64,000 nucleotides of DNA from Streptacidiphilus jeojiense (GTDB lineage: Bacteria; Actinomycetota; Actinomycetes; Streptomycetales; Streptomycetaceae): assembly GCF_000719095.1 (NCBI RefSeq), contig NZ_JOEH01000003.1, positions 246,537-310,536 on the forward strand, given 5' to 3'. The position numbers and the translations under genes are program-made. The notes below the pieces were generated by a model, which was not told where the DNA came from, searched no databases, and saw only the letters and a list, made by a program, of their open reading frames with translations. Numbering within the stretch: the stretch's first letter is position 1; every line of letters starts with the position of its first letter. Positions 1 through 64,000 of the stretch are shown here, one piece after another.

Positions 1-1070
1 GCGCCGACGGCGTGTGAATTACCTGACCTTGCGTCATCGGCCGGAGCCGTTGCGGGCTCCGCCGATTCGGCCGGGTTCCCCTCCGGCAGGTGTCGCCTGC
101 GGCGGTGCTTGAGCAGCGCCCAGCGGCCGCGCGGCCCGGACTCCGAGCCCAGCACGGCGGCGCCGGCCACCTCGGTGCCGCCGCGTCCGGCCGCCTCGGC
201 GGCGGCCTGGGCCACCGGCAGCACGCCCTCGCCGCGGAAGGCGTCGGGGCGCTCCTCGGCGCCGCCGTCCGGCCACAGGTCCAGTGCGGCGCAGAGGGAG
301 GGGAGCATGGCCATCGCCGCGGTGGCGTAGCCCTGGGCCGAGGGGTGGTAGCGGTCCGAGGCGAACATCTCCGGACGGCCGCTGAACTCGGGGCCGAGCA
401 GGTCGCCGAGCGACACGCTGCGGGCGCCGGCCTCGACCACCGCGATGGTCTGGGCGGCGGCGAGCTGGCGGCTGGCGCGCCGGGCCAGCCAGCGCAGCGG
501 CGGCCGCACCGGCTCGATGGTGCCGAGGTCGGGGCAGGTGCCGACGACCACCTGGGCACCGGCCGAGCGCAGCCGGCGGATGGCGGCGCCGAGCATCCGC
601 ACCGAGGCGGTCAGCCTGACCCGCTGGGTGACGTCATTGGCGCCGATCATGATCAGCGCGATGTCCGGTTCGGCCCGCAGCGCCAGGTCGACCTGGCGCT
701 CCAGGTCCTCCGAGGTGGCGCCGTTGGCCGCGGCGACGGACAGCCGTACCGGCCGCTCGGCGATGGAGGCGATGCCGCCGGCGAGCAGCGCGCCCGGGGT
801 GTCCCGGCCGCGGGTCACCCCGAAGCCGGCCGCGGTGGAGTCGCCGAGCACCGCGAAGAGCAGCGGTTCGGCGTCGGCGTCGGCGGCGAAGGCGCGCCCG
901 TAGACGCCGTCGGCCGGCGGCGGCTCTCCCTGCAGGGTGTTCAGCGTGTGCTCGGCGAGCTTGGCCTCGGTCAGCAGGACGCCGGCGAAGCCGACCCCGA
1001 CCAGTCCGATCCCGCCGCCTCCGTAGGCCGCAGCGGCGGCGATCCGCCGTGCCACCCTCGCTCTCGACAT
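1..1070 (-). CDS. SGNH/GDSL-type hydrolase, C-terminus off the left edge
   Basis: A membrane-anchored or secreted esterase/lipase-like hydrolase of the SGNH superfamily. The frame starts at ATG 1070 and is still open at base 1, so at least 356 residues are present and the stop lies outside the window. An N-terminal hydrophobic stretch (about residues 9-33) suggests export. Block I reads FAVLGDSTAAGFG with the nucleophile Ser, block III is IMIGANDVT, and block V is SDRYHPSAQGY with the catalytic Asp/His. The tail is basic and then Ala/Pro-rich. It is transcribed away from the cystathionine beta-synthase gene across a 115-bp gap. The substrate cannot be read from the sequence. Confidence 0.88.
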   Translation of the reverse strand, partial: MSRARVARRIAAAAAYGGGGIGLVGVGFAGVLLTEAKLAEHTLNTLQGEPPPADGVYGRAFAADADAEPLLFAVLGDSTAAGFGVTRGRDTPGALLAGGIASIAERPVRLSVAAANGATSEDLERQVDLALRAEPDIALIMIGANDVTQRVRLTASVRMLGAAIRRLRSAGAQVVVGTCPDLGTIEPVRPPLRWLARRASRQLAAAQTIAVVEAGARSVSLGDLLGPEFSGRPEMFASDRYHPSAQGYATAAMAMLPSLCAALDLWPDGGAEERPDAFRGEGVLPVAQAAAEAAGRGGTEVAGAAVLGSESGPRGRWALLKHRRRRHLPEGNPAESAEPATAPADDARSGNSHAVG

Positions 1071-1185
1071 GAGCGACCCCCAAGCTGTCTCTGCCTGTCC
1101 TTACCTTGGCAGTCTGCCCCACTAGTCTGATCCCAACAGGGCGACAAACCGTGCGTCCCTAACAAAAAACCGCGGAGGAGAACCC

Positions 1186-2622
1186 GTGCGGTACCACGAG
1201 TCGATCATCGATCTGGTCGGCAACACCCCCCTGGTCCGGCTGAACAAGGTCGCCGAGGGCATCAGCGCGACCGTGCTCGCCAAGGTCGAGTACTTCAACC
1301 CGGGCGGGTCGGTCAAGGACCGGATCGCGATGCGGATGATCGAGGCGGCGGAGAAGTCGGGCGCGCTCAAGCCCGGCGGCACCATCGTCGAGCCGACCTC
1401 GGGGAACACCGGGGTCGGGCTGGCCATCGTGGCGCAGCAGAAGGGCTACCGCTGCATCTTCGTCTGCCCGGACAAGGTCTCCACCGACAAGATCAACGTG
1501 CTCCGCGCGTACGGCGCCGACGTGGTGGTCTGCCCGACCGCGGTCGCGCCGGAGCACCCGGACTCCTACTACAACGTCAGCGACCGCCTGGTACGGGAGA
1601 CCCCCGGCGCCTGGAAGCCGGACCAGTACTCCAACCCGGAGAACCCGGCCAGCCACTACCACTCCACCGGCCCGGAGCTGTGGGAGCAGACCGGCGGCCG
1701 GATCACCCACTTCGTGGCGGGCGTGGGCACCGGCGGGACCATCTCCGGCACCGGCCGCTACCTCAAGGACGTCTCCGACGGCGCGGTCCAGGTGATCGGC
1801 GCGGACCCGGAGGGCTCGGTCTACTCCGGCGGCACCGGCCGCCCCTACCTGGTGGAGGGCGTGGGCGAGGACTTCTGGCCGACCGCCTACGACCGCTCGG
1901 TGGCCGACGAGATCGTCCCGGTCTCCGACAAGGACTCCTTCCAGATGACCCGCCGGCTGGCCAAGGAGGAGGGCCTGCTGGTCGGCGGCTCCTGCGGGAT
2001 GGCGGTCGTGGCGGCGCTGCGGGTGGCCGAGCGGCTGGGCCCGGAGGACGTGGTGGTGGTGCTGCTGCCGGACTCCGGCCGCGGCTACCTCTCCAAGATC
2101 TTCAACGACGACTGGATGCAGGACTACGGCTTCCTGGACGAGGGCGGTCCGGAGGCGGTGGCCGGCGACGTCCTCGCCAGGAAGGACGGCCTGGAGCACG
2201 ACGGGATTCCGCAGTTCGTGCACATTCACCCGAACGAGTCGGTGGGTGAGGCCGTGCACATTCTGCGTGAGTACGGCGTGTCGCAGATGCCGGTGGTCTC
2301 CCCGGGGGCCGGGCACCCGGATGTGATGGCCGGTGAGGTGATCGGCTCGGTGGTGGAGCGGGACCTCCTCGACGGTCTGTTTGCGAAGCGGTTCGAGCTG
2401 GGCGACCTGATCGGCCCTCATATGTCGCCCCCGCTCCCGGTGGTGGGCTCCGGTGAGTCGGTGACCCGGCTGATGGGAGTGCTGGAGAAGGCCGACGCCG
2501 CGGTCGTCCTGGTGGACGGGAAGCCCCAGGGCATCGTCACCCGGCAGGACCTGCTGGCGTTCCTGAGCGCCCACGGGGGTGCGCTCGGTGGGGCGCACGG
2601 GACCGGTGTCGGCGTTCACTGA
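1186..2622 (+). CDS. cbs: Cystathionine beta-synthase
   Basis: A PLP enzyme that condenses homocysteine with serine to cystathionine, the first step of reverse transsulfuration. GTG 1186 is preceded by GGAGGAG with ideal spacing. The 478 residues match CBS rather than the shorter cysteine synthase (about 310). The PLP lysine is K44 in PGGSVKDR, followed by the substrate loop TSGNTG and the phosphate-binding loop GVGTGGTISG. After residue about 340 there is a C-terminal pair of CBS domains (IPQFVHIHPNESVGEAV to GIVTRQDLL), usually a ligand-sensing module. Cystathionine gamma-synthase lies 6 kb downstream and mca 13 kb downstream, so the region serves sulfur metabolism. Cysteine synthase activity cannot be excluded. 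Confidence 0.93.
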   Translation: MRYHESIIDLVGNTPLVRLNKVAEGISATVLAKVEYFNPGGSVKDRIAMRMIEAAEKSGALKPGGTIVEPTSGNTGVGLAIVAQQKGYRCIFVCPDKVSTDKINVLRAYGADVVVCPTAVAPEHPDSYYNVSDRLVRETPGAWKPDQYSNPENPASHYHSTGPELWEQTGGRITHFVAGVGTGGTISGTGRYLKDVSDGAVQVIGADPEGSVYSGGTGRPYLVEGVGEDFWPTAYDRSVADEIVPVSDKDSFQMTRRLAKEEGLLVGGSCGMAVVAALRVAERLGPEDVVVVLLPDSGRGYLSKIFNDDWMQDYGFLDEGGPEAVAGDVLARKDGLEHDGIPQFVHIHPNESVGEAVHILREYGVSQMPVVSPGAGHPDVMAGEVIGSVVERDLLDGLFAKRFELGDLIGPHMSPPLPVVGSGESVTRLMGVLEKADAAVVLVDGKPQGIVTRQDLLAFLSAHGGALGGAHGTGVGVH

Positions 2623-3016
2623 ATCGCCTTCAACTGGTACACCTACGACACGTACCGGCAGCACGCGCTTAACAACACCCGGGCAATGTTGTCACCACGG
2701 CAAGAAGCCGAGCGTGGTGGCAGCGAAAGTCCGGAGCGGCTCCCGGACCCGCAGTCACCTCAGGACGCGTCGGACGGCCCTGACCCGGCCGGCCGCGTCC
2801 CCGCCCGCGGGGAACGCCGTCGTCCCGCCCCTGTCGGTCCCGACCGATCAACAGGGTGCGGCGATCCCCGCGGCACCAGGCTCCGCGTTCCCGGGTGGGG
2901 GAACTCAGCGGAGACAGTAGGGCCGGTCCTTCGAGGACCGGCCCTACTGGTGTGTCATGACGGATGTGCCCCGGGCCCGGGCGCCGGGTCGGCGCCGCGG
3001 GCAGGGCCGTGCGGGC
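2623..3016. other. Non-coding stretch with several inverted repeats
   Basis: I see no convincing gene in these 394 bases. Just after the cbs stop are short inverted repeats: GGTAC/GTACC around 2636-2656, AACAA/TTGT around 2671-2691, and CACCACGG paired with CGTGGTGG around 2693-2722. The stretch ends in a very strong hairpin (2915-2949). It could be a long structured 3' UTR of cbs or an independent small RNA. It does not match tmRNA, RNase P RNA or SRP RNA as far as I can recognise them. Confidence 0.4.
2915..2949. terminator. Perfect 16-bp hairpin terminator
   Basis: CAGTAGGGCCGGTCCT (2915-2930) and its exact reverse complement (2934-2949) are separated by the 3-nt loop TCG. There is no long T-tract, as is usual in streptomycetes. 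It lies between the plus-strand cbs 3' region and the 3' end of the minus-strand sortase substrate, so it may work in both directions. Confidence 0.8.
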
Positions 3017-3286
3017 TCAGCCCGCGAAGCGGCGGCTCACGAAGATCATGCCGACCCCGGCGACCAGGAAGCCCGCCCCGCCCAGTGCGTACGGCGTGGT
3101 GTCGACCCCGGTGTCGGCCAGCTGCTCGGTGCTGCCCCCGGTGCTGCTCTGCGCGGCGGCCTTCTGCACGTCGCGCTGGCTCGCCTGGGAGGTGGCAGCC
3201 GAGGCCATCGGGCCCAGTGCCAGCGCGGCGGCGGTGCCGAGGCCGGCGGCGACGGCCGTGATCGTGAGCGGGCGGCGGGTGGTCAA
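3017..3286 (-). CDS. Small secreted protein with a LADTG sortase signal
   Basis: An 89-residue exported protein. Residues 1-30 form a Sec signal peptide (RR, hydrophobic core, ending MASA-A). The mature part is only about 25 polar residues (Gln/Ser/Ala-rich). It is followed by LADTG (56-60), a hydrophobic helix (66-84) and a terminal RR. This is the cell-wall sorting layout, and LAxTG is the motif preferred by class E sortases of high-GC actinobacteria, as in the long chaplins. With so short a mature part, it could be a wall-anchored spacer or could simply stay in the membrane. Its stop lies 68 bases from the strong hairpin. No sortase gene is in the window. Its function is unknown. Confidence 0.75.
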   Translation of the reverse strand: MTTRRPLTITAVAAGLGTAAALALGPMASAATSQASQRDVQKAAAQSSTGGSTEQLADTGVDTTPYALGGAGFLVAGVGMIFVSRRFAG

Positions 3287-3359
3287 TGTCGCTCCCAGCG
3301 GAGTGTCGTGGTCCGCACGATGCTAATGAGTCAGGGCGGCGTTGGATAGCCTCGGACCC

Positions 3360-3689
3360 ATGACTAGTGACACCAGTGGGCTTGAGAACACCGATCGGCG
3401 CTACGTCCGGCTGCAGATCGAACTGATCGTTGAGATCGCGGACGAGAAGGCGCTCCAGGTGGCGGCGCTGGAGCAGGTACGGGCCGACGAGTTCCTGGAG
3501 GACGAGGAACGCGCCGAGGCGGTCGCCGCCATCGAGATCGACCCGGCCGGGGCGATCGCACACTTCGTCGACCCGGTGGCGATGCTGGAGGGCGTACCCG
3601 GGGTGGAGCTGGCCGAGGCCACCTGGGAGTCCCAGCCGGTCGACTACGACCCGGAGAACGAGGACTGGGACCTCTACGACGCGGAGTAA
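3360..3689 (+). CDS. Conserved small acidic hypothetical protein
   Basis: A 109-residue acidic protein with no recognised family. ATG 3360 is preferred to an in-frame upstream ATG (3342), because a -10-like TAGCCT (3347-3352) ends 7 bases before it and no SD is present, which suggests a leaderless transcript. The sequence is mostly helical and Glu/Asp/Ala-rich, with no Cys, no signal peptide and no membrane segment, so it is probably cytoplasmic. The C-terminus is strongly acidic (YDPENEDWDLYDAE). Codon use is typical of the neighbourhood, which supports a real gene. I cannot assign a function. Confidence 0.7.
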   Translation: MTSDTSGLENTDRRYVRLQIELIVEIADEKALQVAALEQVRADEFLEDEERAEAVAAIEIDPAGAIAHFVDPVAMLEGVPGVELAEATWESQPVDYDPENEDWDLYDAE

Positions 3690-3935
3690 CGACCCAGCGG
3701 GTCGATGTGCGGGGCAGGTGCAGTGCAGGCGGGCGGTTCCGGAGTCCCGGGGCCGCCCTTCGTCGTACCGTCCTCCCTCATGCTGTTGCCATGTCAGCAT
3801 CTGTCGGCTTTGCTCCTGATTGGGATGTAACTGTTGTTTCGGTCTATGTTCATGTGACTATCAGATAACTTGGGTGAACTCTCCTGGGACCTGGGACCAC
3901 GCCGACCGGTGCACCGCCGACACGAAGGAGCAGCA

Positions 3936-5180
3936 GTGGACGACACGACGACGTCAGGCAAGGGCAAGGGCGGCCCCTGGGCCAGGCGGACGATCGTGGC
4001 GGGACTGATAGCGACGCCGGTGGCGCTGGTCGCCGGATGCAGTTCCTCCGGCTCCTCGGGCTCCTCGGACAAGAGCGGCAGCGGCGGCAGCAGCGCCGCG
4101 CCGGTGTCCAAGGCCGCCATCACCACCACTCCGGCCAACGGCGCCAAGTCCGCGGTGTTCACCCAGCCGGTGAAGGTCGCCGTCAGCAACGGCACGCTCA
4201 GCTCGGTCACCCTCACCGGATCGGACGGCAAGCAGGTGGCCGGCGAGCTGGCCGCCGACAAGCTGAGCTGGACCAGCACCGGCAGGCTCAGCTCGGGCAC
4301 CGGCTACACCCTCGCGGCCGTCGGCACCGACTCCGACCAGGTGCAGGCCACCAAGAGCGTCTCGTTCCGCACCGGCGCCCCGGAGAAGACCTTCATCGGC
4401 TACTTCACCCCCGACAACGGCACCACCGTGGGCGTGGGCATGCCGGTCTCGATCAACTTCAACAAGGCCGTCACCGACAAGGCCGCCGTGCAGAAGGCGA
4501 TCACCGTCACCGCCTCGCCCGCGGTGGAGATCGTCGGCCACTGGTTCAGCAGCACCAGGCTGGACTTCCGGCCCGAGACCTACTGGGCCGCCGGCACCAA
4601 GGTCACCCTCACCCTCGCGCTCAAGGATGTCGAAGGCTCCAGCGGCGTCTACGGCACCCAGGCCAAGTCCATAAGCTTCACCGTCGGCCGCAGCCAGACC
4701 AGCGTCGCCGACCTCAGCGCGAAGACGCTCACGGTCACCAGGGACGGCAAGGTCACCCAGACGTACCCGATCACCGGCGGCAGTCCGGAGCACACCACCT
4801 GGGCCGGGAAGATGGTCATCTCGGAGAAGTTCCTGCAGACCCGGATGGACTCGACCACGGTCGGCCTCGGCGGCGAGTACGACATCAAGGACGTGCCGCA
4901 CGCCCAGCGGCTGACCACCTCGGGCACCTTCATCCACGGCAACTACTGGGCCAGTACCTCGGTCTTCGGCAGCGAGAACACCAGCCACGGCTGCGTCGCC
5001 ATGCACGACACCAAGGGAGCCGGCGACTCCAGCACCCCGGCGGCGAAGTTCTACAACAGCTCCATCACCGGCGACGTGGTCGAGGTGGTGAACTCCGGGG
5101 ACAAGACCGTGGACCCGGCCAACGGGCTGAACGGCTGGAACCTGGACTGGGCCAGCTGGAAGGCCGGCAGCGCGGTCTGA
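3936..5180 (+). CDS. Lipoprotein L,D-transpeptidase (YkuD) with Ig-like domains
   Basis: A cell-wall enzyme that forms 3-3 cross-links between peptidoglycan stem peptides, acting outside the membrane. GTG 3936 follows GAAGGAG, and longer upstream starts lack an SD. The lipobox LVAGC places the lipidated Cys at residue 35, followed by a Ser/Gly linker. Two bacterial Ig-like domains (about 50-145 and 150-245) precede the YkuD catalytic domain, which has FIHGN (His334) and SHGC (Cys353), the Cys/His pair of the family. The 414-residue length and layout match the actinobacterial LdtMt2-type enzymes. It is probably monocistronic, with a 246-bp upstream gap. Confidence 0.92.
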   Translation: MDDTTTSGKGKGGPWARRTIVAGLIATPVALVAGCSSSGSSGSSDKSGSGGSSAAPVSKAAITTTPANGAKSAVFTQPVKVAVSNGTLSSVTLTGSDGKQVAGELAADKLSWTSTGRLSSGTGYTLAAVGTDSDQVQATKSVSFRTGAPEKTFIGYFTPDNGTTVGVGMPVSINFNKAVTDKAAVQKAITVTASPAVEIVGHWFSSTRLDFRPETYWAAGTKVTLTLALKDVEGSSGVYGTQAKSISFTVGRSQTSVADLSAKTLTVTRDGKVTQTYPITGGSPEHTTWAGKMVISEKFLQTRMDSTTVGLGGEYDIKDVPHAQRLTTSGTFIHGNYWASTSVFGSENTSHGCVAMHDTKGAGDSSTPAAKFYNSSITGDVVEVVNSGDKTVDPANGLNGWNLDWASWKAGSAV

Positions 5181-5246
5181 CTCCCCGTCCGGCCCGCCAC
5201 GAACCGGTATGGACGGAGCCCGGGGCCAGGCCGGACAATCACCATC

Positions 5247-5803
5247 ATGACGACCCCGGAGTCCCTGACCCAGGTGGCTCGGATCTCGGACGCCGAACGC
5301 GACCGGGCGATCCGGCTGCTCCGCGAGCACTCGGTGCAGGGGCGGTTGTCGCCCGACACCTTCATCCGCAGGATCGAGCTGGCGCTCACCGCCCAGCGCC
5401 GCGCCGACCTGGACGAACTCACCGCGGACCTGCCCGACCAGGGCCGGCTCACCCGGCTGGCGCTGCGCGCCGTCGCGTCGGTCTCCCGCTTCGGCGTACG
5501 GCTGCGCGGCGCCTGGCAGACGCCCAGACTGCAGCCCCTGGTGCTGCCGGGCCCGGAGACCCCGGTGCTGCGATCGGCCGGCTGCCCGGGTCGGAACTCA
5601 GGCTCACCCACGAGTCGGTCTCCCGCACCCACGCCGAGCTGCGCCGGATCGGCGACGAGTGGATGCTCCGCGACCTCGCCTCCACCAACGGCACCCTGGT
5701 GAACGGCTGCCGCATCATCGGCCAGGTCGCGGTCCGCCCCGGCGACCGGGTCGCCTTCGGCCACACGGTCTTCCGCATCGAGAGCCGGAGAAAGCTCTCC
5801 TGA
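5247..5803 (+). pseudogene. DUF1707-FHA protein split by a one-base frameshift
   Basis: The N-terminal half, from ATG 5247, encodes a DUF1707 domain (ISDAERDRAIRLLREH, then ELTADLPDQ). From about base 5575 the coding continues in another frame as an FHA phosphothreonine-binding domain (RLPGSELRLTHESVSRTHAE, RDLASTNGTLVNG) with its stop at 5801-5803. Restoring one base near 5571, in the codon after GTGCTG, would give LRIGRLPGSEL, the normal start of an FHA fold. The gene is therefore either recently inactivated or carries a sequencing error. If intact it would be about 185 residues and would recognise Ser/Thr-kinase phosphorylated partners. DUF1707 is found in many actinobacterial membrane and signalling proteins. 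Confidence 0.8.
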
Positions 5804-5818
5804 CGCTGTCGGTGCCGC

Positions 5819-7294
5819 TCACCGGCGGACCAGGGAGCGGCAGGGGCCGGTGTCCGGCGGGGTGGCGACGAGGGCGTCCAGAGCGGCGTCGACCGCGGGT
5901 CCGGTGCCGACGGGGTCGGCGAATTCGAGGTGCAGCACCTGGTCCCAGGACTGGGCGAAGCGGGCGTGGCCGGAGTCGACCAGGGCCAGCAGCAGGTGCG
6001 GGCGGAAGGCCTGGTGGGCGGCGGTGCGGGGGGCGGCGTCGGTCTGCGGGAGCCGGGCGGCGATGGCGTCCAGCCAGCCCGCGTCGATCGCGCCGAGCAG
6101 GTCGTCCAGGCCGGTGAGCGGGCGGCCCAGGGCGGCCTGGGCGGCGTCGGCGGCGACGGCGCAGTCGTTGACCAGGGCGGTGCGGCCGGCGCCGCGGGCC
6201 AGTTCGTCCCAGGGCACCGGACGCTTGTCGGCCGCCTCGGGGGAGAGCGCGGCCGCGGCCACCGCGGAGAGCAGCAGCTCGTGCTCGCGCAGCAGCGCCA
6301 GGGCGGGCCGCTCGGCCCCGGTGACGGTGCGTCCGTCCGGCGGCAGCGCCTCCAGCGCGGCGACCCTTTCGCTGATCGGCGGGTGCGAGTCGTAGGGGGT
6401 GGTCTCCTGGGCCGGCGGCTCCCGGCGTAGCTTCTCCAGCTCCTCCTGACGACCCTCGGCGGCCAGCAGCGAGCGGAAGCCGCCGTAGAACTCCTCGGGC
6501 AGCGGCAGCAGCCCCGCCTCCCAGCCCACCGAGGCGTAGCGGTCCAGGTAGAAGTCGTAGGCCGCGTCCAGCATCGGGAGCCGGCGCAGCGCGTCGGCGG
6601 CGTGGTCGCGGCCGGCGATCCGGGCGGCGGCCAGGTCCGCGCTGAGCTCCTGGCGGCGGCCGACCGACTCGGAGACCCGGATGTAGAGCTTGGCGTAGCC
6701 GGCGAAGAGGTTCGCGGTGATCGCGCGCCCGCTCGACCTGGCGTGCTGGACCACGGTGATCAGGCTCTGCCGTCCGCGCACGGTGATCCCGGCGAGCCGG
6801 GTGTCCTTGTTGCTGTAGTGGCCCAGCTCGTGCGCCAGCACCGCGTCCAGCTGGGGTTCGGTCAGGCCGATCAGCAGCGGGACGCCAATCAGCATCCGGC
6901 GGTGCCCCGGGACCAGCCCGAGGAACCTGGGGTTCTCGCTGACGGCGGCGTTGACCGCCGGTATCAGCCGGATCTCGTCCGGGGCCCTGGTCCCGACCTG
7001 CCCGGCCAGGCCGCGCACCCGGGCCCACAGCTCGGGCTGCCGCTCCGCGGCGACGGTGACGCCGGGCGGTGCCTCGTCCCTGGGACGGCGCACCAGGAAC
7101 ACCCCGCGCACCAGCGGGATCGCCACCACCACGCTGAGCAGCACCAGCTTGAGCGCCCCGGCGCTCGCGCCGGAGTCCAGATGGGTGAGGATCTCGACGT
7201 CCATCAGCACCAGCGCGGCGAGGAAGCCCAGCGCGATCACGTAGAAGCCGGCCAGCAGGGTGAGCGCCTGGACGGCGCGCACGGACGTACGCAT
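5819..7294 (-). CDS. Membrane M48-family zinc metalloprotease
   Basis: A 491-residue integral membrane protease. ATG 7294 (MRTSVRAVQAL) leads straight into the first membrane helices (about 8-32 and 50-68); a longer start at 7336 would put charged residues ahead of them. The zinc motif is HELGHYSNKDTRLAG, with the downstream third ligand in ELSADLAAARIAG, as in M48 enzymes. A YDSHPPISERVAAL segment matches the conserved THPP-type motif of this family. Its stop lies only 16 bases from the DUF1707-FHA stop, so the two genes converge. It probably takes part in envelope protein quality control. It is distinct from the HtpX-like protein at 19140. Confidence 0.9.
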   Translation of the reverse strand: MRTSVRAVQALTLLAGFYVIALGFLAALVLMDVEILTHLDSGASAGALKLVLLSVVVAIPLVRGVFLVRRPRDEAPPGVTVAAERQPELWARVRGLAGQVGTRAPDEIRLIPAVNAAVSENPRFLGLVPGHRRMLIGVPLLIGLTEPQLDAVLAHELGHYSNKDTRLAGITVRGRQSLITVVQHARSSGRAITANLFAGYAKLYIRVSESVGRRQELSADLAAARIAGRDHAADALRRLPMLDAAYDFYLDRYASVGWEAGLLPLPEEFYGGFRSLLAAEGRQEELEKLRREPPAQETTPYDSHPPISERVAALEALPPDGRTVTGAERPALALLREHELLLSAVAAAALSPEAADKRPVPWDELARGAGRTALVNDCAVAADAAQAALGRPLTGLDDLLGAIDAGWLDAIAARLPQTDAAPRTAAHQAFRPHLLLALVDSGHARFAQSWDQVLHLEFADPVGTGPAVDAALDALVATPPDTGPCRSLVRR

Positions 7295-7402
7295 GGAAGA
7301 ACGGCCCCTCTCAGGAGATGCACATCTGTGCGACATCTCGAACAGCGAGGACCGGATCGTAGCGGGTGCCGTGACCGTGCGTCTCCGGCCGGGTGGGGCC
7401 GC

Positions 7403-8215
7403 TCAGCCGAGGGTCGGCTGCGGCCGGTGCTCGGCCAGCCAGACTGCGGCGTAGGCGACGGCGTCGGCCAGCGGGAACAGCCGGACCTGGGCCGCCCCCA
7501 CCGTGGCCCGCAGCACCGGGCGGTCCCGTTCGAAGGCCGCGCCCAGCTCGTCGAAGCGGTCCTCGTCGATCGAAGTGTCGCGCACGGTCTCCCAGCGGCG
7601 GCCCTGCGGGGTCGTCAGCGCGAAGGAGACATCGACCAGCGGGGCCGGGATCCGGTACTCGGCCAGGTGGAACGCGGTGCAGGAGCCGAAGCCGGCGCCC
7701 AGCAGCAGGATCCGCGCCCCGACCTGCTCCAGCCTGGCCAGCGGGCTGCGCTCGCCGAGCCGGCAGTCCAGGGCATGGTCGTCCAGGATCTCCGCGGCGC
7801 GCGGACCGACGGCGGCGAAGGAGGTCTGCGGATGGGCGCTGCGGACCGCGCCGGGCCAGGTTCGGACGGTCTCCGGCACCACGCCGATGCCGTCGGTCGG
7901 TGTGGTCCGCGGGTCGTAGGCCGGCATCGAGGCACGGATGCCCGGCCACCAGTCCTCCGGCACCGGCGGATTGACCCAGATGGCCGGATCGGAGTTGTCG
8001 CCGGAATGGGCCGGCACCACCAGGGTCCCGTTGTCGCCGAGGACGTCGAGCAGCGCCTGGACGACGGCGACCGGGCCGCCGCAGACCCAGCCCAGCGAGC
8101 TGAGCGAGGAGTGCACCAGCAGGGTCTCGCCGGAACGCACCCCGGCCGCCCGCAGTTCGGAGGCGATCGAGTCGCGCGTGCACATCGGACCGGCCGGCGG
8201 CTGGGGCATCGTCAT
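7403..8215 (-). CDS. AAC(3)-family N-acetyltransferase
   Basis: Predicted to use acetyl-CoA to acetylate an amine, by family the 3-amino group of aminoglycosides. The 270 residues match the family length. Family signatures are LLVHSSLSSLGWVCGG near the N-terminus, GTLVVPAHSGDNSDP and the later GAGFGSCTAFHLAEYR. No SD precedes ATG 8215. It is surrounded by ordinary chromosomal genes and by no mobile element, so it is more likely an intrinsic actinobacterial enzyme than an acquired resistance gene. The true substrate may not be an antibiotic. It lies upstream of the M48 gene on the same strand with a 108-bp gap. Confidence 0.88.
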   Translation of the reverse strand: MTMPQPPAGPMCTRDSIASELRAAGVRSGETLLVHSSLSSLGWVCGGPVAVVQALLDVLGDNGTLVVPAHSGDNSDPAIWVNPPVPEDWWPGIRASMPAYDPRTTPTDGIGVVPETVRTWPGAVRSAHPQTSFAAVGPRAAEILDDHALDCRLGERSPLARLEQVGARILLLGAGFGSCTAFHLAEYRIPAPLVDVSFALTTPQGRRWETVRDTSIDEDRFDELGAAFERDRPVLRATVGAAQVRLFPLADAVAYAAVWLAEHRPQPTLG

Positions 8216-8315
8216 GGCACGTGAGTGTGCCCATCCGCAGCCCGGTGCACCACTGAATTCCGCGGGCCGGCCGGGCCACCGGGGGCAGCGCTGCTTGAAC
8301 GGCGCGGTTTCGGAC

Positions 8316-8321
8316 TACGCT
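8316..8321 (+). promoter_or_regulatory. -10 element TACGCT for a leaderless transcript
   Basis: TACGCT ends 8 bases before ATG 8330 and no SD lies between them. TTGAAC at 8295-8300 could be a -35, although the 15-bp spacer is short. The same hexamer precedes ilvA at nearly the same distance. Confidence 0.5.
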
Positions 8322-8329
8322 CGGATCCC

Positions 8330-9493
8330 ATGAGCACCTCGCACCCTCACGAGCACAACCACGCCTTCGAGACCCTGGCCATCCATGCCGGGCAGGAGGC
8401 CGATCCGCAGACCGGGGCCGTGGTCACCCCCATCTACCAGGTCTCCACCTACAAGCAGGACGGCGTCGGCGGGCTGCGCGGCGGCTACGAGTACAGCCGC
8501 TCCGCCAACCCGACCCGTACCGCCCTCGAAACCAACCTCGCCGCGCTGGACGGCGGCCGCCGCGGGCTCGCTTTCGCGTCGGGGCTGGCCGCCGAGGACT
8601 GCCTGCTGCGGACGGTCACCAAGCCCGGTGACCACATCGTCATCCCCAACGACGCCTACGGCGGCACCTTCCGGCTGTTCGCCAAGGTGCTGTCGCGCTG
8701 GGGCGTGGAGTGGTCGGTGGCGGACACCCACCACCCCGAGGCGGTACGGGCGGCGGTGCGGCCCAACACCAAGGTGATCTGGGTGGAGACACCGAGCAAC
8801 CCGCTGCTGGGCATCACCGACGTGGCCGCGCTCGCGCACATCGCCCACGACGCCGGCGCCACCCTGGTGGTCGACAACACCTTCGCCAGCCCCTACCTCC
8901 AGCAGCCGCTGGCGCTGGGCGCGGACGTGGTCGTCTACTCCACCACCAAGTACATGGGCGGCCACTCGGACGTGGTCGGCGGCGCGCTGGTCACCGACGA
9001 CGTCGCGCTGGGCGAGGAACTGGCGTACCACCAGAACGCCATGGGCGCGGTGGCCGGACCCTTCGACGCCTGGCTGGTCATGCGCGGCATCAAGACCCTG
9101 GGCATCCGGATGGACCGGCACAGCGAGAACGCCGCCCGGGTCGCCGACTTCCTGACCGGGCACCCCAAGGTGTCCCAGGTGCTCTACCCGGGGCTGCCCT
9201 CGCACCCGGGCCACGACGTCGCGGTCAAGCAGATGAAGGCCTTCGGCGGCATGGTGTCGTTCCGTCACAAGGACGGCGAGGAGGCCGCGGTCGAGGTCTG
9301 CAACCGGGCCCGGCTGTTCACCCTGGGGGAGTCGCTCGGGGGCGTGGAGTCCCTGATCGAGCACCCCGGACGGATGACGCACGCCTCGGCGGCCGGCTCC
9401 GCGCTGGAGGTGCCGGCCGACCTGGTCCGCCTCTCGGTGGGCATCGAGTCGGTGAACGACCTGCTGGCGGACCTGGGCGAGGCGCTGAAGTAG
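8330..9493 (+). CDS. metB: Cystathionine gamma-synthase / gamma-lyase
   Basis: A PLP enzyme of the Cys/Met metabolism family. It makes cystathionine from an activated homoserine and cysteine or, in many actinobacteria, cleaves cystathionine to cysteine. ATG 8330 appears to be translated from a leaderless message. The protein has 387 residues, with the motif YEYSRSANPTR, the active-site lysine K207 in YSTTKYMGGHSD and the C-terminal SLGGVESLIEHP signature that fits the gamma-synthase/lyase branch. With cbs upstream, a role in reverse transsulfuration is as likely as methionine synthesis. It converges with the MarR gene, with only 19 bases between the stops. Confidence 0.9.
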   Translation: MSTSHPHEHNHAFETLAIHAGQEADPQTGAVVTPIYQVSTYKQDGVGGLRGGYEYSRSANPTRTALETNLAALDGGRRGLAFASGLAAEDCLLRTVTKPGDHIVIPNDAYGGTFRLFAKVLSRWGVEWSVADTHHPEAVRAAVRPNTKVIWVETPSNPLLGITDVAALAHIAHDAGATLVVDNTFASPYLQQPLALGADVVVYSTTKYMGGHSDVVGGALVTDDVALGEELAYHQNAMGAVAGPFDAWLVMRGIKTLGIRMDRHSENAARVADFLTGHPKVSQVLYPGLPSHPGHDVAVKQMKAFGGMVSFRHKDGEEAAVEVCNRARLFTLGESLGGVESLIEHPGRMTHASAAGSALEVPADLVRLSVGIESVNDLLADLGEALK

Positions 9494-9512
9494 GTGCGTG
9501 GCGCCGAAGCGG

Positions 9513-10046
9513 TCACGGCCGGAAGACCTGCATCGACGCATTGAAGCGCGTGAGCAGCTCGCAGAACTGCTCACGCTCCTCCCCGGACCAGCCGTCCAGG
9601 AGCTGATGCATCATCAACTGTCGTGACTCGCGCACCTCCTGGAGCCGCTCCCGGCCGAGCGGGGACAGCTCCAGGAGGACCGCGCGCCCGTCGTCCGGAT
9701 TGGGCACCCGCTCCACCAGGCCGCAGTCCACCAGCGGGGCGACCTGCCGGGTCACCGTGGACGAGTCGATCCCCATCGCCTGGGCCAGGGCCTTCACACC
9801 GACGGCCCCGGTCCAGTCCAGCCGGTTGAGCAGCAGGAACGCCGCCCGGTCCATGGAGTTGCGCTGATCGCCCACCCCGCCCATGCGCACCTGCTCCACC
9901 CGGCGCGCGAAGATCGCGACCTGGTACTGGAGCCGGTCGTAGAGCACGTCCTCGGCCGCCGCCGCCGAGGCGTCCGGGTGGCTCACGCCCGCCGGCTGCG
10001 GTTCCGCGGGGGTGCGGGGGGTCGCTCCCCCATTGCTTGGAGTCAT
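9513..10046 (-). CDS. MarR-family transcriptional regulator
   Basis: A 177-residue dimeric winged-helix regulator. Start ATG 10046 is chosen (GTG 10055 is an alternative). A low-complexity Ala/Pro N-terminus (about 30 residues) comes before the domain. The core includes RAAFLLLNRLDWTGAVGVKA, the recognition region GIDSSTVTRQVAPLVDCGLV and the wing VPNPDDGRAVLLELSPLGRE, all typical of MarR. It is divergent from ilvA across about 80 bp, so it may control ilvA, itself or both, and ligand release of repression is usual in this family. The effector is unknown. Confidence 0.88.
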   Translation of the reverse strand: MTPSNGGATPRTPAEPQPAGVSHPDASAAAAEDVLYDRLQYQVAIFARRVEQVRMGGVGDQRNSMDRAAFLLLNRLDWTGAVGVKALAQAMGIDSSTVTRQVAPLVDCGLVERVPNPDDGRAVLLELSPLGRERLQEVRESRQLMMHQLLDGWSGEEREQFCELLTRFNASMQVFRP

Positions 10047-10114
10047 CGTCGTCACGATCTGTCGTTCCGCTGAGCTGCTCAGAGAGCCCTCCAGAGCGTA
10101 ACGGTGCAACGCCC

Positions 10115-10120
10115 TACGCT
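10115..10120 (+). promoter_or_regulatory. -10 element TACGCT for leaderless ilvA
   Basis: TACGCT ends 7 bases before ATG 10128, with no SD in between. This matches the spacing of leaderless actinobacterial transcripts. No good -35 hexamer is visible. Confidence 0.5.
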
Positions 10121-10127
10121 GAAGCCT

Positions 10128-11345
10128 ATGAACTCCTGGCCCATCACGATCGACGACATCCGCGGCGCCCACAAGATGTTGTCGGGGGTGGCCAGGGTCA
10201 CCCCGATGGAGGGCAGCCGGCACCTCTCCCGGCTGTTCGGCGCCCCCGTGTTCCTGAAGTGCGAGAACCTGCAGCGCACCGGCTCGTTCAAGCTGCGCGG
10301 CGCCTACGTCAGGATCGCCGGGCTGAGCCCGGTCGAGCGCGCCGCCGGCGTGGTGGCCGCCAGCGCCGGGAACCACGCCCAGGGTGTGGCGCTGGCCGCG
10401 ACCACCCTGGGAGTCCACTCGACCGTGTTCATGCCGGTCGCCGCCCCGCTGCCCAAGGTCGCCGCCACCCGCGAGTACGGGGCCGAAGTGCGGCTGGCCG
10501 GCGAGAACTTCGACGAGACGCTGGCCGCCGCGCTGGAGTACGCCGAGAGCACCGGCGCCGTGGTGATCCACCCCTTCGACCACCAGGACGTGGTCGCCGG
10601 GCAGGGCACCGTCGGCCTGGAGATCCTGGAGCAGCGCCCCGAGGTCCGCACCATCCTGGTCGGCGTGGGCGGCGGCGGGCTGCTGGCCGGGATCGCCACC
10701 GCGGTCAAGCAACTGCGGCCGGACGTCCAGGTGGTCGGCGTGCAGGCGGCCGGCGCGGCCGCCTACCCGCCCTCGCTGGCGGCCGGCCACCCGGTCAGCC
10801 TGGACGGCTTCTCCACCATGGCCGACGGCATCCAGGTGGGCCGTCCGGGTGACATCCCGTTCGAGATCGTGCAACGGCTGGCGGACGGGGTGCTGACGGT
10901 CACCGAGGACGCGCTCGCCCGGGCCCAGCTGATCTGCCTGGAGCGCTGCAAGCTGGTGGTCGAACCGGCCGGCGCCAGCACCGTCGCCGCCCTGCTGGAG
11001 CACAGCGGCGAACTGGAGGGCCCGGTGGTGGCGGTGCTCTCCGGCGGCAACGTCGACCCGCTGCTGCTGCAGCGGGTGCTGCGGCACGGCATGGTGGCCG
11101 CGGGCCGCTACCTCTCGCTGCGGCTGCGGATCACCGACCGCCCCGGCGCGCTGGCCGCCCTGCTGGTAGCGCTGACCCGGGTGGACGCCAATGTCGTGGA
11201 CATCGCCCATGTGCGCACCGACCCCAAGCTGGACCTGGGCGAGGCCGAAGTCGACCTTCATCTGGAAACCAAGGGCCCCGAGCACTGCGAGACCGTAGTG
11301 TCGGAGCTGCGGCGGTCGGGCTACCCGATCCTGCGGCAGAGCTGA
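10128..11345 (+). CDS. ilvA: Threonine ammonia-lyase with ACT domain
   Basis: A PLP enzyme that deaminates threonine to 2-oxobutanoate, which feeds isoleucine synthesis. It has 405 residues. The PLP lysine is K55 in GSFKLRG, the phosphate loop is GVGGGGLLAG and the cofactor-side motif is SAGNHAQGVAL. After about residue 325 a single ACT domain (LRLRITDRPGALAALLVALT) provides amino-acid sensing, the layout of the shorter actinobacterial and catabolic-type enzymes. The ATG is followed by the family's usual start, and a -10 box sits just upstream (leaderless). The neighbouring divergent MarR gene may regulate it. Confidence 0.92.
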   Translation: MNSWPITIDDIRGAHKMLSGVARVTPMEGSRHLSRLFGAPVFLKCENLQRTGSFKLRGAYVRIAGLSPVERAAGVVAASAGNHAQGVALAATTLGVHSTVFMPVAAPLPKVAATREYGAEVRLAGENFDETLAAALEYAESTGAVVIHPFDHQDVVAGQGTVGLEILEQRPEVRTILVGVGGGGLLAGIATAVKQLRPDVQVVGVQAAGAAAYPPSLAAGHPVSLDGFSTMADGIQVGRPGDIPFEIVQRLADGVLTVTEDALARAQLICLERCKLVVEPAGASTVAALLEHSGELEGPVVAVLSGGNVDPLLLQRVLRHGMVAAGRYLSLRLRITDRPGALAALLVALTRVDANVVDIAHVRTDPKLDLGEAEVDLHLETKGPEHCETVVSELRRSGYPILRQS

Positions 11346-11434
11346 CGCCGGGTCGCGCACCGTCCGGATCCCGGCGAGGCTGTTCATCAGGCACGACACG
11401 GGACGACGACACGGCACGACACGGGGAGTGAGCG

Positions 11435-12472
11435 ATGGCGGCGGCCATTGAGGCAGAGGACCTGGTGAAGACCTTCGGGGACGTGCACGCCCTGGACGGG
11501 GTCAGTCTGGAGGTCCCGGAGGGCACCGTGCTCGGGCTGCTCGGCCCCAACGGGGCGGGCAAGACCACCATGGTCCGGGTGCTCACCACCCTGCTCAGGC
11601 CGGACTCCGGACGCGCCGTGGTGGCCGGGGTGGACGTGCTCAAGCACCCCAACCAGGTGCGCGGACTGATCGGCCTGTCCGGCCAGTACGCCGCCGTGGA
11701 CGAGTACCTGACCGGGCGTGAGAACCTGCAGATGGTCGGCGAGCTCTACCAGATGAGCCCGCGCGACTCCCGGGCCCGGGCGGTGGAGCTGCTGGAGTGG
11801 TTCAACCTCTCCGACGCCGCCAACCGCACCGCCAAGACCTACTCCGGCGGTATGCGCCGCCGGCTCGACCTGGCCGCGGCCCTGGTGGTCCGCCCCCCGG
11901 TGATGTTCCTGGACGAGCCCACCACCGGCCTGGACCCGCGCAACCGGATGGCGCTGTGGGAGGTCATCGAGACCCTGGTGGGGGAGGGCACCACGCTGCT
12001 GCTCACCACCCAGTACCTGGAGGAGGCGGACCGCCTGGCGCACGACATCGCCGTGGTCGACCACGGCAAGGTCATCGCCAGGGGCAGCGCCGACGAACTG
12101 AAGGCGGAGATCGGCGGCGAGCGCGTGGAGATCGTGGTCGAGGACCCGGCCCACCTCGCCCAGGCCGTGGAGGCGCTGGCCCCGTACGCCAAGGGCGAGC
12201 CCGCGGTGGAGCGGCACACCCGCGGGATCACCGTCCCGGTCAGCGGCGGCGCCAGCGTCCTCGCCGACGTCATCAGGGAGCTGGACGCCCGGACCATCGT
12301 GATCCAGGACATCGGCCTGCGCCGCCCCACCCTGGACGACGTCTTCCTCTCGCTCACCGGGCACGCGACCTTCGGCGACGAGAGCGAGGGCGAGGGCGAC
12401 AGCGACGAGGTGGGCGAGGCCGGGGACGCCGCGGCGACCGTGGGCGCTGCCGTTGAAGGGAAGGACTCCTGA
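11435..12472 (+). CDS. DrrA-type ABC exporter ATP-binding protein
   Basis: The cytoplasmic ATPase of a two-gene exporter. It has 345 residues, starting at ATG 11435 with GGGGAGTGAG upstream. Walker A is GPNGAGKTT, the signature is YSGGMRRRLDLAAAL and Walker B is VMFLDEPTTGLDPRNR. The C-terminal part (IVIQDIGLRRPTLDDVFLSL) matches the daunorubicin-resistance subfamily. The final 35 residues are unusually acidic (Glu/Asp/Gly) and look like a disordered tail. The gene overlaps the permease start by one base (TGATG), so the two are translationally coupled. The substrate is unknown. This subfamily exports hydrophobic metabolites or drugs. Confidence 0.93.
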   Translation: MAAAIEAEDLVKTFGDVHALDGVSLEVPEGTVLGLLGPNGAGKTTMVRVLTTLLRPDSGRAVVAGVDVLKHPNQVRGLIGLSGQYAAVDEYLTGRENLQMVGELYQMSPRDSRARAVELLEWFNLSDAANRTAKTYSGGMRRRLDLAAALVVRPPVMFLDEPTTGLDPRNRMALWEVIETLVGEGTTLLLTTQYLEEADRLAHDIAVVDHGKVIARGSADELKAEIGGERVEIVVEDPAHLAQAVEALAPYAKGEPAVERHTRGITVPVSGGASVLADVIRELDARTIVIQDIGLRRPTLDDVFLSLTGHATFGDESEGEGDSDEVGEAGDAAATVGAAVEGKDS

Positions 12473-13344
12473 TGTCAGCCACCACCACGACCACCGGCGC
12501 GATCGGCCGCGCCACGCCCGTCCAGCGCGGCGGCGCGGTGCAGGCCCTGCGCGACTCCTGGGTCGTCGCCAAGCGCAATCTGCGCCGGATGACCCGGATC
12601 CCCGAGATCGTGGTCTTCGGGATGCTGCAGCCGGTGATGTTCGTGCTGCTCTTCACCTATGTGATGGGCGGCGCGATCACCATCCCGGGCGCGCCCAGCA
12701 ACGCCGACACCTACAAGCAGTACCTGATGGCCGGCATCTTCGCGCAGACGGTGACCTTCGCGGTGGCCGGCGCGTCGGCCGGCATCGCCGAGGACATGAA
12801 CAAGGGACTGGTCGACCGGTTCCGCTCGCTGCCGATGGCCCGCTCCGCGGTGCTGGTCGGGCGGACCATCGCCGACCTGGTGCAGAGCGCGCTGACGCTG
12901 GTGGTGCTGGGAGTGGTCGCCTTCATCATCGGCTGGCGGATCCACGACGGGGTGCTGAAGGCGCTGGGCGGCTTCGGACTGCTGCTCCTGCTCGGCTACG
13001 CCTTCTCCTGGATCGGCGCGCTGATCGGCCTCTCGGTCCGCAGCCCCGAGGCGGCCACCTCGGCCGGGCTGGTCTGGCTGTTCCCGCTGACCTTCGTCTC
13101 CAACGCGTTCGTGCCGGTCAGCAGCATGCCCGGCTGGCTGCAGCCGGTGGCCTACTGGAACCCCTTCAGCGCCTCGGTCCAGGCGGCCCGCCAGCTCTTC
13201 GGCAATCTGCTGCCGCCGCCCGCACCGCAGGCCACGGTGTGGCCGATGGTGCACGCGGTCTGGGTGTCGATCGGCTGGTCGCTGCTGATCATGGCCCTGT
13301 TCTCGTGGCTCTCGGTACGCAAGTACCGCTCGGCCGTCGGCTGA
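12472..13344 (+). CDS. ABC-2 type permease (DrrB-like)
   Basis: The membrane partner of the preceding ATPase. It has 290 residues with about six membrane helices. The N-terminus is Thr/Ala-rich and is followed by RDSWVVAKRNLRRMTRIPE, typical of DrrB permeases just before helix 1. The conserved ABC-2 segment LVDRFRSLPMARSAVLVGRT follows helix 2, and FVSNAFVPVSSMPGWLQPVA near the C-terminus is the other hallmark. The start overlaps the upstream stop, and a strong hairpin follows 13 bases after the stop. Confidence 0.92.
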   Translation: MSATTTTTGAIGRATPVQRGGAVQALRDSWVVAKRNLRRMTRIPEIVVFGMLQPVMFVLLFTYVMGGAITIPGAPSNADTYKQYLMAGIFAQTVTFAVAGASAGIAEDMNKGLVDRFRSLPMARSAVLVGRTIADLVQSALTLVVLGVVAFIIGWRIHDGVLKALGGFGLLLLLGYAFSWIGALIGLSVRSPEAATSAGLVWLFPLTFVSNAFVPVSSMPGWLQPVAYWNPFSASVQAARQLFGNLLPPPAPQATVWPMVHAVWVSIGWSLLIMALFSWLSVRKYRSAVG

Positions 13345-13356
13345 GCCTGCGCAGTC

Positions 13357-13382
13357 CCCCGCGCCCCTTCAGGGGCGCGGGG
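13357..13382. terminator. GC-rich hairpin, short copy of the dispersed streptomycete repeat
   Basis: A 12-bp stem CCCCGCGCCCCT / AGGGGCGCGGGG with loop TC lies between the convergent permease and greA genes. With its flanks (GCGCAGTC before, ACGGTCCGCA after) it matches the larger element at 17007-17095, which suggests a mobile or amplified intergenic repeat used as a terminator. Confidence 0.75.
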
Positions 13383-13413
13383 AACCAGCTACGGTCCGCA
13401 GCCGGAAAGTACG

Positions 13414-13911
13414 TCAGCCCTGGTACGGCTTGGCGGACAGGATCTTCACGCTGGTCTTGCGCCCGTTGGGCAGCTCGTAGGTCGCGGTCTCGCCCACCTT
13501 GCGTCCGTCGATCGCGCGCCCCAGCGGGGACTGCGGCGAGTAGGTCTCCAGGTCGTCGGAGGACGCCTCCCGGGAGCCCAGCAGGAAGGTGGTGGTGTCG
13601 TCCTCGTCGCCGTCCCAGGCGATGACGACGACCATGCCGGGGCCGACCACGCCGTTGTCGGCCGGGGCCTCGCCGACCTGGGCGCGCTCCAGGAGCTGGT
13701 TGAGCTGGCGGATCCGCAGCTCCATCTTGCCCTGCTCCTCGCGGGCCGCGTGGTAGCCGGCGTTCTCCTTGAGATCGCCCTCCTCGCGGGCCGCCTCGAT
13801 CTTCTGGGTGATCTCGGCGCGTGCAGGACCCGACAGGTGCTCCAGCTCGGCGCGCAGCTGGTCGTACGCATCCTGGGTGAGCCAGGTCACGTTCTCGCTG
13901 GTCTGGGTCAC
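13414..13911 (-). CDS. greA: Transcription elongation factor GreA
   Basis: Rescues arrested RNA polymerase by stimulating cleavage of the nascent RNA. GTG 13911 follows CGAGGAG and gives 165 residues, the usual Gre length. The N-terminal coiled-coil has the acidic tip signature AAREEGDLKENAGYHAAREE, and the C-terminal FKBP-like domain has SPQSPLGRAIDGRKVGE. It is followed convergently by the DrrB permease and the repeat hairpin. Its neighbourhood of greA, a DUF4307 gene and mca is a familiar streptomycete order. Confidence 0.96.
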   Translation of the reverse strand: MTQTSENVTWLTQDAYDQLRAELEHLSGPARAEITQKIEAAREEGDLKENAGYHAAREEQGKMELRIRQLNQLLERAQVGEAPADNGVVGPGMVVVIAWDGDEDDTTTFLLGSREASSDDLETYSPQSPLGRAIDGRKVGETATYELPNGRKTSVKILSAKPYQG

Positions 13912-14085
13912 GGGTGCTCCTCGTAGGTACATGTGTGGTCCGGCTTGGATAACAGACAACGCCCACTTCCGGGTGGTGTGAGCACATCTACCCCGGAAGG
14001 GGCGAAACCAGAAGCCTAACAATTTCCGAAGCGGACCGGGAGGACTCCAACCCAACATGCCGCGGTCAATACGGTCCGGACCGGT

Positions 14086-14493
14086 TCAGGAGCAGCTGAC
14101 CAGCTCGCCGGTGGTGCCCCGGCCCGAGGTCCGCAGGGTGACCACGGTGTCGTAGGTGCTGGTGCCGGAGGGGACGGACACGGTCACCCGGCCGACCTCG
14201 TTGCCGTTGACGTCGCGCGACCGCACCGTGCAGCTGCCGGACGAGCCGCTCGGCTTGGACACCTCCAGGTGGATCTGCACCTGGGAGGCGGAGTCCACCT
14301 GGAAGGACACCACCTGGCCGCTGAACGAGTCCTTGCCCAGGTAGCTGTAGCCGACCAGCGCCACCACGGCGATCGCCAGCGCGACGCAGGCGTAGTAGAC
14401 CCGCCGCATCCGCCGCTCGCGCTGCTCGGGATCGACGCCGTAGCGCCCGGCCGGAAGCGGGGTCCCGGCTACGACCTTGGTCGGAGTCTCCAT
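14086..14493 (-). CDS. DUF4307 single-pass membrane protein
   Basis: A 135-residue protein with a cytoplasmic N-terminus (GRYGVDPEQRERRMRR), one membrane helix (about 34-52) and an external domain rich in Val/Ser/Thr. The N-terminal sequence and size match DUF4307, a small actinobacterial family usually found next to mca. GGAGG lies 12 bases before ATG 14493. Two cysteines in the external part (CTVRSRD and the terminal VSCS) could form a disulfide. Its function is unknown. It is divergent from mca across 106 bases. Confidence 0.82.
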   Translation of the reverse strand: METPTKVVAGTPLPAGRYGVDPEQRERRMRRVYYACVALAIAVVALVGYSYLGKDSFSGQVVSFQVDSASQVQIHLEVSKPSGSSGSCTVRSRDVNGNEVGRVTVSVPSGTSTYDTVVTLRTSGRGTTGELVSCS

Positions 14494-14599
14494 CGGACTT
14501 TTGCCTCCATAGCGTGGCCCGGCCCGGAAACGCGGAATGTCCGCGGGTCCTGTTCCGTCACTATAGAAGGAGGCAATACCGACGAAGGGCTTTGGGGCG

Positions 14600-15484
14600 T
14601 TGACTGAGCAGCTGCGACTGATGGCGGTACACGCGCACCCGGACGACGAGTCCAGCAAGGGTGCGGCCACCATGGCCTCGTACGTGGCGCGGGGCGTCGA
14701 CGTACTGGTGGCGACCTGTACCGGGGGTGAGCGCGGGTCGATCCTCAACCCCAAGCTCCAGGGCGACCCCTGGATCGAGGAGAACATCCACGAGGTGCGG
14801 GCCAAGGAGATGGACGCGGCCCGCGAGATCCTCGGGGTCAAGCAGGCCTGGCTGGGCTTCGTCGACTCGGGGCTGCCTGAGGGCGACCCGCTGCCGCCGC
14901 TGCCCGAGGGCTGCTTCGCGCTGCAGCCGCTGGAGGTGGCGACCGAGCCGCTGGTGCGGCTGATCCGCTCGTTCCGGCCGCACGTGGTGACCACGTACGA
15001 CGAGAACGGCGGCTACCCGCACCCGGACCACATCATGACCCACAGGATCTCCATGGCGGCCTTCGAGGCGGCCGGCGACCCGGACGCCTTCCCCGACGCC
15101 GGGGAGCCGTGGCAGCCGCTGAAGCTCTACTACAACCAGGGCATCTCGCTGAACCGGATCAAGGCACTGGACGCGGCGATGAAGGAGCGCGGTCTGGAGT
15201 CGCCCTACGCGGAGTGGATCGCGCGCTGGGACGAGAGCGACCGCAAGCCCCGGGAGATCACCACCAGGGTGCCCTGCGGCGAGTACTTCGAGGTGCGGGA
15301 CCGGGCGCTGCTGGCGCACGCGACCCAGATCGACCCGGACGGGCCGTGGTTCCGGATCCCGCTGGAGATCCAGCGGGAGGTCTGGCCGACCGAGGACTAC
15401 GAGCTGGCGCGCTCGCTGGTGGACACCTCGCTGCCGGAGGACGACCTGTTCGCCGGGATCACCGCCGACGTGGTCCAGGTCTGA
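14600..15484 (+). CDS. mca: Mycothiol S-conjugate amidase
   Basis: A zinc amidase that splits mycothiol-toxin conjugates into a mercapturic acid, which is exported, and GlcN-Ins, which is recycled. It has 294 residues, starting at TTG 14600. The metal site is AHPDDE (12-17) with the second half in GGYPHPDHIMTH, and the Mca-type segment NPKLQGDPWI distinguishes it from the deacetylase MshB. A TATAGA-like -10 and GAAGGAGG lie 28-38 bases upstream, but no start codon follows that SD, so TTG is taken. A small membrane protein gene follows after 60 bases. Confidence 0.94.
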   Translation: MTEQLRLMAVHAHPDDESSKGAATMASYVARGVDVLVATCTGGERGSILNPKLQGDPWIEENIHEVRAKEMDAAREILGVKQAWLGFVDSGLPEGDPLPPLPEGCFALQPLEVATEPLVRLIRSFRPHVVTTYDENGGYPHPDHIMTHRISMAAFEAAGDPDAFPDAGEPWQPLKLYYNQGISLNRIKALDAAMKERGLESPYAEWIARWDESDRKPREITTRVPCGEYFEVRDRALLAHATQIDPDGPWFRIPLEIQREVWPTEDYELARSLVDTSLPEDDLFAGITADVVQV

Positions 15485-15544
15485 CGACCCGCACGACCCG
15501 ACCCCGGTCCCCCCGCGCGAACGCCGTGGGGGGACCATAGGGGC

Positions 15545-15766
15545 ATGAGTTCCCTCGCAGCGGCGCACGGCGCCGCCACCACCCTGCTCGCCCTGGACGA
15601 CAACAAGGTCACCCCGGGCATCCTGGGCTTCGTCGTGTTCGCCGTGCTGGGCATCGGCACCTGGTGGATCCTCAAGGCGATGAACCGCTCCCTCGGGCGG
15701 GTCGACTTCGTCGAGGAGCCGGAGCCGCAGCCCAAGGCGGCCCCCAAGCCCACCGTCGAGCCGTAG
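15545..15766 (+). CDS. Small membrane protein next to mca
   Basis: A 73-residue protein with an N-terminal Ala-rich segment, one clear membrane helix (about 26-44, GILGFVVFAVLGIGTWWIL) and a cytoplasmic tail rich in Pro/Glu/Lys (VEEPEPQPKAAPKPTVEP). It follows mca in the same direction, an arrangement that recurs in streptomycetes, and may be co-transcribed. I can offer no function beyond a membrane-anchored linker or adaptor. Confidence 0.75.
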   Translation: MSSLAAAHGAATTLLALDDNKVTPGILGFVVFAVLGIGTWWILKAMNRSLGRVDFVEEPEPQPKAAPKPTVEP

Positions 15767-15783
15767 TCGCAGCTCTCTCGCTA

Positions 15784-15800
15784 TTGCACATTAGTTGCAA
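15784..15800. promoter_or_regulatory. Nur-box-like operator upstream of the Ni/Co permease
   Basis: TTGCAC-ATTAG-TTGCAA fits the streptomycete Nur (nickel-dependent Fur-family) consensus tTGCaa-N5-ttGCAA at nearly every position. It lies 58 bases before GTG 15858, where a promoter would be expected. Inferred from the sequence only. Confidence 0.65.
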
Positions 15801-15857
15801 CTACACATCCACAGCCCCTAACGTGGTCGAGTCGTCACCGACCAGGAGGGGTGTGCC

Positions 15858-16970
15858 GTGGCTGGTACAGATGTGCGCGCTGGAACGCTGGCGCGGATCC
15901 GCGGATCGCTGACCCCGCGGGAGTGGGCCCGGATGGGCGGGATGGCCGCCTTCGTCGTCGGCCTGCACGTCATCGGCTGGTTCACGCTGCTGGCGGTCGT
16001 GGCGCCGGCCCACTACACCGTCGGCACCCAGCTCTTCGGCGCCGGGATGGGCGTCACCGCCTACACCCTGGGCATGCGGCACGCCTTCGACGCGGACCAC
16101 ATCGCCGCGATCGACAACACCACCCGCAAGCTGATGGCCGACGGGCAGCGGCCGCTCTCGGTCGGGTTCTGGTTCTCGCTGGGCCACTCGTCGGTGGTCT
16201 TCGGACTGTGCGCGCTGCTGTCGCTGGGGGTCAGGGCGCTGGCCGGCCAGGTGGAGAACAGCTCCAGCGGGCTGCAGCACTGGACCAGCCTGATCGGGAC
16301 CACCGTCTCCGGCACCTTCCTGATGATCATCGCGGTGCTGAACGCGGTGGTGCTGTGGGGGATCGTCAAGGTCTTCCGGCAGATGCGCACCGGCGCCTAC
16401 AGCGAGGTCGAGCTGGAGGAGCACCTGGCCAAGCGCGGCCTGATGAACCGCATCCTGGCCCCGATCATGCGGACCGTCACCAAGCCCTGGCAGATGTACC
16501 TGGTCGGGCTGCTGTTCGGGCTCGGCTTCGACACCGCGACCGAGGTCTCACTGCTGGTGCTGGCCGGCGGCGCGTCGGCGTTCGCACTGCCCTGGTACGC
16601 GATCCTGGTGCTGCCGGTCCTCTTCGCCGCAGGGATGTCGCTGCTGGACACCATCGACGGCTCGTTCATGAACTTCGCCTACGACTGGGCCTTCTCCAAG
16701 CCGGTCCGCAAGGTCTACTACAACATCACCATCACCGGCCTGAGCGTGGTGGTGGCCGTGATCATCGGCGGTATCGAGATCACCTCGCTGGTCGCCGAGG
16801 AACTGGATGTCAGCGGGGGGCCGATCGGGTGGGTGGCCGGGTTGGACCTGAACAACGTGGGGTTCGTCATCGTGGGTCTGTTCGTGGCCACGTGGGTCGC
16901 TGCGCTGTTGATCTGGCGGTACGGGCGGGTCGAGGAGAAGTGGTCCGAAGGGTTGCGCGACGCGGCGTAG
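15858..16970 (+). CDS. NiCoT-family nickel/cobalt permease, Nur-type control
   Basis: A 370-residue high-affinity nickel/cobalt uptake permease of the HoxN/NixA family with about eight membrane helices. The diagnostic helix II motif is HAFDADHIAAID, followed by GFWFSLGHSSVV and LGFDTATEV. GTG 15858 is preceded by CAGGAGGGG. A Nur-like box upstream suggests nickel as the regulating ion. A second NiCoT gene at 30179 lies behind a cobalamin riboswitch, so the two probably split nickel and cobalt duties. A nested hairpin follows the stop. Confidence 0.93.
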   Translation: MAGTDVRAGTLARIRGSLTPREWARMGGMAAFVVGLHVIGWFTLLAVVAPAHYTVGTQLFGAGMGVTAYTLGMRHAFDADHIAAIDNTTRKLMADGQRPLSVGFWFSLGHSSVVFGLCALLSLGVRALAGQVENSSSGLQHWTSLIGTTVSGTFLMIIAVLNAVVLWGIVKVFRQMRTGAYSEVELEEHLAKRGLMNRILAPIMRTVTKPWQMYLVGLLFGLGFDTATEVSLLVLAGGASAFALPWYAILVLPVLFAAGMSLLDTIDGSFMNFAYDWAFSKPVRKVYYNITITGLSVVVAVIIGGIEITSLVAEELDVSGGPIGWVAGLDLNNVGFVIVGLFVATWVAALLIWRYGRVEEKWSEGLRDAA

Positions 16971-17006
16971 TGGTTTCTGGCGGGACTTCGGGTGCGGGTT
17001 GTAGTG

Positions 17007-17095
17007 GGCTGGTCGCGCAGTTCCCCGCGCCCCTGGGGGTCTGCAACTGGCTCAGTTGCAACCAGCTAGGGGCGCGGGGAACTGCGCGACCAGCC
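17007..17095. repeat. Perfect 28-bp inverted repeat with a nested hairpin
   Basis: The arms 17007-17034 and 17068-17095 are exact reverse complements. The loop itself holds a perfect 8-bp hairpin (TGCAACTG, GCT, CAGTTGCA; 17042-17060). The arm core GCGCAGTTCCCCGCGCCCCT is the well-known dispersed streptomycete intergenic element. A shorter relative lies at 13349-13400, and both are followed by CTACGGTCCGCA. Confidence 0.9.
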
Positions 17096-17115
17096 ATCTA
17101 CGGTCCGCACCAAAG

Positions 17116-17155
17116 CACGACGGCGGGACCCGGAAGACCGGGCCCCGCCGTCGTG
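17116..17155 (-). terminator. Terminator of the sedolisin gene
   Basis: CACGACGGCGGG pairs with CCCGCCGTCGTG, and an inner CCCGG/CCGGG stem closes on the loop AAGA. It ends 14 bases past the stop of the minus-strand protease gene. Confidence 0.8.
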
Positions 17156-17168
17156 TGCGCCTAGGGCG

Positions 17169-18815
17169 TCAGCCCAGGCCCGCGGTGAGGAAGCCCGCGC
17201 CGTTGTAGCTGCCCCAGCCGGTCACCTTGTCGTAGCCGGTGCCGGCGCTGTACGCGCCGTTGCTGCCGGTCTTGGCGTCGTGGAAGGCGGTGCTGTAGCT
17301 GGACGAGGCCAGCGCGTAGATCGAGGAGTTGGCGTAGCCCAGCGCCGACTTGGACTTGGCCGCCGCCTCGCTGTCGTAGATCGCGGTGAACGCGGCCCAG
17401 TTGGGCGCGGCCGCGCTGGTGCCGCCGAACTCGTACCAGGCGCCCTCGGTGTAGATCGCCCAGCCGCTGCTCGGGTTGGCATCGGCCGCCACGTCCGGGA
17501 CGTCACGGTAGGTGCCGGTGTTGACCGAGCTCTGGAAGGACGGCGTCTTGAAGTACGAGGAGATGCCGCCGCCGCTGCCGGACCAGGCGGTCTCCTTGCT
17601 CCAGGCCCCGGCCGAGGTGAGCGTCAGGGTGGTGCCGCCGGTGCCGGTGACGTAGGTGTCGGAGGCCGGGAAGTCGACGGAGGTGCCGCCGTTGCCGGCG
17701 TCGTCGGAGCCGCTGTCGCCGGAGGCGGAGTAGACCGACTGCCCCTGGGCGGCGGCCTCCTGGAAGTCGGTGTCCAGCGCGACCCGGTTGCTGGCGGTCT
17801 CGTCGGCCTCGTCGATGCCCCAGCTGATGGAGACCACCGGGACGTCGTCGCTGACCAGGGCCGCGTACACGGCGACCTCGCCGGCGTCGCTGTTGGGCGC
17901 CTCGTAGACCTTGATCGCGGCCTTCGGGGCCAGCGCCTGGACCACCTCGATGTCCAGCTCGACCTCGTCCTCACCGGACAGGTCGGTGGTGCCGCCGCCC
18001 GCGCTGCGGACCACCGGGGTGGACGGGCTCAGCGAGAAGTAGCTGTCGTAGGTGGTGATGTTGGACTGCTTGAAGCCGGAGAACTCCAGCAGGCCCACGG
18101 TCACCCCGGAGCCGGTGTAGCCGGCGCTGATGGCCGAGGCGACGTTGTAGCCCGAACGGGCCTTGGTCGGGGTGAGCCCGGTGACCGCCTTGGCGGTGGC
18201 CTGCGGGACCACCTTCTTGGTGCTGTAGTGCGAGTACTGCGCGTAGGTGTTGAGGCCCGACACGTCGGTGACGGCCGAGGCGATCGCGGCCGGCAGCACC
18301 GGGGCCGCGGTGTTCGCGTAGAAGTCCCGCTTGGTGCTGGCGTCGTGGTACGTCGCCAGGGTGGTGCCGAAGGCCTTCTGGACCTGGGCGGCGGTACCGC
18401 TGGCCTGCAGGGTCAGGTGGTTGCCGGTGACCGCGCCGACGGTCAGGCCCTGGGAGCGCAGGTAGTCGGTGACCTGGCTGACGGTGGCGCTGGAGGCGCC
18501 GAAGCGGTCCGCGAACTGCTTGGCCGTCAGGTAGTGCTTGTACTGGCTCGACGCGGGGTCGGTGACCTGCTTCAGGAACGTCTGCAGTCCGGCCGGGTCG
18601 CGCTGGGCGAGGCTGACCGTGACGGATATCGCCTTGTTCGCCGCGACCTGGCCGGTGCGGGTGGAGTGGGCGATCGCGGGCAGGACGTCGCTGCTCAGCG
18701 CGGTCTTCTGGGTGTTCGGCTGAACGGCGGCGTGGGCGGCCGGGGCGACGGCCAGCGCGATGATGGGCAGGGGGGCGGCCAGCAGTCCGATGGCGGCGCG
18801 GAGGGGCAACTTCAC
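17169..18815 (-). CDS. Secreted S53 sedolisin (kumamolisin-type) protease
   Basis: A 548-residue exported serine-carboxyl protease. The Sec signal peptide ends near residue 30 (PAAHA-A). A pro-kumamolisin activation domain follows (about 40-190, with LQTFLKQVTDPASSQYKHYL). The catalytic domain carries the Glu/Asp pair in GEDEVELDIEVVQALAP, the oxyanion Asp in SASGDSGSDD and the nucleophile in FGGTSAAAPNWAAFTA. A calcium-site segment (GYDKVTGWGS) closes the chain. Such enzymes digest protein outside the cell, often at acidic pH. Unlike the two S53-kelch proteases at 53763 and 58474, it has a classic propeptide and no extra domains. Confidence 0.93.
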   Translation of the reverse strand: MKLPLRAAIGLLAAPLPIIALAVAPAAHAAVQPNTQKTALSSDVLPAIAHSTRTGQVAANKAISVTVSLAQRDPAGLQTFLKQVTDPASSQYKHYLTAKQFADRFGASSATVSQVTDYLRSQGLTVGAVTGNHLTLQASGTAAQVQKAFGTTLATYHDASTKRDFYANTAAPVLPAAIASAVTDVSGLNTYAQYSHYSTKKVVPQATAKAVTGLTPTKARSGYNVASAISAGYTGSGVTVGLLEFSGFKQSNITTYDSYFSLSPSTPVVRSAGGGTTDLSGEDEVELDIEVVQALAPKAAIKVYEAPNSDAGEVAVYAALVSDDVPVVSISWGIDEADETASNRVALDTDFQEAAAQGQSVYSASGDSGSDDAGNGGTSVDFPASDTYVTGTGGTTLTLTSAGAWSKETAWSGSGGGISSYFKTPSFQSSVNTGTYRDVPDVAADANPSSGWAIYTEGAWYEFGGTSAAAPNWAAFTAIYDSEAAAKSKSALGYANSSIYALASSSYSTAFHDAKTGSNGAYSAGTGYDKVTGWGSYNGAGFLTAGLG

Positions 18816-19139
18816 GGGTGTCCTCCTGGGACGGATGAGCGCGCAGCGTCCTTGTCCCGGTGGGGACTTGTGCGCTGAGGCGCCGGAAGCGGTCGGGTCT
18901 CACGCTAGGAGCGCGCTGTCCCCCGCATAAGCGGGATAACCCTTGCCCCCCGCGTGAACGCCGCGTGTCCTCCGGTGTCCGTGTTGTGCAGGGTGCGCAC
19001 GGTGCCGAAGGTGACCGTGTGGCGGCCGCGGGGCAGAACGGCCCGGTCCGGCCCTGGTCGTCCGGCGGCCGGACCCGGATAGTGGAAGCAGGCTGTGGAC
19101 GTGGTGGCCGCACCGCAGACGAAGGAGTCCGATCCGGAG
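18816..19139. other. Divergent promoter region, no gene
   Basis: This 324-base gap separates the divergent sedolisin and htpX genes. For the sedolisin (minus strand) a TTATGC and TAGCGT pair spaced 17 bp lies near 18902-18930. An inverted repeat CCCGC/GCGGG surrounds the ATAA at 18927-18941. I see no gene or RNA in it. Confidence 0.4.
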
Positions 19140-20054
19140 ATGAGTGCCAACCAGGGCCGTTTCGCGCCCGATCGGGGACTGACCGCCCGCATGCTGCTCA
19201 CGCTGTTCCTGCTGGGACTGCTCTACGTGGGCTTCATGGCGGCGCTGGTGGTCCTGCTCAGGTCCTGGATCGCGGTGGTGCTGATCGCCGCCGGGCTGCT
19301 GGCGGCCCAGTACTGGTTCTCGGACCGGATCGCACTGTTCGCCCTGCACGCCCACGAGGTGAGCGCCGAGGAACAGCCGCAGCTGCACGGTCTGGTGGAC
19401 CGGCTGTGCACCATGGCGGACCTGCCCAAACCACGGATCGCCGTCGCCGAGACGGATCTGCCCAATGCGTTCGCCACCGGCCGCAGCGCCGACCACGCCG
19501 TGCTCTGCGTCACCACCGGGCTGCTGCGCCGGCTGGAGGCCGACGAGTTGGAGGGCGTGGTCGCCCACGAGCTGTCGCATCTGGCCCACCGCGACGTGGC
19601 GGTCATCACCGTGGCCTCCTTCCTCGGCGTGCTGGCCGGGCTGCTGGTCCGGTTCGCGTTCTACTCCCAACTGCTGCGCGGACGGCGCGACCCGACCTCG
19701 GCCGCGCTGATCGGGGCGGTGGTGGGGGTCTCCGCCGGCGTCTATGTGATCAGCTTCCTGCTCATCAGGAGCCTGTCCCGCTACCGCGAACTGGCCGCGG
19801 ACCGCTCCGCCGCCCAGCTGACCGGCCGCCCCTCGGCGCTGGCCTCGGCACTGACCAAGGTCAGCGGCGAGATCGCCCGCATCCCCGACAAGGACCTGCG
19901 CACCACGCAGCCCTTCAACGCCTTCCTGTTCACCCCCGCCGACGGCAAGGGCGGGCCCGGCGTGATGCGGCTGTTCTCCACCCACCCCAGCCTGGAGCGC
20001 CGGCTGGAGGAACTCGCCAAGATCTCCAGTAACTTGAACCAGCCGGTCGCTTGA
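19140..20054 (+). CDS. htpX: HtpX-like M48 membrane protease
   Basis: A 304-residue zinc metalloprotease of the inner membrane, thought to degrade misfolded membrane proteins. ATG 19140 is chosen over GTG 19095 because the family begins close to the RFxPDRGLTARM segment and the AAGGAG/GGAG stretches lie just before it. Two helices (about 19-55) come before the zinc motif HELSHLAHRD, two more follow it, and the third ligand lies in YRELAADRSAAQLTG. The ending includes the THPSLERRLEEL motif common to HtpX. It converges with the LuxR regulator, with 35 bases between the stops. Confidence 0.92.
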   Translation: MSANQGRFAPDRGLTARMLLTLFLLGLLYVGFMAALVVLLRSWIAVVLIAAGLLAAQYWFSDRIALFALHAHEVSAEEQPQLHGLVDRLCTMADLPKPRIAVAETDLPNAFATGRSADHAVLCVTTGLLRRLEADELEGVVAHELSHLAHRDVAVITVASFLGVLAGLLVRFAFYSQLLRGRRDPTSAALIGAVVGVSAGVYVISFLLIRSLSRYRELAADRSAAQLTGRPSALASALTKVSGEIARIPDKDLRTTQPFNAFLFTPADGKGGPGVMRLFSTHPSLERRLEELAKISSNLNQPVA

Positions 20055-20089
20055 ACCAGCCGATGTGACCCGGGCGGTCCGACGGACCG

Positions 20090-22870
20090 TCAGTGCGGGG
20101 TGGTGAGCACGGCCCGGCCGGGGGCGGCGACGGCGCGGGTGAGGGCGGTGCGGGAGCGGACGCCGAGCTTGCGGTAGACCCGGGACAGGGTGCCCTCGAC
20201 GGTCTTGATGCTGACGAAGAGCGCCGCGGCGACCTCGCGGTTGGTGGCGCCGCCGGCGACGAGTTCGGCGACGCGGTGCTCACTGGCCGTCAGGTCGTCC
20301 GCCGCGCCGGCCCGGTCTCCCGGCTCCAGGCGTTCGCGTTCCTGCTCGATCCGCAGCAGCAGCGGTTCGGCGCGCAGCGTCCGGCAGACCGTCTCGGCCT
20401 CGGCCAGCACGGCGCGGGCCGCCGCGCGGTGCCGGGCCCGGCGTTCGACGGCTCCCCAGGCGATCAGGGTGCGGGCCAGCTCCAGCGGGAGCGGCAGGTC
20501 TTGCAGCCGTGAGGCGGAGACGCGCAGCGCCGCGATGGCCTCCTCGGTCTGTCCCAGGGCCGCCAGGACCAGGCCTTCGGCGCGGTCCAGCGCCGCCACC
20601 GCGCCGGCGCCCCAGGAGCCGGGCCAGCCGCCGGTGAGCCTGCGCGACTCCGCGAGCACGGTGCTCGCCTCCGCGGTCTCGCCGGACTGCAGCAGCGCCT
20701 CCACCAGGTCGGCGAGACGCCGGACCGTGTCGGGGTCTGCCAGTTCCATGGCCTCGCTCAGCTCGCGGGCCCGCTGCAGCGCCTCACCGGCCCGGGCGGC
20801 GCCCTCGGCCCGGCCGGTCAGCAGCAGCGCCTGGCCCAGTACCCCCAGCGCACGGACCTGGAACAGCCGGTCGCTGGCGGCCGCGCAGCCGTCGACGGCA
20901 TGCTGGGCCAGCTCGGCCGCTCGGGCGGTGCTGCCGCCGGCCGCCTCGGCCAGCGCGGCGGCGTAGGCGGCCAGCGGGGAGGGCTGGCCGGCGTCGGCGA
21001 CCAGCGCGGTGCAGCGTTCGGCGGTGGCCAGGGCCTGGCGGCACTCCCCGGCCCTGGTCTGGATCCGGACCAGCGCGACCAGGGTGGCCAGGGTGTCCTC
21101 CACCCCCTCGGCCCCGGCGCCGGGGTCCAGCAGCGCGGTGACCCGGCGTCGGGCCTGCGGCACCTGGTCGGCGTCGAGCTGGGCCAGGGCCAGTCGGCGC
21201 AGCAGGCTGGCGCTCTGCTCGGCCGCGGCCAGGTGCAGTGCCAGTTCCAGCGCGGCGTCGGCGGCCATCGGGTTGCCGCGTAGCCCCTGCACGGTGGCGA
21301 CCAGGCCCAGCGCCTCCACCCGGGTGGCCCGGTCCTCGGCGGCGAAGGCGAGGGTCGCCGCCCGCTGCGCCTCGGCGGCGGCAGTGCCGGTCCGTCCGCC
21401 CAGCAACTCCCGTACGGCGGACCAGAAGTAGAGCGGCGCCAGCAGCGCCGGGTCGTCCCCGGCGTCGGTGAGCCCGCCCTGGATCAGGCCCCCCGCCTCG
21501 TCCAGTGCCTGTCCCACCGTCTCCAGCAGGATCATCCGGGCCCGGACCCGCTGGGCCGGGTCGGCGGAGTCGGTGAGCACCCCGGCGGCGCAGCGGCGGG
21601 CGTCCTCGTGCAGGCCCGCGTCGGCGGCGTGGGCCGCGGCGGCGAGCAGGTGCGCGGTGCGTTGCCGGGGGTCGGCGGCGGGGGTGTGCTCGGCGGCGAG
21701 GGCGGTGAGTTCGTAGGCGGTGTCGGCTTCGCCGCGGTGCCGGGCTACGTCGGCGGCGGCGGCGAGGGCGGCGGCCACCTCGGCGTCCTCCCTGGGGCGG
21801 GCCAGGGCCAGGTGCCGGGCTCTGGCGATGGGTTCCACGGTGGCCGCGGCGAGGGCCGTGTGGACCGCGATCCGCTCCCGGAGCAGCGCCTCGGCCTGCA
21901 GCGCCGCGCCCAGCAGCGGGTGCCGCAGCCGTACCCGGCCGTGGGCCGCGACCGAGACCAGGCCCAGGCGTTCGGCCTCGGCGAGGGCGGCCACCGGATC
22001 GGCGACGCCGGCGGCGTGCAGCAGGCCGAGCGTGGGCTGCGGCGAGCAGGCGGCCAGCAGCAGTGCGGAACGGGACTGCGGGGGCAGCGCCCGGGTCGGG
22101 GCCAGCAGCAGGTTGCGCAGCCGGCGCGGTACCGGCGTCTCCTCCTCGGCCCAACGGCCGCCGGGCTGCGGACGGTTGTGCACGGCCAGGGCCAACTCCC
22201 TCGCGTAGAAGGGGTTTCCGGCGGAGAGCTGCTGGATCCGGCGCAGCTCCCGGATCGGCGTCGCGGCTCCCTGGCGGAGGATCAGCTCCTCGACGGCGTC
22301 CTCGGAGAGCGGGGGGACGGCCAGCTCCAGTGCGGTCGGCGGGCAGAGCCGGTTGCGCAGCGCGGATTCGCCGGAGCCGGTGCGTTCGGCGGCGGCCACG
22401 GTGACCGCCAGTGAGGCCGCCCGGCGGGTCAGGAAGGAGAGCACGGCGGCGCTGGGCGGGTCGAGGTCCTGGAGTCCGTCCAGGACCAGCAGCACGGGGA
22501 AGTCCTGGACCAGCGTCCGCAGTAGCCGGACCGCGGCCGTGTGCAGGGCCAGCCGGTCCTGGGCGGTGCCGGGCGCGGTGCGCAGCAGCAGCGGCGGGTG
22601 CTGGGCGAGGAGGTCGGGGGGCGCGCAGGACAGCAGGTCGCCGAGGGCGGCGTAGGGGAGTACGGACTCCTCCGGGACGGGTGCGCTGCGCAGTACCAGG
22701 ACGCCGGCGGCGGCGGCCTCCGCGGCGAGGGCGTCCAGCACCGCGCTCTTGCCGATCCCGGCCGGACCGGTGAGCAGCAGCCCCCGGTCGGGGCGGAGGG
22801 CGTCGCGGGCCGCGGCGAGGAGCAGGTCGCGGCCGATCGGAGGGGTGCTGCCGCTCGGTACTGGTTGCAT
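20090..22870 (-). CDS. Large ATP-binding LuxR (LAL) regulator
   Basis: A 926-residue transcriptional activator. ATG 22870 follows GGAGG. Walker A is GPAGIGKS (about 35-42) and the Walker B-like strand is VLLVLDGLQDLDP. A long helical TPR-like region fills the middle, and the C-terminal LuxR helix-turn-helix is DLTASEHRVAELVAGGATNR to KTVEGTLSRVYRKLGVRSR. LAL proteins often control antibiotic clusters or maltose-type catabolic genes, but no such cluster is adjacent here, so the target is unknown. Ala and Leu dominate the middle, as usual for the family. Confidence 0.92.
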   Translation of the reverse strand: MQPVPSGSTPPIGRDLLLAAARDALRPDRGLLLTGPAGIGKSAVLDALAAEAAAAGVLVLRSAPVPEESVLPYAALGDLLSCAPPDLLAQHPPLLLRTAPGTAQDRLALHTAAVRLLRTLVQDFPVLLVLDGLQDLDPPSAAVLSFLTRRAASLAVTVAAAERTGSGESALRNRLCPPTALELAVPPLSEDAVEELILRQGAATPIRELRRIQQLSAGNPFYARELALAVHNRPQPGGRWAEEETPVPRRLRNLLLAPTRALPPQSRSALLLAACSPQPTLGLLHAAGVADPVAALAEAERLGLVSVAAHGRVRLRHPLLGAALQAEALLRERIAVHTALAAATVEPIARARHLALARPREDAEVAAALAAAADVARHRGEADTAYELTALAAEHTPAADPRQRTAHLLAAAAHAADAGLHEDARRCAAGVLTDSADPAQRVRARMILLETVGQALDEAGGLIQGGLTDAGDDPALLAPLYFWSAVRELLGGRTGTAAAEAQRAATLAFAAEDRATRVEALGLVATVQGLRGNPMAADAALELALHLAAAEQSASLLRRLALAQLDADQVPQARRRVTALLDPGAGAEGVEDTLATLVALVRIQTRAGECRQALATAERCTALVADAGQPSPLAAYAAALAEAAGGSTARAAELAQHAVDGCAAASDRLFQVRALGVLGQALLLTGRAEGAARAGEALQRARELSEAMELADPDTVRRLADLVEALLQSGETAEASTVLAESRRLTGGWPGSWGAGAVAALDRAEGLVLAALGQTEEAIAALRVSASRLQDLPLPLELARTLIAWGAVERRARHRAAARAVLAEAETVCRTLRAEPLLLRIEQERERLEPGDRAGAADDLTASEHRVAELVAGGATNREVAAALFVSIKTVEGTLSRVYRKLGVRSRTALTRAVAAPGRAVLTTPH

Positions 22871-23018
22871 GGAACCGTCCGTCCTCCTGAGTACCCCCGC
22901 CGCGCCTGCTACGCCATGGACCTGACACCCCGACATGGAGTGTCAGCAATCCCAGCGTGCCGCGGGCGCGGCGTCAAGAAGGCGTACCTGTGAGTCAGGA
23001 GTTCTGCGGCACATTCGT

Positions 23019-23498
23019 CTAGGGTGCCCAGGCGACGGCGACGGCCCAGACCACACCCGACGGTGCGGTTACGGAGTAGACGTCGGTCGCCGCGGAGAAC
23101 AACCCGGTGGCGTCCTCGTTGGTCTCCCCGGAGGGCGACTTGGTGCAGGCGAAGGTGAACGAGGTAGCGCCCATCGTGACCGTCAGCTTCCCCACGCCCT
23201 GGCATTCGATCGCGGTGTCGACCGTCCCGCCGTCCCGGTGCGCCGCCAGGGTGCCCTGGTAGCCGTTGAGGGTCTGCTTCCCGCTCCGGGCGATCAGCTT
23301 GAAGCCGTCCTCCGCCAGCAGGTTCTGGGCCGGGTCCACCCACGGTGCGCTGCTCGGTTGCGTCGCCGGAACTGCTGCGTCGGCGGAGGCGGTTGCGGCG
23401 GGGCGGTGCGGCGAGGCCGCCGAACACCCCGCCGCCAGCAGCGCGACCGCGACTGCCGAGCCCGCCCGACCTGCTGTTCCATGCCTGCTGAAGACCAT
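23019..23498 (-). CDS. Putative lipoprotein, unknown function
   Basis: A 159-residue exported protein with a basic N-terminus, a hydrophobic core and the lipobox LLAAGC (Cys25). An Ala/Pro/Ser linker follows, then a compact domain beginning near DPAQNLLAEDGFKLI. Two more cysteines (ECQG and FACT) probably form a disulfide in the domain. The C-terminal segment SVTAPSGVVWAVAVAWAP is hydrophobic and beta-rich. I do not recognise the family. It is transcribed away from the LAL promoter and toward nothing obviously related. Confidence 0.72.
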   Translation of the reverse strand: MVFSRHGTAGRAGSAVAVALLAAGCSAASPHRPAATASADAAVPATQPSSAPWVDPAQNLLAEDGFKLIARSGKQTLNGYQGTLAAHRDGGTVDTAIECQGVGKLTVTMGATSFTFACTKSPSGETNEDATGLFSAATDVYSVTAPSGVVWAVAVAWAP

Positions 23499-23555
23499 CG
23501 GTACTACCCCCCGTTCGTGGACCTCACTGGTCCGGAGGGCAAGAGTACGCGGTGG

Positions 23556-24407
23556 TCAGACCCGGTCGGCGGCGATCAGCAGGTACTGGAAGCTGCCGTC
23601 CTTGTAGGCGCTGAGGAAGGCGTCCTCGATCCCGGTGGTGAGGGACGACTGCGCGCGCAGTTCCCAGTAGGGGATGGTGGCCGCGGTGAGGTCGACCACG
23701 GTGACCGGCACCAGCCGGTTCGCGGCCATCTCCCTGAAGTAGGTGCTGCGCGAGTGGATGTCGCAGATGTAGTGGGCGTTGATCTGGCTGACGGCCCTGG
23801 ACGGCAGGCCGTAGGTGTCGTTGTAGCAGCCGGTGATGGTGACGTAGCGGCCGCCGCGGGCCAGCAGCCGCGAGTACTCGGCGAACAGCAGGGACAGGTC
23901 CACGTACATGGTGCTCTCGTTATTCCAGATGCCGCGGAAGGAACCCGTCCCGAAGCCGGTGTCCAGCATGTTCTTGAGGTGGAACCGGACCTTGCCGTCC
24001 ACCCCCGCCTTCCGCGCCTGCTCGTTGGCGAAGGCCACCTGGGTCTCCGAGATGGACACCCCGTCCACCCGGCAGCCGAACCGCCGGTTGGCCACGAAGC
24101 TGCCGCCACCGCGGCCCGAGCCGGAGTCCATCAGCCGGTCCTCGGGGGTGATGTCGCCGAGGTGGTCGGCCAGGAGGTCGGCCTGGGCGCACTCCAGGCG
24201 GTGCAGCTCCCTGATGGTCCGCTCCTCGCGGGTCTCCTCCGGTCCCTCCAGGACGGACCAGTCCGCTTCGCCGATGCCGTAGTGGTGGTGGTAGGTGCCG
24301 TCCACCTCGCCGAGGCGGAGGTTGACCGGGTTCTTCTCGGCGTTCCAGTACGAGGCGACGGAGTGCTGGTAGGGGCTGGCGAGGGGGGAGTCCTGAGTGG
24401 CGGTCAA
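23556..24407 (-). CDS. Geranyl diphosphate 2-C-methyltransferase
   Basis: Transfers a methyl group from S-adenosylmethionine to C2 of geranyl diphosphate, giving the C11 precursor of 2-methylisoborneol. Start TTG 24407 follows AAGGA and overlaps the stop of the upstream synthase gene (TTGA), so translation is coupled. It has 283 residues. The SAM-binding motif I is LMDSGSGRGGG (92-102), and the family segment YHHHYGIGEADW lies at about 39-50. The C-terminus is typical of this branch of class I methyltransferases. It is the second gene of the C11 terpene pair and the last of the minus-strand operon from the BTAD regulator. Confidence 0.93.
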   Translation of the reverse strand: MTATQDSPLASPYQHSVASYWNAEKNPVNLRLGEVDGTYHHHYGIGEADWSVLEGPEETREERTIRELHRLECAQADLLADHLGDITPEDRLMDSGSGRGGGSFVANRRFGCRVDGVSISETQVAFANEQARKAGVDGKVRFHLKNMLDTGFGTGSFRGIWNNESTMYVDLSLLFAEYSRLLARGGRYVTITGCYNDTYGLPSRAVSQINAHYICDIHSRSTYFREMAANRLVPVTVVDLTAATIPYWELRAQSSLTTGIEDAFLSAYKDGSFQYLLIAADRV

Positions 24408-25555
24408 GTCGCGTCCTTCTCTTCGGGGGAGGGGGAGTCGTTGTACCGGGCGCTGGTGGCGTGCCATTCCTTGCTGCCGCCCATCCAGGCCCACAGCCCG
24501 GCCAGGAACCGCCGGAGCTGGGGCGAGCCGGCCGCGCTCAGCAGCGCGGCCTCCGCCTCGATGGTGTACATCAGCTCGTCGTGGATCTGCGCCGCGCGGT
24601 CCACCGCCTCCTGGAGCGAGCAGTGCTCCTCCGCGGCGATGAGGTTGGGCAGATTGGTGTCGGTGGGGTCCTCCTTGCTCATCGAGTAGAGGTCGTTGAG
24701 CAGCACGTTGGCGGTGGCCGCGTAGAGGTAGGTGCGGCGGACCCGGGCGTCGGCGAACTCGTGGGCGGGCAGCTCGTAGCCGCCGATCGGGTCGATCAGG
24801 ACCATGCAGGGGAAGAAGGCGTTCTCGTAGCGGTGCAGCAGGTACTCCCAGACCGCCGGGGTGCGGCCGGAGGAGCGCCAGTGCGCCTCCTGGGAGTAGC
24901 CCACGAACATCACGGCCAGTTCGTGCCGGAGCCGGGCCACCTGGGTCGGGCTGGCGATCCCGGCCAGGTGGTCGAGGCAGGAGCGGAAGGCGCGCAGCAC
25001 CGGCTCCTGCTGCACCACCTGCTCGAACTGCGCCAGGTAGCGGGCCGGGAGGCGGACCGGGTCGACCACCGCATGGGTCAGCGCCAGCCGGTGGCCGAGC
25101 AGTTCGGGGGTGGTGTCCTCGCCCTCGTCCACCCAGTGGTCGTCGACGGCCCATTCGGCCAGGCCGCACCTGGCCGCGACCAGCAGGCGGTCGGGGTCGT
25201 CGCAGTCGGGGTGGGCCAGCATGAACAGCCGTCCGAACTGGTGCGAACGCAGCCGCTCCAGCCGTCCCTGGAAGAGCCCCATCTCCTCGGCCCAGTCCAC
25301 CAGCCGGTTGTTGACCTCCTCCCCGAGCGCCGGATCGTCCCGCACCGCGTCGGGGCAGTGCAGCGGCGGCACCCGGACCGAGCCGCGGGCGGCGCCGGGG
25401 GAGGACCCGTCCGACTCCTCCGGCCCGTCCTCCGGCGGACGGCGGGCGCGGGGGACCCGGGCCGCGGAGGTGCCCAGCCCGGTGGGTCCGGAAAGGGCGT
25501 GTTCGATTCTTCGCCATTCCGGGCCGGGTTGGGAAATGCGGTCGAAAAGCGACAC
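24404..25555 (-). CDS. 2-Methylisoborneol synthase (class I terpene cyclase)
   Basis: Cyclises 2-methylgeranyl diphosphate to the earthy odorant 2-methylisoborneol. The 383 residues have a Pro/Ser-rich N-terminal extension (about 20-65), as in other synthases of this type but rather short. The metal-binding Asp-rich motif is DDHWVDE (138-144) and the NSE motif is NDLYSMSKE (287-295). The adjacent methyltransferase confirms the product class. Many streptomycete MIB loci also carry a cyclic-nucleotide-binding protein gene upstream. None is present here, and an SRPBCC gene and a BTAD regulator take that place. Confidence 0.93.
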   Translation of the reverse strand: MSLFDRISQPGPEWRRIEHALSGPTGLGTSAARVPRARRPPEDGPEESDGSSPGAARGSVRVPPLHCPDAVRDDPALGEEVNNRLVDWAEEMGLFQGRLERLRSHQFGRLFMLAHPDCDDPDRLLVAARCGLAEWAVDDHWVDEGEDTTPELLGHRLALTHAVVDPVRLPARYLAQFEQVVQQEPVLRAFRSCLDHLAGIASPTQVARLRHELAVMFVGYSQEAHWRSSGRTPAVWEYLLHRYENAFFPCMVLIDPIGGYELPAHEFADARVRRTYLYAATANVLLNDLYSMSKEDPTDTNLPNLIAAEEHCSLQEAVDRAAQIHDELMYTIEAEAALLSAAGSPQLRRFLAGLWAWMGGSKEWHATSARYNDSPSPEEKDAT

Positions 25556-25704
25556 ACCTTCTCCTTCGCTCAGGCGTTCCCGTGGAATTCAACTCCCCCT
25601 GGAAGAAGGATTTCCGGGGATGCGAAGTCCGAATCGGGCGTCGGCGAACCAGTGCGCGCAGAAGTCGGCGCAATAGGAGTGCGGGAGGGCGCGCCGCGCG
25701 GTGT

Positions 25705-26097
25705 TCACTCCGATTCGGCGGCCAGGGTCGCCAGGCGGTGCAGCGAGGCGCTGATCGTCGCGGTCTGTGCGGCGAGGCGGTGGGCCTCGGCCGGAGGGAT
25801 CACCACGTGCGCGCTGATCTCGGTGCCCCCGGCGACGGGACGGAGCCGCCACTCGAAGCGGAGGTCGGAGACCAGGCAGGAGATGGTCACCGTGCGCCCC
25901 GCCGGGTCGGAACTGACCAGTTGGGGCATCGGGAAGTCCGGGTAGCCCTCCGGGTACAGGGTGAACCCGGCGTCCGTGCGGCTGTCCACGGAGCCGACGC
26001 CGGCCCACCACTGCGGGAAGCGGGACGGGTCGTAGAGCAGCTTCCAGACCTCCTCCGGCGCCGCCGCCGCGATCACGCTGTCGTCGAACTCCGGCAT
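25705..26097 (-). CDS. SRPBCC-fold (polyketide cyclase/AHSA1-like) protein
   Basis: A 130-residue START-like small-molecule binding protein. It opens with FDDSVIAAAAPEEVWKLLYD and then RFPQWWAGV, both classic for the SRPBCC helix-grip fold, and closes with a long C-terminal helix lining the pocket. It starts 12 bases after the BTAD regulator stop, so the two are co-transcribed, and it precedes the MIB synthase by 149 bases. It might bind or channel a hydrophobic isoprenoid, but that is inference from position only. Confidence 0.82.
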   Translation of the reverse strand: MPEFDDSVIAAAAPEEVWKLLYDPSRFPQWWAGVGSVDSRTDAGFTLYPEGYPDFPMPQLVSSDPAGRTVTISCLVSDLRFEWRLRPVAGGTEISAHVVIPPAEAHRLAAQTATISASLHRLATLAAESE

Positions 26098-26109
26098 GGT
26101 GACGCCTCC

Positions 26110-29100
26110 TCAGCTGGTCGAGTGGAGTGCCGCCGCGAGCGCGGCGAGGTCGGTCCGTACGGCGGCCAGTTCCAGGGCGGGTTCGACCAGCGAGCCGATC
26201 GGCGGCCGCCCCAGGTCGATCAGCGCCCCGAGGACGGCCTCGCCGTCGACGCCGGTGCCCCGGCGCTCCCACGCCGCCGCGGACTCCGCGAGCCGGCGCA
26301 GCGCCAGCGCTCCGTCCCCCCGGGCGACCGCGATCAGGCCCTGGACGTGGCACATCCGGGCGACCAGGGTGTCGGGGAAGTCGCTCGCGGCGACCGGCTC
26401 CAGCGCCGCCGCCCTGAGCTGCACCTCCGCCTCGGCCGGCCGGCCGGAGCGGGCCAGCGCCTCGGCCAGCAGCAGCCGGGTCCGCGGTCTGCTGACCGGC
26501 GCCTCGGGAGCCAGCGCCAGTTCCAGCTCGTCGGCGGCCGCCTCCGGGCAGCCGGTGGCCAGCGCGAGCAGGCCGAGGTCGTGGTGGACCAGTGCCTGCA
26601 GCTCCGCCAGCCCGGTGAGCTCCGCGATCGCCCTGGCCTGTTCGCAGGCGGTCCGGGCCTCGGCGGTGCGGCCCAGCCTGCGCAGCGCCGAGGCCCGCGC
26701 GCAGTGCGTGCCCACGGTGTTGCGGAGCAGCCCGTTGGGGACGACCAGGGCCAGGCAGCGGTCGGCGAAGTCCAGGGCCCGGTCCCACTCGCCGGCCGCG
26801 GCGGCTGCGCTCGCCGCGTTCATCATGCAGCCGTACGCCAGGTCCGGGCGCCCGGCCCGCCCCGCCGAGGCCGCCGCGGCCACCAGCGGCCCGTAGCTCT
26901 GCACCAGCCGTCCGGTGCGGATCAGGGCATGGCCGCGGGCCGAGCCGATGTCGTGGGCCAGCAGGTCGCCCGGGGCGCGGTGGCCGGTCACCTCGGCGAC
27001 CTGCCGCAGGATCCGCTCGACCTGGTCCGGGTCGCCCGCGACGGCCTGGGCCCAGGCCAGCCCGGCCAGGGCCTCCGCCCTGGCCTCCGGGTCGTCCTGC
27101 GGAGCCCGGTCGAGCAGGTCCAGCGCGCTGAGGTAGGAGCGCCGCGACTCGCGCGGGTGGCAGACACCGCCGCGGAGCCAGTGCCCGCGCCGCAGCCAGG
27201 CCCGGGTCAGCGCCGGGCCGTCGGAGGGGGCGAGCTGCTCCACGGCCCGCTCGAAGGCCTCGTCGGAGCTGGGCAGCCGCCCGCGCCAGGCCTCCACCTC
27301 GGCGAGGTCCAGCAGGATCTCGACCGAGTCCGGGGCGAGCTCGCGCGCCTCGCGGAGGAAGGCGGCCGCCTCCGGCAGCGCGCAGACGGCGCGGGCCGCC
27401 GCGGCCGCCTCGGCGAAGCGGGCGCCGGCCGGACCGTCCTGCCCGGACAGCCGCAGGTGCCGGCCCAGCTCGGCGGCGGAGCGGGCGCGGCTGGCGTTCC
27501 GTGCGGTACCGGTGCCGGTGGCCGCCGACCGGGCCGCTCCGGCGGCCAGTACCTCGGCGAGATCCGCGTGCAGCGTGCTGCGCTCCGGCGCCGGCAGGTC
27601 CGCGTAGCAGGCCTCGCGCAGCAGTGCGTGCCGGAAGCCGACCCCGGCCGATGCCTCGGAGTAGGCCAGCAGCCCGGAGCCGAGGGCCTCCCCGGCTGCG
27701 CGCCGCACGTCGGCCAACGGCAGCGCGGCCAGCTCCGACGGTCTGAGCTCGCGTCCGGCGGCGGCCAGGTAGTCGGTCAGCCGGCGCGCCCCGGGGCCGA
27801 GCCGCTCGCAGGCGGCGCGGACGGCGCCGCGCAGTCCGGCGGGCAGATCCGCGCCGCGCAGGGCGACCCCCTTGGCGGTCTCGACCGCGAGCAGCGGGTT
27901 GCCGTCGGCGACACGGGCGATCCCGGCGGCCTGATCCTCCGTCAAGTTGCCCTGGCAGAGCGCGATGCGACGGATCGTCGGCAGCGGCAGCGGGCCGAGT
28001 TCGATCTCCCGGCCGAGGCTGCCCGAGGCGCGCAGCGCCGCCACCGCGGCGTCCAGTTCGGGGCGTCTGGGCATCCGCCGGCAGGTCGCCACCAGCAGCG
28101 CGGGCAGGTGCCCGGCGATCCGCCGTCCGACGTAGGCGAGCAGTTCCAGGCTGGACGGGTCGGCCCGGTGCACGTCCTCCAGGACCAGCAGCAGCGGCTC
28201 CGCGCGGACGGCCCGCAGCAGCGCCTGGGTGGCCCGCTCCAGCTGCCGGATCCGCTCCGCCCTGGGGTCGATCAGCGGGTCGGCCCTGGTCGGATCGTCG
28301 ACCAGCAGGCCCAGCGGGTCCACCCACAGCGCGAACGGGGCGCCTCCGCCGGGGCCGCCGGCATAGCCGGTCAGGGTGCGGGCGCCCTCGTCGGCGGCCA
28401 GTTGTCCCAGCTCCTGGACCAACCGGGTCTTGCCCATCCCGCCGTCACCGCTGAGCAGCAGCACCGAGCCCCGCCCTGCGGCGGCCTCGCGCCAGGCACT
28501 GGTCAGCGTCGCGGTCTCCTCGGCCCTGCCGATCAGGCGGGACCGCCCGCTGCCCGGTCCGGTCGGCCCCCGGGCGGCGGCCCGCAGCCGCCGGGCCAGG
28601 GCGGCCGTCTCCGGTCCGACGCCGGTGTCCAACTCCTCGGCCAGCTGCCTCCGCAGCCGTGCGTAGGCCTCCAGGGCCGCAGGGGTGTCGCCCGACTCCG
28701 CCAGCAGCGCCATCAGCGTCCGTGCGGCGGCCTCGTCGAAGGGGAGCAGCGCGACCTGCCGGCGGACGGCCGCGATCGCGGCCGGGAGGTCCTCCTCCTG
28801 CCGGTAGCGCTCGGCCAGGGCCGAGAGCGCGGCGGACAGCCGGACGGCGTGCTGTTCACGGGCCTCCACCGCCCAGTCCTGCCCGAAGGACGGCAGCAGC
28901 TCGCCCCGGCAGAGGCCGACGGCGTCCGCCGGCCGTCCCAGGTCGACCAGGCGCCGGAACTCGTCCAGGTCCACGGTCAGCCCGTCCCGGCACAGGCCGA
29001 CGCTGCCGCGGTCCGCGGTCAGCTGCCGGGCTCCGGCCGGGCCGAAGGCCGTGCGCAGGGCCCAGACGGCGCTGCGCAGGCTGGCCCTGGCGGCGCTGTC

Positions 29101-29265
29101 CGGGGCGTCGGGCCAGAACCGGGCGGCCAGGCGCGGCCGGGGCTGCGGCCCCGGGTGCAGCGCCAGCCAGGCCAGCAGCTCGCAGGCTCGTCCGGCCGGT
29201 AGTCCGATCCGCTGCCCGTCGAGCTCCGCTTCGAGCTCGCCGAACAGCCGGATGCTGAGCGCCAC
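26110..29265 (-). CDS. SARP-like BTAD regulator with AAA ATPase and TPR domains
   Basis: A 1051-residue pathway-type activator. An OmpR-like winged helix (about 1-95, LFGELEAELDGQ) is followed by the bacterial transcriptional activation domain (97-235, DLDEFRRLV to ELDTGVGPET). The ATPase comes next, with Walker A SGDGGMGKT (273-280) and a Walker B-like LLLVLEDVHRAD, and a long TPR-type helical region makes up the C-terminal half. It heads the operon containing the SRPBCC and 2-methylisoborneol genes, which it may activate. TTGACGG repeats with 11-bp spacing lie just upstream (29305-29326), the kind of spacing SARPs bind. Confidence 0.92.
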   Translation of the reverse strand: MALSIRLFGELEAELDGQRIGLPAGRACELLAWLALHPGPQPRPRLAARFWPDAPDSAARASLRSAVWALRTAFGPAGARQLTADRGSVGLCRDGLTVDLDEFRRLVDLGRPADAVGLCRGELLPSFGQDWAVEAREQHAVRLSAALSALAERYRQEEDLPAAIAAVRRQVALLPFDEAAARTLMALLAESGDTPAALEAYARLRRQLAEELDTGVGPETAALARRLRAAARGPTGPGSGRSRLIGRAEETATLTSAWREAAAGRGSVLLLSGDGGMGKTRLVQELGQLAADEGARTLTGYAGGPGGGAPFALWVDPLGLLVDDPTRADPLIDPRAERIRQLERATQALLRAVRAEPLLLVLEDVHRADPSSLELLAYVGRRIAGHLPALLVATCRRMPRRPELDAAVAALRASGSLGREIELGPLPLPTIRRIALCQGNLTEDQAAGIARVADGNPLLAVETAKGVALRGADLPAGLRGAVRAACERLGPGARRLTDYLAAAGRELRPSELAALPLADVRRAAGEALGSGLLAYSEASAGVGFRHALLREACYADLPAPERSTLHADLAEVLAAGAARSAATGTGTARNASRARSAAELGRHLRLSGQDGPAGARFAEAAAAARAVCALPEAAAFLREARELAPDSVEILLDLAEVEAWRGRLPSSDEAFERAVEQLAPSDGPALTRAWLRRGHWLRGGVCHPRESRRSYLSALDLLDRAPQDDPEARAEALAGLAWAQAVAGDPDQVERILRQVAEVTGHRAPGDLLAHDIGSARGHALIRTGRLVQSYGPLVAAAASAGRAGRPDLAYGCMMNAASAAAAAGEWDRALDFADRCLALVVPNGLLRNTVGTHCARASALRRLGRTAEARTACEQARAIAELTGLAELQALVHHDLGLLALATGCPEAAADELELALAPEAPVSRPRTRLLLAEALARSGRPAEAEVQLRAAALEPVAASDFPDTLVARMCHVQGLIAVARGDGALALRRLAESAAAWERRGTGVDGEAVLGALIDLGRPPIGSLVEPALELAAVRTDLAALAAALHSTS

Positions 29266-29304
29266 CGTTTCAGCGTACCCGCGTACCCGCCGGTCACCTG
29301 GGGC

Positions 29305-29326
29305 TTGACGGTGGATTGACGGTGCC
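29305..29326. promoter_or_regulatory. Direct repeat with 11-bp period, candidate SARP site
   Basis: TTGACGGTGGA is followed immediately by TTGACGGTGCC, that is, heptamers TTGACGG repeated every 11 bp. SARP-type regulators bind heptamer repeats with this spacing. The site lies in the 96-bp gap between the divergent BTAD regulator and SnoaL-like gene. A second small direct repeat GCGTACCC x2 lies at 29273-29288. Confidence 0.5.
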
Positions 29327-29361
29327 GGCGCAGGGTGGGGGCCGGAGGAAGGGAGAGGGCG

Positions 29362-29733
29362 ATGAACACCTTGCAGACGGCTTCCGGTTTCGACACCGAG
29401 GCGCTGCGGCGCGGGGTCGAGGAGCGGGACGCGGCGGCCCTGATCGGCCTGTACGCCGATGACGCGGAGTTGTTCCTGGTCGACCGGCAGTCACAGCCGA
29501 GCAGCCCGCGGTCGCTGAAGGGCCGCGAACAGATCGCGGACCACTTGGAGGAGATCAGCGGCAGGGACATGACGCACACCCTGGAGCGGGTCCTGGTCGA
29601 CGGCGGCCACGCCGCCTTCCTGGAGTCCTGCCGCTACCCGGACGGCGTGCGGGTGCTCTGCTCGGCCGTGCTGGACCTCGGCGACGACGGACGGATCGTC
29701 CGGCAGACCTGCGTGCAGGCCTGGGACGAGTGA
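29362..29733 (+). CDS. SnoaL-like / NTF2-fold protein
   Basis: A 123-residue protein of the cystatin-like NTF2 fold. It has the N-terminal helix (TEALRRGVEERDAAALIGLY), the ADDAELFLVD strand and the KGREQIADHLEEISGRD helix, in the usual order. ATG 29362 follows GGAAGGGAGAG. The family includes ketosteroid isomerases, polyketide cyclases and stress proteins with a hydrophobic pocket. It is divergent from the BTAD regulator and upstream of a cupin gene 54 bases away. Whether it is part of the terpene locus is unknown. Confidence 0.8.
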   Translation: MNTLQTASGFDTEALRRGVEERDAAALIGLYADDAELFLVDRQSQPSSPRSLKGREQIADHLEEISGRDMTHTLERVLVDGGHAAFLESCRYPDGVRVLCSAVLDLGDDGRIVRQTCVQAWDE

Positions 29734-29758
29734 CGAACGACGAGTGACGAACGACGAG
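29725..29758. repeat. Short tandem repeat across a stop codon
   Basis: The 14-mer GACGAGTGACGAAC occurs twice in tandem plus a third GACGAG. It spans the stop of the SnoaL-like gene (TGA 29731-29733) and the gap to the cupin gene. Each full copy carries a stop codon, so length changes would not extend the protein. Confidence 0.85.
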
Positions 29759-29787
29759 TGGCGAGAAGGAAGAGAAGGGACGCGATC

Positions 29788-30147
29788 ATGAAGCAGACCG
29801 AGCACCGCGACTTCGCCGCAGCCGACGAGGTCCGCCGGTTCGACCACGGACGTGCGGAGATCCTCACCGTCGAGGGCGCCGCCATCGGCCGCCTGGTGCT
29901 GCAGCCCGGCTGGCGCTGGTCCACGGACGTCAAGCCGATCGCCGGCACCGAGTGGTGCGAGGCGCCGCACTTCCAGTACCACGTCTCCGGCACCCTGCGG
30001 ATCAGGATGGCCGACGGCACCGAGTTCGACGCCACGCCCGGTCAGGTCACCGCGCTGCCCTCGGGACACGACGCCTGGGTCGTCGGGGACCAGGAGGTCG
30101 TGGTGGTGGACTGGATGGGCGCGCTCGACTACGCCCACGGGGCCTAG
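29788..30147 (+). CDS. Cupin-domain protein
   Basis: A 119-residue single-domain beta-barrel. LQPGWRWSTDVKPIAG and HFQYHVSGTLRIRMADGTE are cupin motif 1-like, and ALPSGHDAWVVGDQEVVVVD is motif 2. One motif-1 His is present (HFQYH), but the full set of metal ligands is not clear. ATG 29788 follows AGAAGGGA. It is likely co-transcribed with the SnoaL-like gene. It could be an oxygenase-like or small-ligand-binding protein. Its function is unknown. Confidence 0.78.
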   Translation: MKQTEHRDFAAADEVRRFDHGRAEILTVEGAAIGRLVLQPGWRWSTDVKPIAGTEWCEAPHFQYHVSGTLRIRMADGTEFDATPGQVTALPSGHDAWVVGDQEVVVVDWMGALDYAHGA

Positions 30148-30178
30148 CGGCACTTGGCGGCACCGCGGGGCACCGGTC

Positions 30179-31306
30179 TCAGGCCCGGTGCCCCCAGCGG
30201 TGCTCCACCTTGGCCAGCCGCCAGTAGGCCAGCGCGCAGGCCCAGACGGCCACGAACAGCCCGACGATGACGAAGCCGACGTTGTTGAGGTTGACCGCGG
30301 AGATCCAGTTGCTGACCGGATCGTCCAGCCCGAGCTGGTCGTGCAGCACGCCGACCAGCTCGATCGTGCCGATCAGGAACGCGACGGCAATGGAGAGGCC
30401 GGTGATGGTGAGGTTGTAGTAGACCTTGCGCACCGGGTTGGAGAAGGCCCAGTGGTAGGCGAAGTTCATGAAGGTGCCGTCGAGGGTGTCGAAGAGGCTC
30501 ATCCCGGCGGCGAACAGCAGCGGCAGGCACAGGATGGCGTACCAGGGCAGGCCAGCCGCCGCGCCGGAGCCGGCCATGACCATCAGGGTGACCTCGGTCG
30601 CGGTGTCGAAGCCGATGCCGAACAGCAGGCCGACCGGGTACATCTGGCCGGGGCGGGTGATCGACTTGGTGAGCCGCCCCAGGATGCGGTTCATGAAGCC
30701 GCGGCTGTCCAGGTGCTTCTCCAACTCGTGCTCGTCGAACTGCCCCTGGCGCATCGCCCGGAACACCCGGTGGATGCCGAACAGGGAGACCAGGTTGAGC
30801 GCGGCGATCAGGTAGAGGAAGCCGCCGGAGACGCTGGTGCTGACCACGCCCAGGGCCTGGTGGGTGCTGGAGGAGTCGTTGGTCAGGGTGCCGGCGAAGC
30901 GCGCCCCGGCGGCGATGCCGGCCGCCAGCACCACCACGATGGTGGAGTGGCCCAGCGCGAACCAGAAGCCGACCGAGATCGGCCGCTTGCCGTCGGCCAT
31001 CAGCTTGCGGGTGGTGTTGTCGATGGCGGCGATGTGGTCCGCGTCGAAGGCGTGCCGCATGCCCAGGGTGTAGGCGGTGACGCCGAGACCGAGGCCGAAG
31101 ACCTGCTTGCCCACGGTGTAGTGGTGCGGGGCGACCATGACGGCCAGGATCCCGAAGGCGACGACATGGAGCGCGGCGATCACCGCCATCAGCCCGCCGG
31201 TGCGGATCCAGTCCCGGCGCTCCCAACGGAGCACGGGTGTGGCCGGTATCGCGGTTCCCGGTGCGGTCGCGTCGGTCGGCGGGGCGGGGATTCCGGGCAT
31301 GGACAT
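30179..31306 (-). CDS. NiCoT-family cobalt/nickel permease under a B12 riboswitch
   Basis: A 375-residue nickel/cobalt uptake permease, clearly paralogous to the gene at 15858 (shared AYTLGMRHAFDADHIAAIDN, GFDTATEVTLMVM, GTFMNFAYHWAFSNPVRKVY). ATG 31306 is chosen because GAGGCTG sits just before it and earlier starts fall in riboswitch sequence. The cobalamin riboswitch in its leader indicates cobalt supply for B12 synthesis, switched off when B12 is plentiful. The polar N-terminal extension (about 22 residues, Pro/Ala/Thr) differs from that of the paralogue. Confidence 0.94.
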   Translation of the reverse strand: MSMPGIPAPPTDATAPGTAIPATPVLRWERRDWIRTGGLMAVIAALHVVAFGILAVMVAPHHYTVGKQVFGLGLGVTAYTLGMRHAFDADHIAAIDNTTRKLMADGKRPISVGFWFALGHSTIVVVLAAGIAAGARFAGTLTNDSSSTHQALGVVSTSVSGGFLYLIAALNLVSLFGIHRVFRAMRQGQFDEHELEKHLDSRGFMNRILGRLTKSITRPGQMYPVGLLFGIGFDTATEVTLMVMAGSGAAAGLPWYAILCLPLLFAAGMSLFDTLDGTFMNFAYHWAFSNPVRKVYYNLTITGLSIAVAFLIGTIELVGVLHDQLGLDDPVSNWISAVNLNNVGFVIVGLFVAVWACALAYWRLAKVEHRWGHRA

Positions 31307-31347
31307 ATGGGGGCAGCCTCTCCAGCACCTCGTGGACAGTGAGTCGT

Positions 31348-31544
31348 GCGGTGCCGTGGCCGGTCTCCTGGCTGACGGGTGTAACACCTCCTCACCCGGC
31401 CTTCCCAGGCGCGCGGGCGCGCCCAGTGGCCGCCTGCTCCCCGGTCGAGGAGCAGGTGCGGTGCGGAGATTTCCCGATCACAGTGGCGAGGGCCGCTCCG
31501 GTCTGGGACCCCTTGAGGGCCCGTCACCGGTCTTCCCGAACACC
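31348..31544 (-). promoter_or_regulatory. Cobalamin riboswitch
   Basis: Read on the minus strand, the leader holds the hallmark elements in order: GACCGGTGA near the 5' end, GCCACTGTGATCGGGAA, CCACTGGG, GGGAAGGCCGGGTGAGGAGG and the B12 box GCCAGGAGACCGGCCACGG (31354-31373). It ends about 40 bases before ATG 31306, so it probably acts by masking the ribosome site or by termination. A promoter with TTGTTG (31580-31585) and TACGGT fits a transcription start near 31550. Confidence 0.93.
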
Positions 31545-31586
31545 ACGGCTGAACCACCGTAGGCGGGCGAGGGCCAGATCAACAAG

Positions 31587-31604
31587 CCTGCACAGCTGTG
31601 CAGG
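31587..31604. promoter_or_regulatory. Perfect 18-bp palindrome, likely ArsR operator
   Basis: CCTGCACAGCTGTGCAGG is its own reverse complement. It lies 40 bases before the ArsR start and directly upstream of the likely -35 of the riboswitch/permease promoter. ArsR/SmtB proteins bind such imperfect 12-2-12-type palindromes containing TGCA/TGTGCA. It is therefore a good candidate operator for both divergent units. Confidence 0.7.
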
Positions 31605-31643
31605 TGTTGCATCTCACTCGGGTTGTGGAGTGGAGTGGGGCGC

Positions 31644-32006
31644 ATGCATCTGGTTCCGGAGGAGCGCGCGCACCGGCGCACCATCGACGAGCACACCGTC
31701 TGCGAGGCCATCGAGGGCATCGGCGACACCGCCCGGATCGCCGAGTGGTCCTCGCGGTTCGCGCTGCTGGGGGAGCCGGGGCGGCTCGCCCTGCTGCTGG
31801 CGGTGCACCACGGCGGCCCGATCGCCGTCACCGACCTGGCCATCGCCACCGGGATCTCCGACACCGCGGTGTCCCAGATGCTGCGGCTGCTGCGGGCCTC
31901 GGGCACGGTCACCCCGCACAAGGACGGGCGCATCGTCCGCTACCGGCTCAGCGACGCCCGCACGGCCGCACTGCTGGACTCGCTCGGGGCCGCCGCCCAG
32001 GGGTGA
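31644..32006 (+). CDS. ArsR/SmtB-family metal-responsive regulator
   Basis: A 120-residue winged-helix repressor. ATG 31644 is preferred to GTG/ATG starts further upstream because it lies just downstream of GGAGTGGGG. The DNA-reading helix is DLAIATGISDTAVSQMLRLL, with the wing GTVTPHKDGRIVRYRLSDAR. The N-terminal HLVPEERAHRR stretch contains His residues that could help bind metal, as in nickel/cobalt-sensing members. Lying next to the cobalt permease and a palindromic operator, it is probably a nickel/cobalt sensor. The metal is not proven by the sequence. Confidence 0.88.
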   Translation: MHLVPEERAHRRTIDEHTVCEAIEGIGDTARIAEWSSRFALLGEPGRLALLLAVHHGGPIAVTDLAIATGISDTAVSQMLRLLRASGTVTPHKDGRIVRYRLSDARTAALLDSLGAAAQG

Positions 32007-32036
32007 CCTGAGGGGCCGGCCCGCAGGGCTGACCCG

Positions 32037-32073
32037 CGCCGCAGTTGTCCCCGGATCGTGGACAACTGCGGCG
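32037..32073. terminator. 14-bp hairpin between convergent genes
   Basis: CGCCGCAGTTGTCC (32037-32050) and its exact reverse complement (32060-32073) flank a 9-base loop. It lies between the stops of the convergent ArsR and siderophore-interacting genes and can serve both. Confidence 0.85.
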
Positions 32074-32085
32074 GGTCGGGCGGTC

Positions 32086-32922
32086 TCAGCCCTCCTGCTC
32101 CTCCTCGACACTGCGGTTCCACTCCCGCTTGGAGGACTGCCAGCCGTCCTCGTCGTGGCCGGTCCGCCAGTAGCCGGAGATGGACAGCCGGTCCAGCGGG
32201 ATGCTCCGCTCGACCCGCAGCAGCCGGCGCAACTCCTTCACGAAGCCGGCCTCGCCGTGCACGAACGCCTCGGGGAGGCCGGCCGGGAAGTCCAGCGCGG
32301 AGACGGCCCGCACCAGGGGCTCGCCGATCCGCTCGGCGCCGCGGTGCAGCCAGGTGATCTCGGCCTCGCCCGGGGTGGACAGCTTCTGCTCCTCCTCGGG
32401 GCCGGCCACCTCGACGAAGACATGGGCGGTGGCACCCTCGGGCAGCTGCTCCAGGGCGGCGGCGATGGCCGGCAGCGCGCTCTCGTCGCCGGCCAGCAGG
32501 TACCAGTCGGCGTCGGGGGACGGGGCGTAGCCCCCGCCGGGGCCGCCGAAGTGGATCTCGTCGCCGGGTCGGGCCTGCGCGGCCCAGGGCCCGGCCACGC
32601 CCTCGTCGCCGTGGTGGACGAAGTCCACGGTCAGCTCGCCCGCCTCCGGGTCCCAGCGCCGCACGGTGTAGGTGCGGGTCACCGGCCAGTCCTCGCGCGG
32701 GAGTTCGGCACGGATCACGGCCAGGTCGAAGGGGTCCGGATAGACCACGCCGGGGCGCGGGAACTGGATCTTGATGTAGTGGTCGGTGAGTCCGCGGGTG
32801 GCGAAGGCCGCCAGGCCCTCGCCGCCGAGGACCACCCGGATCATGTGCGGGGTGAGCCGCTCGACGCGCTCCACCCGGCCGCGGTGGGTCTGCTGCGGAC
32901 GGCGCTCCGGTCGGCCTGCCAT
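32086..32922 (-). CDS. Siderophore-interacting protein (FAD/NAD(P)H ferric reductase)
   Basis: A cytoplasmic flavoprotein of the ViuB/SIP family that reduces ferric siderophores to release iron. ATG 32922 has AGGGAG five bases upstream (GTG 32928 is an alternative). It has 278 residues. The FAD-binding barrel includes TRTYTVRRWDPEAGEL and VDFVHHGDEGVAGPWA, and the NAD(P)-binding part includes YLLAGDESALPAIAAALE and a C-terminal ISGYWRTGHDEDGW, a family hallmark. It is divergent from an FhuF-like gene, which makes an iron-release pair. Confidence 0.93.
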   Translation of the reverse strand: MAGRPERRPQQTHRGRVERVERLTPHMIRVVLGGEGLAAFATRGLTDHYIKIQFPRPGVVYPDPFDLAVIRAELPREDWPVTRTYTVRRWDPEAGELTVDFVHHGDEGVAGPWAAQARPGDEIHFGGPGGGYAPSPDADWYLLAGDESALPAIAAALEQLPEGATAHVFVEVAGPEEEQKLSTPGEAEITWLHRGAERIGEPLVRAVSALDFPAGLPEAFVHGEAGFVKELRRLLRVERSIPLDRLSISGYWRTGHDEDGWQSSKREWNRSVEEEQEG

Positions 32923-32985
32923 AAACACTCCCTGGGGATCTCGAACCTGTGACCCCCATAGTGCAGGGGAGGACCCGGCGATCCC

Positions 32986-33002
32986 GGAAACCTTACCTTT
33001 CC
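32986..33002. promoter_or_regulatory. Inverted repeat in the divergent iron-gene promoter
   Basis: GGAAA-CCTTACC-TTTCC is a 5-7-5 inverted repeat in the 147-bp gap between the SIP and FhuF-like genes. It resembles only loosely the 19-bp iron box of DmdR1/IdeR regulators. It is listed as a weak operator candidate. Confidence 0.3.
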
Positions 33003-33069
33003 AAGCCTTTGCGAGCTGCCCCGTTATGCTGCGACGGCATGATCACGGTCCCCTGAAGGAGGCTCCTCC

Positions 33070-33759
33070 GTGGACCAGCTCGCGGCCCTCGGGCCGTTCT
33101 TCGCACTCGACACCCACCACCGGGACGAACCCGCCCGTCCGCCGTGGCAGGAGCTGCGCACCCTGGTCGAGGATCCGGCCGTGCTGCGGGAGCGGGTGGA
33201 CGGCGTCCGCGGCCACCTCGCCGCCGCGGGCGGGCAGGACGTCGCGGACGTGGAGCTGCGGGTGGCCGCCTCGGTGGCCCAACTGGGCCTGACCGCCAGG
33301 CTGGTCTCGCCGACCCTGGGCGTCGCCGTGCTGTCCGGCCGTTGGCCGCGCCCGGCTCTGGACCTGGCCCGCTGGCAGCCGGTCCCCGGCGGGGCGTTCC
33401 CGCTCTCCTTCGCCGCCGCCGCCTTCGAGCCCGGGACGCCGGACGACCTCCTTGCAGGCCCGGTCCGGGAGCTGGTCCTGGCCACGGCCGGACTGTCCGT
33501 CAGCCCGAAGGTGCTGTGGGGCAATGTCGCCTCCGCGGTCAACGGCGCCGCGACGGTGCTGGCCGGGGCGCGTCCGGAACTGGCCGCCGAGGCCCGGGCC
33601 GCGGCCGCGCTGCTGCTGGCGCATCCGCTGCTGCGGGGCACCGTTGCGACGGTGCCCCCGGGCACGGGCCGATTCCGCCGCCGCAGCTGCTGCCTGATCT
33701 ACCGTGCCGCCCCCGGCGGGGCCGGCGCGCTGTGCGGGGACTGCGTGCTGTCCCGCTGA
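33070..33759 (+). CDS. FhuF-like [2Fe-2S] ferric-siderophore reductase
   Basis: A 229-residue protein whose C-terminus carries the FhuF cysteine pattern, CC followed by ten residues and then CGDC (CCLIYRAAPGGAGALCGDC), which binds a [2Fe-2S] cluster. GTG 33070 follows AAGGAGG. The body is Ala/Leu-rich with no signal peptide, fitting a cytoplasmic reductase. The divergent SIP gene points to siderophore iron release. A five-codon open frame (ATG 33039 to TGA 33056) ends at the SD and sits 8 bases after a TATGCT -10 element. Confidence 0.86.
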   Translation: MDQLAALGPFFALDTHHRDEPARPPWQELRTLVEDPAVLRERVDGVRGHLAAAGGQDVADVELRVAASVAQLGLTARLVSPTLGVAVLSGRWPRPALDLARWQPVPGGAFPLSFAAAAFEPGTPDDLLAGPVRELVLATAGLSVSPKVLWGNVASAVNGAATVLAGARPELAAEARAAAALLLAHPLLRGTVATVPPGTGRFRRRSCCLIYRAAPGGAGALCGDCVLSR

Positions 33760-33792
33760 ACGGGACGGCTGAACGCGACGGCTGAACGGGAA

Positions 33793-33833
33793 GGCGCCGC
33801 CCCCCGCCCCGGAAGGGGACGGGAGACGGCGCC
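33793..33833. terminator. GC-rich hairpin between convergent genes
   Basis: GGCGCCG (33793-33799) pairs with CGGCGCC (33827-33833), and inner CCCC/GGGG pairs close around GGAA. It lies between the stops of the FhuF-like gene and the chitinase. Confidence 0.65.
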
Positions 33834-33852
33834 GTGTCGGCCGCGAGCGGTT

Positions 33853-34944
33853 CTAGCAGGTGAGGTTGGAGCCCGGGGAGACGCCGAGGATCGCGGCGTA
33901 GGACTCGTACTTGTTGACCCGGTCCTGCATTTCGGCGGTGTTGCCGCCGTTGCACTCCACGCTGCCGTTGATGGCCCAGATGGTCTGGCCGAAGCCGGCG
34001 CCGTTGACCATGGCGTTGTGCCCGGTCATGGTGCCGGGGCCGGTGTCGGTCATCCAGTACCACAGCGCGGTCTCCCAGGAGACGGCCGCGTCGGTCGCGA
34101 CCAGGCCGGGGTTGTCGAGCAGGTCGACGCCCAGCGCGTTGCCGGCCGCCTCGTAGTTGAAGTTCCAGCTGATCTGCATCGGACCGCGGCCGTAGTAGGC
34201 GTAGGTGCCGGCCGGGCAGCCGTAGGACTCCGCCGCGCAGTAGTTGCCGGACTGGTCGACCTCGTTGATGTAGACCAGACCACCGGTCTCATGGCTGACG
34301 TTGGCCAGGAACGCGGCGGCCTCCTGCTTCTGCACCGTGCTGCTGCCGGTGGTGGCGAAGCCGGGGTACTTGCTGAGCGCCGTGACCAGGCCGCTGTAGG
34401 TGTAGAAGGAGTTCCGGCTCGGGAACATCTGGTCGAACTGGGCCTCGCTGACCGGGAATCCGGTGCTGGGCGCGGTCGTGGTGCCGCCACCGGTGCCGGT
34501 GCCGGTGCAGGTGTAGGGGGACCAGTACCAGGTGCTGATGGTCGGGTCGTAGCCCGGGTTGTCGTGGGTCGCCTGGTAGTAGAGCCCGTTGCTGTACTGG
34601 ACGATGGTCCCGGCCGTGTACGAGGTGCCGGCCACCCAGGCGGGGTAGGAGCAGCCGCCACTGGCGGGCGGCGTGGTCGTGCCGCCGCCGGCGCCGTCTC
34701 CGCAGGCTCCCTGGTCGGCCCAGACGCCCACCGAACCACCGGGGGTGTCGTTCTGGGTCCACCACTGGGCCTTCCAGTTGTGGCTGTTGTACGAGGCGAT
34801 GTTCCCGTTGGTGTAGACGGTCGTCGAGCTCCAGCTTGCCGCGCAGCTCACCGTGGCGGCATTGGCGGTGGGAAGGACCGCGGCGATACCGAAGGCGAGG
34901 GCGAGGGCGGCGAGCAGCGCGAATATCCGGCGCTGTTGGCGCAT
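33853..34944 (-). CDS. Secreted GH19 chitinase with two CBM5/12 modules
   Basis: A 363-residue secreted endochitinase. The signal peptide ends near residue 30 (PTANA-A). Two carbohydrate-binding modules of the CBM5/12 type follow, one beginning CAASWSSTTVYTNGN and the other CSYPAWVAGTSYTAG, each with aromatic binding residues and joined by Gly/Thr linkers. The GH19 catalytic domain starts near VSEAQFDQMFPSRN, has the acid Glu in SHETGG and the conserved YYGRGPMQISWNFNY. Two binding modules are more than most streptomycete GH19 enzymes carry. A DasR-type site upstream suggests control by N-acetylglucosamine. Confidence 0.95.
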   Translation of the reverse strand: MRQQRRIFALLAALALAFGIAAVLPTANAATVSCAASWSSTTVYTNGNIASYNSHNWKAQWWTQNDTPGGSVGVWADQGACGDGAGGGTTTPPASGGCSYPAWVAGTSYTAGTIVQYSNGLYYQATHDNPGYDPTISTWYWSPYTCTGTGTGGGTTTAPSTGFPVSEAQFDQMFPSRNSFYTYSGLVTALSKYPGFATTGSSTVQKQEAAAFLANVSHETGGLVYINEVDQSGNYCAAESYGCPAGTYAYYGRGPMQISWNFNYEAAGNALGVDLLDNPGLVATDAAVSWETALWYWMTDTGPGTMTGHNAMVNGAGFGQTIWAINGSVECNGGNTAEMQDRVNKYESYAAILGVSPGSNLTC

Positions 34945-35043
34945 GGGTCACTCCTTCGTGCGGGTGGGGCCGCACGTCGTGGGGGACGGATTCGTCCCCC
35001 TTGGAAGCGCTCTCAACGAGGGACGTGATGAAGACTCAACTCC

Positions 35044-35059
35044 ATTGGTCTATACCTGT
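35044..35059. promoter_or_regulatory. dre-like site (DasR) upstream of the chitinase
   Basis: ATTGGTCTATACCTGT matches the DasR consensus ACTGGTCTAGACCAGT at 13 of 16 positions by eye. It lies 100 bases upstream of the chitinase start, where chitinase promoters of streptomycetes carry this element. Confidence 0.72.
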
Positions 35060-35110
35060 CAATACCGGACGGGCCCGACTTTCCGATTTCTCGCCGACCG
35101 GACGACCGGT

Positions 35111-37174
35111 TCAGCCGCTGACGCTGGCCGCTCCGGTCTCGATGTGGCCGGTCACCCTGCGGGACCAGCTGGCGTCGCTGCTGACGGTGACCGTGAAGTC
35201 GTACCAACCGTTCTGGTACGCAACGGCGTTGAAGTAGTCGGACACGGTCGCTCCGGCGGCGGCCTGGTAGGTCCAGGGGCCGTCGGTGCGGTAGTTGTTC
35301 GAGGTGACGGTGAAGGTGACGCTGCTGGTGCCGGTGTTGGTCAGATGGACGAAGAGCGCCTCCTCGCCGGTGTCCGGGGCGGCGGCGTAGCTGGTGGTGG
35401 CCTCACAGGTCTTCCCGGCCGCGGTGGTGTCGCCGGTGAAGCGGCGCAGGAACCGGTTGGGCCCGACACAGGTCAGGTCGTACTTGCCGCTGCCGTATCC
35501 GGTGCCGACGTTGAAGTAGTCGCTGGTGGTGCCGTCGGTGCCGGTCGACGCGGTGTAGGGGGCGACGGTGTACTGCCACGGACCGCCGGTGCGGTAGGCG
35601 TTGGCGTAGATCGAGTAGTGCGCGTAACTGGTGGCCTGCGCACCCTGGTTGGCCATCCGGATCCAGACCAGGGTCTTGCCGCCGGAGTCGAACTCCAGGT
35701 GGTCGACCCAGGCGTTGGGCTGGTAGGGCAGCGCGCGGGCCGGCCTGGTGCCGGACTCCTGCGCGGGCAGCGCGTTGGTGGTGGGGCCGGGGTTGGGCAG
35801 CGGGTCGCAGTTGGCCTGGCCGAAGACGGTGCTGGTGGCCGGGAGCGACGGCGCGCCGTAGACCGGGTTGGCGAAGTCGAAGGCGCCGGTGAGGTCGCCG
35901 CAGACCTGACGGCGCCAGGCGGAGATGTTGCCGCAGACGGCGGGGGTGCCCAGGGCGGCGGTCCAGGTCTCCAGGAAGCGGATCACCGAGGTGTGGTCGT
36001 AGACCCGGGAGTCGACGTGGCCGCCGCGGGTCCACGGCGAGGCGATGATCATCGGAACCCGGAAGCCCAGGCCGATGTTGGTGCCGGAGTAGAACTCCGC
36101 GGAGGTCCCGGACGGTGCGGCCGGCGGCGGGACGTGGTCGAAGAAGCCGTCGTTCTCGTCGTAGTTCAGGAACAGCACGGTCGAGTTGAAGGTGGTGGTG
36201 TCGGCCGCGATGGCCTGCAGTACCAGGTTGACGAAGTGCGCGCCGTCGTTCGGCGGGCCGTCGGGGTGCTCGGAGAAGGCCTGGTTGGCGACCACCCAGG
36301 AGACCTGCGGCAGCGTGCCGGCCAGCGCGTCGGCCTTGATCGCGGCGGCGATGTCGTCCGGCGTCGAGCCGGTGCTGGGCACCGAGCCCATACCGCGCTT
36401 GTAGAGGTCGCTGCTGGTGGCGGCGGAGCTGAACTGCTTGAAGTAGGCGAGGCCGTTGTCGCCGTAGTTGTCACTGGCGTTCTGGTAGACCTTCCAGCTC
36501 ACCCCGGCGTTCTCCAGCGCCTCGGCGTAGGTCTGCCAGGACAGGCCCGACTCGTCGCCGCCGTCGTAGGCCGGGCCGCCCGCGCTGCCGGACGGGTCGA
36601 TCATGCCGGACCACAGGTAGGTGCGGTTGGGGCCGGTGGCCGAGAGGATCGAGCAGTGGTAGGCGTCGCAGATGGTGTAGGCGTCGGCCAGCGCGTAGTG
36701 GAACGGTATGTCGCTGCGGGACAGGAAGCCCATGGTCCGGTTGGTGCCCTTGGCGGAGATCCAGGAGTCCATCTTCCCGCTGTTCCAGGCCTTGTGCTGG
36801 GTCGACCAGGAGTGGTCCAGCGAGCCGTCGCACTGGGCGATGGTCTCCGCGGTCTGGCCGGAGGCGGGCGCGGTGGTGCTCATCTGCCAGGGGTACTGGC
36901 GGCTGCTGCCGTTGGGCTGGTTGAAGACGCTGTAGCCGCCCGAGAGCTGGACGGTGGCGCGGTCGCCGAAGCCCCGCACGCCCTTGAGGGTGCCGAAGTA
37001 GTGGTCGAAGCTGCGGTTCTCCTGCATGAGCACGACGACGTGCTTGACGTCGGCGATCGTTCCCGTGGTCGCGGCCTCCGCGCTGGGCGCGGTGCCGGGC
37101 AGTGCGTCCAGGCCGAGCACCGCGCCGAGCGCGGCGGCGGAACCGAGGAAGGTACGGCGGGTTACGGGAGCCAC
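35111..37174 (-). CDS. Tat-exported phosphocholine-type phospholipase C
   Basis: A 687-residue exported phosphoesterase that hydrolyses phospholipids such as phosphatidylcholine, freeing phosphate. The twin-arginine signal is RRTFLGSAAALGAV. The catalytic domain shows HVVVLMQENRSFDHYFG near the N-terminus, where Glu-Asn bind metal and the nucleophile region follows, then FLNYDENDGFFDHVPPP and RVPMIIASPWTRGG. The last 230 residues hold two DUF756-type beta domains, typical of non-haemolytic PLCs. Weak direct repeats GTTA-N7 (37280-37301) upstream could be a PHO box. Confidence 0.93.
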   Translation of the reverse strand: MAPVTRRTFLGSAAALGAVLGLDALPGTAPSAEAATTGTIADVKHVVVLMQENRSFDHYFGTLKGVRGFGDRATVQLSGGYSVFNQPNGSSRQYPWQMSTTAPASGQTAETIAQCDGSLDHSWSTQHKAWNSGKMDSWISAKGTNRTMGFLSRSDIPFHYALADAYTICDAYHCSILSATGPNRTYLWSGMIDPSGSAGGPAYDGGDESGLSWQTYAEALENAGVSWKVYQNASDNYGDNGLAYFKQFSSAATSSDLYKRGMGSVPSTGSTPDDIAAAIKADALAGTLPQVSWVVANQAFSEHPDGPPNDGAHFVNLVLQAIAADTTTFNSTVLFLNYDENDGFFDHVPPPAAPSGTSAEFYSGTNIGLGFRVPMIIASPWTRGGHVDSRVYDHTSVIRFLETWTAALGTPAVCGNISAWRRQVCGDLTGAFDFANPVYGAPSLPATSTVFGQANCDPLPNPGPTTNALPAQESGTRPARALPYQPNAWVDHLEFDSGGKTLVWIRMANQGAQATSYAHYSIYANAYRTGGPWQYTVAPYTASTGTDGTTSDYFNVGTGYGSGKYDLTCVGPNRFLRRFTGDTTAAGKTCEATTSYAAAPDTGEEALFVHLTNTGTSSVTFTVTSNNYRTDGPWTYQAAAGATVSDYFNAVAYQNGWYDFTVTVSSDASWSRRVTGHIETGAASVSG

Positions 37175-37280
37175 GTGAGTCCTCCGGAGCGAGAGAGTTC
37201 GACGTGGGGACTATGGAGCGCCCTGATGGCCTGGGTGTGACGGGGACATGAAGCCGGGTCGACCACCTGGCCTAGACTTG

Positions 37281-40031
37281 TTACCTTTGCGTTATCTGTG
37301 GCCGGCGGCGTACCGCGCCCCCGCGCCGCCGCCGGATCGCGCGTGCCGCGAACAGGGCGAGGACGTAGCCGCCGAGGATCGCCGTCAGCAGCGGGTAGTA
37401 GGCGAGGGGGAGCGCCCCCATGCCGAGCGAGCGTCCGGGCGGCGTCAGCGGCAGGAGCAGGCCGACGGCGACCAGGGCGCCGTTCCCGGCGCGGACCGGC
37501 CAGGGGGCGGGCAGGCGCGGTCGGCCGCCGGGGGACCGCAGGATGTGGATGGTGACGGCCTGGGTGATCAGGTTCTCGGTGAACCAGCCGGTGTGGAAGA
37601 GGACTTGGGTCCGCGGCGCGGAGAGCCCGTGGGCCAGGTGTCCCAGGACGGCGAAGGTCGCCAGGTCCGCCGCGGCGTTGACCAGGCCGAAGCACAGCGC
37701 GTAGCGGGCCAGGCCGCGGGCGTCGAGCGGGCCGGGGCGGTGCGCCCCGGTGGTGAGCGGCCGGTCGAAGGCCAGCGAGAGCTGGGCGGCGTCGAAGCAC
37801 AGGTTCTGGACCAGCACCTGCGCGGGGAGCATCGGCAGGAACGGCAGGAAGGCTCCGGCGGCGAGCATGGTGATCACGTTGCCGACGTTGGCGGACAGGG
37901 TGGTCCGCAGGTAGTTGCCGATGCCGGCGAGCGAGCGGCGGGCGGTGGGCAGGCTGCGGCTGACGGCGGCCAGGTCGGAGCCGGTCAGCAGGATGTCGGC
38001 GTGCTCGCGGGCGGCGTCGACCGCGGTGTGGGGGCAGATGCCGAGGTCGGCCGCGCGCAGGGCGGCGATGTCGTTGGCGCCGTCGCCGAGGAAGCCGACG
38101 GTGCGGCCGGTCGACCGCAGGGCGCGGACGATGCGGGCCTTGTGGGCGGGGGTGGCCCGGGCGAAGAGGGTGGTCGTGGCGGCGAGCCGGGCCAGTGCCG
38201 CGTCGTCGAGGCGGTCCAGGTCGGGGGCCAGGACCGGGCGTCCGGGGCGGATGCCGACATCGGTGCAGGCCCGGACCGCGGTCTCGGGGTGGTCGCCGGT
38301 GATGACCTTCACGGTCACGCCGTTCGCCCGGAGGGCGGCGACGGCGTCACCGGCGCTGGGTTCCGGCTCGTCGCGGAACCCGACCAGCCCGACCAGGGTG
38401 AGGTCGTGCTCGTCCCTCTCGGTGTAGCGGAGGCCGCGGGCCGGACCGTGCGCGACCGCGACGGCGAGCAGGCGCTGACCGTCGGCGGCCTGCCGCCTGA
38501 CGAGGCGGTGGATCCGAGTGCGCTGGTCGGCGTCGAGGGGCAGGGTGTCGTTGCTGTCCCCGTTGCCGCCGTCGCTGACGGTCAGTCGGGTGCAGCGGTC
38601 CAGCACGTCCTCGACGCCGCCCTTGACGACGAGCGTGTGCCCGCCCGGGCGACCCGATCCGCGCACCACGGCGGTGGCCAGGCGGCGCACCGGATCGAAG
38701 GGGATCACCTGGAGGCCGGCCGTCGCCGTGGCAGGGAACGGCTCCAATTGGTCCGCGGCTTCCAGCAGCGCCTGGTCCAGGCTGTCCAGCACCGGCGGGT
38801 CGCCGAGCTGCAGGCAGACGAGGCTGTTGGTGGCGGCCCACCGCAGCACCCGGGGGTCGCTGCGGCCCTGCGGGTCCAGGGTGCTGTGCACGGTGAGCCG
38901 GTCCCCGGTCAGGGTGCCGGTCTTGTCGACGCACAGGACGTCCATCGCGCCCAGGTCGTACAGCGAGCGCTGCCGCTTGACCACGACCCGTCGGCGGCGC
39001 AGTTCCGCCACACCCCGGGCCAGGACGGTGGTCACCACCACCGGCAGCATCTCCGGGGTCAGGCCCACCGCGACGGCGATCGCGAACGGCACCAGCTCCC
39101 AACCCCGTCCGCCCAGCAGCGTTCCCGCCGCCAGCACCAGGGTGAGGGAGGCGAGCATGAACCGGATCAGCAGCCGCGCGACCGAGCGCGTGGTGCGGTC
39201 GAACGCGGTGGCCCGCCGGCCGCGCTCCAGATGCCGGTGGGCGGTGGCGAGGTGGGTGCCCCGGCCGGTGGCCACCACCACCGCGGTAGCGGTTCCGGCG
39301 GCCACCCGGCTGCCGAGGAAGCACAGCTGCGGCTGGTCCAGAAGCGCCGGGCGGCGGTCGCCCCGGGACTGCGGATCGGATCCGGCTTGCTTGGGCACCG
39401 GCGCCGACTCGCCGGTCAACGGGGCCTGGTCGACGGTGAGTCCGACGCTCCTGAGCAGGCGCAGGTCGGCGGGGACCAGGTCGCCCGCGGTGAGCCGAAC
39501 CAGGTCGCCGGGGACGAGCTCGCCCAGCGGTACCTCGCGGGCCGTGGGTGCCGATCCGTCAACGGTGCGGCGCACCACGGTCGCGGTGCCGCAGGCGATG
39601 TCGCGAAGCGCGGCGGCGTCCTGGTCCGCGCGGCTCTCCCCGGCCATCCGCAACGCGCAACTGACCGCCACCAGCACGGCGATGACGGCCGTGCCCTGAC
39701 GCGCCCCGTTGGCCGCGGAGATGACTGCCAGGAAGCAGAGGACCAGGGTGAACGGGTCGCGCAGCGCGCGGCCGAGCCGCCGCGACCAGGACGGCGGCTC
39801 CACCGTCGCCAGGACGTTCTCGCCGCAGGCCATGAGCCGGTGGTGGGCCTGGTCCTCCAACAGCCCGCGCGGCCCGCTCCGGAGCCGGCGCAGGACCTGC
39901 AGCTCGGTGAGGTCAGCGGCGACGGCCGGGGGGATGCAGACGACGTCCTGTTCCGCGTGGTCGCCGTGGTCGGGATGGCGGGGCTGCCCCCGGTCCCGTG
40001 CCGCCTCGGACGCCTCAGACAGCCCGGCCAC
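37281..40031 (-). CDS. Mg2+-transporting-type (P3B) P-type ATPase
   Basis: A 916-residue cation pump related to MgtA. Features in order are: soluble N-terminus, membrane helices, actuator-domain TGES motif (LTGESAPVP), phosphorylation site DKTGTLTG, nucleotide-binding KGG (VVKGGVEDVL), hinge GDGANDIAAL and the C-terminal helices with FLPMLPAQVLVQNLCFD. The helix-4 segment VGLTPEMLPVVVTT is that of the P3B group. GTG 40031 lies inside the end of the ArsR gene (17-bp overlap), so the two are coupled. The ion may be Mg2+ or another divalent metal, since a metal-sensor partner is unusual for MgtA. Confidence 0.92.
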   Translation of the reverse strand: MAGLSEASEAARDRGQPRHPDHGDHAEQDVVCIPPAVAADLTELQVLRRLRSGPRGLLEDQAHHRLMACGENVLATVEPPSWSRRLGRALRDPFTLVLCFLAVISAANGARQGTAVIAVLVAVSCALRMAGESRADQDAAALRDIACGTATVVRRTVDGSAPTAREVPLGELVPGDLVRLTAGDLVPADLRLLRSVGLTVDQAPLTGESAPVPKQAGSDPQSRGDRRPALLDQPQLCFLGSRVAAGTATAVVVATGRGTHLATAHRHLERGRRATAFDRTTRSVARLLIRFMLASLTLVLAAGTLLGGRGWELVPFAIAVAVGLTPEMLPVVVTTVLARGVAELRRRRVVVKRQRSLYDLGAMDVLCVDKTGTLTGDRLTVHSTLDPQGRSDPRVLRWAATNSLVCLQLGDPPVLDSLDQALLEAADQLEPFPATATAGLQVIPFDPVRRLATAVVRGSGRPGGHTLVVKGGVEDVLDRCTRLTVSDGGNGDSNDTLPLDADQRTRIHRLVRRQAADGQRLLAVAVAHGPARGLRYTERDEHDLTLVGLVGFRDEPEPSAGDAVAALRANGVTVKVITGDHPETAVRACTDVGIRPGRPVLAPDLDRLDDAALARLAATTTLFARATPAHKARIVRALRSTGRTVGFLGDGANDIAALRAADLGICPHTAVDAAREHADILLTGSDLAAVSRSLPTARRSLAGIGNYLRTTLSANVGNVITMLAAGAFLPFLPMLPAQVLVQNLCFDAAQLSLAFDRPLTTGAHRPGPLDARGLARYALCFGLVNAAADLATFAVLGHLAHGLSAPRTQVLFHTGWFTENLITQAVTIHILRSPGGRPRLPAPWPVRAGNGALVAVGLLLPLTPPGRSLGMGALPLAYYPLLTAILGGYVLALFAARAIRRRRGGAVRRRPQITQR

Positions 40032-40365
40032 GCCGGTTCCCTTGCCCGGGGGTCGGGCCGGTGAGGTGGTTGATCATCGACTGGACCAGGGACACCAGGT
40101 GCGGGTCGTCCACCAGGTAGACCTGGCGGTGCCCCTCGCGTCGGGAGCGCACCAGGCCGGCCAGCTTCAGCTTGGCGAGGTGCTGGCTGACCGCCGGCAG
40201 CGCGCCGCCGACCTGTTCGGCGAGCCCGCTGACGTCGCACTCGCCCGAGGCCAGGATCCACATGATGTGCAGCCTCACCGGGGAGGCCAGCATCCCGAAG
40301 GAACTGGCGGCCTCGGCCAGTACGTCCGGGCTGGGGACAGCGCCGACGGCACTGCTGCGGGTCAC
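40015..40365 (-). CDS. ArsR-family regulator coupled to the P-type ATPase
   Basis: A 116-residue winged-helix regulator. GTG 40365 has CAGGGAGA upstream. Its helix-turn-helix reads ECDVSGLAEQVGGALPAVSQ, with HLAKLKLAGLVRSRREGHRQ as the recognition helix and wing. A single Cys lies at the start of helix 3 (ECDV), the position of a metal ligand in some ArsR sensors, and C-terminal His residues (DDPHLVSLVQSMINHL) could complete a site. It overlaps the ATPase gene and probably represses the pair until its metal binds. Confidence 0.86.
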   Translation of the reverse strand: MTRSSAVGAVPSPDVLAEAASSFGMLASPVRLHIMWILASGECDVSGLAEQVGGALPAVSQHLAKLKLAGLVRSRREGHRQVYLVDDPHLVSLVQSMINHLTGPTPGQGNRRGRAV

Positions 40366-40509
40366 CTGTGTCTCCCTGTGGTGGAGTGTCGTACCGCACC
40401 AGGGTACGGACCCGCGGAGGCCGCAGGAGCGCACAGCTACTGCGCGGGCCCGGCGCGGAGTTCCGCCACCGCGACTGACGATTACTTGCTAAGTTGCGCA
40501 TCTATGTAA

Positions 40510-40956
40510 CCGATCGCTGAGGATTCGCGTCCAGTCCTTCTGGCAGCAGAAGACGGCCGGCTGACCGCGGCCGACTGCAAGCCGGGTGGCGACTGCGGCA
40601 GCGGGGGCGGCGAGCGGGCGGACGTGGAGATGGTGGTGCACATCTCGGCCGACCGCAGCAGCGCCACGGTGATGAGCATCCCGCGCGACCTGGAGACCGC
40701 GCTGCCGGCCTGCACCGACAGCCAGAACCGGTGCCGACTGGAGGCCCGGCCCGACCTTCCCCGGCAGAGGCACCACCCCAGCGCGGCCGACACCAAGGCC
40801 GCCCTGGCCAACGCCCACGCCCAGGCAGCCAACGACACCAAGGGCTGCGCCCAGGTCAGCACCTACGACGACGTGGTCACCCTGCCCGGCCACGGCTCCA
40901 TGTCACCCACGCGCGCCTACGCCCTCAGTCCGACCGTCCCCGATTCCGCCCCCTGA
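40510..40956 (+). pseudogene. Fragment of a LytR-CpsA-Psr (LCP) family gene
   Basis: The frame 40510-40956 reads SRPVLLAAEDGR, then GERADVEMVVHISADRSSAT and VMSIPRDLE, which are the conserved N-terminal strands of the LCP catalytic domain (wall teichoic acid/glycan ligases). There is no start codon or membrane anchor upstream (a TAA lies at 40507). The part after IPRD drifts from the family and stops after about 90 residues, with most of the domain missing. A decayed gene remnant. Confidence 0.72.
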
Positions 40957-41121
40957 GCCCGGTGTGGAGCGTCTCCAGCACCCCAGTCGGCCCACCCCCA
41001 TTGGCATACAACTGCCGGTTTCGCCCCGGTATCTGATGCCGCGCCGGTGATCAAAACGATGGCCCGCTGTCAGTGCCGGCCCGTAGCCTCGCGGGTGCGA
41101 ACACCGAAACCAGGGGGGACC

Positions 41122-42390
41122 ATGTTGCGCACCACCACGTCACGCCGTCTCACAATTGCCACCGCGATCACGGTCGCGGCCGGCTTCGCGCTGGCCCCGG
41201 GCGCACACGCCAGCGATGCACTGCCCGCGCCGAGCGTCAGTTCCAGCTACTTCCCCAGCGTCGGATCGGGCGGCACCGCCCCGCTCATGCGCACCCCGGG
41301 AACGGTGACGTTCACCGTGGGCGCGGGCACTACCGGGGATCCCGTCCGCTTCCAGTACGACCTCAACAGCGAACTGTCCACCGTCGACGGATCCACCCCC
41401 TCGCCGACCATGGCGGGCTCCGGATCCGGGTGGGTTCCGATCGCCGCGGACGGCACCGCGACCGTCACCTTGGACCCCACCAAGTGGAACAACTGGATCG
41501 ACGTGCGCACCGAGAACGCGGACGGCCAGACGTCCCAGTCCACCCGCTACACGTTCTTCACGACGTCGAACGGACCCGACGCCCGCAGCGACCTCAACGG
41601 TGACCAACTCCCCGACCTGGTCGCCACCGGCAAGGACGGCAACCTCTACATCCTGTACGGCAGCGGCGGCGGGGCCCTGCAAGCAGCCACCAGCTACGCC
41701 GACTCCGGAACCGACTGGGCCTCCACCCTGATCGCCCAGAACGGTGACCTGGCAGCCGGCGACGGCTTCCAGGACATCCTGCGCATCAACGCCGCAGGAT
41801 CTGCCGGCACCGAGGTCAACAACGGCCTCGGCGACTTCAACCGCAGCTCCACGGGCTGGTACCGAAGCGACGGCAACACCTGGGCGGGTGCCACCCAGAT
41901 CGCGCTCCTGGGCCCGGACACCGTCAGCGCCGGATCCGGCGGCGGAACCCTGCTCAGCGTGGAGAACGGGCAACTGCTCGACTGGCCGGGCACTCGCTTC
42001 GGCATCCAGGGCACGTCCACCGTCATCGACGCAGGCTTCGGCACCGACGCCACCCTGGTCGCCCCCGGCGACATGAACGGCGATGGCCACGGCGACTTCC
42101 TGGTGCGCCAGGCCAACAACGGCAAGCTGTTCCTGGCGCCCAGCAACGCGGACGGCAGCTTCGGCGGCCCCAGCACCTGGAAGGAGATCGGCAAGCACTT
42201 CAAGGCCTCCGACTACCCGCTGCTGACCTCGCTCGGAGACGTCAACGGCGACGGACTGCCCGACCTGTACGCCGTCACCTGCGCCGGCACCCTCGTACTG
42301 TTCCCGGGCACCGCGACCGGCGGCTTCGGTCCCGCACAGCCCATCGCCACCTCGGGCATCGACTGGAGCCAGATCACCGCGATTGCCTGA
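41122..42390 (+). CDS. Secreted FG-GAP/VCBS-repeat protein
   Basis: A 422-residue secreted protein. ATG 41122 follows CAGGGGGG and begins a signal peptide ending near GAHA-S (residue 31). An Ig-like segment (about 40-150) comes first. It is followed by FG-GAP/VCBS-type beta-propeller blades with calcium-loop motifs DLNGDQLPDLVATG, DMNGDGHGDFLVRQ and DVNGDGLPDLYAV. Such repeats form integrin-like propellers that bind sugars or proteins outside the cell, and streptomycetes often attach them to enzymes. No catalytic domain is present here. A perfect 12-bp hairpin follows the stop. Confidence 0.88.
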   Translation: MLRTTTSRRLTIATAITVAAGFALAPGAHASDALPAPSVSSSYFPSVGSGGTAPLMRTPGTVTFTVGAGTTGDPVRFQYDLNSELSTVDGSTPSPTMAGSGSGWVPIAADGTATVTLDPTKWNNWIDVRTENADGQTSQSTRYTFFTTSNGPDARSDLNGDQLPDLVATGKDGNLYILYGSGGGALQAATSYADSGTDWASTLIAQNGDLAAGDGFQDILRINAAGSAGTEVNNGLGDFNRSSTGWYRSDGNTWAGATQIALLGPDTVSAGSGGGTLLSVENGQLLDWPGTRFGIQGTSTVIDAGFGTDATLVAPGDMNGDGHGDFLVRQANNGKLFLAPSNADGSFGGPSTWKEIGKHFKASDYPLLTSLGDVNGDGLPDLYAVTCAGTLVLFPGTATGGFGPAQPIATSGIDWSQITAIA

Positions 42391-42406
42391 CCACCTGCCC
42401 GACAGG

Positions 42407-42433
42407 GGGCCGCGCTCCGTGGGAGCGCGGCCC
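42407..42433 (+). terminator. 12-bp hairpin after the FG-GAP gene
   Basis: GGGCCGCGCTCC (42407-42418) pairs perfectly with GGAGCGCGGCCC (42422-42433) around the loop GTG, starting 16 bases after the stop. Confidence 0.85.
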
Positions 42434-42506
42434 ACCGCGCAGCCCCGCCACTCCGCGGCCTCGGTCCCAGCGGGCCGTTGGAGGACGGCGTGAGAAGCTT
42501 GGCCGT

Positions 42507-42665
42507 ATGAACCGGTTGGCTGGTGCGACCTAGCCTTATCTGCTTCAGCATGCCGAGAATCCGGTCGACTGGTGGCCTTGGACGCCGGAGGCTTTCGAGG
42601 AGGCGCGGCGGCGCGATGTGCCGGTGCTGCTGTCCGTCGGGTATGCGGCTGCCACTGGTGCCAGT
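42507..42665 (+). pseudogene. Truncated DUF255 (thioredoxin-domain) gene, copy 1
   Basis: The 5' end of a DUF255/YyaL-type gene: MNRLAGAT, then an in-frame TAG where copy 2 has TCG, then [20 protein letters not shown] and [13 protein letters not shown] missing base follows, just before the CHWC-coding part. Homology stops at CACTGGTGCCAGTG, the same point as in copy 2 (44883), so both share one junction. The full gene would encode about 670 residues. Nothing of the remainder is in the window. Confidence 0.82.
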
Positions 42666-42773
42666 GAACTCGTCAACCGAGTAGTGGGTTCGGCGGGACG
42701 TTGCTGGCATCACCTGGCTGGGACCGAAGGACCCATGGCAAGCCATCCGCCCGGCAAGCAGCAGACGGGTGCA

Positions 42774-44714
42774 TCAGAGTTTCTGCACGCCGAGATCGGC
42801 GAAGAGCTTCCTGGCGGCGGGGTCGACAGAGTAGAGCGCCAGGCAGCGGATGGAACGGGTCATCAGCACGCCGTAGGCATTGCGCAACGCCCGGATGAGT
42901 TCGGTGTCGTCCTTGATCTGTGAGGCCTTGCTCCTCACGTGCTCGCGGTGGGCGACCCAGGCGCTGTCCTCCCACGTGAGATCGGGGCCCATGATCACGC
43001 CGCCCCACTCGTACTCGAGCCCTTGGGCCGTGTGCACGCACCCGATCTGCCCGAAGCCTCCGGGGTCGGTCGCCCAGAACTTCCTCTTGGGTATTCCCTG
43101 GGTGCTGTGGTTGTCGCCGGCGTTCCAGGGGCGTGCCCAGTCGGGATCGGGGCTGACGTCGGGGAAGGTGCCGGTGTCGTCGGTCCAGCCCCAGCACATT
43201 CCGGCGGTCATCCGGGCGCTCACGCCCGTCGGGTCCTTGCTCTGGAGGAAGGACTCCATCTCGGCAGCACTGTCAGCGTAGTAGAGCTCGAAAGGCTCAG
43301 GGTCGGTGGCGCCGTCCGGACGCCACGCGATGGGGTTCCCGGTCATGAGCCGGCTGACCCAGGTGTCGTATGTCGAGCTGCCGACGGTTCGGAGTACCCG
43401 GTCCAGGTTGATCGGCACGATCTCTACGCCGAGGTGCTGCAGCTCGCTCTTGAGTCTCTCAGGGGACCAGACCTCTTCCGCGAAGAGGCGTTGATCCCCG
43501 TCGATGAAGAAGACCGGCACACGAGCGTGGGTGACGACTTCCTCCACCGAGGTCGGCCCTGTCTGCCGCATCCCGAAGGAACCGGTCTTCGGTCGCAGGC
43601 TGAGGCGGTGGGCTTCGTCACAGACGAGCAGGTCCAGCTCGTCGGGACCGAACTTGTCGGCAATCTGCACCAGCGGCCTGAAGACCTTCTGGTGCCCCTT
43701 GGCAGCCCGCTTGAAGGTGTCGCGAGAGGCGACGCCTCCGGAAACGAAGGCAGCAGAGTGTCCAGCTTGCAGCGCTTCTCCCAGCGCGGTGAGCGCAACG
43801 AGTGATTTGCCGCTGCCCGCACGTCCCTCGATGACGAATACCCTTTTCATCCCCTGCGACCCGACGGCTGCCGTGGCATCGGCGATCGCCCGGACCGCCC
43901 GCAGTTGGTGTTCGACGAGACTGAACCGGGTGTGGCCGTCGACGATCGCCGCGGTCTCGTCGGTCAGAAGGTTGGTCGAGCGTCGACGTCCGAGCAACTC
44001 CTGTGCGGCCTCCGCGCCGGAGTCGGAGCTGAAGTTCGCGGTCAGGAATTTCTCCAGGTCCCCCGGTTGCCGTGCAGTGAACGTGGGGATCCCTGGGCGA
44101 GGGGACACCTGGCTTATCCACTGGTGCTCCGGATCCATCAGGTTGTGCAGGTAGGCCGCGCCTACGAGATTGACGTAGCGGTCGTCGAACATGCTGTGGT
44201 GCCTGCGCAGGTCGTCCATGTTGTTGCCGACCTGGACCGAAGGATGCTTGAGGTGCCTCTCGTACTCAGGGAACGGCGCGTAGACCAGATCCCTGGCGCA
44301 GCGCTGGCAGAGCGTGGTGTTACCCACCGCCCTGCACGAGGCGCAGAGCCCGGCTGTCTTCGACACGGTCGGACGCTCGATGCTGCCCCACTGCTTGAGC
44401 TCGATGACCGCGTAGCTGAGCCGTCCCGATGGATGTTGTCCTGCGAGGACGACGTCGATGTGGTTCATCTGGCCGTCGGCGAGGTACTCGATGAACATCC
44501 GCACCTGGCCGAGCCCGAGATTGTCCAGCGTGGTCGCCAGCTCGTAGACGCTCTCACGCCAGGACCTGACATCCGAGGGGCTCGGTTTCTTGTCCTTCGG
44601 GTGCGCGGCGGTGTAGCACTCACTGATCTTCCGGACCAACTGATGGCGGTCCCGTACCAGACGCTGTACGGACCAGAACGCCTCCAGCGGCTTCCAGCCG
44701 CTTCCAACCGCCAT
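42774..44714 (-). CDS. Putative PD-(D/E)xK nuclease fused to a DUF2075/Schlafen-type helicase
   Basis: A 646-residue protein. ATG 44714 has GGAGGT seven bases upstream; in-frame ATGs at 44771/44774 lack an SD. The N-terminal part has D87 (HIDVVL) and E105-x-K107 (YAVIELKQW), spaced as in PD-(D/E)xK nucleases. A zinc ribbon follows (CASC 124-127, CQRC 136-139). The helicase has Walker [10 protein letters not shown] (296-304), Walker [10 protein letters not shown] (363-370) and the late motif [14 protein letters not shown], matching DUF2075. The base composition is visibly less GC-rich than that of the neighbours. It stands alone between two truncated DUF255 copies. This suggests acquired DNA, possibly an antiviral nuclease-helicase. 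Confidence 0.8.
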
Positions 44715-44882
44715 CCCGTTTACCTCCAGTGAATGGAAGCTCTCCAGAGCCGATTCACTGGAACTTAGCATCATCGTATTGTCATTCAATCTGGATTTCC
44801 CTGGTCGGCTGCGGAAGGCGGACCACGGCGGAGCCGACCTGGGTGAGCACTTAGGGCTGAGCCGCGTGAGACGCTGGTTCGC

Positions 44883-45062
44883 ATGAACCGTCTTGCCGAC
44901 GCGACCTCGCCTTATCTGCTTCAGCACGCGGACAACCCGGTCGACTGGTGGCCCTGGTCGGCCGAGGCGATGGCCGAGGCTGCGCGGCGCGATGTGCCGG
45001 TGCTGCTGTCCGTCGGGTATGCGGCGTGCCACTGGTGCCAGTGCATTTGTAAAGGCTGGTAG
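44883..45062 (+). pseudogene. Truncated DUF255 (thioredoxin-domain) gene, copy 2
   Basis: ATG 44883 begins [19 protein letters not shown], continues VDWWPW and then [15 protein letters not shown], an intact DUF255 N-terminus through the CxxC. It then leaves the family at CAGTG and stops after 59 residues (TAG 45060-45062). About 160 bases are highly similar to copy 1, and about 20 bases upstream (GCGTGAGACGCTGG) are also shared, so the copied unit includes the promoter region. Confidence 0.82.
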
Positions 45063-45095
45063 TCCTGAACTGGACCTATGCCAAGAGGTGACAGC

Positions 45096-45230
45096 ATGAG
45101 TACCGAACGTGATGAACTCGACGCGGAGATCGAAGCCTGGGTGGCGGCGCAGGTCGCCGAGTCGCCTTCATGGACTCCCGAGAAGTGGGAGAGCATCCTC
45201 GCCGGCTTGAGGCCGAGCAAGTCGGAGTAG
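45096..45230 (+). CDS. 44-residue hypothetical protein
   Basis: ATG 45096 is preceded by AAGAGGTGACAGC. The 44 residues are acidic and helical, starting MSTERDELDAEIEAWVAAQV and ending with a WTPEKWESI segment and LRPSKSE. Small proteins with a similar WxAxxVAxxPxxTPE layout often lie beside integrases or other mobile genes in streptomycetes. Its last 15 bases recur exactly at 53448-53462 in the remnant zone. The function is unknown. It may be an accessory gene of the inserted DNA. Confidence 0.55.
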   Translation: MSTERDELDAEIEAWVAAQVAESPSWTPEKWESILAGLRPSKSE

Positions 45231-45434
45231 TGTCAGGCGATCCGGTGGCCTGGTCGAGGTCGCGCCCTCGCCTTGCGCTGCAGGGCCGCTTGGCTGCCCC
45301 GGCGGCTGGGTGCGTTGGGCCGCTTCCAGGCGGGCGGGTGCCCGGGTGCGCTGGGTGATCAGCGGTTCCAGTGGTTAAGGTCGGCGGGTGACTGCCGACT
45401 TTGACTTCACCCCTGCTGCTGCGGGGGAGGCGCG

Positions 45435-46412
45435 ATGACTTCGGGCCTGCAGCAGGCGCTCGACGCGCTGGACCGGCGGATCGTCGCCGCCCTGCAGATC
45501 GACGGGCGGGCTTCCTGGCGGCGGATCGCCGCCGCTCTGGACGAGCCCGAGCGGAAGATTGCGCGGCGCGGGAACCGGCTCCTGGAGAGCGGGGACGTCG
45601 AGGTGCGCGGGTTGGCGACGCGCGGTGAGACGGTCATCCTGCGGATGAACTGCCGGCCGGGGTCGGTGCGGGACATCGCCGTCGCCACCGGGCTGCGCGA
45701 GGACGCGATCTTCTCCTACGTCCTGGCCGGCGTGACCGACTGCGTCGCGGAACTGCAGTGCGCGCCCGGGCAGCTGGGGCGGCTGGTGCTGGACGAGGTT
45801 CCCGCGTTGCCCGGGCTGGTGCAGCAGCAGGTCTCGCCGGTGCTGCGGTACTTCCGCACGGTCCACGAGTGGTCGCCGGGGATCCTGCGCCCCGAGGAGG
45901 TCGAGGCGCTCGACAGCGGGGGCGTGCCGGCCGACGGGGTGGGCCTGCCCGAGCAGGAGTTGGCGCCTGACGAGCGCGCGGTGCTGGCAGCCCTGGTCGA
46001 GGACGGCCGGCGTACCAACGACGAACTCGCCGCCCTGGCAGGGGTGTCGGTGGCCACGGCGCGGCGCCGGGTGGAGTCGCTGACGCGCGACGGGCTGGTC
46101 AGCATCCGGGCCGTGGTGGAGCCCGCGCTGCTCGGCCTGCCGGTCGAGGCGCTGCTGTGGATCAGGACCAGGCCGGATGAGGTGGAGGAGGTCGGCCGAC
46201 TGCTGGTCGCCTCGCCGCTGGTGCGGTATGCGGCGGTGGTCATGGGGGAGTACCAGCTGCTGGTGCACGTGACCCAGCCCTCGAAGGAGGAGCTGCACCG
46301 GTTCCTGACCGAGCCCGCGTGGGTGCGGCGGGCGGAGGCCGTGCAGTCGCATCTGGTGGTCGAGGCGTGGAAGCGGAGCGGCGTGGTGGGCCGGGGGGGT
46401 CCGCTGCACTGA
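45435..46412 (+). CDS. Two-unit AsnC/Lrp-family regulator
   Basis: A 325-residue protein built of two AsnC/Lrp halves. The first helix-turn-helix is LDRRIVAALQIDGRASWRRI (about 11-30) with a sensor half after it, and the second is PDERAVLAALVEDGRRTNDE to VATARRRVESL (about 177-215) with a ligand-binding RAM-like half. ATG 45435 follows GGGGGAGG. It precedes the amidase and malonate genes on the same strand and is the obvious candidate regulator for them, sensing a small acid or amino acid. Repeats in the 134-bp gap downstream look like its operator. Confidence 0.88.
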   Translation: MTSGLQQALDALDRRIVAALQIDGRASWRRIAAALDEPERKIARRGNRLLESGDVEVRGLATRGETVILRMNCRPGSVRDIAVATGLREDAIFSYVLAGVTDCVAELQCAPGQLGRLVLDEVPALPGLVQQQVSPVLRYFRTVHEWSPGILRPEEVEALDSGGVPADGVGLPEQELAPDERAVLAALVEDGRRTNDELAALAGVSVATARRRVESLTRDGLVSIRAVVEPALLGLPVEALLWIRTRPDEVEEVGRLLVASPLVRYAAVVMGEYQLLVHVTQPSKEELHRFLTEPAWVRRAEAVQSHLVVEAWKRSGVVGRGGPLH

Positions 46413-46432
46413 CTACCCCGCTCGTGCGTCTG

Positions 46433-46483
46433 AAAAGTTCATGCAAGTGGCTGACATGTCTTAAAAGTTCATATCGATTGAAC
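46433..46483. promoter_or_regulatory. Direct and inverted repeats before the amidase gene
   Basis: AAAAGTTCAT occurs twice, 30 bp apart (46433-46442 and 46463-46472), about three helical turns. The second copy runs into the inverted repeat GTTCA-N7-TGAAC (46467-46483). The AT-rich setting between the AsnC regulator and the amidase fits an operator/promoter for the cassette. Confidence 0.6.
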
Positions 46484-46546
46484 CATTGACGAAAAAAGTC
46501 ACATCGGCCAATGTGGTGGCACACGCCCTGCTGCCCGAGGAACGCC

Positions 46547-47980
46547 ATGCATGTGAGCCCCACCGAAGCCGACGCGCTGTGTGCGCGCGACGCCGTCGAA
46601 ATCGCGGACCTGGTCCGTCGGCGGGAGCTCTCCGCGCGGGAGGTCGTCGCCGCCCACCTGGACCGGATCGGGCGGGTGAACGCGACCGTCAACGCAATCG
46701 TCACGCTGGACCCCGAGGGCGCGCTGGCGGCAGCCGGCCGGGCCGATGAACTGGCCGCCTCGGGAGCCGAACTGGGCCCGCTGCACGGTCTGCCCATCGC
46801 CTTCAAGGACACCCACGAAACCCGTGGCATGCGCACCACGCACGGTTCGCCGATCTTCGCCGAGCACGTGCCGGAGCAGGACGACATCCTGGTCCAGCGC
46901 ATCGAGGCGGCCGGCGCCATTCGCCTGGGCAAGACCAACGTCCCGGAGTTCGCCGCAGGGTCGCACACCTTCAACCGGGTCTTCGGGGCCACCCGCAACC
47001 CCTACGATCCGACCCGCTCGGCCGGAGGCAGCAGCGGCGGCGCCGCCGCTGCGCTCGCCGCTCGGCTGCAGCCGATCGCGGACGGCAGCGACATGGGCGG
47101 CTCGCTGCGCAACCCGGCCTCGTTCTGCAACGTGGTCGGACTGCGGCCGACCCCCGGCCGGGTCCCGGTGCTCGCCGCCGACGACCTGTGGGAGACGCTC
47201 GCGGTCGCGGGCCCCATGGGGCGCACCGTCGCCGACACCGCGCTACTGCTGTCGGTAATGGCTGGCCCTGACGCCCGCAGCCCGATCTCGCTGGAGACCC
47301 CCGGAGCGGTCTTCCGGGAGCCGCTCGCACCCGACCTCACCGGCCTCCGCGTCGCCTACGCGCCTGACCTCGGCGGGCGCGTCCCGGTCGACGCCGAGGT
47401 GCGGGCCGTGGTCGCCCGGCAGGTCGCGGTGCTGGAGGAGCTGGGCTGCCGCGTCACCGAGGACTGCCCCGACCTGGACGGTGCCGAGGACGTCTTCCGC
47501 ACCCTGCGGGCGCACTCCTTCCGGACCGGCTTCGGAGCCCTGAACGACGGGTCCCCCGACCGGTTCAAGCCCAGCCTGCTGTGGAACATCGAGGAGGGCC
47601 TGAAGCTCACCGCGGGCGACCTGGCCCGAGTGCAGGCCGAGCACGGCCGGATCCACCTCGCCGCCGCCGACTTCTTCAGCCGCTACGACGTGCTGATCGC
47701 CCCGGTAAGCCAGGTCGCGCCGTTCGACGTGGAGATCGAGTACCCGACCGTCGTCGACGGCCGGCCGCAGCACACCTATCTCGACTGGATGCGATCCGCC
47801 TACCTGCTGACCGTGCTCGGCGCGCCCGCACTGTCGGTACCGGCCGGCTTCACGCCCGCCGGCCTGCCGGTGGGGCTGCAGATCGTGGCCGCGCCGCGCG
47901 CCGAGCGCACCGTGCTGCGGGTCGGCGCGGCGTACGAGGCGGCCACCCGCCACGGCCGGACCGCGCCCCTCCTCCCGTAG
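46547..47980 (+). CDS. Amidase-signature enzyme of the malonate cassette
   Basis: A 477-residue amidase-signature (AS) hydrolase using the Ser-cis-Ser-Lys triad. The Lys lies in LPIAFKDTHE, the cis-Ser in AGGSSGG and the nucleophile Ser in GSDMGGSLRNPASF. ATG 46547 follows GAGGAA. It leads a run of genes for malonate uptake and use, so malonamate or a substituted malonamide is a reasonable substrate (compare malonamidase E2), but indole-acetamide or other amides fit the family equally well. The DUF3311 gene follows after 92 bases. Confidence 0.87.
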   Translation: MHVSPTEADALCARDAVEIADLVRRRELSAREVVAAHLDRIGRVNATVNAIVTLDPEGALAAAGRADELAASGAELGPLHGLPIAFKDTHETRGMRTTHGSPIFAEHVPEQDDILVQRIEAAGAIRLGKTNVPEFAAGSHTFNRVFGATRNPYDPTRSAGGSSGGAAAALAARLQPIADGSDMGGSLRNPASFCNVVGLRPTPGRVPVLAADDLWETLAVAGPMGRTVADTALLLSVMAGPDARSPISLETPGAVFREPLAPDLTGLRVAYAPDLGGRVPVDAEVRAVVARQVAVLEELGCRVTEDCPDLDGAEDVFRTLRAHSFRTGFGALNDGSPDRFKPSLLWNIEEGLKLTAGDLARVQAEHGRIHLAAADFFSRYDVLIAPVSQVAPFDVEIEYPTVVDGRPQHTYLDWMRSAYLLTVLGAPALSVPAGFTPAGLPVGLQIVAAPRAERTVLRVGAAYEAATRHGRTAPLLP

Positions 47981-48072
47981 GTCTCCCGCCCGACCCCGTG
48001 GGCGTCGCTCTCGCCGACGCTCGCCGTGACGCCCTTCCGTCCCCCGTCCTGACTCCCTCTGCTGGAGCAACC

Positions 48073-48309
48073 ATGATGCGAACTCCGCATGCGCTCTGGG
48101 CCGCCGTGCCCGTGCTGGCCCTCCTCGGCACGCCGTTCCTGCCCTTCGTCAACGGCCCCCACCTGTGGCTGGGCATTCCGTCCGTCATGTTCTGGTGCCT
48201 GCTGTGGACGGCCGGCACCACCGTGAGCCTGCTCCTGGTGGACCGCCGGTTCCGCGGCGGGGACGACGAGTCCGACGAGTACGACGACACCCAGGAGGCA
48301 GCAGCATGA
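48073..48309 (+). CDS. DUF3311 small membrane subunit
   Basis: A 78-residue protein with two membrane helices (about 8-28 and 32-55), a PxFxNGPHLWLGIPSVMFW segment typical of DUF3311 and an acidic C-terminal tail (GDDESDEYDDTQE). Its TGA overlaps the ATG of the symporter gene (ATGA), so the two are translationally coupled. DUF3311 proteins accompany sodium/solute symporters for small carboxylates, perhaps as an accessory subunit. Confidence 0.86.
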   Translation: MMRTPHALWAAVPVLALLGTPFLPFVNGPHLWLGIPSVMFWCLLWTAGTTVSLLLVDRRFRGGDDESDEYDDTQEAAA

Positions 48310-49760
48310 GCACCACCATGGTCATCACGACCGCCGGCATCGTCCTCGTCGCGCTGGTGGGACTGAGCGGACGCCGCCCGCCCAGCCGTGAACTGGGGGA
48401 GTGGACCGTCGGCAACCGCCGGTTCTCCACCGCGACCACCTGGTTCCTCCAGGCCGGCGAGTCCTTCACCACCTTCAGCTTCCTCGGCCTCGCAGGCATG
48501 GCCTTCAGCGCCGGCGTCGCCGCCTGCTTCGCCCTGTGCTACCTCGCCATCAACCTGGTCCTGCAGTACTTCACCGCCCCCCGCATGCGCCAACTCGGCC
48601 TTCGCGGCGGGTACGTGACCCAGGCGGACTTCTTCGTCGACCGGTACCGCAGCCCGCTGCTGGGACGGGTCGTCGCGGTGGTGGGCGCAGTGTTCCTGCT
48701 GCCCTACCTGCAACTGCAGATCACCGGCCTGGGCCTGATCGTCCAGCTGGCCACCGGCAGCAGCGCGGGCGGCCGCCTCAGCATGGTCCTGGCGACCGTG
48801 CTGACCGTCGGATTCGTGCTGTGGTCGGGCATCCGCGGCATCGCCAGGGTCGCCTACCTCAAGGACGCTCTGATGATCTTCGGGCTGGTCGCGCTGCTCA
48901 TCGGCGTCGCGGTGACCGTCCACGGCGGCATCGGCGGACTGTTCGCGACCGTCCGCGACACCCACCCGCAGCTGCTCACGCTGAACCAGGAGGGATACGA
49001 CGCGACCTTCTTCTTCACCGCGGTCCTCATCTCCGGCATCGGCGGCGGGCTGGGCACCATGGCCCACCTGTGGCCGCCGGTCCTGGCCGCACGCAGCGGG
49101 CGCGCCCTGCGCTCCAACGCCATCTGGCTGCCGCTGTACCAGATCGCCCTCGGCATACCGGTGATCATCGGATTCGCCGGAGTGCTGCTGGTGCGCAAGG
49201 GCACCGCGCCCAACGGCGTCGCCCTCACCCTGGCCGGACAGACCCTGCCGGGTTGGCTCGTCGGCGTCATCGCCGTCGCCGCAGCGTCGGCGGCGATGGT
49301 GCCCTCGGCGGCCATCCTGGTCGGCATCTCCAGCATGCTCTCCCGCAACCTGGTCGCCATCCGCTCCCCCCGCACCCAGCTGCGGGTCAACCACCTCTGC
49401 GTGGTCGTCGCCGCCGGACTGGCGCTGGCCCTCGGACTGGCCCGCCCCGGACTGCTGTCCAACCTACTGCTGCTCACCTACGGCGGCCTGACGCAGCTCG
49501 CCCCGGCGATCGCCATGGGCCTGGCCCGTACGGTCCGGCTGCACGCGGCAGCCGCCCTCGCCGGCATCCTGGCCGGGGTGGCCGTGCTGGTCTGGCTGAC
49601 CTTCGGCGGAGTGGACGTCGGTACCGTGGACACCGGCCTGATCGCCCTGGTCGTCAACATCGCCGTCACCACGGTGGCGGAGATCGCGGTCCGGCTCCGC
49701 CGTCCGGCCGCGACCCCCGTCGCACCAGCGCCCAGCACGCCGGCCCCCGTGTCGTCCTGA
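48306..49760 (+). CDS. Sodium:solute symporter (SSS), likely malonate carrier
   Basis: A 484-residue transporter with about 12-13 membrane helices. ATG 48306 overlaps the DUF3311 stop; longer frames read through that gene. SSS features include RELGEWTVGNRRFSTATTWF near the N-terminus, FLGLAGMAFSAGVAACFAL, DALMIFGLVALLIG and AAASAAMVPSAAILVGISSM, where small residues form the sodium site. Lying between an amidase and malonyl-CoA decarboxylase/synthetase genes, it most likely imports malonate or a related acid with sodium. Confidence 0.9.
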   Translation: MSTTMVITTAGIVLVALVGLSGRRPPSRELGEWTVGNRRFSTATTWFLQAGESFTTFSFLGLAGMAFSAGVAACFALCYLAINLVLQYFTAPRMRQLGLRGGYVTQADFFVDRYRSPLLGRVVAVVGAVFLLPYLQLQITGLGLIVQLATGSSAGGRLSMVLATVLTVGFVLWSGIRGIARVAYLKDALMIFGLVALLIGVAVTVHGGIGGLFATVRDTHPQLLTLNQEGYDATFFFTAVLISGIGGGLGTMAHLWPPVLAARSGRALRSNAIWLPLYQIALGIPVIIGFAGVLLVRKGTAPNGVALTLAGQTLPGWLVGVIAVAAASAAMVPSAAILVGISSMLSRNLVAIRSPRTQLRVNHLCVVVAAGLALALGLARPGLLSNLLLLTYGGLTQLAPAIAMGLARTVRLHAAAALAGILAGVAVLVWLTFGGVDVGTVDTGLIALVVNIAVTTVAEIAVRLRRPAATPVAPAPSTPAPVSS

Positions 49761-49785
49761 TCCACACACCGAGTCGGGAGTTCCG

Positions 49786-51105
49786 ATGAACGCACGCGAT
49801 GAGCAGCAGCGGGACCGCACGGAGGGGACGCCGACCCTCTCCCCGCTGCACCAGCTGCTCACCGACTGCGCCTCGCTGATGGGCGACGGCGGCGAGGCCT
49901 CCGTGCGCGCCGTGGCCACCCGGGCGCTCGCCCACTACGGGGAACTCGACGACGACGCCAAGCGGGAGTTCTTCGCCCACATCACCCGGGCGTACGACGC
50001 CGACGCCGACCGGGTGCGCGCGAGCTACCGGCAGTGGGAGGCCGCGAGGGCGGCAGGGGGGCAGGGCACCGAGGAGCTGACCGGGCTCTTCGACGCGGTC
50101 GAGCCCGCCCGCCAGCAGCTGCTGCGCCGCATGAACCACGCCCCCGAGGCCACCCCGGCCCTGGTGGACATGCGCGCCGACCTGCTCCGGCTGCTGCCCG
50201 ACCACCCGGAACTGCGCCCCCTCGACCACGACTTCCGCCACCTGCTCACCTCGTGGTTCAACCGCGGCTTCCTGCGGATGGCGGAAGTCACCGCCGACGC
50301 CCCGGCCGAGCTGCGCGCGCACCTGCTGCGCGGCGAGCGGGTCCACCCCATGGCCGGCGCCGACGAACTGCGCCGGCGGCTGGACCCCGCCGACCGACGC
50401 ATCTACGCCTTCTTCCACCCCTCCACCGGGAACATCCCGCTGGTCTTCGTGGAGGTCGCCCTGGTGCGCGGACTGCCCACCGAGATCACCCCGCTGCTCG
50501 CGCTCGGCCCCGCGATTCCCCCGGGCACGGCCGACACCGTCGCGCTGTACTCCATCAACAACACCCTCGACGGGCTGTCCGGGGTGTCCTTCGGTAGCTT
50601 CCTGATCAAACAGGTCATCGAGCAGGTGGGCGAGCAGCTCCCGCAGCTGACGCTGTTCGCCACACTCTCGCCGATTCCGGGCTTCCGCAGCTGGCTGGCG
50701 GAGCAGTCCGGGCAGGACGGCGAACTGCGGCGCCTTGTAGCGGACATGGATGCTTCCAGCGACCCGTCGATGCTCGGGCCAGCCGGGACCGCCCGGCTGC
50801 GCTCCCGGCTGCTGCCGGTCCTGGCCCGGTACATCGCGGTCGAGCGCCGCGCGGACGGGCGCCCGCTCGACCCGGTGGCCCGCTTCCACCTGGGCAACGG
50901 CGCCGCCGCCTGGCAGCTCGACTGGCCGGCCGACCCCTCCCCCCAGGCCTGGGACCAGTCCTACGGCGCGATGGTCAACTACCGCTACGAGCCGGCCGAA
51001 CTGGAGCGCCGGCACGAGGACTTCGTCCGCCGAGGCGTGGTGGCTGTCGACGGCCCCATGCGCGCCCTGCACGCCCCGGGGCCACCCCCGGACCGCCGCA
51101 CCTGA
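49786..51105 (+). CDS. matA: Malonyl-CoA decarboxylase
   Basis: Converts malonyl-CoA to acetyl-CoA and CO2. The 439 residues form an N-terminal helical oligomerisation part and a C-terminal GNAT-fold catalytic domain. Family signatures are HMTSWF-like HLLTSWFNRGFLRM, RRIYAFFHPSTGNIPLVFVE, YSINNTLDGLSGVSFGSFLI and FATLSPIPGFRSWL. The catalytic His/Ser candidates lie in FFHPSTG and SPIPGF. With MatB next to it, the pair makes acetyl-CoA from free malonate. It begins 25 bases after the symporter stop, which supports one operon. Confidence 0.93.
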   Translation: MNARDEQQRDRTEGTPTLSPLHQLLTDCASLMGDGGEASVRAVATRALAHYGELDDDAKREFFAHITRAYDADADRVRASYRQWEAARAAGGQGTEELTGLFDAVEPARQQLLRRMNHAPEATPALVDMRADLLRLLPDHPELRPLDHDFRHLLTSWFNRGFLRMAEVTADAPAELRAHLLRGERVHPMAGADELRRRLDPADRRIYAFFHPSTGNIPLVFVEVALVRGLPTEITPLLALGPAIPPGTADTVALYSINNTLDGLSGVSFGSFLIKQVIEQVGEQLPQLTLFATLSPIPGFRSWLAEQSGQDGELRRLVADMDASSDPSMLGPAGTARLRSRLLPVLARYIAVERRADGRPLDPVARFHLGNGAAAWQLDWPADPSPQAWDQSYGAMVNYRYEPAELERRHEDFVRRGVVAVDGPMRALHAPGPPPDRRT

Positions 51106-51179
51106 GCCGCGACCGCAGCAACGACATGTCTACGTCCCCGCCCTGGAAGCGGACGGCGATCACGAGAACGGAATTTCCG

Positions 51180-52751
51180 ATGGTCTCCTTCACCCCCGTC
51201 CACCGCTCCTTCGAGGAACAGGTGCGGCTGCGCGCCGACCGGACGCTCTTCGAACTACCGGACGGCCACGGGGTCACTTGGCGGCAGACCGACCTGGCCG
51301 CCGGGCGGATCGCCGCCCGACTGCTGGCCGACGGAGTCCGGCCCGGTGACCGGGTCGCCGCGCAGGTGGAGAAGTCCCCCGAGGCCATCGCCCTCTACCT
51401 GGCCACCCTGCGCATCGGCGGCGTCTTCCTGCCCCTCAACACCGCCTACACCGGCGCGGAGGTCGACTACTTCATCGGCGACGCCCGGCCCCGCGTGTTC
51501 GTCTGCGCCCCCGAGCGTCGCGAGCAGCACGCCCACCGGGCCGGCGATGGCATGCTCGTGGAGACGCTCGGCACCACGGGGGACGGCACCCTCCTGGACG
51601 GTGGTCCCGGACCGGACGGCCCCGGAGCCGACGACCGGGCGGGGCGCTCCTTCGAAGCCCGCGCCGAGGACCCCGCGGCGATCCTCTACACCTCCGGGAC
51701 CACCGGGCGCTCCAAGGGTGCGGTTCTCTCGCACGGCAACCTGGCCTCGAACTGCGCAGCCCTGGTGGAGGCCTGGCAGTTCACCGAGGTGGACCGGCTG
51801 ATCCACGCGCTGCCGATCTTCCATGTGCACGGCCTGTTCGTCGCCGTGAACATGGCGCTGACCACCGGCGCCACCCTGCTCTACCTCCCGAGATTCGACG
51901 CCGGGCAGATCGTGGGGCTGCTGCCGCGGGCGACGGTGTTGATGGGCGTACCGACCTTCTACACCCGGCTGCTGGACGAGGACCGGCTCACCCCTGCCGC
52001 CTGCGCCTCCATGCGGCTGTTCGTCTCCGGCTCGGCACCCCTCCTCGCGAGCGACCACCGGGCCTTCGAGGCCCGCACCGGCCACGCCATCGTGGAGCGC
52101 TACGGCATGACCGAGACCGGGATGAACACCAGCAACCCATACGCGGACGGCCCGCGCCGGCCCGGCACGGTCGGCAGGCCGCTGGCAGGCGTCTCGGTCC
52201 GGGTGGTGGAACCGGAGAGCGGCCGGGAGCTGCCCGCCGGCGAGGTGGGCGGGATCGAGGTGCGCGGACCCAACGTCTTCGCCGGCTACTGGGAGCTCCC
52301 CGAGAAGACGGCCGCCGAGTTCCGCGCGGACGGCTACTTCAAGACCGGTGACCTGGGCCGCTTCGACGCGGACGGCTACCTCCACATCGTGGGCAGGGAC
52401 AAGGACCTGGTCATCTCCGGGGGGTTCAACATCTATCCCAAGGAGATCGAGGAACTGCTCGACGCCCACCCCGCCGTGGCCGAGTCCGCCGTCATCGGCG
52501 TCCCGCACCCGGACTTCGGGGAGACCGTCGTCGCGGTGGTCGTCGCCGCACCGGGCCAGGAGCCCCGGGAAAAGGAACTCCTGGCCTCCGTGGCGGAGCA
52601 CCTCGCCCGCTTCAAGCACCCCAGGGCTGTCCACGTGGTCGACGCTCTGCCACGCAACATCATGGGCAAGGTGCAGAAGGCCGAGCTCCGCCGCCACTAC
52701 GCGGACCTGTTCACCGGCCCCGACCCCCGGGCCGGCCGGGCGCCCCGCTAA
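51180..52751 (+). CDS. matB: Malonyl-CoA synthetase (acyl-CoA ligase)
   Basis: An ATP-dependent ligase making malonyl-CoA from malonate and CoA. ATG 51180 (or GTG 51183) gives 523 residues, close to known MatB proteins. The P-loop is YTSGTTGRSKGA, with LPIFHVHGLFVA, YGMTETGMNTSNPYADGPRR and the late motifs FKTGDLGRFDADGY and RNIMGKVQKAELR with the catalytic Lys. The RYGMTETxM and pocket Arg segment (PRRPGTVG) resembles malonate-specific enzymes. A second, diverged copy of its last 38 codons lies at 53559-53678. It is the last gene of the cassette. Confidence 0.9.
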   Translation: MVSFTPVHRSFEEQVRLRADRTLFELPDGHGVTWRQTDLAAGRIAARLLADGVRPGDRVAAQVEKSPEAIALYLATLRIGGVFLPLNTAYTGAEVDYFIGDARPRVFVCAPERREQHAHRAGDGMLVETLGTTGDGTLLDGGPGPDGPGADDRAGRSFEARAEDPAAILYTSGTTGRSKGAVLSHGNLASNCAALVEAWQFTEVDRLIHALPIFHVHGLFVAVNMALTTGATLLYLPRFDAGQIVGLLPRATVLMGVPTFYTRLLDEDRLTPAACASMRLFVSGSAPLLASDHRAFEARTGHAIVERYGMTETGMNTSNPYADGPRRPGTVGRPLAGVSVRVVEPESGRELPAGEVGGIEVRGPNVFAGYWELPEKTAAEFRADGYFKTGDLGRFDADGYLHIVGRDKDLVISGGFNIYPKEIEELLDAHPAVAESAVIGVPHPDFGETVVAVVVAAPGQEPREKELLASVAEHLARFKHPRAVHVVDALPRNIMGKVQKAELRRHYADLFTGPDPRAGRAPR

Positions 52752-52978
52752 CGGCCTAGGACTGCTCCCCGGATCGGGCGGATGGGGGCACACCTGGCGC
52801 TTGAGGCTGTGACGGGCGGCCAGGGCGGCCTTCCAGACCTTGCGCGCCAGCTCTCCGGCAACCTCGTCCGAGGCGACCAGGTGATGGCGCCTGTCTCCCT
52901 GAGTGCGCAGGCCCGACGCGCCGAGCGGGCGTCCAGGTGTGCACCCTACGGCCGAGGGCGTGTGCAACGCTGGTGCGT

Positions 52979-53032
52979 ATGAACCGACTTGCTGGTCTGA
53001 CCTCGCCGTACCTGCTTCAGCACGTCGAGTAA
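52979..53032 (+). pseudogene. Truncated DUF255 gene, copy 3
   Basis: ATG 52979 reads [17 protein letters not shown] and stops. It matches the first 16 residues of copies 1 and 2 and shares upstream bases (GCGTGTGCAACGCTGG). Its homology ends earlier than theirs, at GTCGAGTAA, which is the start of the 30-bp repeat. Confidence 0.78.
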
Positions 53033-53052
53033 CGCCAGGGGCTTTGAGCGTC
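53024..53052. repeat. Imperfect 29/30-bp direct repeat, left copy
   Basis: The 29 bases here begin GTCGAGTAACGCCAGGGG and end GCTTTGAGCGTC. The 30-bp counterpart at 53453-53482 begins GTCGGAGTAGCGCCAACG and ends GCTTTGAGAGTC. The second copy begins inside the recurring AGCAAGTCGGAGTAG sequence that also ends the 44-residue gene at 45230. Confidence 0.65.
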
Positions 53053-53558
53053 TGGTCGGGGCAGCTTCGGCATACTTGATCAGGCGGGCCACCAGTGCCT
53101 GTTCAGAAGCACTGGTCCGGCTCGTTGGCGTCTACGCAAGTCAGTGTTGCCACTGTCCGATTCACGACGACCAGACGGTGGCAGGTGGCGGCCCGCCTCC
53201 CCACGGCATGAGCCAGGCAGAGACGGTTACGGGCCAGGGCCGGCTACTACGAACGCTTTTGGCGAGCGAGGAAGCCGTCAACGAATCGTTCGACCTAGTG
53301 TAGTTGAGTGGAGTCGTCCACGTTCAGCCGGTCGAAGGGCTTCACTCCTGCGTTCAACAGCAGACGGCTTCGGCTGTGATCGTAGCCCGCATGCTCCCGG
53401 TGCTGTGGTCCGTCGATCTCGATGACACCCGCCTACCCGCATGCCCTAGCAAGTCGGAGTAGCGCCAACGGCTTTGAGAGTCGGTCGGATCAGATCGGAT
53501 GATCTCTCGAAGGTCTCGTTCTGCGAGTACACGACGGTCTCGACCAGGGTCTCGTGGC

Positions 53559-53678
53559 CGTGTGGTCGACGCGCTGTCCCGCAACGTCATGGGCAAGGTG
53601 CAGATGGCCGAGCTTCGTCGCCGCTGTGCGGACCTGTTCGCCGGCTCCGCTGCCGGAGCGGGGCAACCGGTCCGCTGA
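53559..53678 (+). pseudogene. Detached 3' end of a matB-like gene
   Basis: The frame reads VVDALSRNVMGKVQMAELRR and CADLFAG and ends TGA 53676-53678. It parallels the last 38 codons of matB (VVDALPRNIMGKVQKAELRR) with many synonymous and some amino-acid differences; the catalytic Lys context is kept. It has no start and no upstream homology. It is therefore the remnant of a second, related ligase gene rather than part of the intact one. Confidence 0.85.
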
Positions 53679-53697
53679 CGGAACCGGGAGCAGCCGG

Positions 53698-53736
53698 GCC
53701 CGGTGCGACCGTTCACGGGGGACGGTCGCACCGGGC
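53698..53736. terminator. 15-bp hairpin between remnant zone and protease
   Basis: GCCCGGTGCGACCGT (53698-53712) and its exact reverse complement (53722-53736) flank a 9-base loop. It lies 20 bases after the matB-like remnant stop and 27 bases past the stop of the minus-strand protease, so it is probably bidirectional. Confidence 0.85.
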
Positions 53737-53762
53737 CTCGGGGCTGGCGGGATGTCACCAGG

Positions 53763-56700
53763 TCACTGCCGTAGCAGGGTCCAGTCCTGGGTGGTGGTCA
53801 CCCCCTTGGCGACCTTGACGGAGACTGTGTCGGGTTGGTAGCCGTCCTTGGCGGCGAGGACGGTGACCTTGTCGCTGGGCAGCCAGTACCCGTACTGGCC
53901 GTTCCTGTCGCTGTGGACGGTGTACGAGGCGGTTCTGGAGATGATCCGGATGGTCGCACCCGGCAGCGGGTGCAGCGCACCGGCGGCGTCCCGGTACTGG
54001 ACGGTGCCGGCCAGCTTGCCCCACGTGTTGGGCGGTTTGACGGTCATCGTCACGCCGACCGCAGGGACGCGGTACGGGGTGTCCGTGGTCGCCAGCATTC
54101 GCCCGGTGTAGTTGCCCGGTTGGGCCACGGAGGCGTCCGCGGCATCGAAGGTGACGGTCACCTTGGTGCTGGCGCCTGCCGCGAGGGTGAGCGTGGGGGT
54201 GTTGAGCGAGAGCCACGGCGCCGGGCCGTCCGAGGGCTGGTCCCAGCCCGCGAGCACCTGAGCGGTCGGCTGCGCGTCCCCGACGCCGATGCTGCCGCCG
54301 ATGGCGTAGAAGCCCTGGCTGCCGCCGAAGCGGTACGAGGCGACCGGGGTGTTCGGCAGCTCGGTCCAGCTGTCAGTGGCCGGGTCGTAGGCCCAGCCCT
54401 GGTTGGACAGAGCGGTGTCGACGACACCGTCCTGGAGCAGCAGCTGCCCGTTCGCACTGGTGTAGGCGGTGCCCCAGTCGGTCTTCGGGAGCGAGGCGAT
54501 CGGGCTCCAGGCGTCGGTGGCCGGGTCGTAGACGTAGGCATGGGCGCTGTCGGCGTTCGCCGCCGAGTACCCGCCGGCGCAGTAGAGCTTGCCGGCGATG
54601 CCGCCGCAGGCCTCCCAGGCGGTGGGCTCGGGGTAGTCGGCGATCTTCGTCCAGGTGTTCTGCGACGGGTCGTAGGCGAGGGCGTCGGTGCTGCCGCAGC
54701 CGGTGTTCGTGCAGCCGCCGACGACGTACATCTTGCCGCCCGCCGCGGCGCTGGCGGCCCCCGCGTGTCCGGACGGGATGGTGGCTCCGGTGCTCCAGCT
54801 GTCGGTGGCCGGGTCGTAGATCTCCATCGAGGAGTCGACGGTGGACTGCGGGGTCCATCCGCCGACGACGTAGATCCTGCCGTCGATGGCGGCGTGGGCG
54901 GGTGCGTCCCGCTTGTCGTGGGCGCTCGCCTTCTGCGTCCAGGACCCGGTGGCGGGGTCGTAGGCGTAGAGGGTGTTCACTTCGCCCACGTCGTTGCCGG
55001 CGAACCCGAGGCCGGAGTAGACGACACCGCCGACGGTCTCGACGACGTTGTCGGTGCTCGCGGCGGGGACGTCCGCAATGGGCTGCCAGCCCTCCGAATC
55101 GGCGGGTCCGACGGCGTTCTGAGCCGCTGTCAGAGCGGTGGCGGCCGCCTTCCTCTCGGCGGGGGTCGCGTTCGCCGCGGCGAGGGCCGCGGGTCCCGCG
55201 GAGAACGGGCCGGCAATGCGCCGGGTCGGGACGTTCCCGGTGGCGCCGACGGACGCTGCCGTGTAGCCGGAGGACTCGGCCGAGAGCGTGACCGTTGCGG
55301 GCGCGGTTCCGGTGTTGCGGACGGTGAGCGTGGTCTTCGCCGTGCCGCCCATCTTGGCAGTGGCGGACAGCGAGGTGGAGGAGAGCTCGACGCGGCCGGC
55401 CTTCATGGCGAAGTCGGCCTCGGTGACCGTGCTCTGGACGATGGCCACAGTCGAGGCGGCGGAGGCGTAGTGCGCCAGCGCGGCATCGACGGTGTGGCTG
55501 CTGACGCCCGGCACGAAGGCCCAGTAGAAGGCACCGCCGAGGGCGGTGTCGTCAACGACCGTGGACGTGGCGGAGACGGTGCTGTCGGCGGCATCGGTGA
55601 CGGCCACGCCTGCCAGCGCGGCACCGGTGTTGGCGTCGGTCACCTTGCCGACGAGCAGGCCGCCCTGCTGGGGGTCGCAGGTGGCGCCGCCCAGCTGGAC
55701 GTTGTCCACCTCCCAGTAGCCGCCGGTGGTGGCGCTGTAGGCGAAACGGATCTGCACCTGGGACTGCCCGGCAGCCTGCGGCAGCGGGACCGAGACGACA
55801 GTCCGGATCGAGGTGGCGGAGGGGGAGTTCCAGACGGTGGTCCAGGTGGCGCCGCCGTCGGTGCTGAGCTGGACGGCACCTGCGGTGTCGGTGCCCTTGG
55901 CGTAGCCGTCCCCGAAGGAGAGGACCGGAGGGTCGTCCGCGGTGAAGGTGGACAGGTCGGTTGCCGGGCTGGTCAGCGTGGTGTTACGGATGTTGTCCTG
56001 GTACGCGTCGGCGTCGACGATCGCGAAGTTGCCGTCACCGGTGGTCAGGTTGGAGTGCCCCAGCGGGTTGGTGAAGACCCAGCCGGCCTTGGTCCCGGCC
56101 GCGCTGGCGACGCTCCAGCCGTCCGGGACGGCCTTGTCGTCGAAGCTCTGGAAGAGTCCGTGGTGGTTGAGCTGGTACCCCGCCGCCGTGCACGCGGCGG
56201 TGTCGATCGGCAGTTGGACGTCGTCGGTCAGCGAGGACGTGCCTGCGCTGATCGTGCTGGTGGTGGACTGGTAGCCCCGGTAGTAGGGGGTGAAGTCCAA
56301 GGTGTAGTCGGCGTTGACGGGAACGTAGACCGTGTAGGCGCCGGTCTTCGGATCGGTGTGGACCGGGCCGCCGGTGGCGCCTTCGACGCTGATCGAGGCG
56401 TAGAGCGGCCAGCCCTGCCCGGAGCCGTCCTTGACGGTGCCGGACACCTTGACCCGGGCCACCTCGGCGAGCGCGAGGTTCTCGGTCACCACACCGCCGT
56501 CGGTGACGGTGACGCCCACCGCCTTCCCGGTCGCGAAGCCGTAGGCCCCCGCGGTGACGTCGTAGGTGCCGGGGGAGAGGTAGAGGTCGTAGCTGCCGTC
56601 GGCGGCTGTGGTCACCGAGCGGCCGCCGGCCGAGACGACGGCGTCGGCTACCGGATCGCCGGTCGTTGCGTCCGTGATCGTGCCCTTGACCTGGCCGTGT

Positions 56701-58064
56701 GGTGCGGCCGAGAACGCGTCCGTGCCGTTCGGGGTGCCCAGGCCGGTGGGGCCGTCGTAGCCGGTCTGCGCGGTGCAGTAGTAGGCCGGCGTGCAGTGGC
56801 CGTTGCTGCCGCTGGTCACGTCGTTGAGCGCGGAGCGGTCGTTGTACGGGTAGGAGCTCGGGTAGCTGCCCTGGGCCGGGGTGCCGGCGTCGGCATAGGT
56901 GGCGGTGATGATCGGAGCCGATGCGGAGGTGCCGCCGTAGACGGCCCAGCCGCTGCCGCCGTAGGTCTGGTACACGGCCAGGCCGGTGGCGGGGTCGGCG
57001 ACGGCGGAGACGTCGGCGACGGTGCGTTTGGCGCAGCCGGTGTCGGTCTGCCAGGTCGGCTTGGACTCGTAGACCGAGCAGCCTGAGCCGCCGCCACCGT
57101 AGCTGTTGCTCCACGCCGACTCGGTCCAACCACGTCCGGTCCCTGCGGACTTGGTGAGCGAGGTGCCGCCGACGGAGGTGACGTACTGGGAGGCGGCGGG
57201 GTAGGTCACGCCGTAGGCGCTGTCGCCGGAGCTGGCCACGACGGCCACGCCCGGGTGGTTGTAGTACGGGTCGGCGGCGGTGGTCTCGGAGGCGTCCTCG
57301 CCGCTCCCGGGGGCGGAGGAGTAGCCGCTGCCGTAGGAGTTGGACACGTACTTCGCGCCGAGAGCGACTGCGGTGTCAACGCCGGTGCCCAGGTCGTCGG
57401 TGGACGCGGTGCTCGCCTCGACCAGCAGGATGTGGGCGTCGGGTGCGACGGCGGAGACCATGTCGAGGTCGAGCGAGATCTCGCCGGCCCAGCTGCTGTC
57501 GGCGGGCGGGAGGGCAGGGCCGCCGGTCTGGTTGACCTTGCTGAGGCAGCCGTTGGCGGTGGTGCAGGCGGGCAGCCCGTACTGGGCGCGGTACACCGCC
57601 AGGTCGGCTTCTGCGTTCGGGTCGTCGTAGGCGTCGACGATGGCGATGGTCGCGCCCGCGCCGCCGTCTGCCGGAAGGCTGTAGGCCGAGAGCAGGTCGG
57701 AAGGGCCGTAGCCCGCGGGCGGGTTGGTGTTCGGCTGGGCGTCCGCCGGGGTCGCCGCGCCGCTCTTGGCGCCCTTTCCGCGCATGACGCCCTTCACGGC
57801 CGAGATGTCGGTGCGCTTCAGGGCGAAGCAGGTGGCCTGGCCGGGCTTGGGCGCGGTCGTGCAGACCGGTTCGCTGTGCGGCGCGCCGGTGTGCCGCTGC
57901 GTGTCCGTCGTGGTCGGTATCGTCGGGGCCGAGGCGCTGGTCGCGCCCGATGCCCCGGCGGTTCCGGCGGTGGCGGCCAGCGCCGTCGGGCCGTTGAGGC
58001 CCGCCAGCGCCAGCGCGCCGACGGCCGCGGTGGCGGCAGTCAACCGGAGGCGTCTGATTCCCAT
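53763..58064 (-). CDS. Giant secreted S53 protease with kelch and regulatory-like domains, copy A
   Basis: A 1433-residue exported protein. ATG 58064 follows CAGGAG; the signal peptide ends near ALA-A (residue 30). A short Cys-containing leader with CFALKRTDISAVKGVMRG takes the place of the usual large S53 propeptide. The catalytic domain has the Glu/Asp pair in WAGEISLDLDMVSAVAP (about 194-202), Asp in ASSGDSAYG (about 280) and Ser in GGTSASAPI (about 378). Carboxypeptidase regulatory-like beta domains (about 450-620), a lectin-like DNVQLGG domain, and about five kelch repeats (about 1000-1275, YDPATDSWS) follow. Its near-twin lies head-to-head at 58474. Confidence 0.92.
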   Translation of the reverse strand: MGIRRLRLTAATAAVGALALAGLNGPTALAATAGTAGASGATSASAPTIPTTTDTQRHTGAPHSEPVCTTAPKPGQATCFALKRTDISAVKGVMRGKGAKSGAATPADAQPNTNPPAGYGPSDLLSAYSLPADGGAGATIAIVDAYDDPNAEADLAVYRAQYGLPACTTANGCLSKVNQTGGPALPPADSSWAGEISLDLDMVSAVAPDAHILLVEASTASTDDLGTGVDTAVALGAKYVSNSYGSGYSSAPGSGEDASETTAADPYYNHPGVAVVASSGDSAYGVTYPAASQYVTSVGGTSLTKSAGTGRGWTESAWSNSYGGGGSGCSVYESKPTWQTDTGCAKRTVADVSAVADPATGLAVYQTYGGSGWAVYGGTSASAPIITATYADAGTPAQGSYPSSYPYNDRSALNDVTSGSNGHCTPAYYCTAQTGYDGPTGLGTPNGTDAFSAAPHGQVKGTITDATTGDPVADAVVSAGGRSVTTAADGSYDLYLSPGTYDVTAGAYGFATGKAVGVTVTDGGVVTENLALAEVARVKVSGTVKDGSGQGWPLYASISVEGATGGPVHTDPKTGAYTVYVPVNADYTLDFTPYYRGYQSTTSTISAGTSSLTDDVQLPIDTAACTAAGYQLNHHGLFQSFDDKAVPDGWSVASAAGTKAGWVFTNPLGHSNLTTGDGNFAIVDADAYQDNIRNTTLTSPATDLSTFTADDPPVLSFGDGYAKGTDTAGAVQLSTDGGATWTTVWNSPSATSIRTVVSVPLPQAAGQSQVQIRFAYSATTGGYWEVDNVQLGGATCDPQQGGLLVGKVTDANTGAALAGVAVTDAADSTVSATSTVVDDTALGGAFYWAFVPGVSSHTVDAALAHYASAASTVAIVQSTVTEADFAMKAGRVELSSTSLSATAKMGGTAKTTLTVRNTGTAPATVTLSAESSGYTAASVGATGNVPTRRIAGPFSAGPAALAAANATPAERKAAATALTAAQNAVGPADSEGWQPIADVPAASTDNVVETVGGVVYSGLGFAGNDVGEVNTLYAYDPATGSWTQKASAHDKRDAPAHAAIDGRIYVVGGWTPQSTVDSSMEIYDPATDSWSTGATIPSGHAGAASAAAGGKMYVVGGCTNTGCGSTDALAYDPSQNTWTKIADYPEPTAWEACGGIAGKLYCAGGYSAANADSAHAYVYDPATDAWSPIASLPKTDWGTAYTSANGQLLLQDGVVDTALSNQGWAYDPATDSWTELPNTPVASYRFGGSQGFYAIGGSIGVGDAQPTAQVLAGWDQPSDGPAPWLSLNTPTLTLAAGASTKVTVTFDAADASVAQPGNYTGRMLATTDTPYRVPAVGVTMTVKPPNTWGKLAGTVQYRDAAGALHPLPGATIRIISRTASYTVHSDRNGQYGYWLPSDKVTVLAAKDGYQPDTVSVKVAKGVTTTQDWTLLRQ

Positions 58065-58473
58065 CGGGTTGGAGCTCCTGTCGCGTGCGTGGCCGGGCCT
58101 GATCGCCGACTGGGCGGGCGCACAAGCTCCCGTTCCTGCAGGGAGATCGCACGGAAACGGGATGCCCGGACGGAGGCGCGGCTCGGGAAGCGGATGCGCT
58201 TCGTTTCGAGATCATTCTGGTGAATCCCGGATGGACGGAACGGTCTTCCCCTGTCGAGACTGCGACATGACGTGATCTCGCCGCGTACGCGCAAGCCCCC
58301 GTGCCGGCTGAGATGTCGTGGTCTCGCCATGTCGTGCTGTCGCCAGTCGACAGCCCTCCCGGACCACCGTCGCCCCGGGTCAGGATGACGCCCCGAAGCG
58401 CCCTGCTTCCCGAGCCGTGCGGACACGCAGGCCGTCCCGCACCTGCCCGGCCTCCACGACGGACGGAGAGCAC
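58065..58473. other. Shared divergent promoter region of the twin proteases
   Basis: This 409-base gap separates the two start codons. It contains three imperfect 19-bp direct repeats (58264-58282, 58310-58328, 58326-58344) with consensus near SMSATGWCGTGNTSTCGCC, where the last two overlap by three bases. They lie nearer the plus-strand gene. I see no gene in the gap. Confidence 0.65.
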
Positions 58474-61400
58474 GTGCACCAGCGCATCCCACTCCGCAGA
58501 CGGGCGATGGCCGTCGCGGCCCTGGCCCTGGCGGGCCTCGCGGCACACCCCGCCCTGGCTGCCGCGGCCAGCTCCCCGGCCGGATCCGCCGTCTCGACGG
58601 CCCCAGCGTCCTCGATCCCCACCACCACCGAGACCCAGCAGAGCACGGGACGGATCAGCTCCCAACGGGTGTGCGGCACACCCGCGCCGGGCCGGGCGTC
58701 CTGCTTCGCGCTGAAGCGCACCGACATCTCGGCCGTCAAGGGTGTCATGCGCGGCCGTAAAGTGAAGCCCGCAGGTGTGTCGGCCGCGGGCGACACCGTA
58801 CCCAACACGCCCGCAGGGTACGGTCCTTCGGACCTGCTGTCCGCTTACGCCCTGCCCGCGAACGGCGGCGCCGGGGCGACCGTCGCCATCGTCGACGCCT
58901 ACGACGACCCGAACGCGGAGGCCGACCTGGCGGTGTACCGCACCCAGTACGGGCTGCCCGCCTGCACCACGGCGAACGGTTGCTTCAAGAAGGTCGACCA
59001 GACCGGCGGCACCGGCTACCCGGCGGCCAATTCCGGCTGGGCCGGGGAGATCTCACTCGACCTGGACATGGTGTCGGCGGTCGCGCCGAACGCGCATGTC
59101 GTCCTGGTCGAGGCGACCACGGCGTCCAGCACCGACCTCGGCACAGCGGTGGACGAGGCAGTCGCCCTGGGAGCCAAGTACGTGTCCAACTCCTACGGGG
59201 CGTCCTACAGTTCGGCTGCCGGCAGCGGCGAGGACGCCTCCGAGGCCGCTGCCTACGACCCGTACTACGACCATCCGGGCGTGGCCGTCGTGGCCAGCTC
59301 CGGCGACAGCGCCTACGGCGTCGCCTACCCCGCCGCCTCCCAGTACGTCACGGCCGTCGGCGGCACCTCGCTCACCAAGGACGCGACGACCGGCCGGGGT
59401 TGGGCCGAGTCGGTGTGGAAGACCAGTGCCACCGAGGGCGGCGGCTCCGGGTGCTCGCTGTACGAGGCCAAGCCCGCATGGCAGAAGGACACCGGCTGCG
59501 CCAAGCGCAGCGTGGCGGACGTCTCCGCCGTCGCGGACCCGGCCACCGGCGTTGCCGTCTACCAGACCTACGGCGGCAGCGGCTGGGCCGTCTACGGCGG
59601 CACCTCCGCCTCGGCTCCGATCATCACCGCCACCTACGCTGACGCCGGCACCCCGGTCGCGGGCAGCAACCCGGCCTCCTACCCGTACGCAGTCGCGTCC
59701 GCGCTCAATGACGTGACGACAGGAAGCAACGGCACCTGTACGCCGGCCTACTTCTGCACGGCCGGACCCGGCTACGACGGTCCGACCGGACTGGGCACCC
59801 CCAAGGGTCTCGACGCCTTCCGCTCCGGTCCGCACGGCGAAGTCAGGGGCACCGTCACGGACTCCGCGACGGGGCAGCCGATCGCCGGCGCCGCTGTGAC
59901 CGTCGGGTCCGACCAGGTCGTCACCGGGAGCGACGGCAGCTACGACGTCGTCCTGGCCCCCGGTACCTACGACGTCACCGCAGGCGCCTACGGCTACACC
60001 AGCGCCAGCGCGACCGGCGCGGTCGTCACCGACGGCGGGACCCTCACCCGGGACTTCGCTCTCGACGCCGAGGCCCGTGCCACCATCAGCGGCAAGGTGA
60101 CGGACGGATCCGGCCAGGGCTGGCCGTTGTACGCCTCGATCTCCGTCGACGGGGTGCCCGGCGGACCGGTGCACACCGACCCGAGAACCGGCCGGTACAG
60201 CCTCTCCCTGCCGGTGGGCTCCGCCTACACCCTGCACGTGACGCCCTACTACCGCGGCTACCAGGTGACCACCCAGCAGGTTTCCCTCGGTGCGACGAAC
60301 CTGGTCCAGAACATCCAGGTGCCGATCGCCGCGGGCTGCACGGCCGCCGGCTACGCGATGGCCTACCACGGTCTGCACCAGACCTTCGACACCACGGCCA
60401 CGCCCGCGGGCTGGACCGTGGCCAACGCAGCCGGTACGGACAACGGTTGGACCTTCACGTCCCCGACGCGCGGCAACATCACCGGCGGCGCCGGGGGCTT
60501 CGCGATCGTGGACAGCGACAGGGCGGGCGCCGGGAAGACGCAGGACTCCTATCTCACCGCCCCCGCCACCGACCTGTCCGCCTACAGCGCGGACGCGCCG
60601 CCGGTGCTGTCCTTCGCCAACGCCTTCCACGTCGCGCCCAACTCGGCCGGCCAGGTCCAGCTGAGCACCGACGGCGGCACCACCTGGACCACGGTGTGGA
60701 ACTCCGCGACGGTCACCACATACGCCCAGAGCGTCAACCTCCCGCTGCCCCAGGCGGCCGGCCAGTCCGCGGTCGAGGTCCGGTTCCACTACACCGGGGC
60801 CGACTCCTGGTACTGGGAGCTCGACAACGTCGTGCTGGGCAGGTACGGCTGCGAACCCCTCACCGGCGGCCTCGTCGTCGGCACGGTGAGCGACGCCAAC
60901 ACCGCCGCCGCCGTGCCGGGCTCGACCATCGTCGACGCCGGCGACGCCAAGCTCACCGCCACCTCCGCGGCAGTGGCCGACCCGGCCCTGAAGGGCGCGT
61001 TCTACTGGTACTTCTCACCCGACACCGGTGACCGCACCATCACCGCCGCCATGTCCCGCTACACCACAGGCTCCACGGTGGCCGCCGTGATCGCCGGCAG
61101 GACCACCGAGGCCGACTTCGCCCTCAAGGCGGGCCAGATCACCGCCTCCCCGGACACCGTCGCCAGGACGGCCGCCTGGGGCGGAACCGCAAGCAGCACC
61201 GTCACGCTCAAGAACACCGGCACCGCGGCCGCCACCGTGCACCTGACGGACACTCCGACCGGCTACTCCATGCAGGGCGTGACAGCGGGCACGGACGAGG
61301 TCCCCGCCCTTGCCGTGCCGACCAGCACCACGTCCGGAAGCGAACTCCTGGCGGCCAGGAACGCCACGCCCGACCAGCTCGCCACCACCCGCACAGCGCG

Positions 61401-62769
61401 GCAGGCCGCGCAGGCGGGCGTCGGCGCCAACACCGCCGACCACTGGCAGAGCGTTGCGGACCTGCCCGTCCCGCTCAGTGACAACATCGCGGACACCGTC
61501 AACGGCATCCTCTACACGGGTCTCGGCTACGACGGCAGCAACGACACCAACCAGTGGTACGCGTACAACCCCGCCGCCCAGACGTGGGGTGAGCGGGCAC
61601 CGGCCAAGGACACCCGTGAGGGCGCGGCGCACGGCGTCGTGAACGGCAAGGTGTACGTCACCGGCGGCTGGCTGCCGTCCGGTGAGACCGACTCGCGGAC
61701 CGAGGTCTACGACCCGGCCGCCGACGCGTGGAGTACCGCCGCCAACGCTCCTACGGCATACGCCGGCTCGGGAAGCGCCGTGCTGGACGGCAAGCTCTAC
61801 ACCATCGGCGGATGCACCGACGCGGCCTGCGGCAGCACCGCCGCGTACGCCTTCGAGCCAGCCACGAACACCTGGACGCAGATCGCCGACTATCCCAAGG
61901 CGGAGTCCTGGATGTCCTGCGGCGGAGTCGGCGCGAAGGTCTACTGCGCCGGAGGCGTCGCCGACGCGACAGGCGCGACCGCGTACTCCTACGCCTACGA
62001 CCCGGCGAGCAACACCTGGTCGCCGATCGCCCTGCTGCCGTCCTCCGTGTGGGGCGCCGCGACCACCGCCGCCAACGGCCAACTGCTGCTCCAGGACGGC
62101 ATCCAGGCGAACAACCTGTCCAACCGGGGCTATGCCTACGATCCCGGCACAGGCACGTGGTCAGCCCTGCCGAACACCCCCACGGCCGGCTACCGGTTCG
62201 CCGGCGCGCTCGGCTTCTACACCGTCGGTGGCAGCACCGGCCTCGGCAGTACGTCCAACACCACCCAGGTGCTGGCGGGCTGGGAGTACTCGGACAGTGT
62301 CAGCACCGACTGGCTCTCCCTCGACCGCGACCAGCTGACACTGCAGCCGGGAGAGTCCGCGAAGGTGACGCTGAACTTCGACGCCGCGGTGCCCTCGATC
62401 TCCCAGCCCGGCACCTACACCGCCTCGCTGCTCCCCGACGCCGACACCCCCTATCCGGTCGCGGCGGTCAAGGTCGCACTGACGGTCAGCCCGCCGACCA
62501 GCTGGGGGAAGATCGCCGGCACCGTGCAGTACCGGAACGCGGACGGCGAGATGAAGCCGGTAGCCGGGGCAACCGTCCAGATCACCACCTGGACGGCCTC
62601 CTACACCCTGCACACCGACACCGCCGGTCAGTACCAGATCTGGATGGACACCCGGAACAACCCGCTGACCGTCATCGCGGCCAAGGACGGCTTCGTGCCG
62701 CAGACCGCGACCGTGAAGCTGGTTAGGAGGTCCGTGGTGACCAGGGACTGGACACTGGTCCAGGACTGA
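58474..62769 (+). CDS. Giant secreted S53 protease with kelch and regulatory-like domains, copy B
   Basis: A 1431-residue paralogue of the divergent copy A. GTG 58474 with ACGGAGAG upstream gives nearly the same length as copy A; an upstream in-frame start (58318) would place a basic non-signal stretch before the signal peptide. The leader motif CFALKRTDISAVKGVMRG is identical in both copies. The catalytic residues are in WAGEISLDLDMVSAVAP (Glu/Asp), ASSGDSAYG (Asp) and GGTSASAPI (Ser, about 375). The beta domains, kelch repeats (YNPAAQTWGE, YDPASNTWSP) and closing regulatory-like domain are in the same order. Divergence is greatest in the linkers. Confidence 0.92.
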   Translation: MHQRIPLRRRAMAVAALALAGLAAHPALAAAASSPAGSAVSTAPASSIPTTTETQQSTGRISSQRVCGTPAPGRASCFALKRTDISAVKGVMRGRKVKPAGVSAAGDTVPNTPAGYGPSDLLSAYALPANGGAGATVAIVDAYDDPNAEADLAVYRTQYGLPACTTANGCFKKVDQTGGTGYPAANSGWAGEISLDLDMVSAVAPNAHVVLVEATTASSTDLGTAVDEAVALGAKYVSNSYGASYSSAAGSGEDASEAAAYDPYYDHPGVAVVASSGDSAYGVAYPAASQYVTAVGGTSLTKDATTGRGWAESVWKTSATEGGGSGCSLYEAKPAWQKDTGCAKRSVADVSAVADPATGVAVYQTYGGSGWAVYGGTSASAPIITATYADAGTPVAGSNPASYPYAVASALNDVTTGSNGTCTPAYFCTAGPGYDGPTGLGTPKGLDAFRSGPHGEVRGTVTDSATGQPIAGAAVTVGSDQVVTGSDGSYDVVLAPGTYDVTAGAYGYTSASATGAVVTDGGTLTRDFALDAEARATISGKVTDGSGQGWPLYASISVDGVPGGPVHTDPRTGRYSLSLPVGSAYTLHVTPYYRGYQVTTQQVSLGATNLVQNIQVPIAAGCTAAGYAMAYHGLHQTFDTTATPAGWTVANAAGTDNGWTFTSPTRGNITGGAGGFAIVDSDRAGAGKTQDSYLTAPATDLSAYSADAPPVLSFANAFHVAPNSAGQVQLSTDGGTTWTTVWNSATVTTYAQSVNLPLPQAAGQSAVEVRFHYTGADSWYWELDNVVLGRYGCEPLTGGLVVGTVSDANTAAAVPGSTIVDAGDAKLTATSAAVADPALKGAFYWYFSPDTGDRTITAAMSRYTTGSTVAAVIAGRTTEADFALKAGQITASPDTVARTAAWGGTASSTVTLKNTGTAAATVHLTDTPTGYSMQGVTAGTDEVPALAVPTSTTSGSELLAARNATPDQLATTRTARQAAQAGVGANTADHWQSVADLPVPLSDNIADTVNGILYTGLGYDGSNDTNQWYAYNPAAQTWGERAPAKDTREGAAHGVVNGKVYVTGGWLPSGETDSRTEVYDPAADAWSTAANAPTAYAGSGSAVLDGKLYTIGGCTDAACGSTAAYAFEPATNTWTQIADYPKAESWMSCGGVGAKVYCAGGVADATGATAYSYAYDPASNTWSPIALLPSSVWGAATTAANGQLLLQDGIQANNLSNRGYAYDPGTGTWSALPNTPTAGYRFAGALGFYTVGGSTGLGSTSNTTQVLAGWEYSDSVSTDWLSLDRDQLTLQPGESAKVTLNFDAAVPSISQPGTYTASLLPDADTPYPVAAVKVALTVSPPTSWGKIAGTVQYRNADGEMKPVAGATVQITTWTASYTLHTDTAGQYQIWMDTRNNPLTVIAAKDGFVPQTATVKLVRRSVVTRDWTLVQD

Positions 62770-62788
62770 CGCCGGGTCGACACCCCGC

Positions 62789-62817
62789 CCCGGCCCGGGA
62801 GGAACTCCCGGGCCGGG
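62789..62817. terminator. 13-bp hairpin after protease copy B
   Basis: CCCGGCCCGGGAG (62789-62801) and CTCCCGGGCCGGG (62805-62817) pair perfectly around GAA. It lies between convergent stops and can serve both genes. Confidence 0.85.
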
Positions 62818-62858
62818 ACACACCGCACCCCGTGGAGCCGTCCCGGGGCAGGCCGGGA

Positions 62859-63827
62859 TCAGATCCAGCTGTTGCGCAGTGCGTGCCAGGCCAGTTGGAG
62901 CCTTGAGGTGACGCGTGCGGTGTCCATCAGCGCGCGCAGCCTTCGCTGCACGGTACGTGGGGAGGTGCCGATCTGGTGTGCGGTGGCGGTGTCGGTCAGG
63001 CCGGAGAGCATCAGCTGCAGGATCTGGCGGTCCAGCGGCTCCAGTCCGCTGTCGTCCCGCAGGTAGGGCCGGGCCCGTCGCCAGGTCGCCTCGAACAGCT
63101 CGCAGGCGAGGACCACGAGCGGCTGGCGGATCATCATGGTCCGCTGCGGGCTGGTGCGCACCAGGGCCACGCTGCGGTCGGCGATCGCCAGCTTCATGAG
63201 CGGATGGTCCACCACCCGCACCTGGTGGCCGAGGCTGAGCCGGTCGTTGAGCGCACGGACCGCTTCCGGCTCGGTGAGGAACTCGCTGTCGACGATGACG
63301 CGGTTCTCCAGGCCCGGCGGTGCCGCCGGCTCCATGGTGACCGTGCTGGCAACGGAGGTGACGGTGTTGGTGCCCGTCTGGAAGGCCCAGAGGGATTCCT
63401 TCGCCGCGGACTGGATCTCCAGTAGTCGCTGCGCCTGGGCGGGACCGTCGATGTACTCCACGAGATCGCTCGGGGAAGACCCCCGTTCCCGGCGGTAGGC
63501 CTCACCGAGTTCGGCGAGCGCGACCTCGGCCCGCCGGGTGCTCTCCCGCAGCCGGGTCAGGCGCGGCCCCAAGGCGATCTCAGGCGGGAGCGCGGCCCAG
63601 CGACCCTCCCCGCCCGAGACCGGAGCCATCAGGCCGTGCGTGGCGAGGCGTTCGACGATCCCTTCGGCTGTGGCGAGCGGGCAGCCGAGCGCGTCCGCAA
63701 TGTCCCGCGTGGAGGCACTGGGCACCGACGCCAGATAGCGGAACGCCTTGACGTCGTCCGCGGAGCCGTCCAGTCCGAGATCAGTCAGCACCGGGTCAGT
63801 CTGGACGACAGTCCACATGCTTGTCAC
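62859..63827 (-). CDS. TrmB-like / LuxR-HTH transcriptional regulator
   Basis: A 322-residue regulator with two DNA-binding-type domains. The N-terminal TrmB-like winged helix spans about residues 25-75 (STRDIADALGCPLATAEGIV). The middle resembles a phospholipase-D-like sensor domain (SAAKESLWAFQTGTNTVTSV). A C-terminal LuxR-type helix-turn-helix follows (LEPLDRQILQLMLSGLTDTA to RTVQRRLRALMDTA). GTG 63827 or ATG 63818 starts it, and no SD is visible. Proteins of this layout sit beside streptomycete secreted proteases and RiPP loci. It converges with copy B and could control the protease pair. Confidence 0.85.
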   Translation of the reverse strand: MTSMWTVVQTDPVLTDLGLDGSADDVKAFRYLASVPSASTRDIADALGCPLATAEGIVERLATHGLMAPVSGGEGRWAALPPEIALGPRLTRLRESTRRAEVALAELGEAYRRERGSSPSDLVEYIDGPAQAQRLLEIQSAAKESLWAFQTGTNTVTSVASTVTMEPAAPPGLENRVIVDSEFLTEPEAVRALNDRLSLGHQVRVVDHPLMKLAIADRSVALVRTSPQRTMMIRQPLVVLACELFEATWRRARPYLRDDSGLEPLDRQILQLMLSGLTDTATAHQIGTSPRTVQRRLRALMDTARVTSRLQLAWHALRNSWI

Positions 63828-63901
63828 ATGAAACAGACGCGCCCGCAGTGCGCATCGCCTGCCCGCATGCGGGTGTCCGCGGCTGTCGCGCCCCCGGTCG
63901 T

Positions 63902-64000
63902 TCAGTTGCTGCCGCCGGTGCTGGTGGTGCAGGTGTCGCCGTGGGCGGGACAGGTGCGGGTGTTGCCGCCGACCAGGTGGATCTGCAGGGGGTGAGCGGC
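63902..64000 (-). CDS. C-terminal end of an unidentified gene, cut by the right edge
   Basis: The last 32 codons of a minus-strand frame are open through base 64000 and stop at TGA 63904-63902. The residues read AAHPLQIHLVGGNTRTCPAH and end GDTCTTSTGGSN, with two Cys and several Thr/Ser near the C-terminus. Such a tail would suit a lanthipeptide-type precursor core, but it is too short to classify, and a non-coding chance frame is possible. It lies 74 bases upstream of the regulator on the same strand. Confidence 0.4.
   Translation of the reverse strand, partial: AAHPLQIHLVGGNTRTCPAHGDTCTTSTGGSN

Follow-up and report, generated by a model that had tools for sequence, protein, structure and literature searches.

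This part of the Streptacidiphilus jeojiense genome raises the question of why a nuclease-helicase gene should be bracketed by two truncated beginnings of one and the same other gene, that for DUF255 (PF03190, a YyaL-like protein of thioredoxin fold). The window analysed here is a stretch of 64,000 nt of contig NZ_JOEH01000003.1 (C3 below), which ends where the contig ends. Within it, DUF255 5' ends start at 42507 and 44883, with the nuclease-helicase gene between them, and both correspond to the beginning of the full-length DUF255 protein encoded elsewhere in this genome. The initial annotation had these two truncated starts ending at an identical junction, and this is borne out: there is a 162-nt direct repeat (42488-42649 and 44864-45025, 83% identical without gaps), and both copies reach the same CACTGGTGCCAGTG, at 42653-42666 and 45030-45043. 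In the whole 9.16-Mb genome CACTGGTGCCAGTG occurs at these two places only, a count that is not unusual by itself, because the reversed pattern used as a control likewise gives 2 matches; what is notable is its placement, the two being 2.4 kb apart and each at the end of a DUF255 piece. An 11-nt core, CACTGGTGCCA, is found twice in the window, where 0.04 occurrences would be expected by chance.

The pieces are not equivalent. Copy 1 (42488-42652, forward strand) consists of promoter-side sequence and about the first 48 codons of DUF255, and is a pseudogene, with a TAG at codon 9 and the loss of 1 nt near its end; its 'ATGAACCGGTTGGCTGG' start and the stretch upstream are similar to the right ends found in G228, G046 and G017 (genomes used for comparison are referred to by such handles). 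The first of two putative recombination cores follows it at 42653-42666 (forward strand), made up of the codons for the DUF255 C-H-W-C motif and the first bases of an element's left end. Copy 2 (44883-45062, forward strand) forms an uninterrupted 59-codon reading frame that contains the second putative core (45030-45043, forward strand), and is preceded by a promoter side (44715-44882, forward strand) that is assigned to the helicase unit by its identity to G028, discussed below. Copies 1 and 2 are 85.1% identical over about their first 153 nt, as against 52.5% for the 168 nt upstream of each. A third copy consists of the first 51 bp only of a DUF255 start (52979-53029, forward strand), followed by sequence that by eye is like what follows the 44-codon ORF described below in the genome's own contig C23; the arrangement resembles, again by eye, an internal deletion. 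The single complete DUF255 of the genome is on contig C16, with further pieces on C3 (the one at 52979 of the window), C51 and C62. The third remnant, the complete gene on C16 and the 44-codon ORF were absent from the initial annotation.

The nature of copy 2 is best seen from relatives of the helicase. Its protein sequence was searched in 297 genomes of the family, this one included, of which 88 match at E≤1e-30; five hold close homologs, namely this genome, G028 (94%), G113 (67%), G201 (63%) and G083 (60%). G028, from another genus, aligns with window positions 42678-45043 at 93.0% over 2,369 bp, and there the shared promoter side and DUF255 start lead, without a break in frame, into a full-length DUF255 of 674 codons. 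The 168 nt upstream of copy 2 are 87.0% identical to G028 and 51.5% to the genome's own C16 gene, and the 153 nt of the start itself are 84.3% and 76.3% identical to them, respectively. Because the G028 unit carries the same start into a complete DUF255, the copy at 44883 can be assigned as the helicase unit's own right end, or replacement start; it appears still to serve the gene in G028 and, in the window, to have been cut by the element that follows. Copy 1 is best read as the right end of an older element, or an older gene start, probably cut by the insertion of the helicase unit. The left end of that unit (42661-42710, forward strand, CCAGTGAACTCGTCAACCGAGTAGTGG...), a putative P' arm, is homologous to a left end in Asanoa siamensis, from another actinobacterial family (local score 24, the best of 1000 shuffles being 18). 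The gene region is also less GC-rich than its surroundings, as had been noted, at 0.649 for the unit and 0.716 for the window.

The suggestion that the gene had arrived as a module, with the DUF255 pieces as the footprint of its arrival, is thus upheld by the fusion of the unit to a complete DUF255 in G028. That reading had been made to depend on the gene being accompanied by DUF255 fragments in its relatives, and here the outcome is divided: the gene lies at a DUF255 start in G028, but G113, G201 and G083 have no DUF255 piece within the 14 kb fetched around it, though G113 does have a weak partner-like ORF (6e-4), resembling the 44-codon ORF described below, about 3 kb away. With three of the five close homologs lacking a DUF255 piece in the stretch fetched, the helicase gene therefore also travels in other ways. 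G028 itself shows no truncated fragment because the end of its unit is the DUF255 start, and its left end is disrupted by what was read by eye as an IS5-type transposase fragment.

These comparisons suggest that the DUF255 start would be an insertion point for integrative elements, which would recombine at CACTGG-TG-CCA, the presumed exact crossover, within the codons of the DUF255 C-x-W-C-H motif. The stretch from an element's right arm to the core would hold a promoter of its own and about 50 initial DUF255 codons; on insertion the old start would be cut off and left upstream as an orphan of 53-60 codons, and a new one supplied in frame, with the gene kept. Since the joint would rebuild the same site, later elements could insert there again and units would stack, all on one strand, the latest arrival lying closest to the gene body. 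In the window, copy 1 would be the older start, cut by the arrival of the helicase unit (42661 to about 45037), and copy 2 the start brought by that unit, cut in turn by the next element (45038 on). Given the layout, the in-frame joint in G028, the recurrence of such arrays and the recombinases that lie at the same site in relatives, the truncated starts are very probably the scars of elements that repeatedly inserted at the DUF255 start, each replacing its 5' end.

The next element begins with a putative P' arm of its own (45038-45095, forward strand), a conserved stretch of about 58 nt that includes the imperfect palindrome CTGGTAGTCCTGAACTGG and precedes a 44-codon ORF (MSTERDELDAEIEAW..., 45096-45230, forward strand), the conserved first ORF of that element. 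Relatives of this ORF were found in 19/297 genomes of the family at E≤1e-3; it is preceded by a DUF255 start in the genome's own C3 and C51 and in G011, G228, G204, G046, G148 and G029, the start is partly present in G194 and G038, and it is absent before the other matches. None of the relatives fetched has the malonate-type cluster (45435-52751 here) near DUF255. No Rfam match was seen between 41500 and 54000, and a scan for promoters and terminators gave nothing above chance.

Stacked DUF255 starts recur well beyond this genome. In G011 and G228 an orphan start is followed by a unit (4.6 and 5.9 kb, respectively) and then by the complete gene, while G046 has three DUF255 starts. A scan of GTDB genomes, with a Nocardioides relative as query and 52 loci chosen by patterns, one of them favouring CHWCQ junctions, gave arrays in Dactylosporangium, Catenulispora, Asanoa, Peterkaempfera, Flexivirga, Kitasatospora, Streptomyces and Nocardioides. 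Of the 96 loci examined -- a non-random set, mostly picked because they matched DUF255 or the partner ORF -- 20 hold at least two DUF255 pieces, and in all 20 these are on one strand. Where the locus includes a DUF255 body, the truncated piece is upstream of it in 14/14; this becomes 10/10 without two repeat fetches of the same contig (L087/L056 and L129/L081) and three short 'scar' splits, in which the start is separated from the body by a short insertion (L195, L198 and L201). A protein search that favours short proteins, its query ending at the junction and its candidates being 0.55-1.75 times the query's length, gave 1287 short homologs, of which 120 were listed; 37 of these continue as DUF255, and all but one of the other 83 listed leave DUF255 between CHWC and two residues past the next H/Q. 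The exit points of these 83 are at CHWC or the next residue in 59 (P0110 two residues earlier), with 21 sharing one residue more and 3 sharing two more. The sequences that follow the core group into families, and left-end DNA is common to different bacterial families. In a sample of the class that was not chosen for arrays, DUF255 is found in 305/394 genomes, 14 of the 305 having at least two matches at E≤1e-8.

Twelve plasmid records have a match to the mini-DUF255; of three inspected, two hold a complete DUF255 and one, from Nocardia, a remnant. An IS110 transposase lies beside that remnant and was considered as a cause, but was rejected, the junction there being elsewhere (after CHVMV). An origin in phages was also rejected: the mini-DUF255 matched one unannotated 4.5-kb record among phages and had no confirmed match among viral contigs, and the tyrosine recombinase described next has no relative among phage records and viral contigs.

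Candidates for the enzyme responsible are found in relatives. In Nocardioides jensenii and N. nematodiphilus the distance from orphan start to complete DUF255 is 20.2 and 28.3 kb, all on one strand, and in both islands a tyrosine recombinase of 468-478 aa lies no more than 0.2 kb from the start of the full gene. The two are 73% identical; their match to PF00589, at E about 1e-4, is below the Pfam cut-off, and they have an NLRHH...Y motif that we take to be catalytic. Both islands have tandem repeats, TTTGTATC / TTCGTATC, at their two ends: GAGTTTGTATC and TTCGTATC, twice each, are found upstream of the DUF255 start at the right end and 117-120 nt after CACTGGTG at the left end, placed as arm sites would be. 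Each also encodes a type I restriction-modification system and a TrwC relaxase, and they therefore look like integrative mobilizable elements; in addition, the N. nematodiphilus island has an Orf5/HEC-06-like DUF262-type protein and PDC-S28, and that of N. jensenii a PifA-like protein. At E≤1e-20 this tyrosine recombinase family is found in 2/394 genomes of the class sample, both times at the DUF255 start, and both genomes are among the 14/305 with at least two DUF255 matches (P = 0.002 by draw), though DUF255 runs off a contig end in both, so that assembly effects may account for some of the extra matches. A truncated relative lies inside an array in N. gansuensis. Serine recombinases occur at the site as well, 0.11 kb from DUF255 in Actinomadura terrae and, in decayed form, before the orphan start in G029; relatives at E≤1e-40 are present in 18/394 genomes of the class, beside the DUF255 start in 3 of the 18 and elsewhere in 15. 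In the S. jeojiense genome itself the tyrosine family is unrepresented at E≤1e-20, and the single serine relative, on C47, has no DUF255 next to it in the 12 kb fetched. No site-specific recombinase was recognised in the window's helicase unit, nor in any of the small units with ORFs listed, except for the truncated one in the N. gansuensis array; such units would be moved in trans by a tyrosine or serine recombinase.

The lack of a recognised recombinase in the small units, together with the approximately 160 bp of common sequence at each joint, would also suit an explanation in which no site-specific enzyme acts on them: imported DNA, or excised circles, carrying the DUF255 start would enter by ordinary homologous recombination with resident starts, so that units are both stacked and lost, and the sharp junction would be inherited from ancient integrations. 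G011, where two DUF255 starts are identical over 132 nt and the DNA upstream of them is unrelated, fits such exchange, as it also fits gene conversion. However, several unrelated left ends begin at one point, which would need several independent precise events, and recombinases sit at that same point in relatives. Homologous recombination is thus considered a somewhat unlikely explanation for the small units, and repeated site-specific insertion is the reading retained here.

The nuclease-helicase gene itself (42774-44714, reverse strand, 646 aa from its ATG) is predicted, from its PF09848 match and a motif alignment, to encode a helicase of Schlafen group 3 in which a PD-(D/E)XK motif is conserved. 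Residues 290-631 match SLFN-g3_helicase (PF09848) at E 6.8e-64, scoring 216.8 bits against a cut-off of 24, with Walker A around G297-S304 and Walker B (CDEAH) at 365-369. Toward the N terminus are D87 and E105-L-K107-Q-W, a PD-(D/E)XK-like motif; the initial reading of D87 and E105-x-K107 as nuclease residues holds, all three being invariant in the 24/24 homologs aligned. A model of the N-terminal region resembles PD-(D/E)XK nucleases with a moderate Z score; by Foldseek on its own there was no hit below 1e-3, and a PDB sequence search with the helicase gave no match. The protein is like other SLFN-g3_helicase/DUF2075 proteins with an N-terminal nuclease in exceeding the family cut-off and in conserving the PD-(D/E)XK-type residues, but its close subfamily differs in having an inserted CxxC..CxxC ribbon (here C124/C127/C136/C139), present in 5/5 of that subfamily and absent from the two distant relatives checked.

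Such a protein would cut and unwind phage nucleic acid, acting as a single-gene defence. Its make-up, a nuclease with an SLFN-type helicase, the accessory distribution of its close subfamily (5/297 genomes) and the defence-type genes of sister units all speak against its being a repair or mobile-element nuclease-helicase that merely rides the element, and that view is held to be rather doubtful; in its favour are the wide spread in the family of relatives with about 35% identity (the 88 of 297 genomes mentioned above) and the results with PADLOC, where the helicase had weak matches only (the best to PDC-S41, 6.7e-10 over 60 residues, and to Nhi, 1.7e-8) and no strong match to a protein of a named anti-phage system. 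Among the sister units, that of G011 has ShosA/ShosT-like genes and a GmrSD_N protein, that of Catenulispora a DUF4143 ATPase and Fic, that of Dactylosporangium an NYN protein of HEC-09, that of Kitasatospora phosalacinea Uma2, that of G228 DUF4365, and that of Peterkaempfera a PIN gene next to a small gene that is antitoxin-like by eye (no Pfam match). PADLOC matches of the cargo include ShosA (1.8e-52), SoFic (1.1e-47), PDC-S01 (9.9e-152) and HEC-09 (4e-58); for 20 chosen proteins, the window's helicase and 19 of cargo, those without a match amounted to 2/10 at 1e-3 and 2/10 at 1e-10.

Two other explanations of the truncated starts fare much less well. They might be real small genes, each encoding a protein of 55-60 residues that ends in CxWCQC and is made with the 44-residue partner, and the open frame of copy 2 and the recurrence of the mini-ORF and its partner in the genome's own C51, in G011 and in others are in keeping with this. 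It is nevertheless very unlikely: copy 1 has its stop and missing base, copy 3 is DUF255 for 17 codons only, the copies in G046 and G148 stop immediately after the core, the ends after CHWC differ between families, and in G028 the same start is simply that of the DUF255 gene. A two-gene family of mini-ORF and 44-codon ORF was considered and dropped, as G011, G228 and G028 show the full gene. Duplication of a 160-bp target by a single insertion, which the initial annotation had allowed and which two direct copies flanking the helicase gene might suggest, is extremely improbable, since the helicase unit of G028 comes with both the right copy and its promoter side, and since copies that are only 83-85% alike (85.1% over the start), with 168 nt of upstream DNA only 52.5% alike, are therefore starts of different lineages.

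The position of the array in the chromosome also bears on the proposal of repeated insertion. DUF255 was found in 14/14 genomes of the genus, with extra or split pieces in G011, G001, G013 and this genome. Read by eye from translations, the gene order in relatives within the genus is ABC transporter, greA, mca, nickel transporter, DUF255, MFS and hlyIII-like gene; in G012, DUF255 begins 7.5 kb past the nickel transporter. The upstream part of this order is in the window at 12472-16970, including, with names given by eye, greA (13414-14058, reverse strand), mca (14600-15484, forward strand) and the nickel transporter (15858-16970, forward strand), while DUF255 and the downstream part are on C16. 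As greA, mca and the nickel transporter precede DUF255 in relatives, the array would lie upstream at the native DUF255 locus, and the array on C3 would be placed, from the flanking genes, in front of the DUF255 on C16. That they form one locus is something we infer, because the intact DUF255 is on C16 and no overlap was found between the ends of the two contigs.

If elements do insert in this way, the many truncated DUF255 fragments found by protein search are likely insertion signatures. Accessory defence and toxin-antitoxin genes of the Actinomycetes, unnamed ones included, should then be traceable from DUF255 starts that break off at the CHWC codons, with no dependence on known families. 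The findings suggest a new attB, in a gene that is widely conserved (present in 305/394 class genomes sampled), along with its tyrosine recombinase, which might serve for targeted integration in soil actinobacteria; the system also offers a way to test the movement of recombinase-free cassettes in trans. No published account of the DUF255 start as an integration hot spot was found in the PMC literature searched, a body of work that subscription papers are largely outside.

Several known systems invite comparison. The AICEs of Streptomyces and serine-integrase prophages insert site-specifically into conserved genes in the same hosts; the difference from AICEs and intragenic-attB prophages is that no DUF255 attB was found for them in the literature searched. 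SXT reportedly supplies a new prfC 5' end and promoter, as Hochhut and Waldor are said to have found in 1999. The SXT/R391 elements of V. cholerae and E. coli are inserted by a tyrosine recombinase at the 5' end of prfC (PMC10866021). The likeness lies in integration at the 5' end of a housekeeping gene, and here too the element end provides a new promoter side and an in-frame 5' end, as seen in G028, G011, G228 and the Nocardioides islands. An element's own recombinase at one end is present in the Nocardioides islands, G415 and G384, and none was recognised in the window's unit. The differences lie in DUF255 as target, the C-x-W-C-H codons, the stacking of units and the lack of a recognised recombinase in most of the small ones. 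In integrons, cassettes are small units that accumulate in one orientation at a fixed site and carry no recombinase of their own. The DUF255 units are likewise small, with few genes, here often of toxin-antitoxin or defence type, at a fixed site; they differ in that each carries part of a host gene with its promoter, and in that the growing end is a housekeeping gene. One possibility, put forward tentatively and at somewhat less than even chances, is that the DUF255 start is a travelling recombination site in an integron-like depot of defence genes in Actinobacteria, where recombinase-free cassettes would be stacked, and shuffled in trans by serine or tyrosine recombinases, with the host gene rebuilt each time a unit inserts.

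Besides the element ends that carry the core directly in the DUF255 start, a second type of right end was found, in which the DUF255 start is closed by CAYTTATGCTTC or a CATTGGTAGCTTC-like sequence and a CACTGGTG-like core follows further on, after some 16-30 additional nt that are in many cases out of frame or stop-containing. Such ends lie at L058:13747-13902, L079:10225-10394, L081:9593-9760, L107:8004-8190, L201:10013-9843 and L052:7775-7960 among the comparison loci, and at 7404-7493 of the organism's own contig C62; they may represent a further attP type.

The partner ORF, the conserved 44-codon frame that opens the next element, has an 89% identical copy on own contig C23 (141363-141494; L023), preceded by CCACTGATGCCAGTG alone and lacking a DUF255 start. 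Further upstream, some 200-250 nt from this copy, is CCACGTGATGGCGCATGAG, which resembles the start of a DUF255 3' part. In the window, DUF255 copies 2 and 3 enclose a malonate-use-like cluster (45435-52751) of malonyl-CoA decarboxylase, AMP-binding enzyme, amidase, sodium:solute symporter and AsnC-type regulator, which is possibly the cargo of the next element; no such cluster was seen near DUF255 in the relatives whose loci were fetched. Directly upstream of the helicase ORF, at 44726-44765, is an imperfect inverted repeat, TCCAGTGAATGG...GATTCACTGGA, a candidate operator or arm site that is partly retained in G028, the genome of another genus that carries the same helicase unit.

Two family genomes (G067, locus L153; G138, locus L154) have an intact DUF255 with a serine recombinase 0.16-0.25 kb upstream, and no orphan DUF255 start in the ~39 kb examined at each. 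Half of the 18 serine recombinase loci (L140-L143, L146, L148-L150 and L152), own contig C47 among them, contain a short ORF that weakly resembles the partner ORF (E 3e-4 to 0.04); its distance from the recombinase gene's 3' end is about 0.1-0.7 kb.
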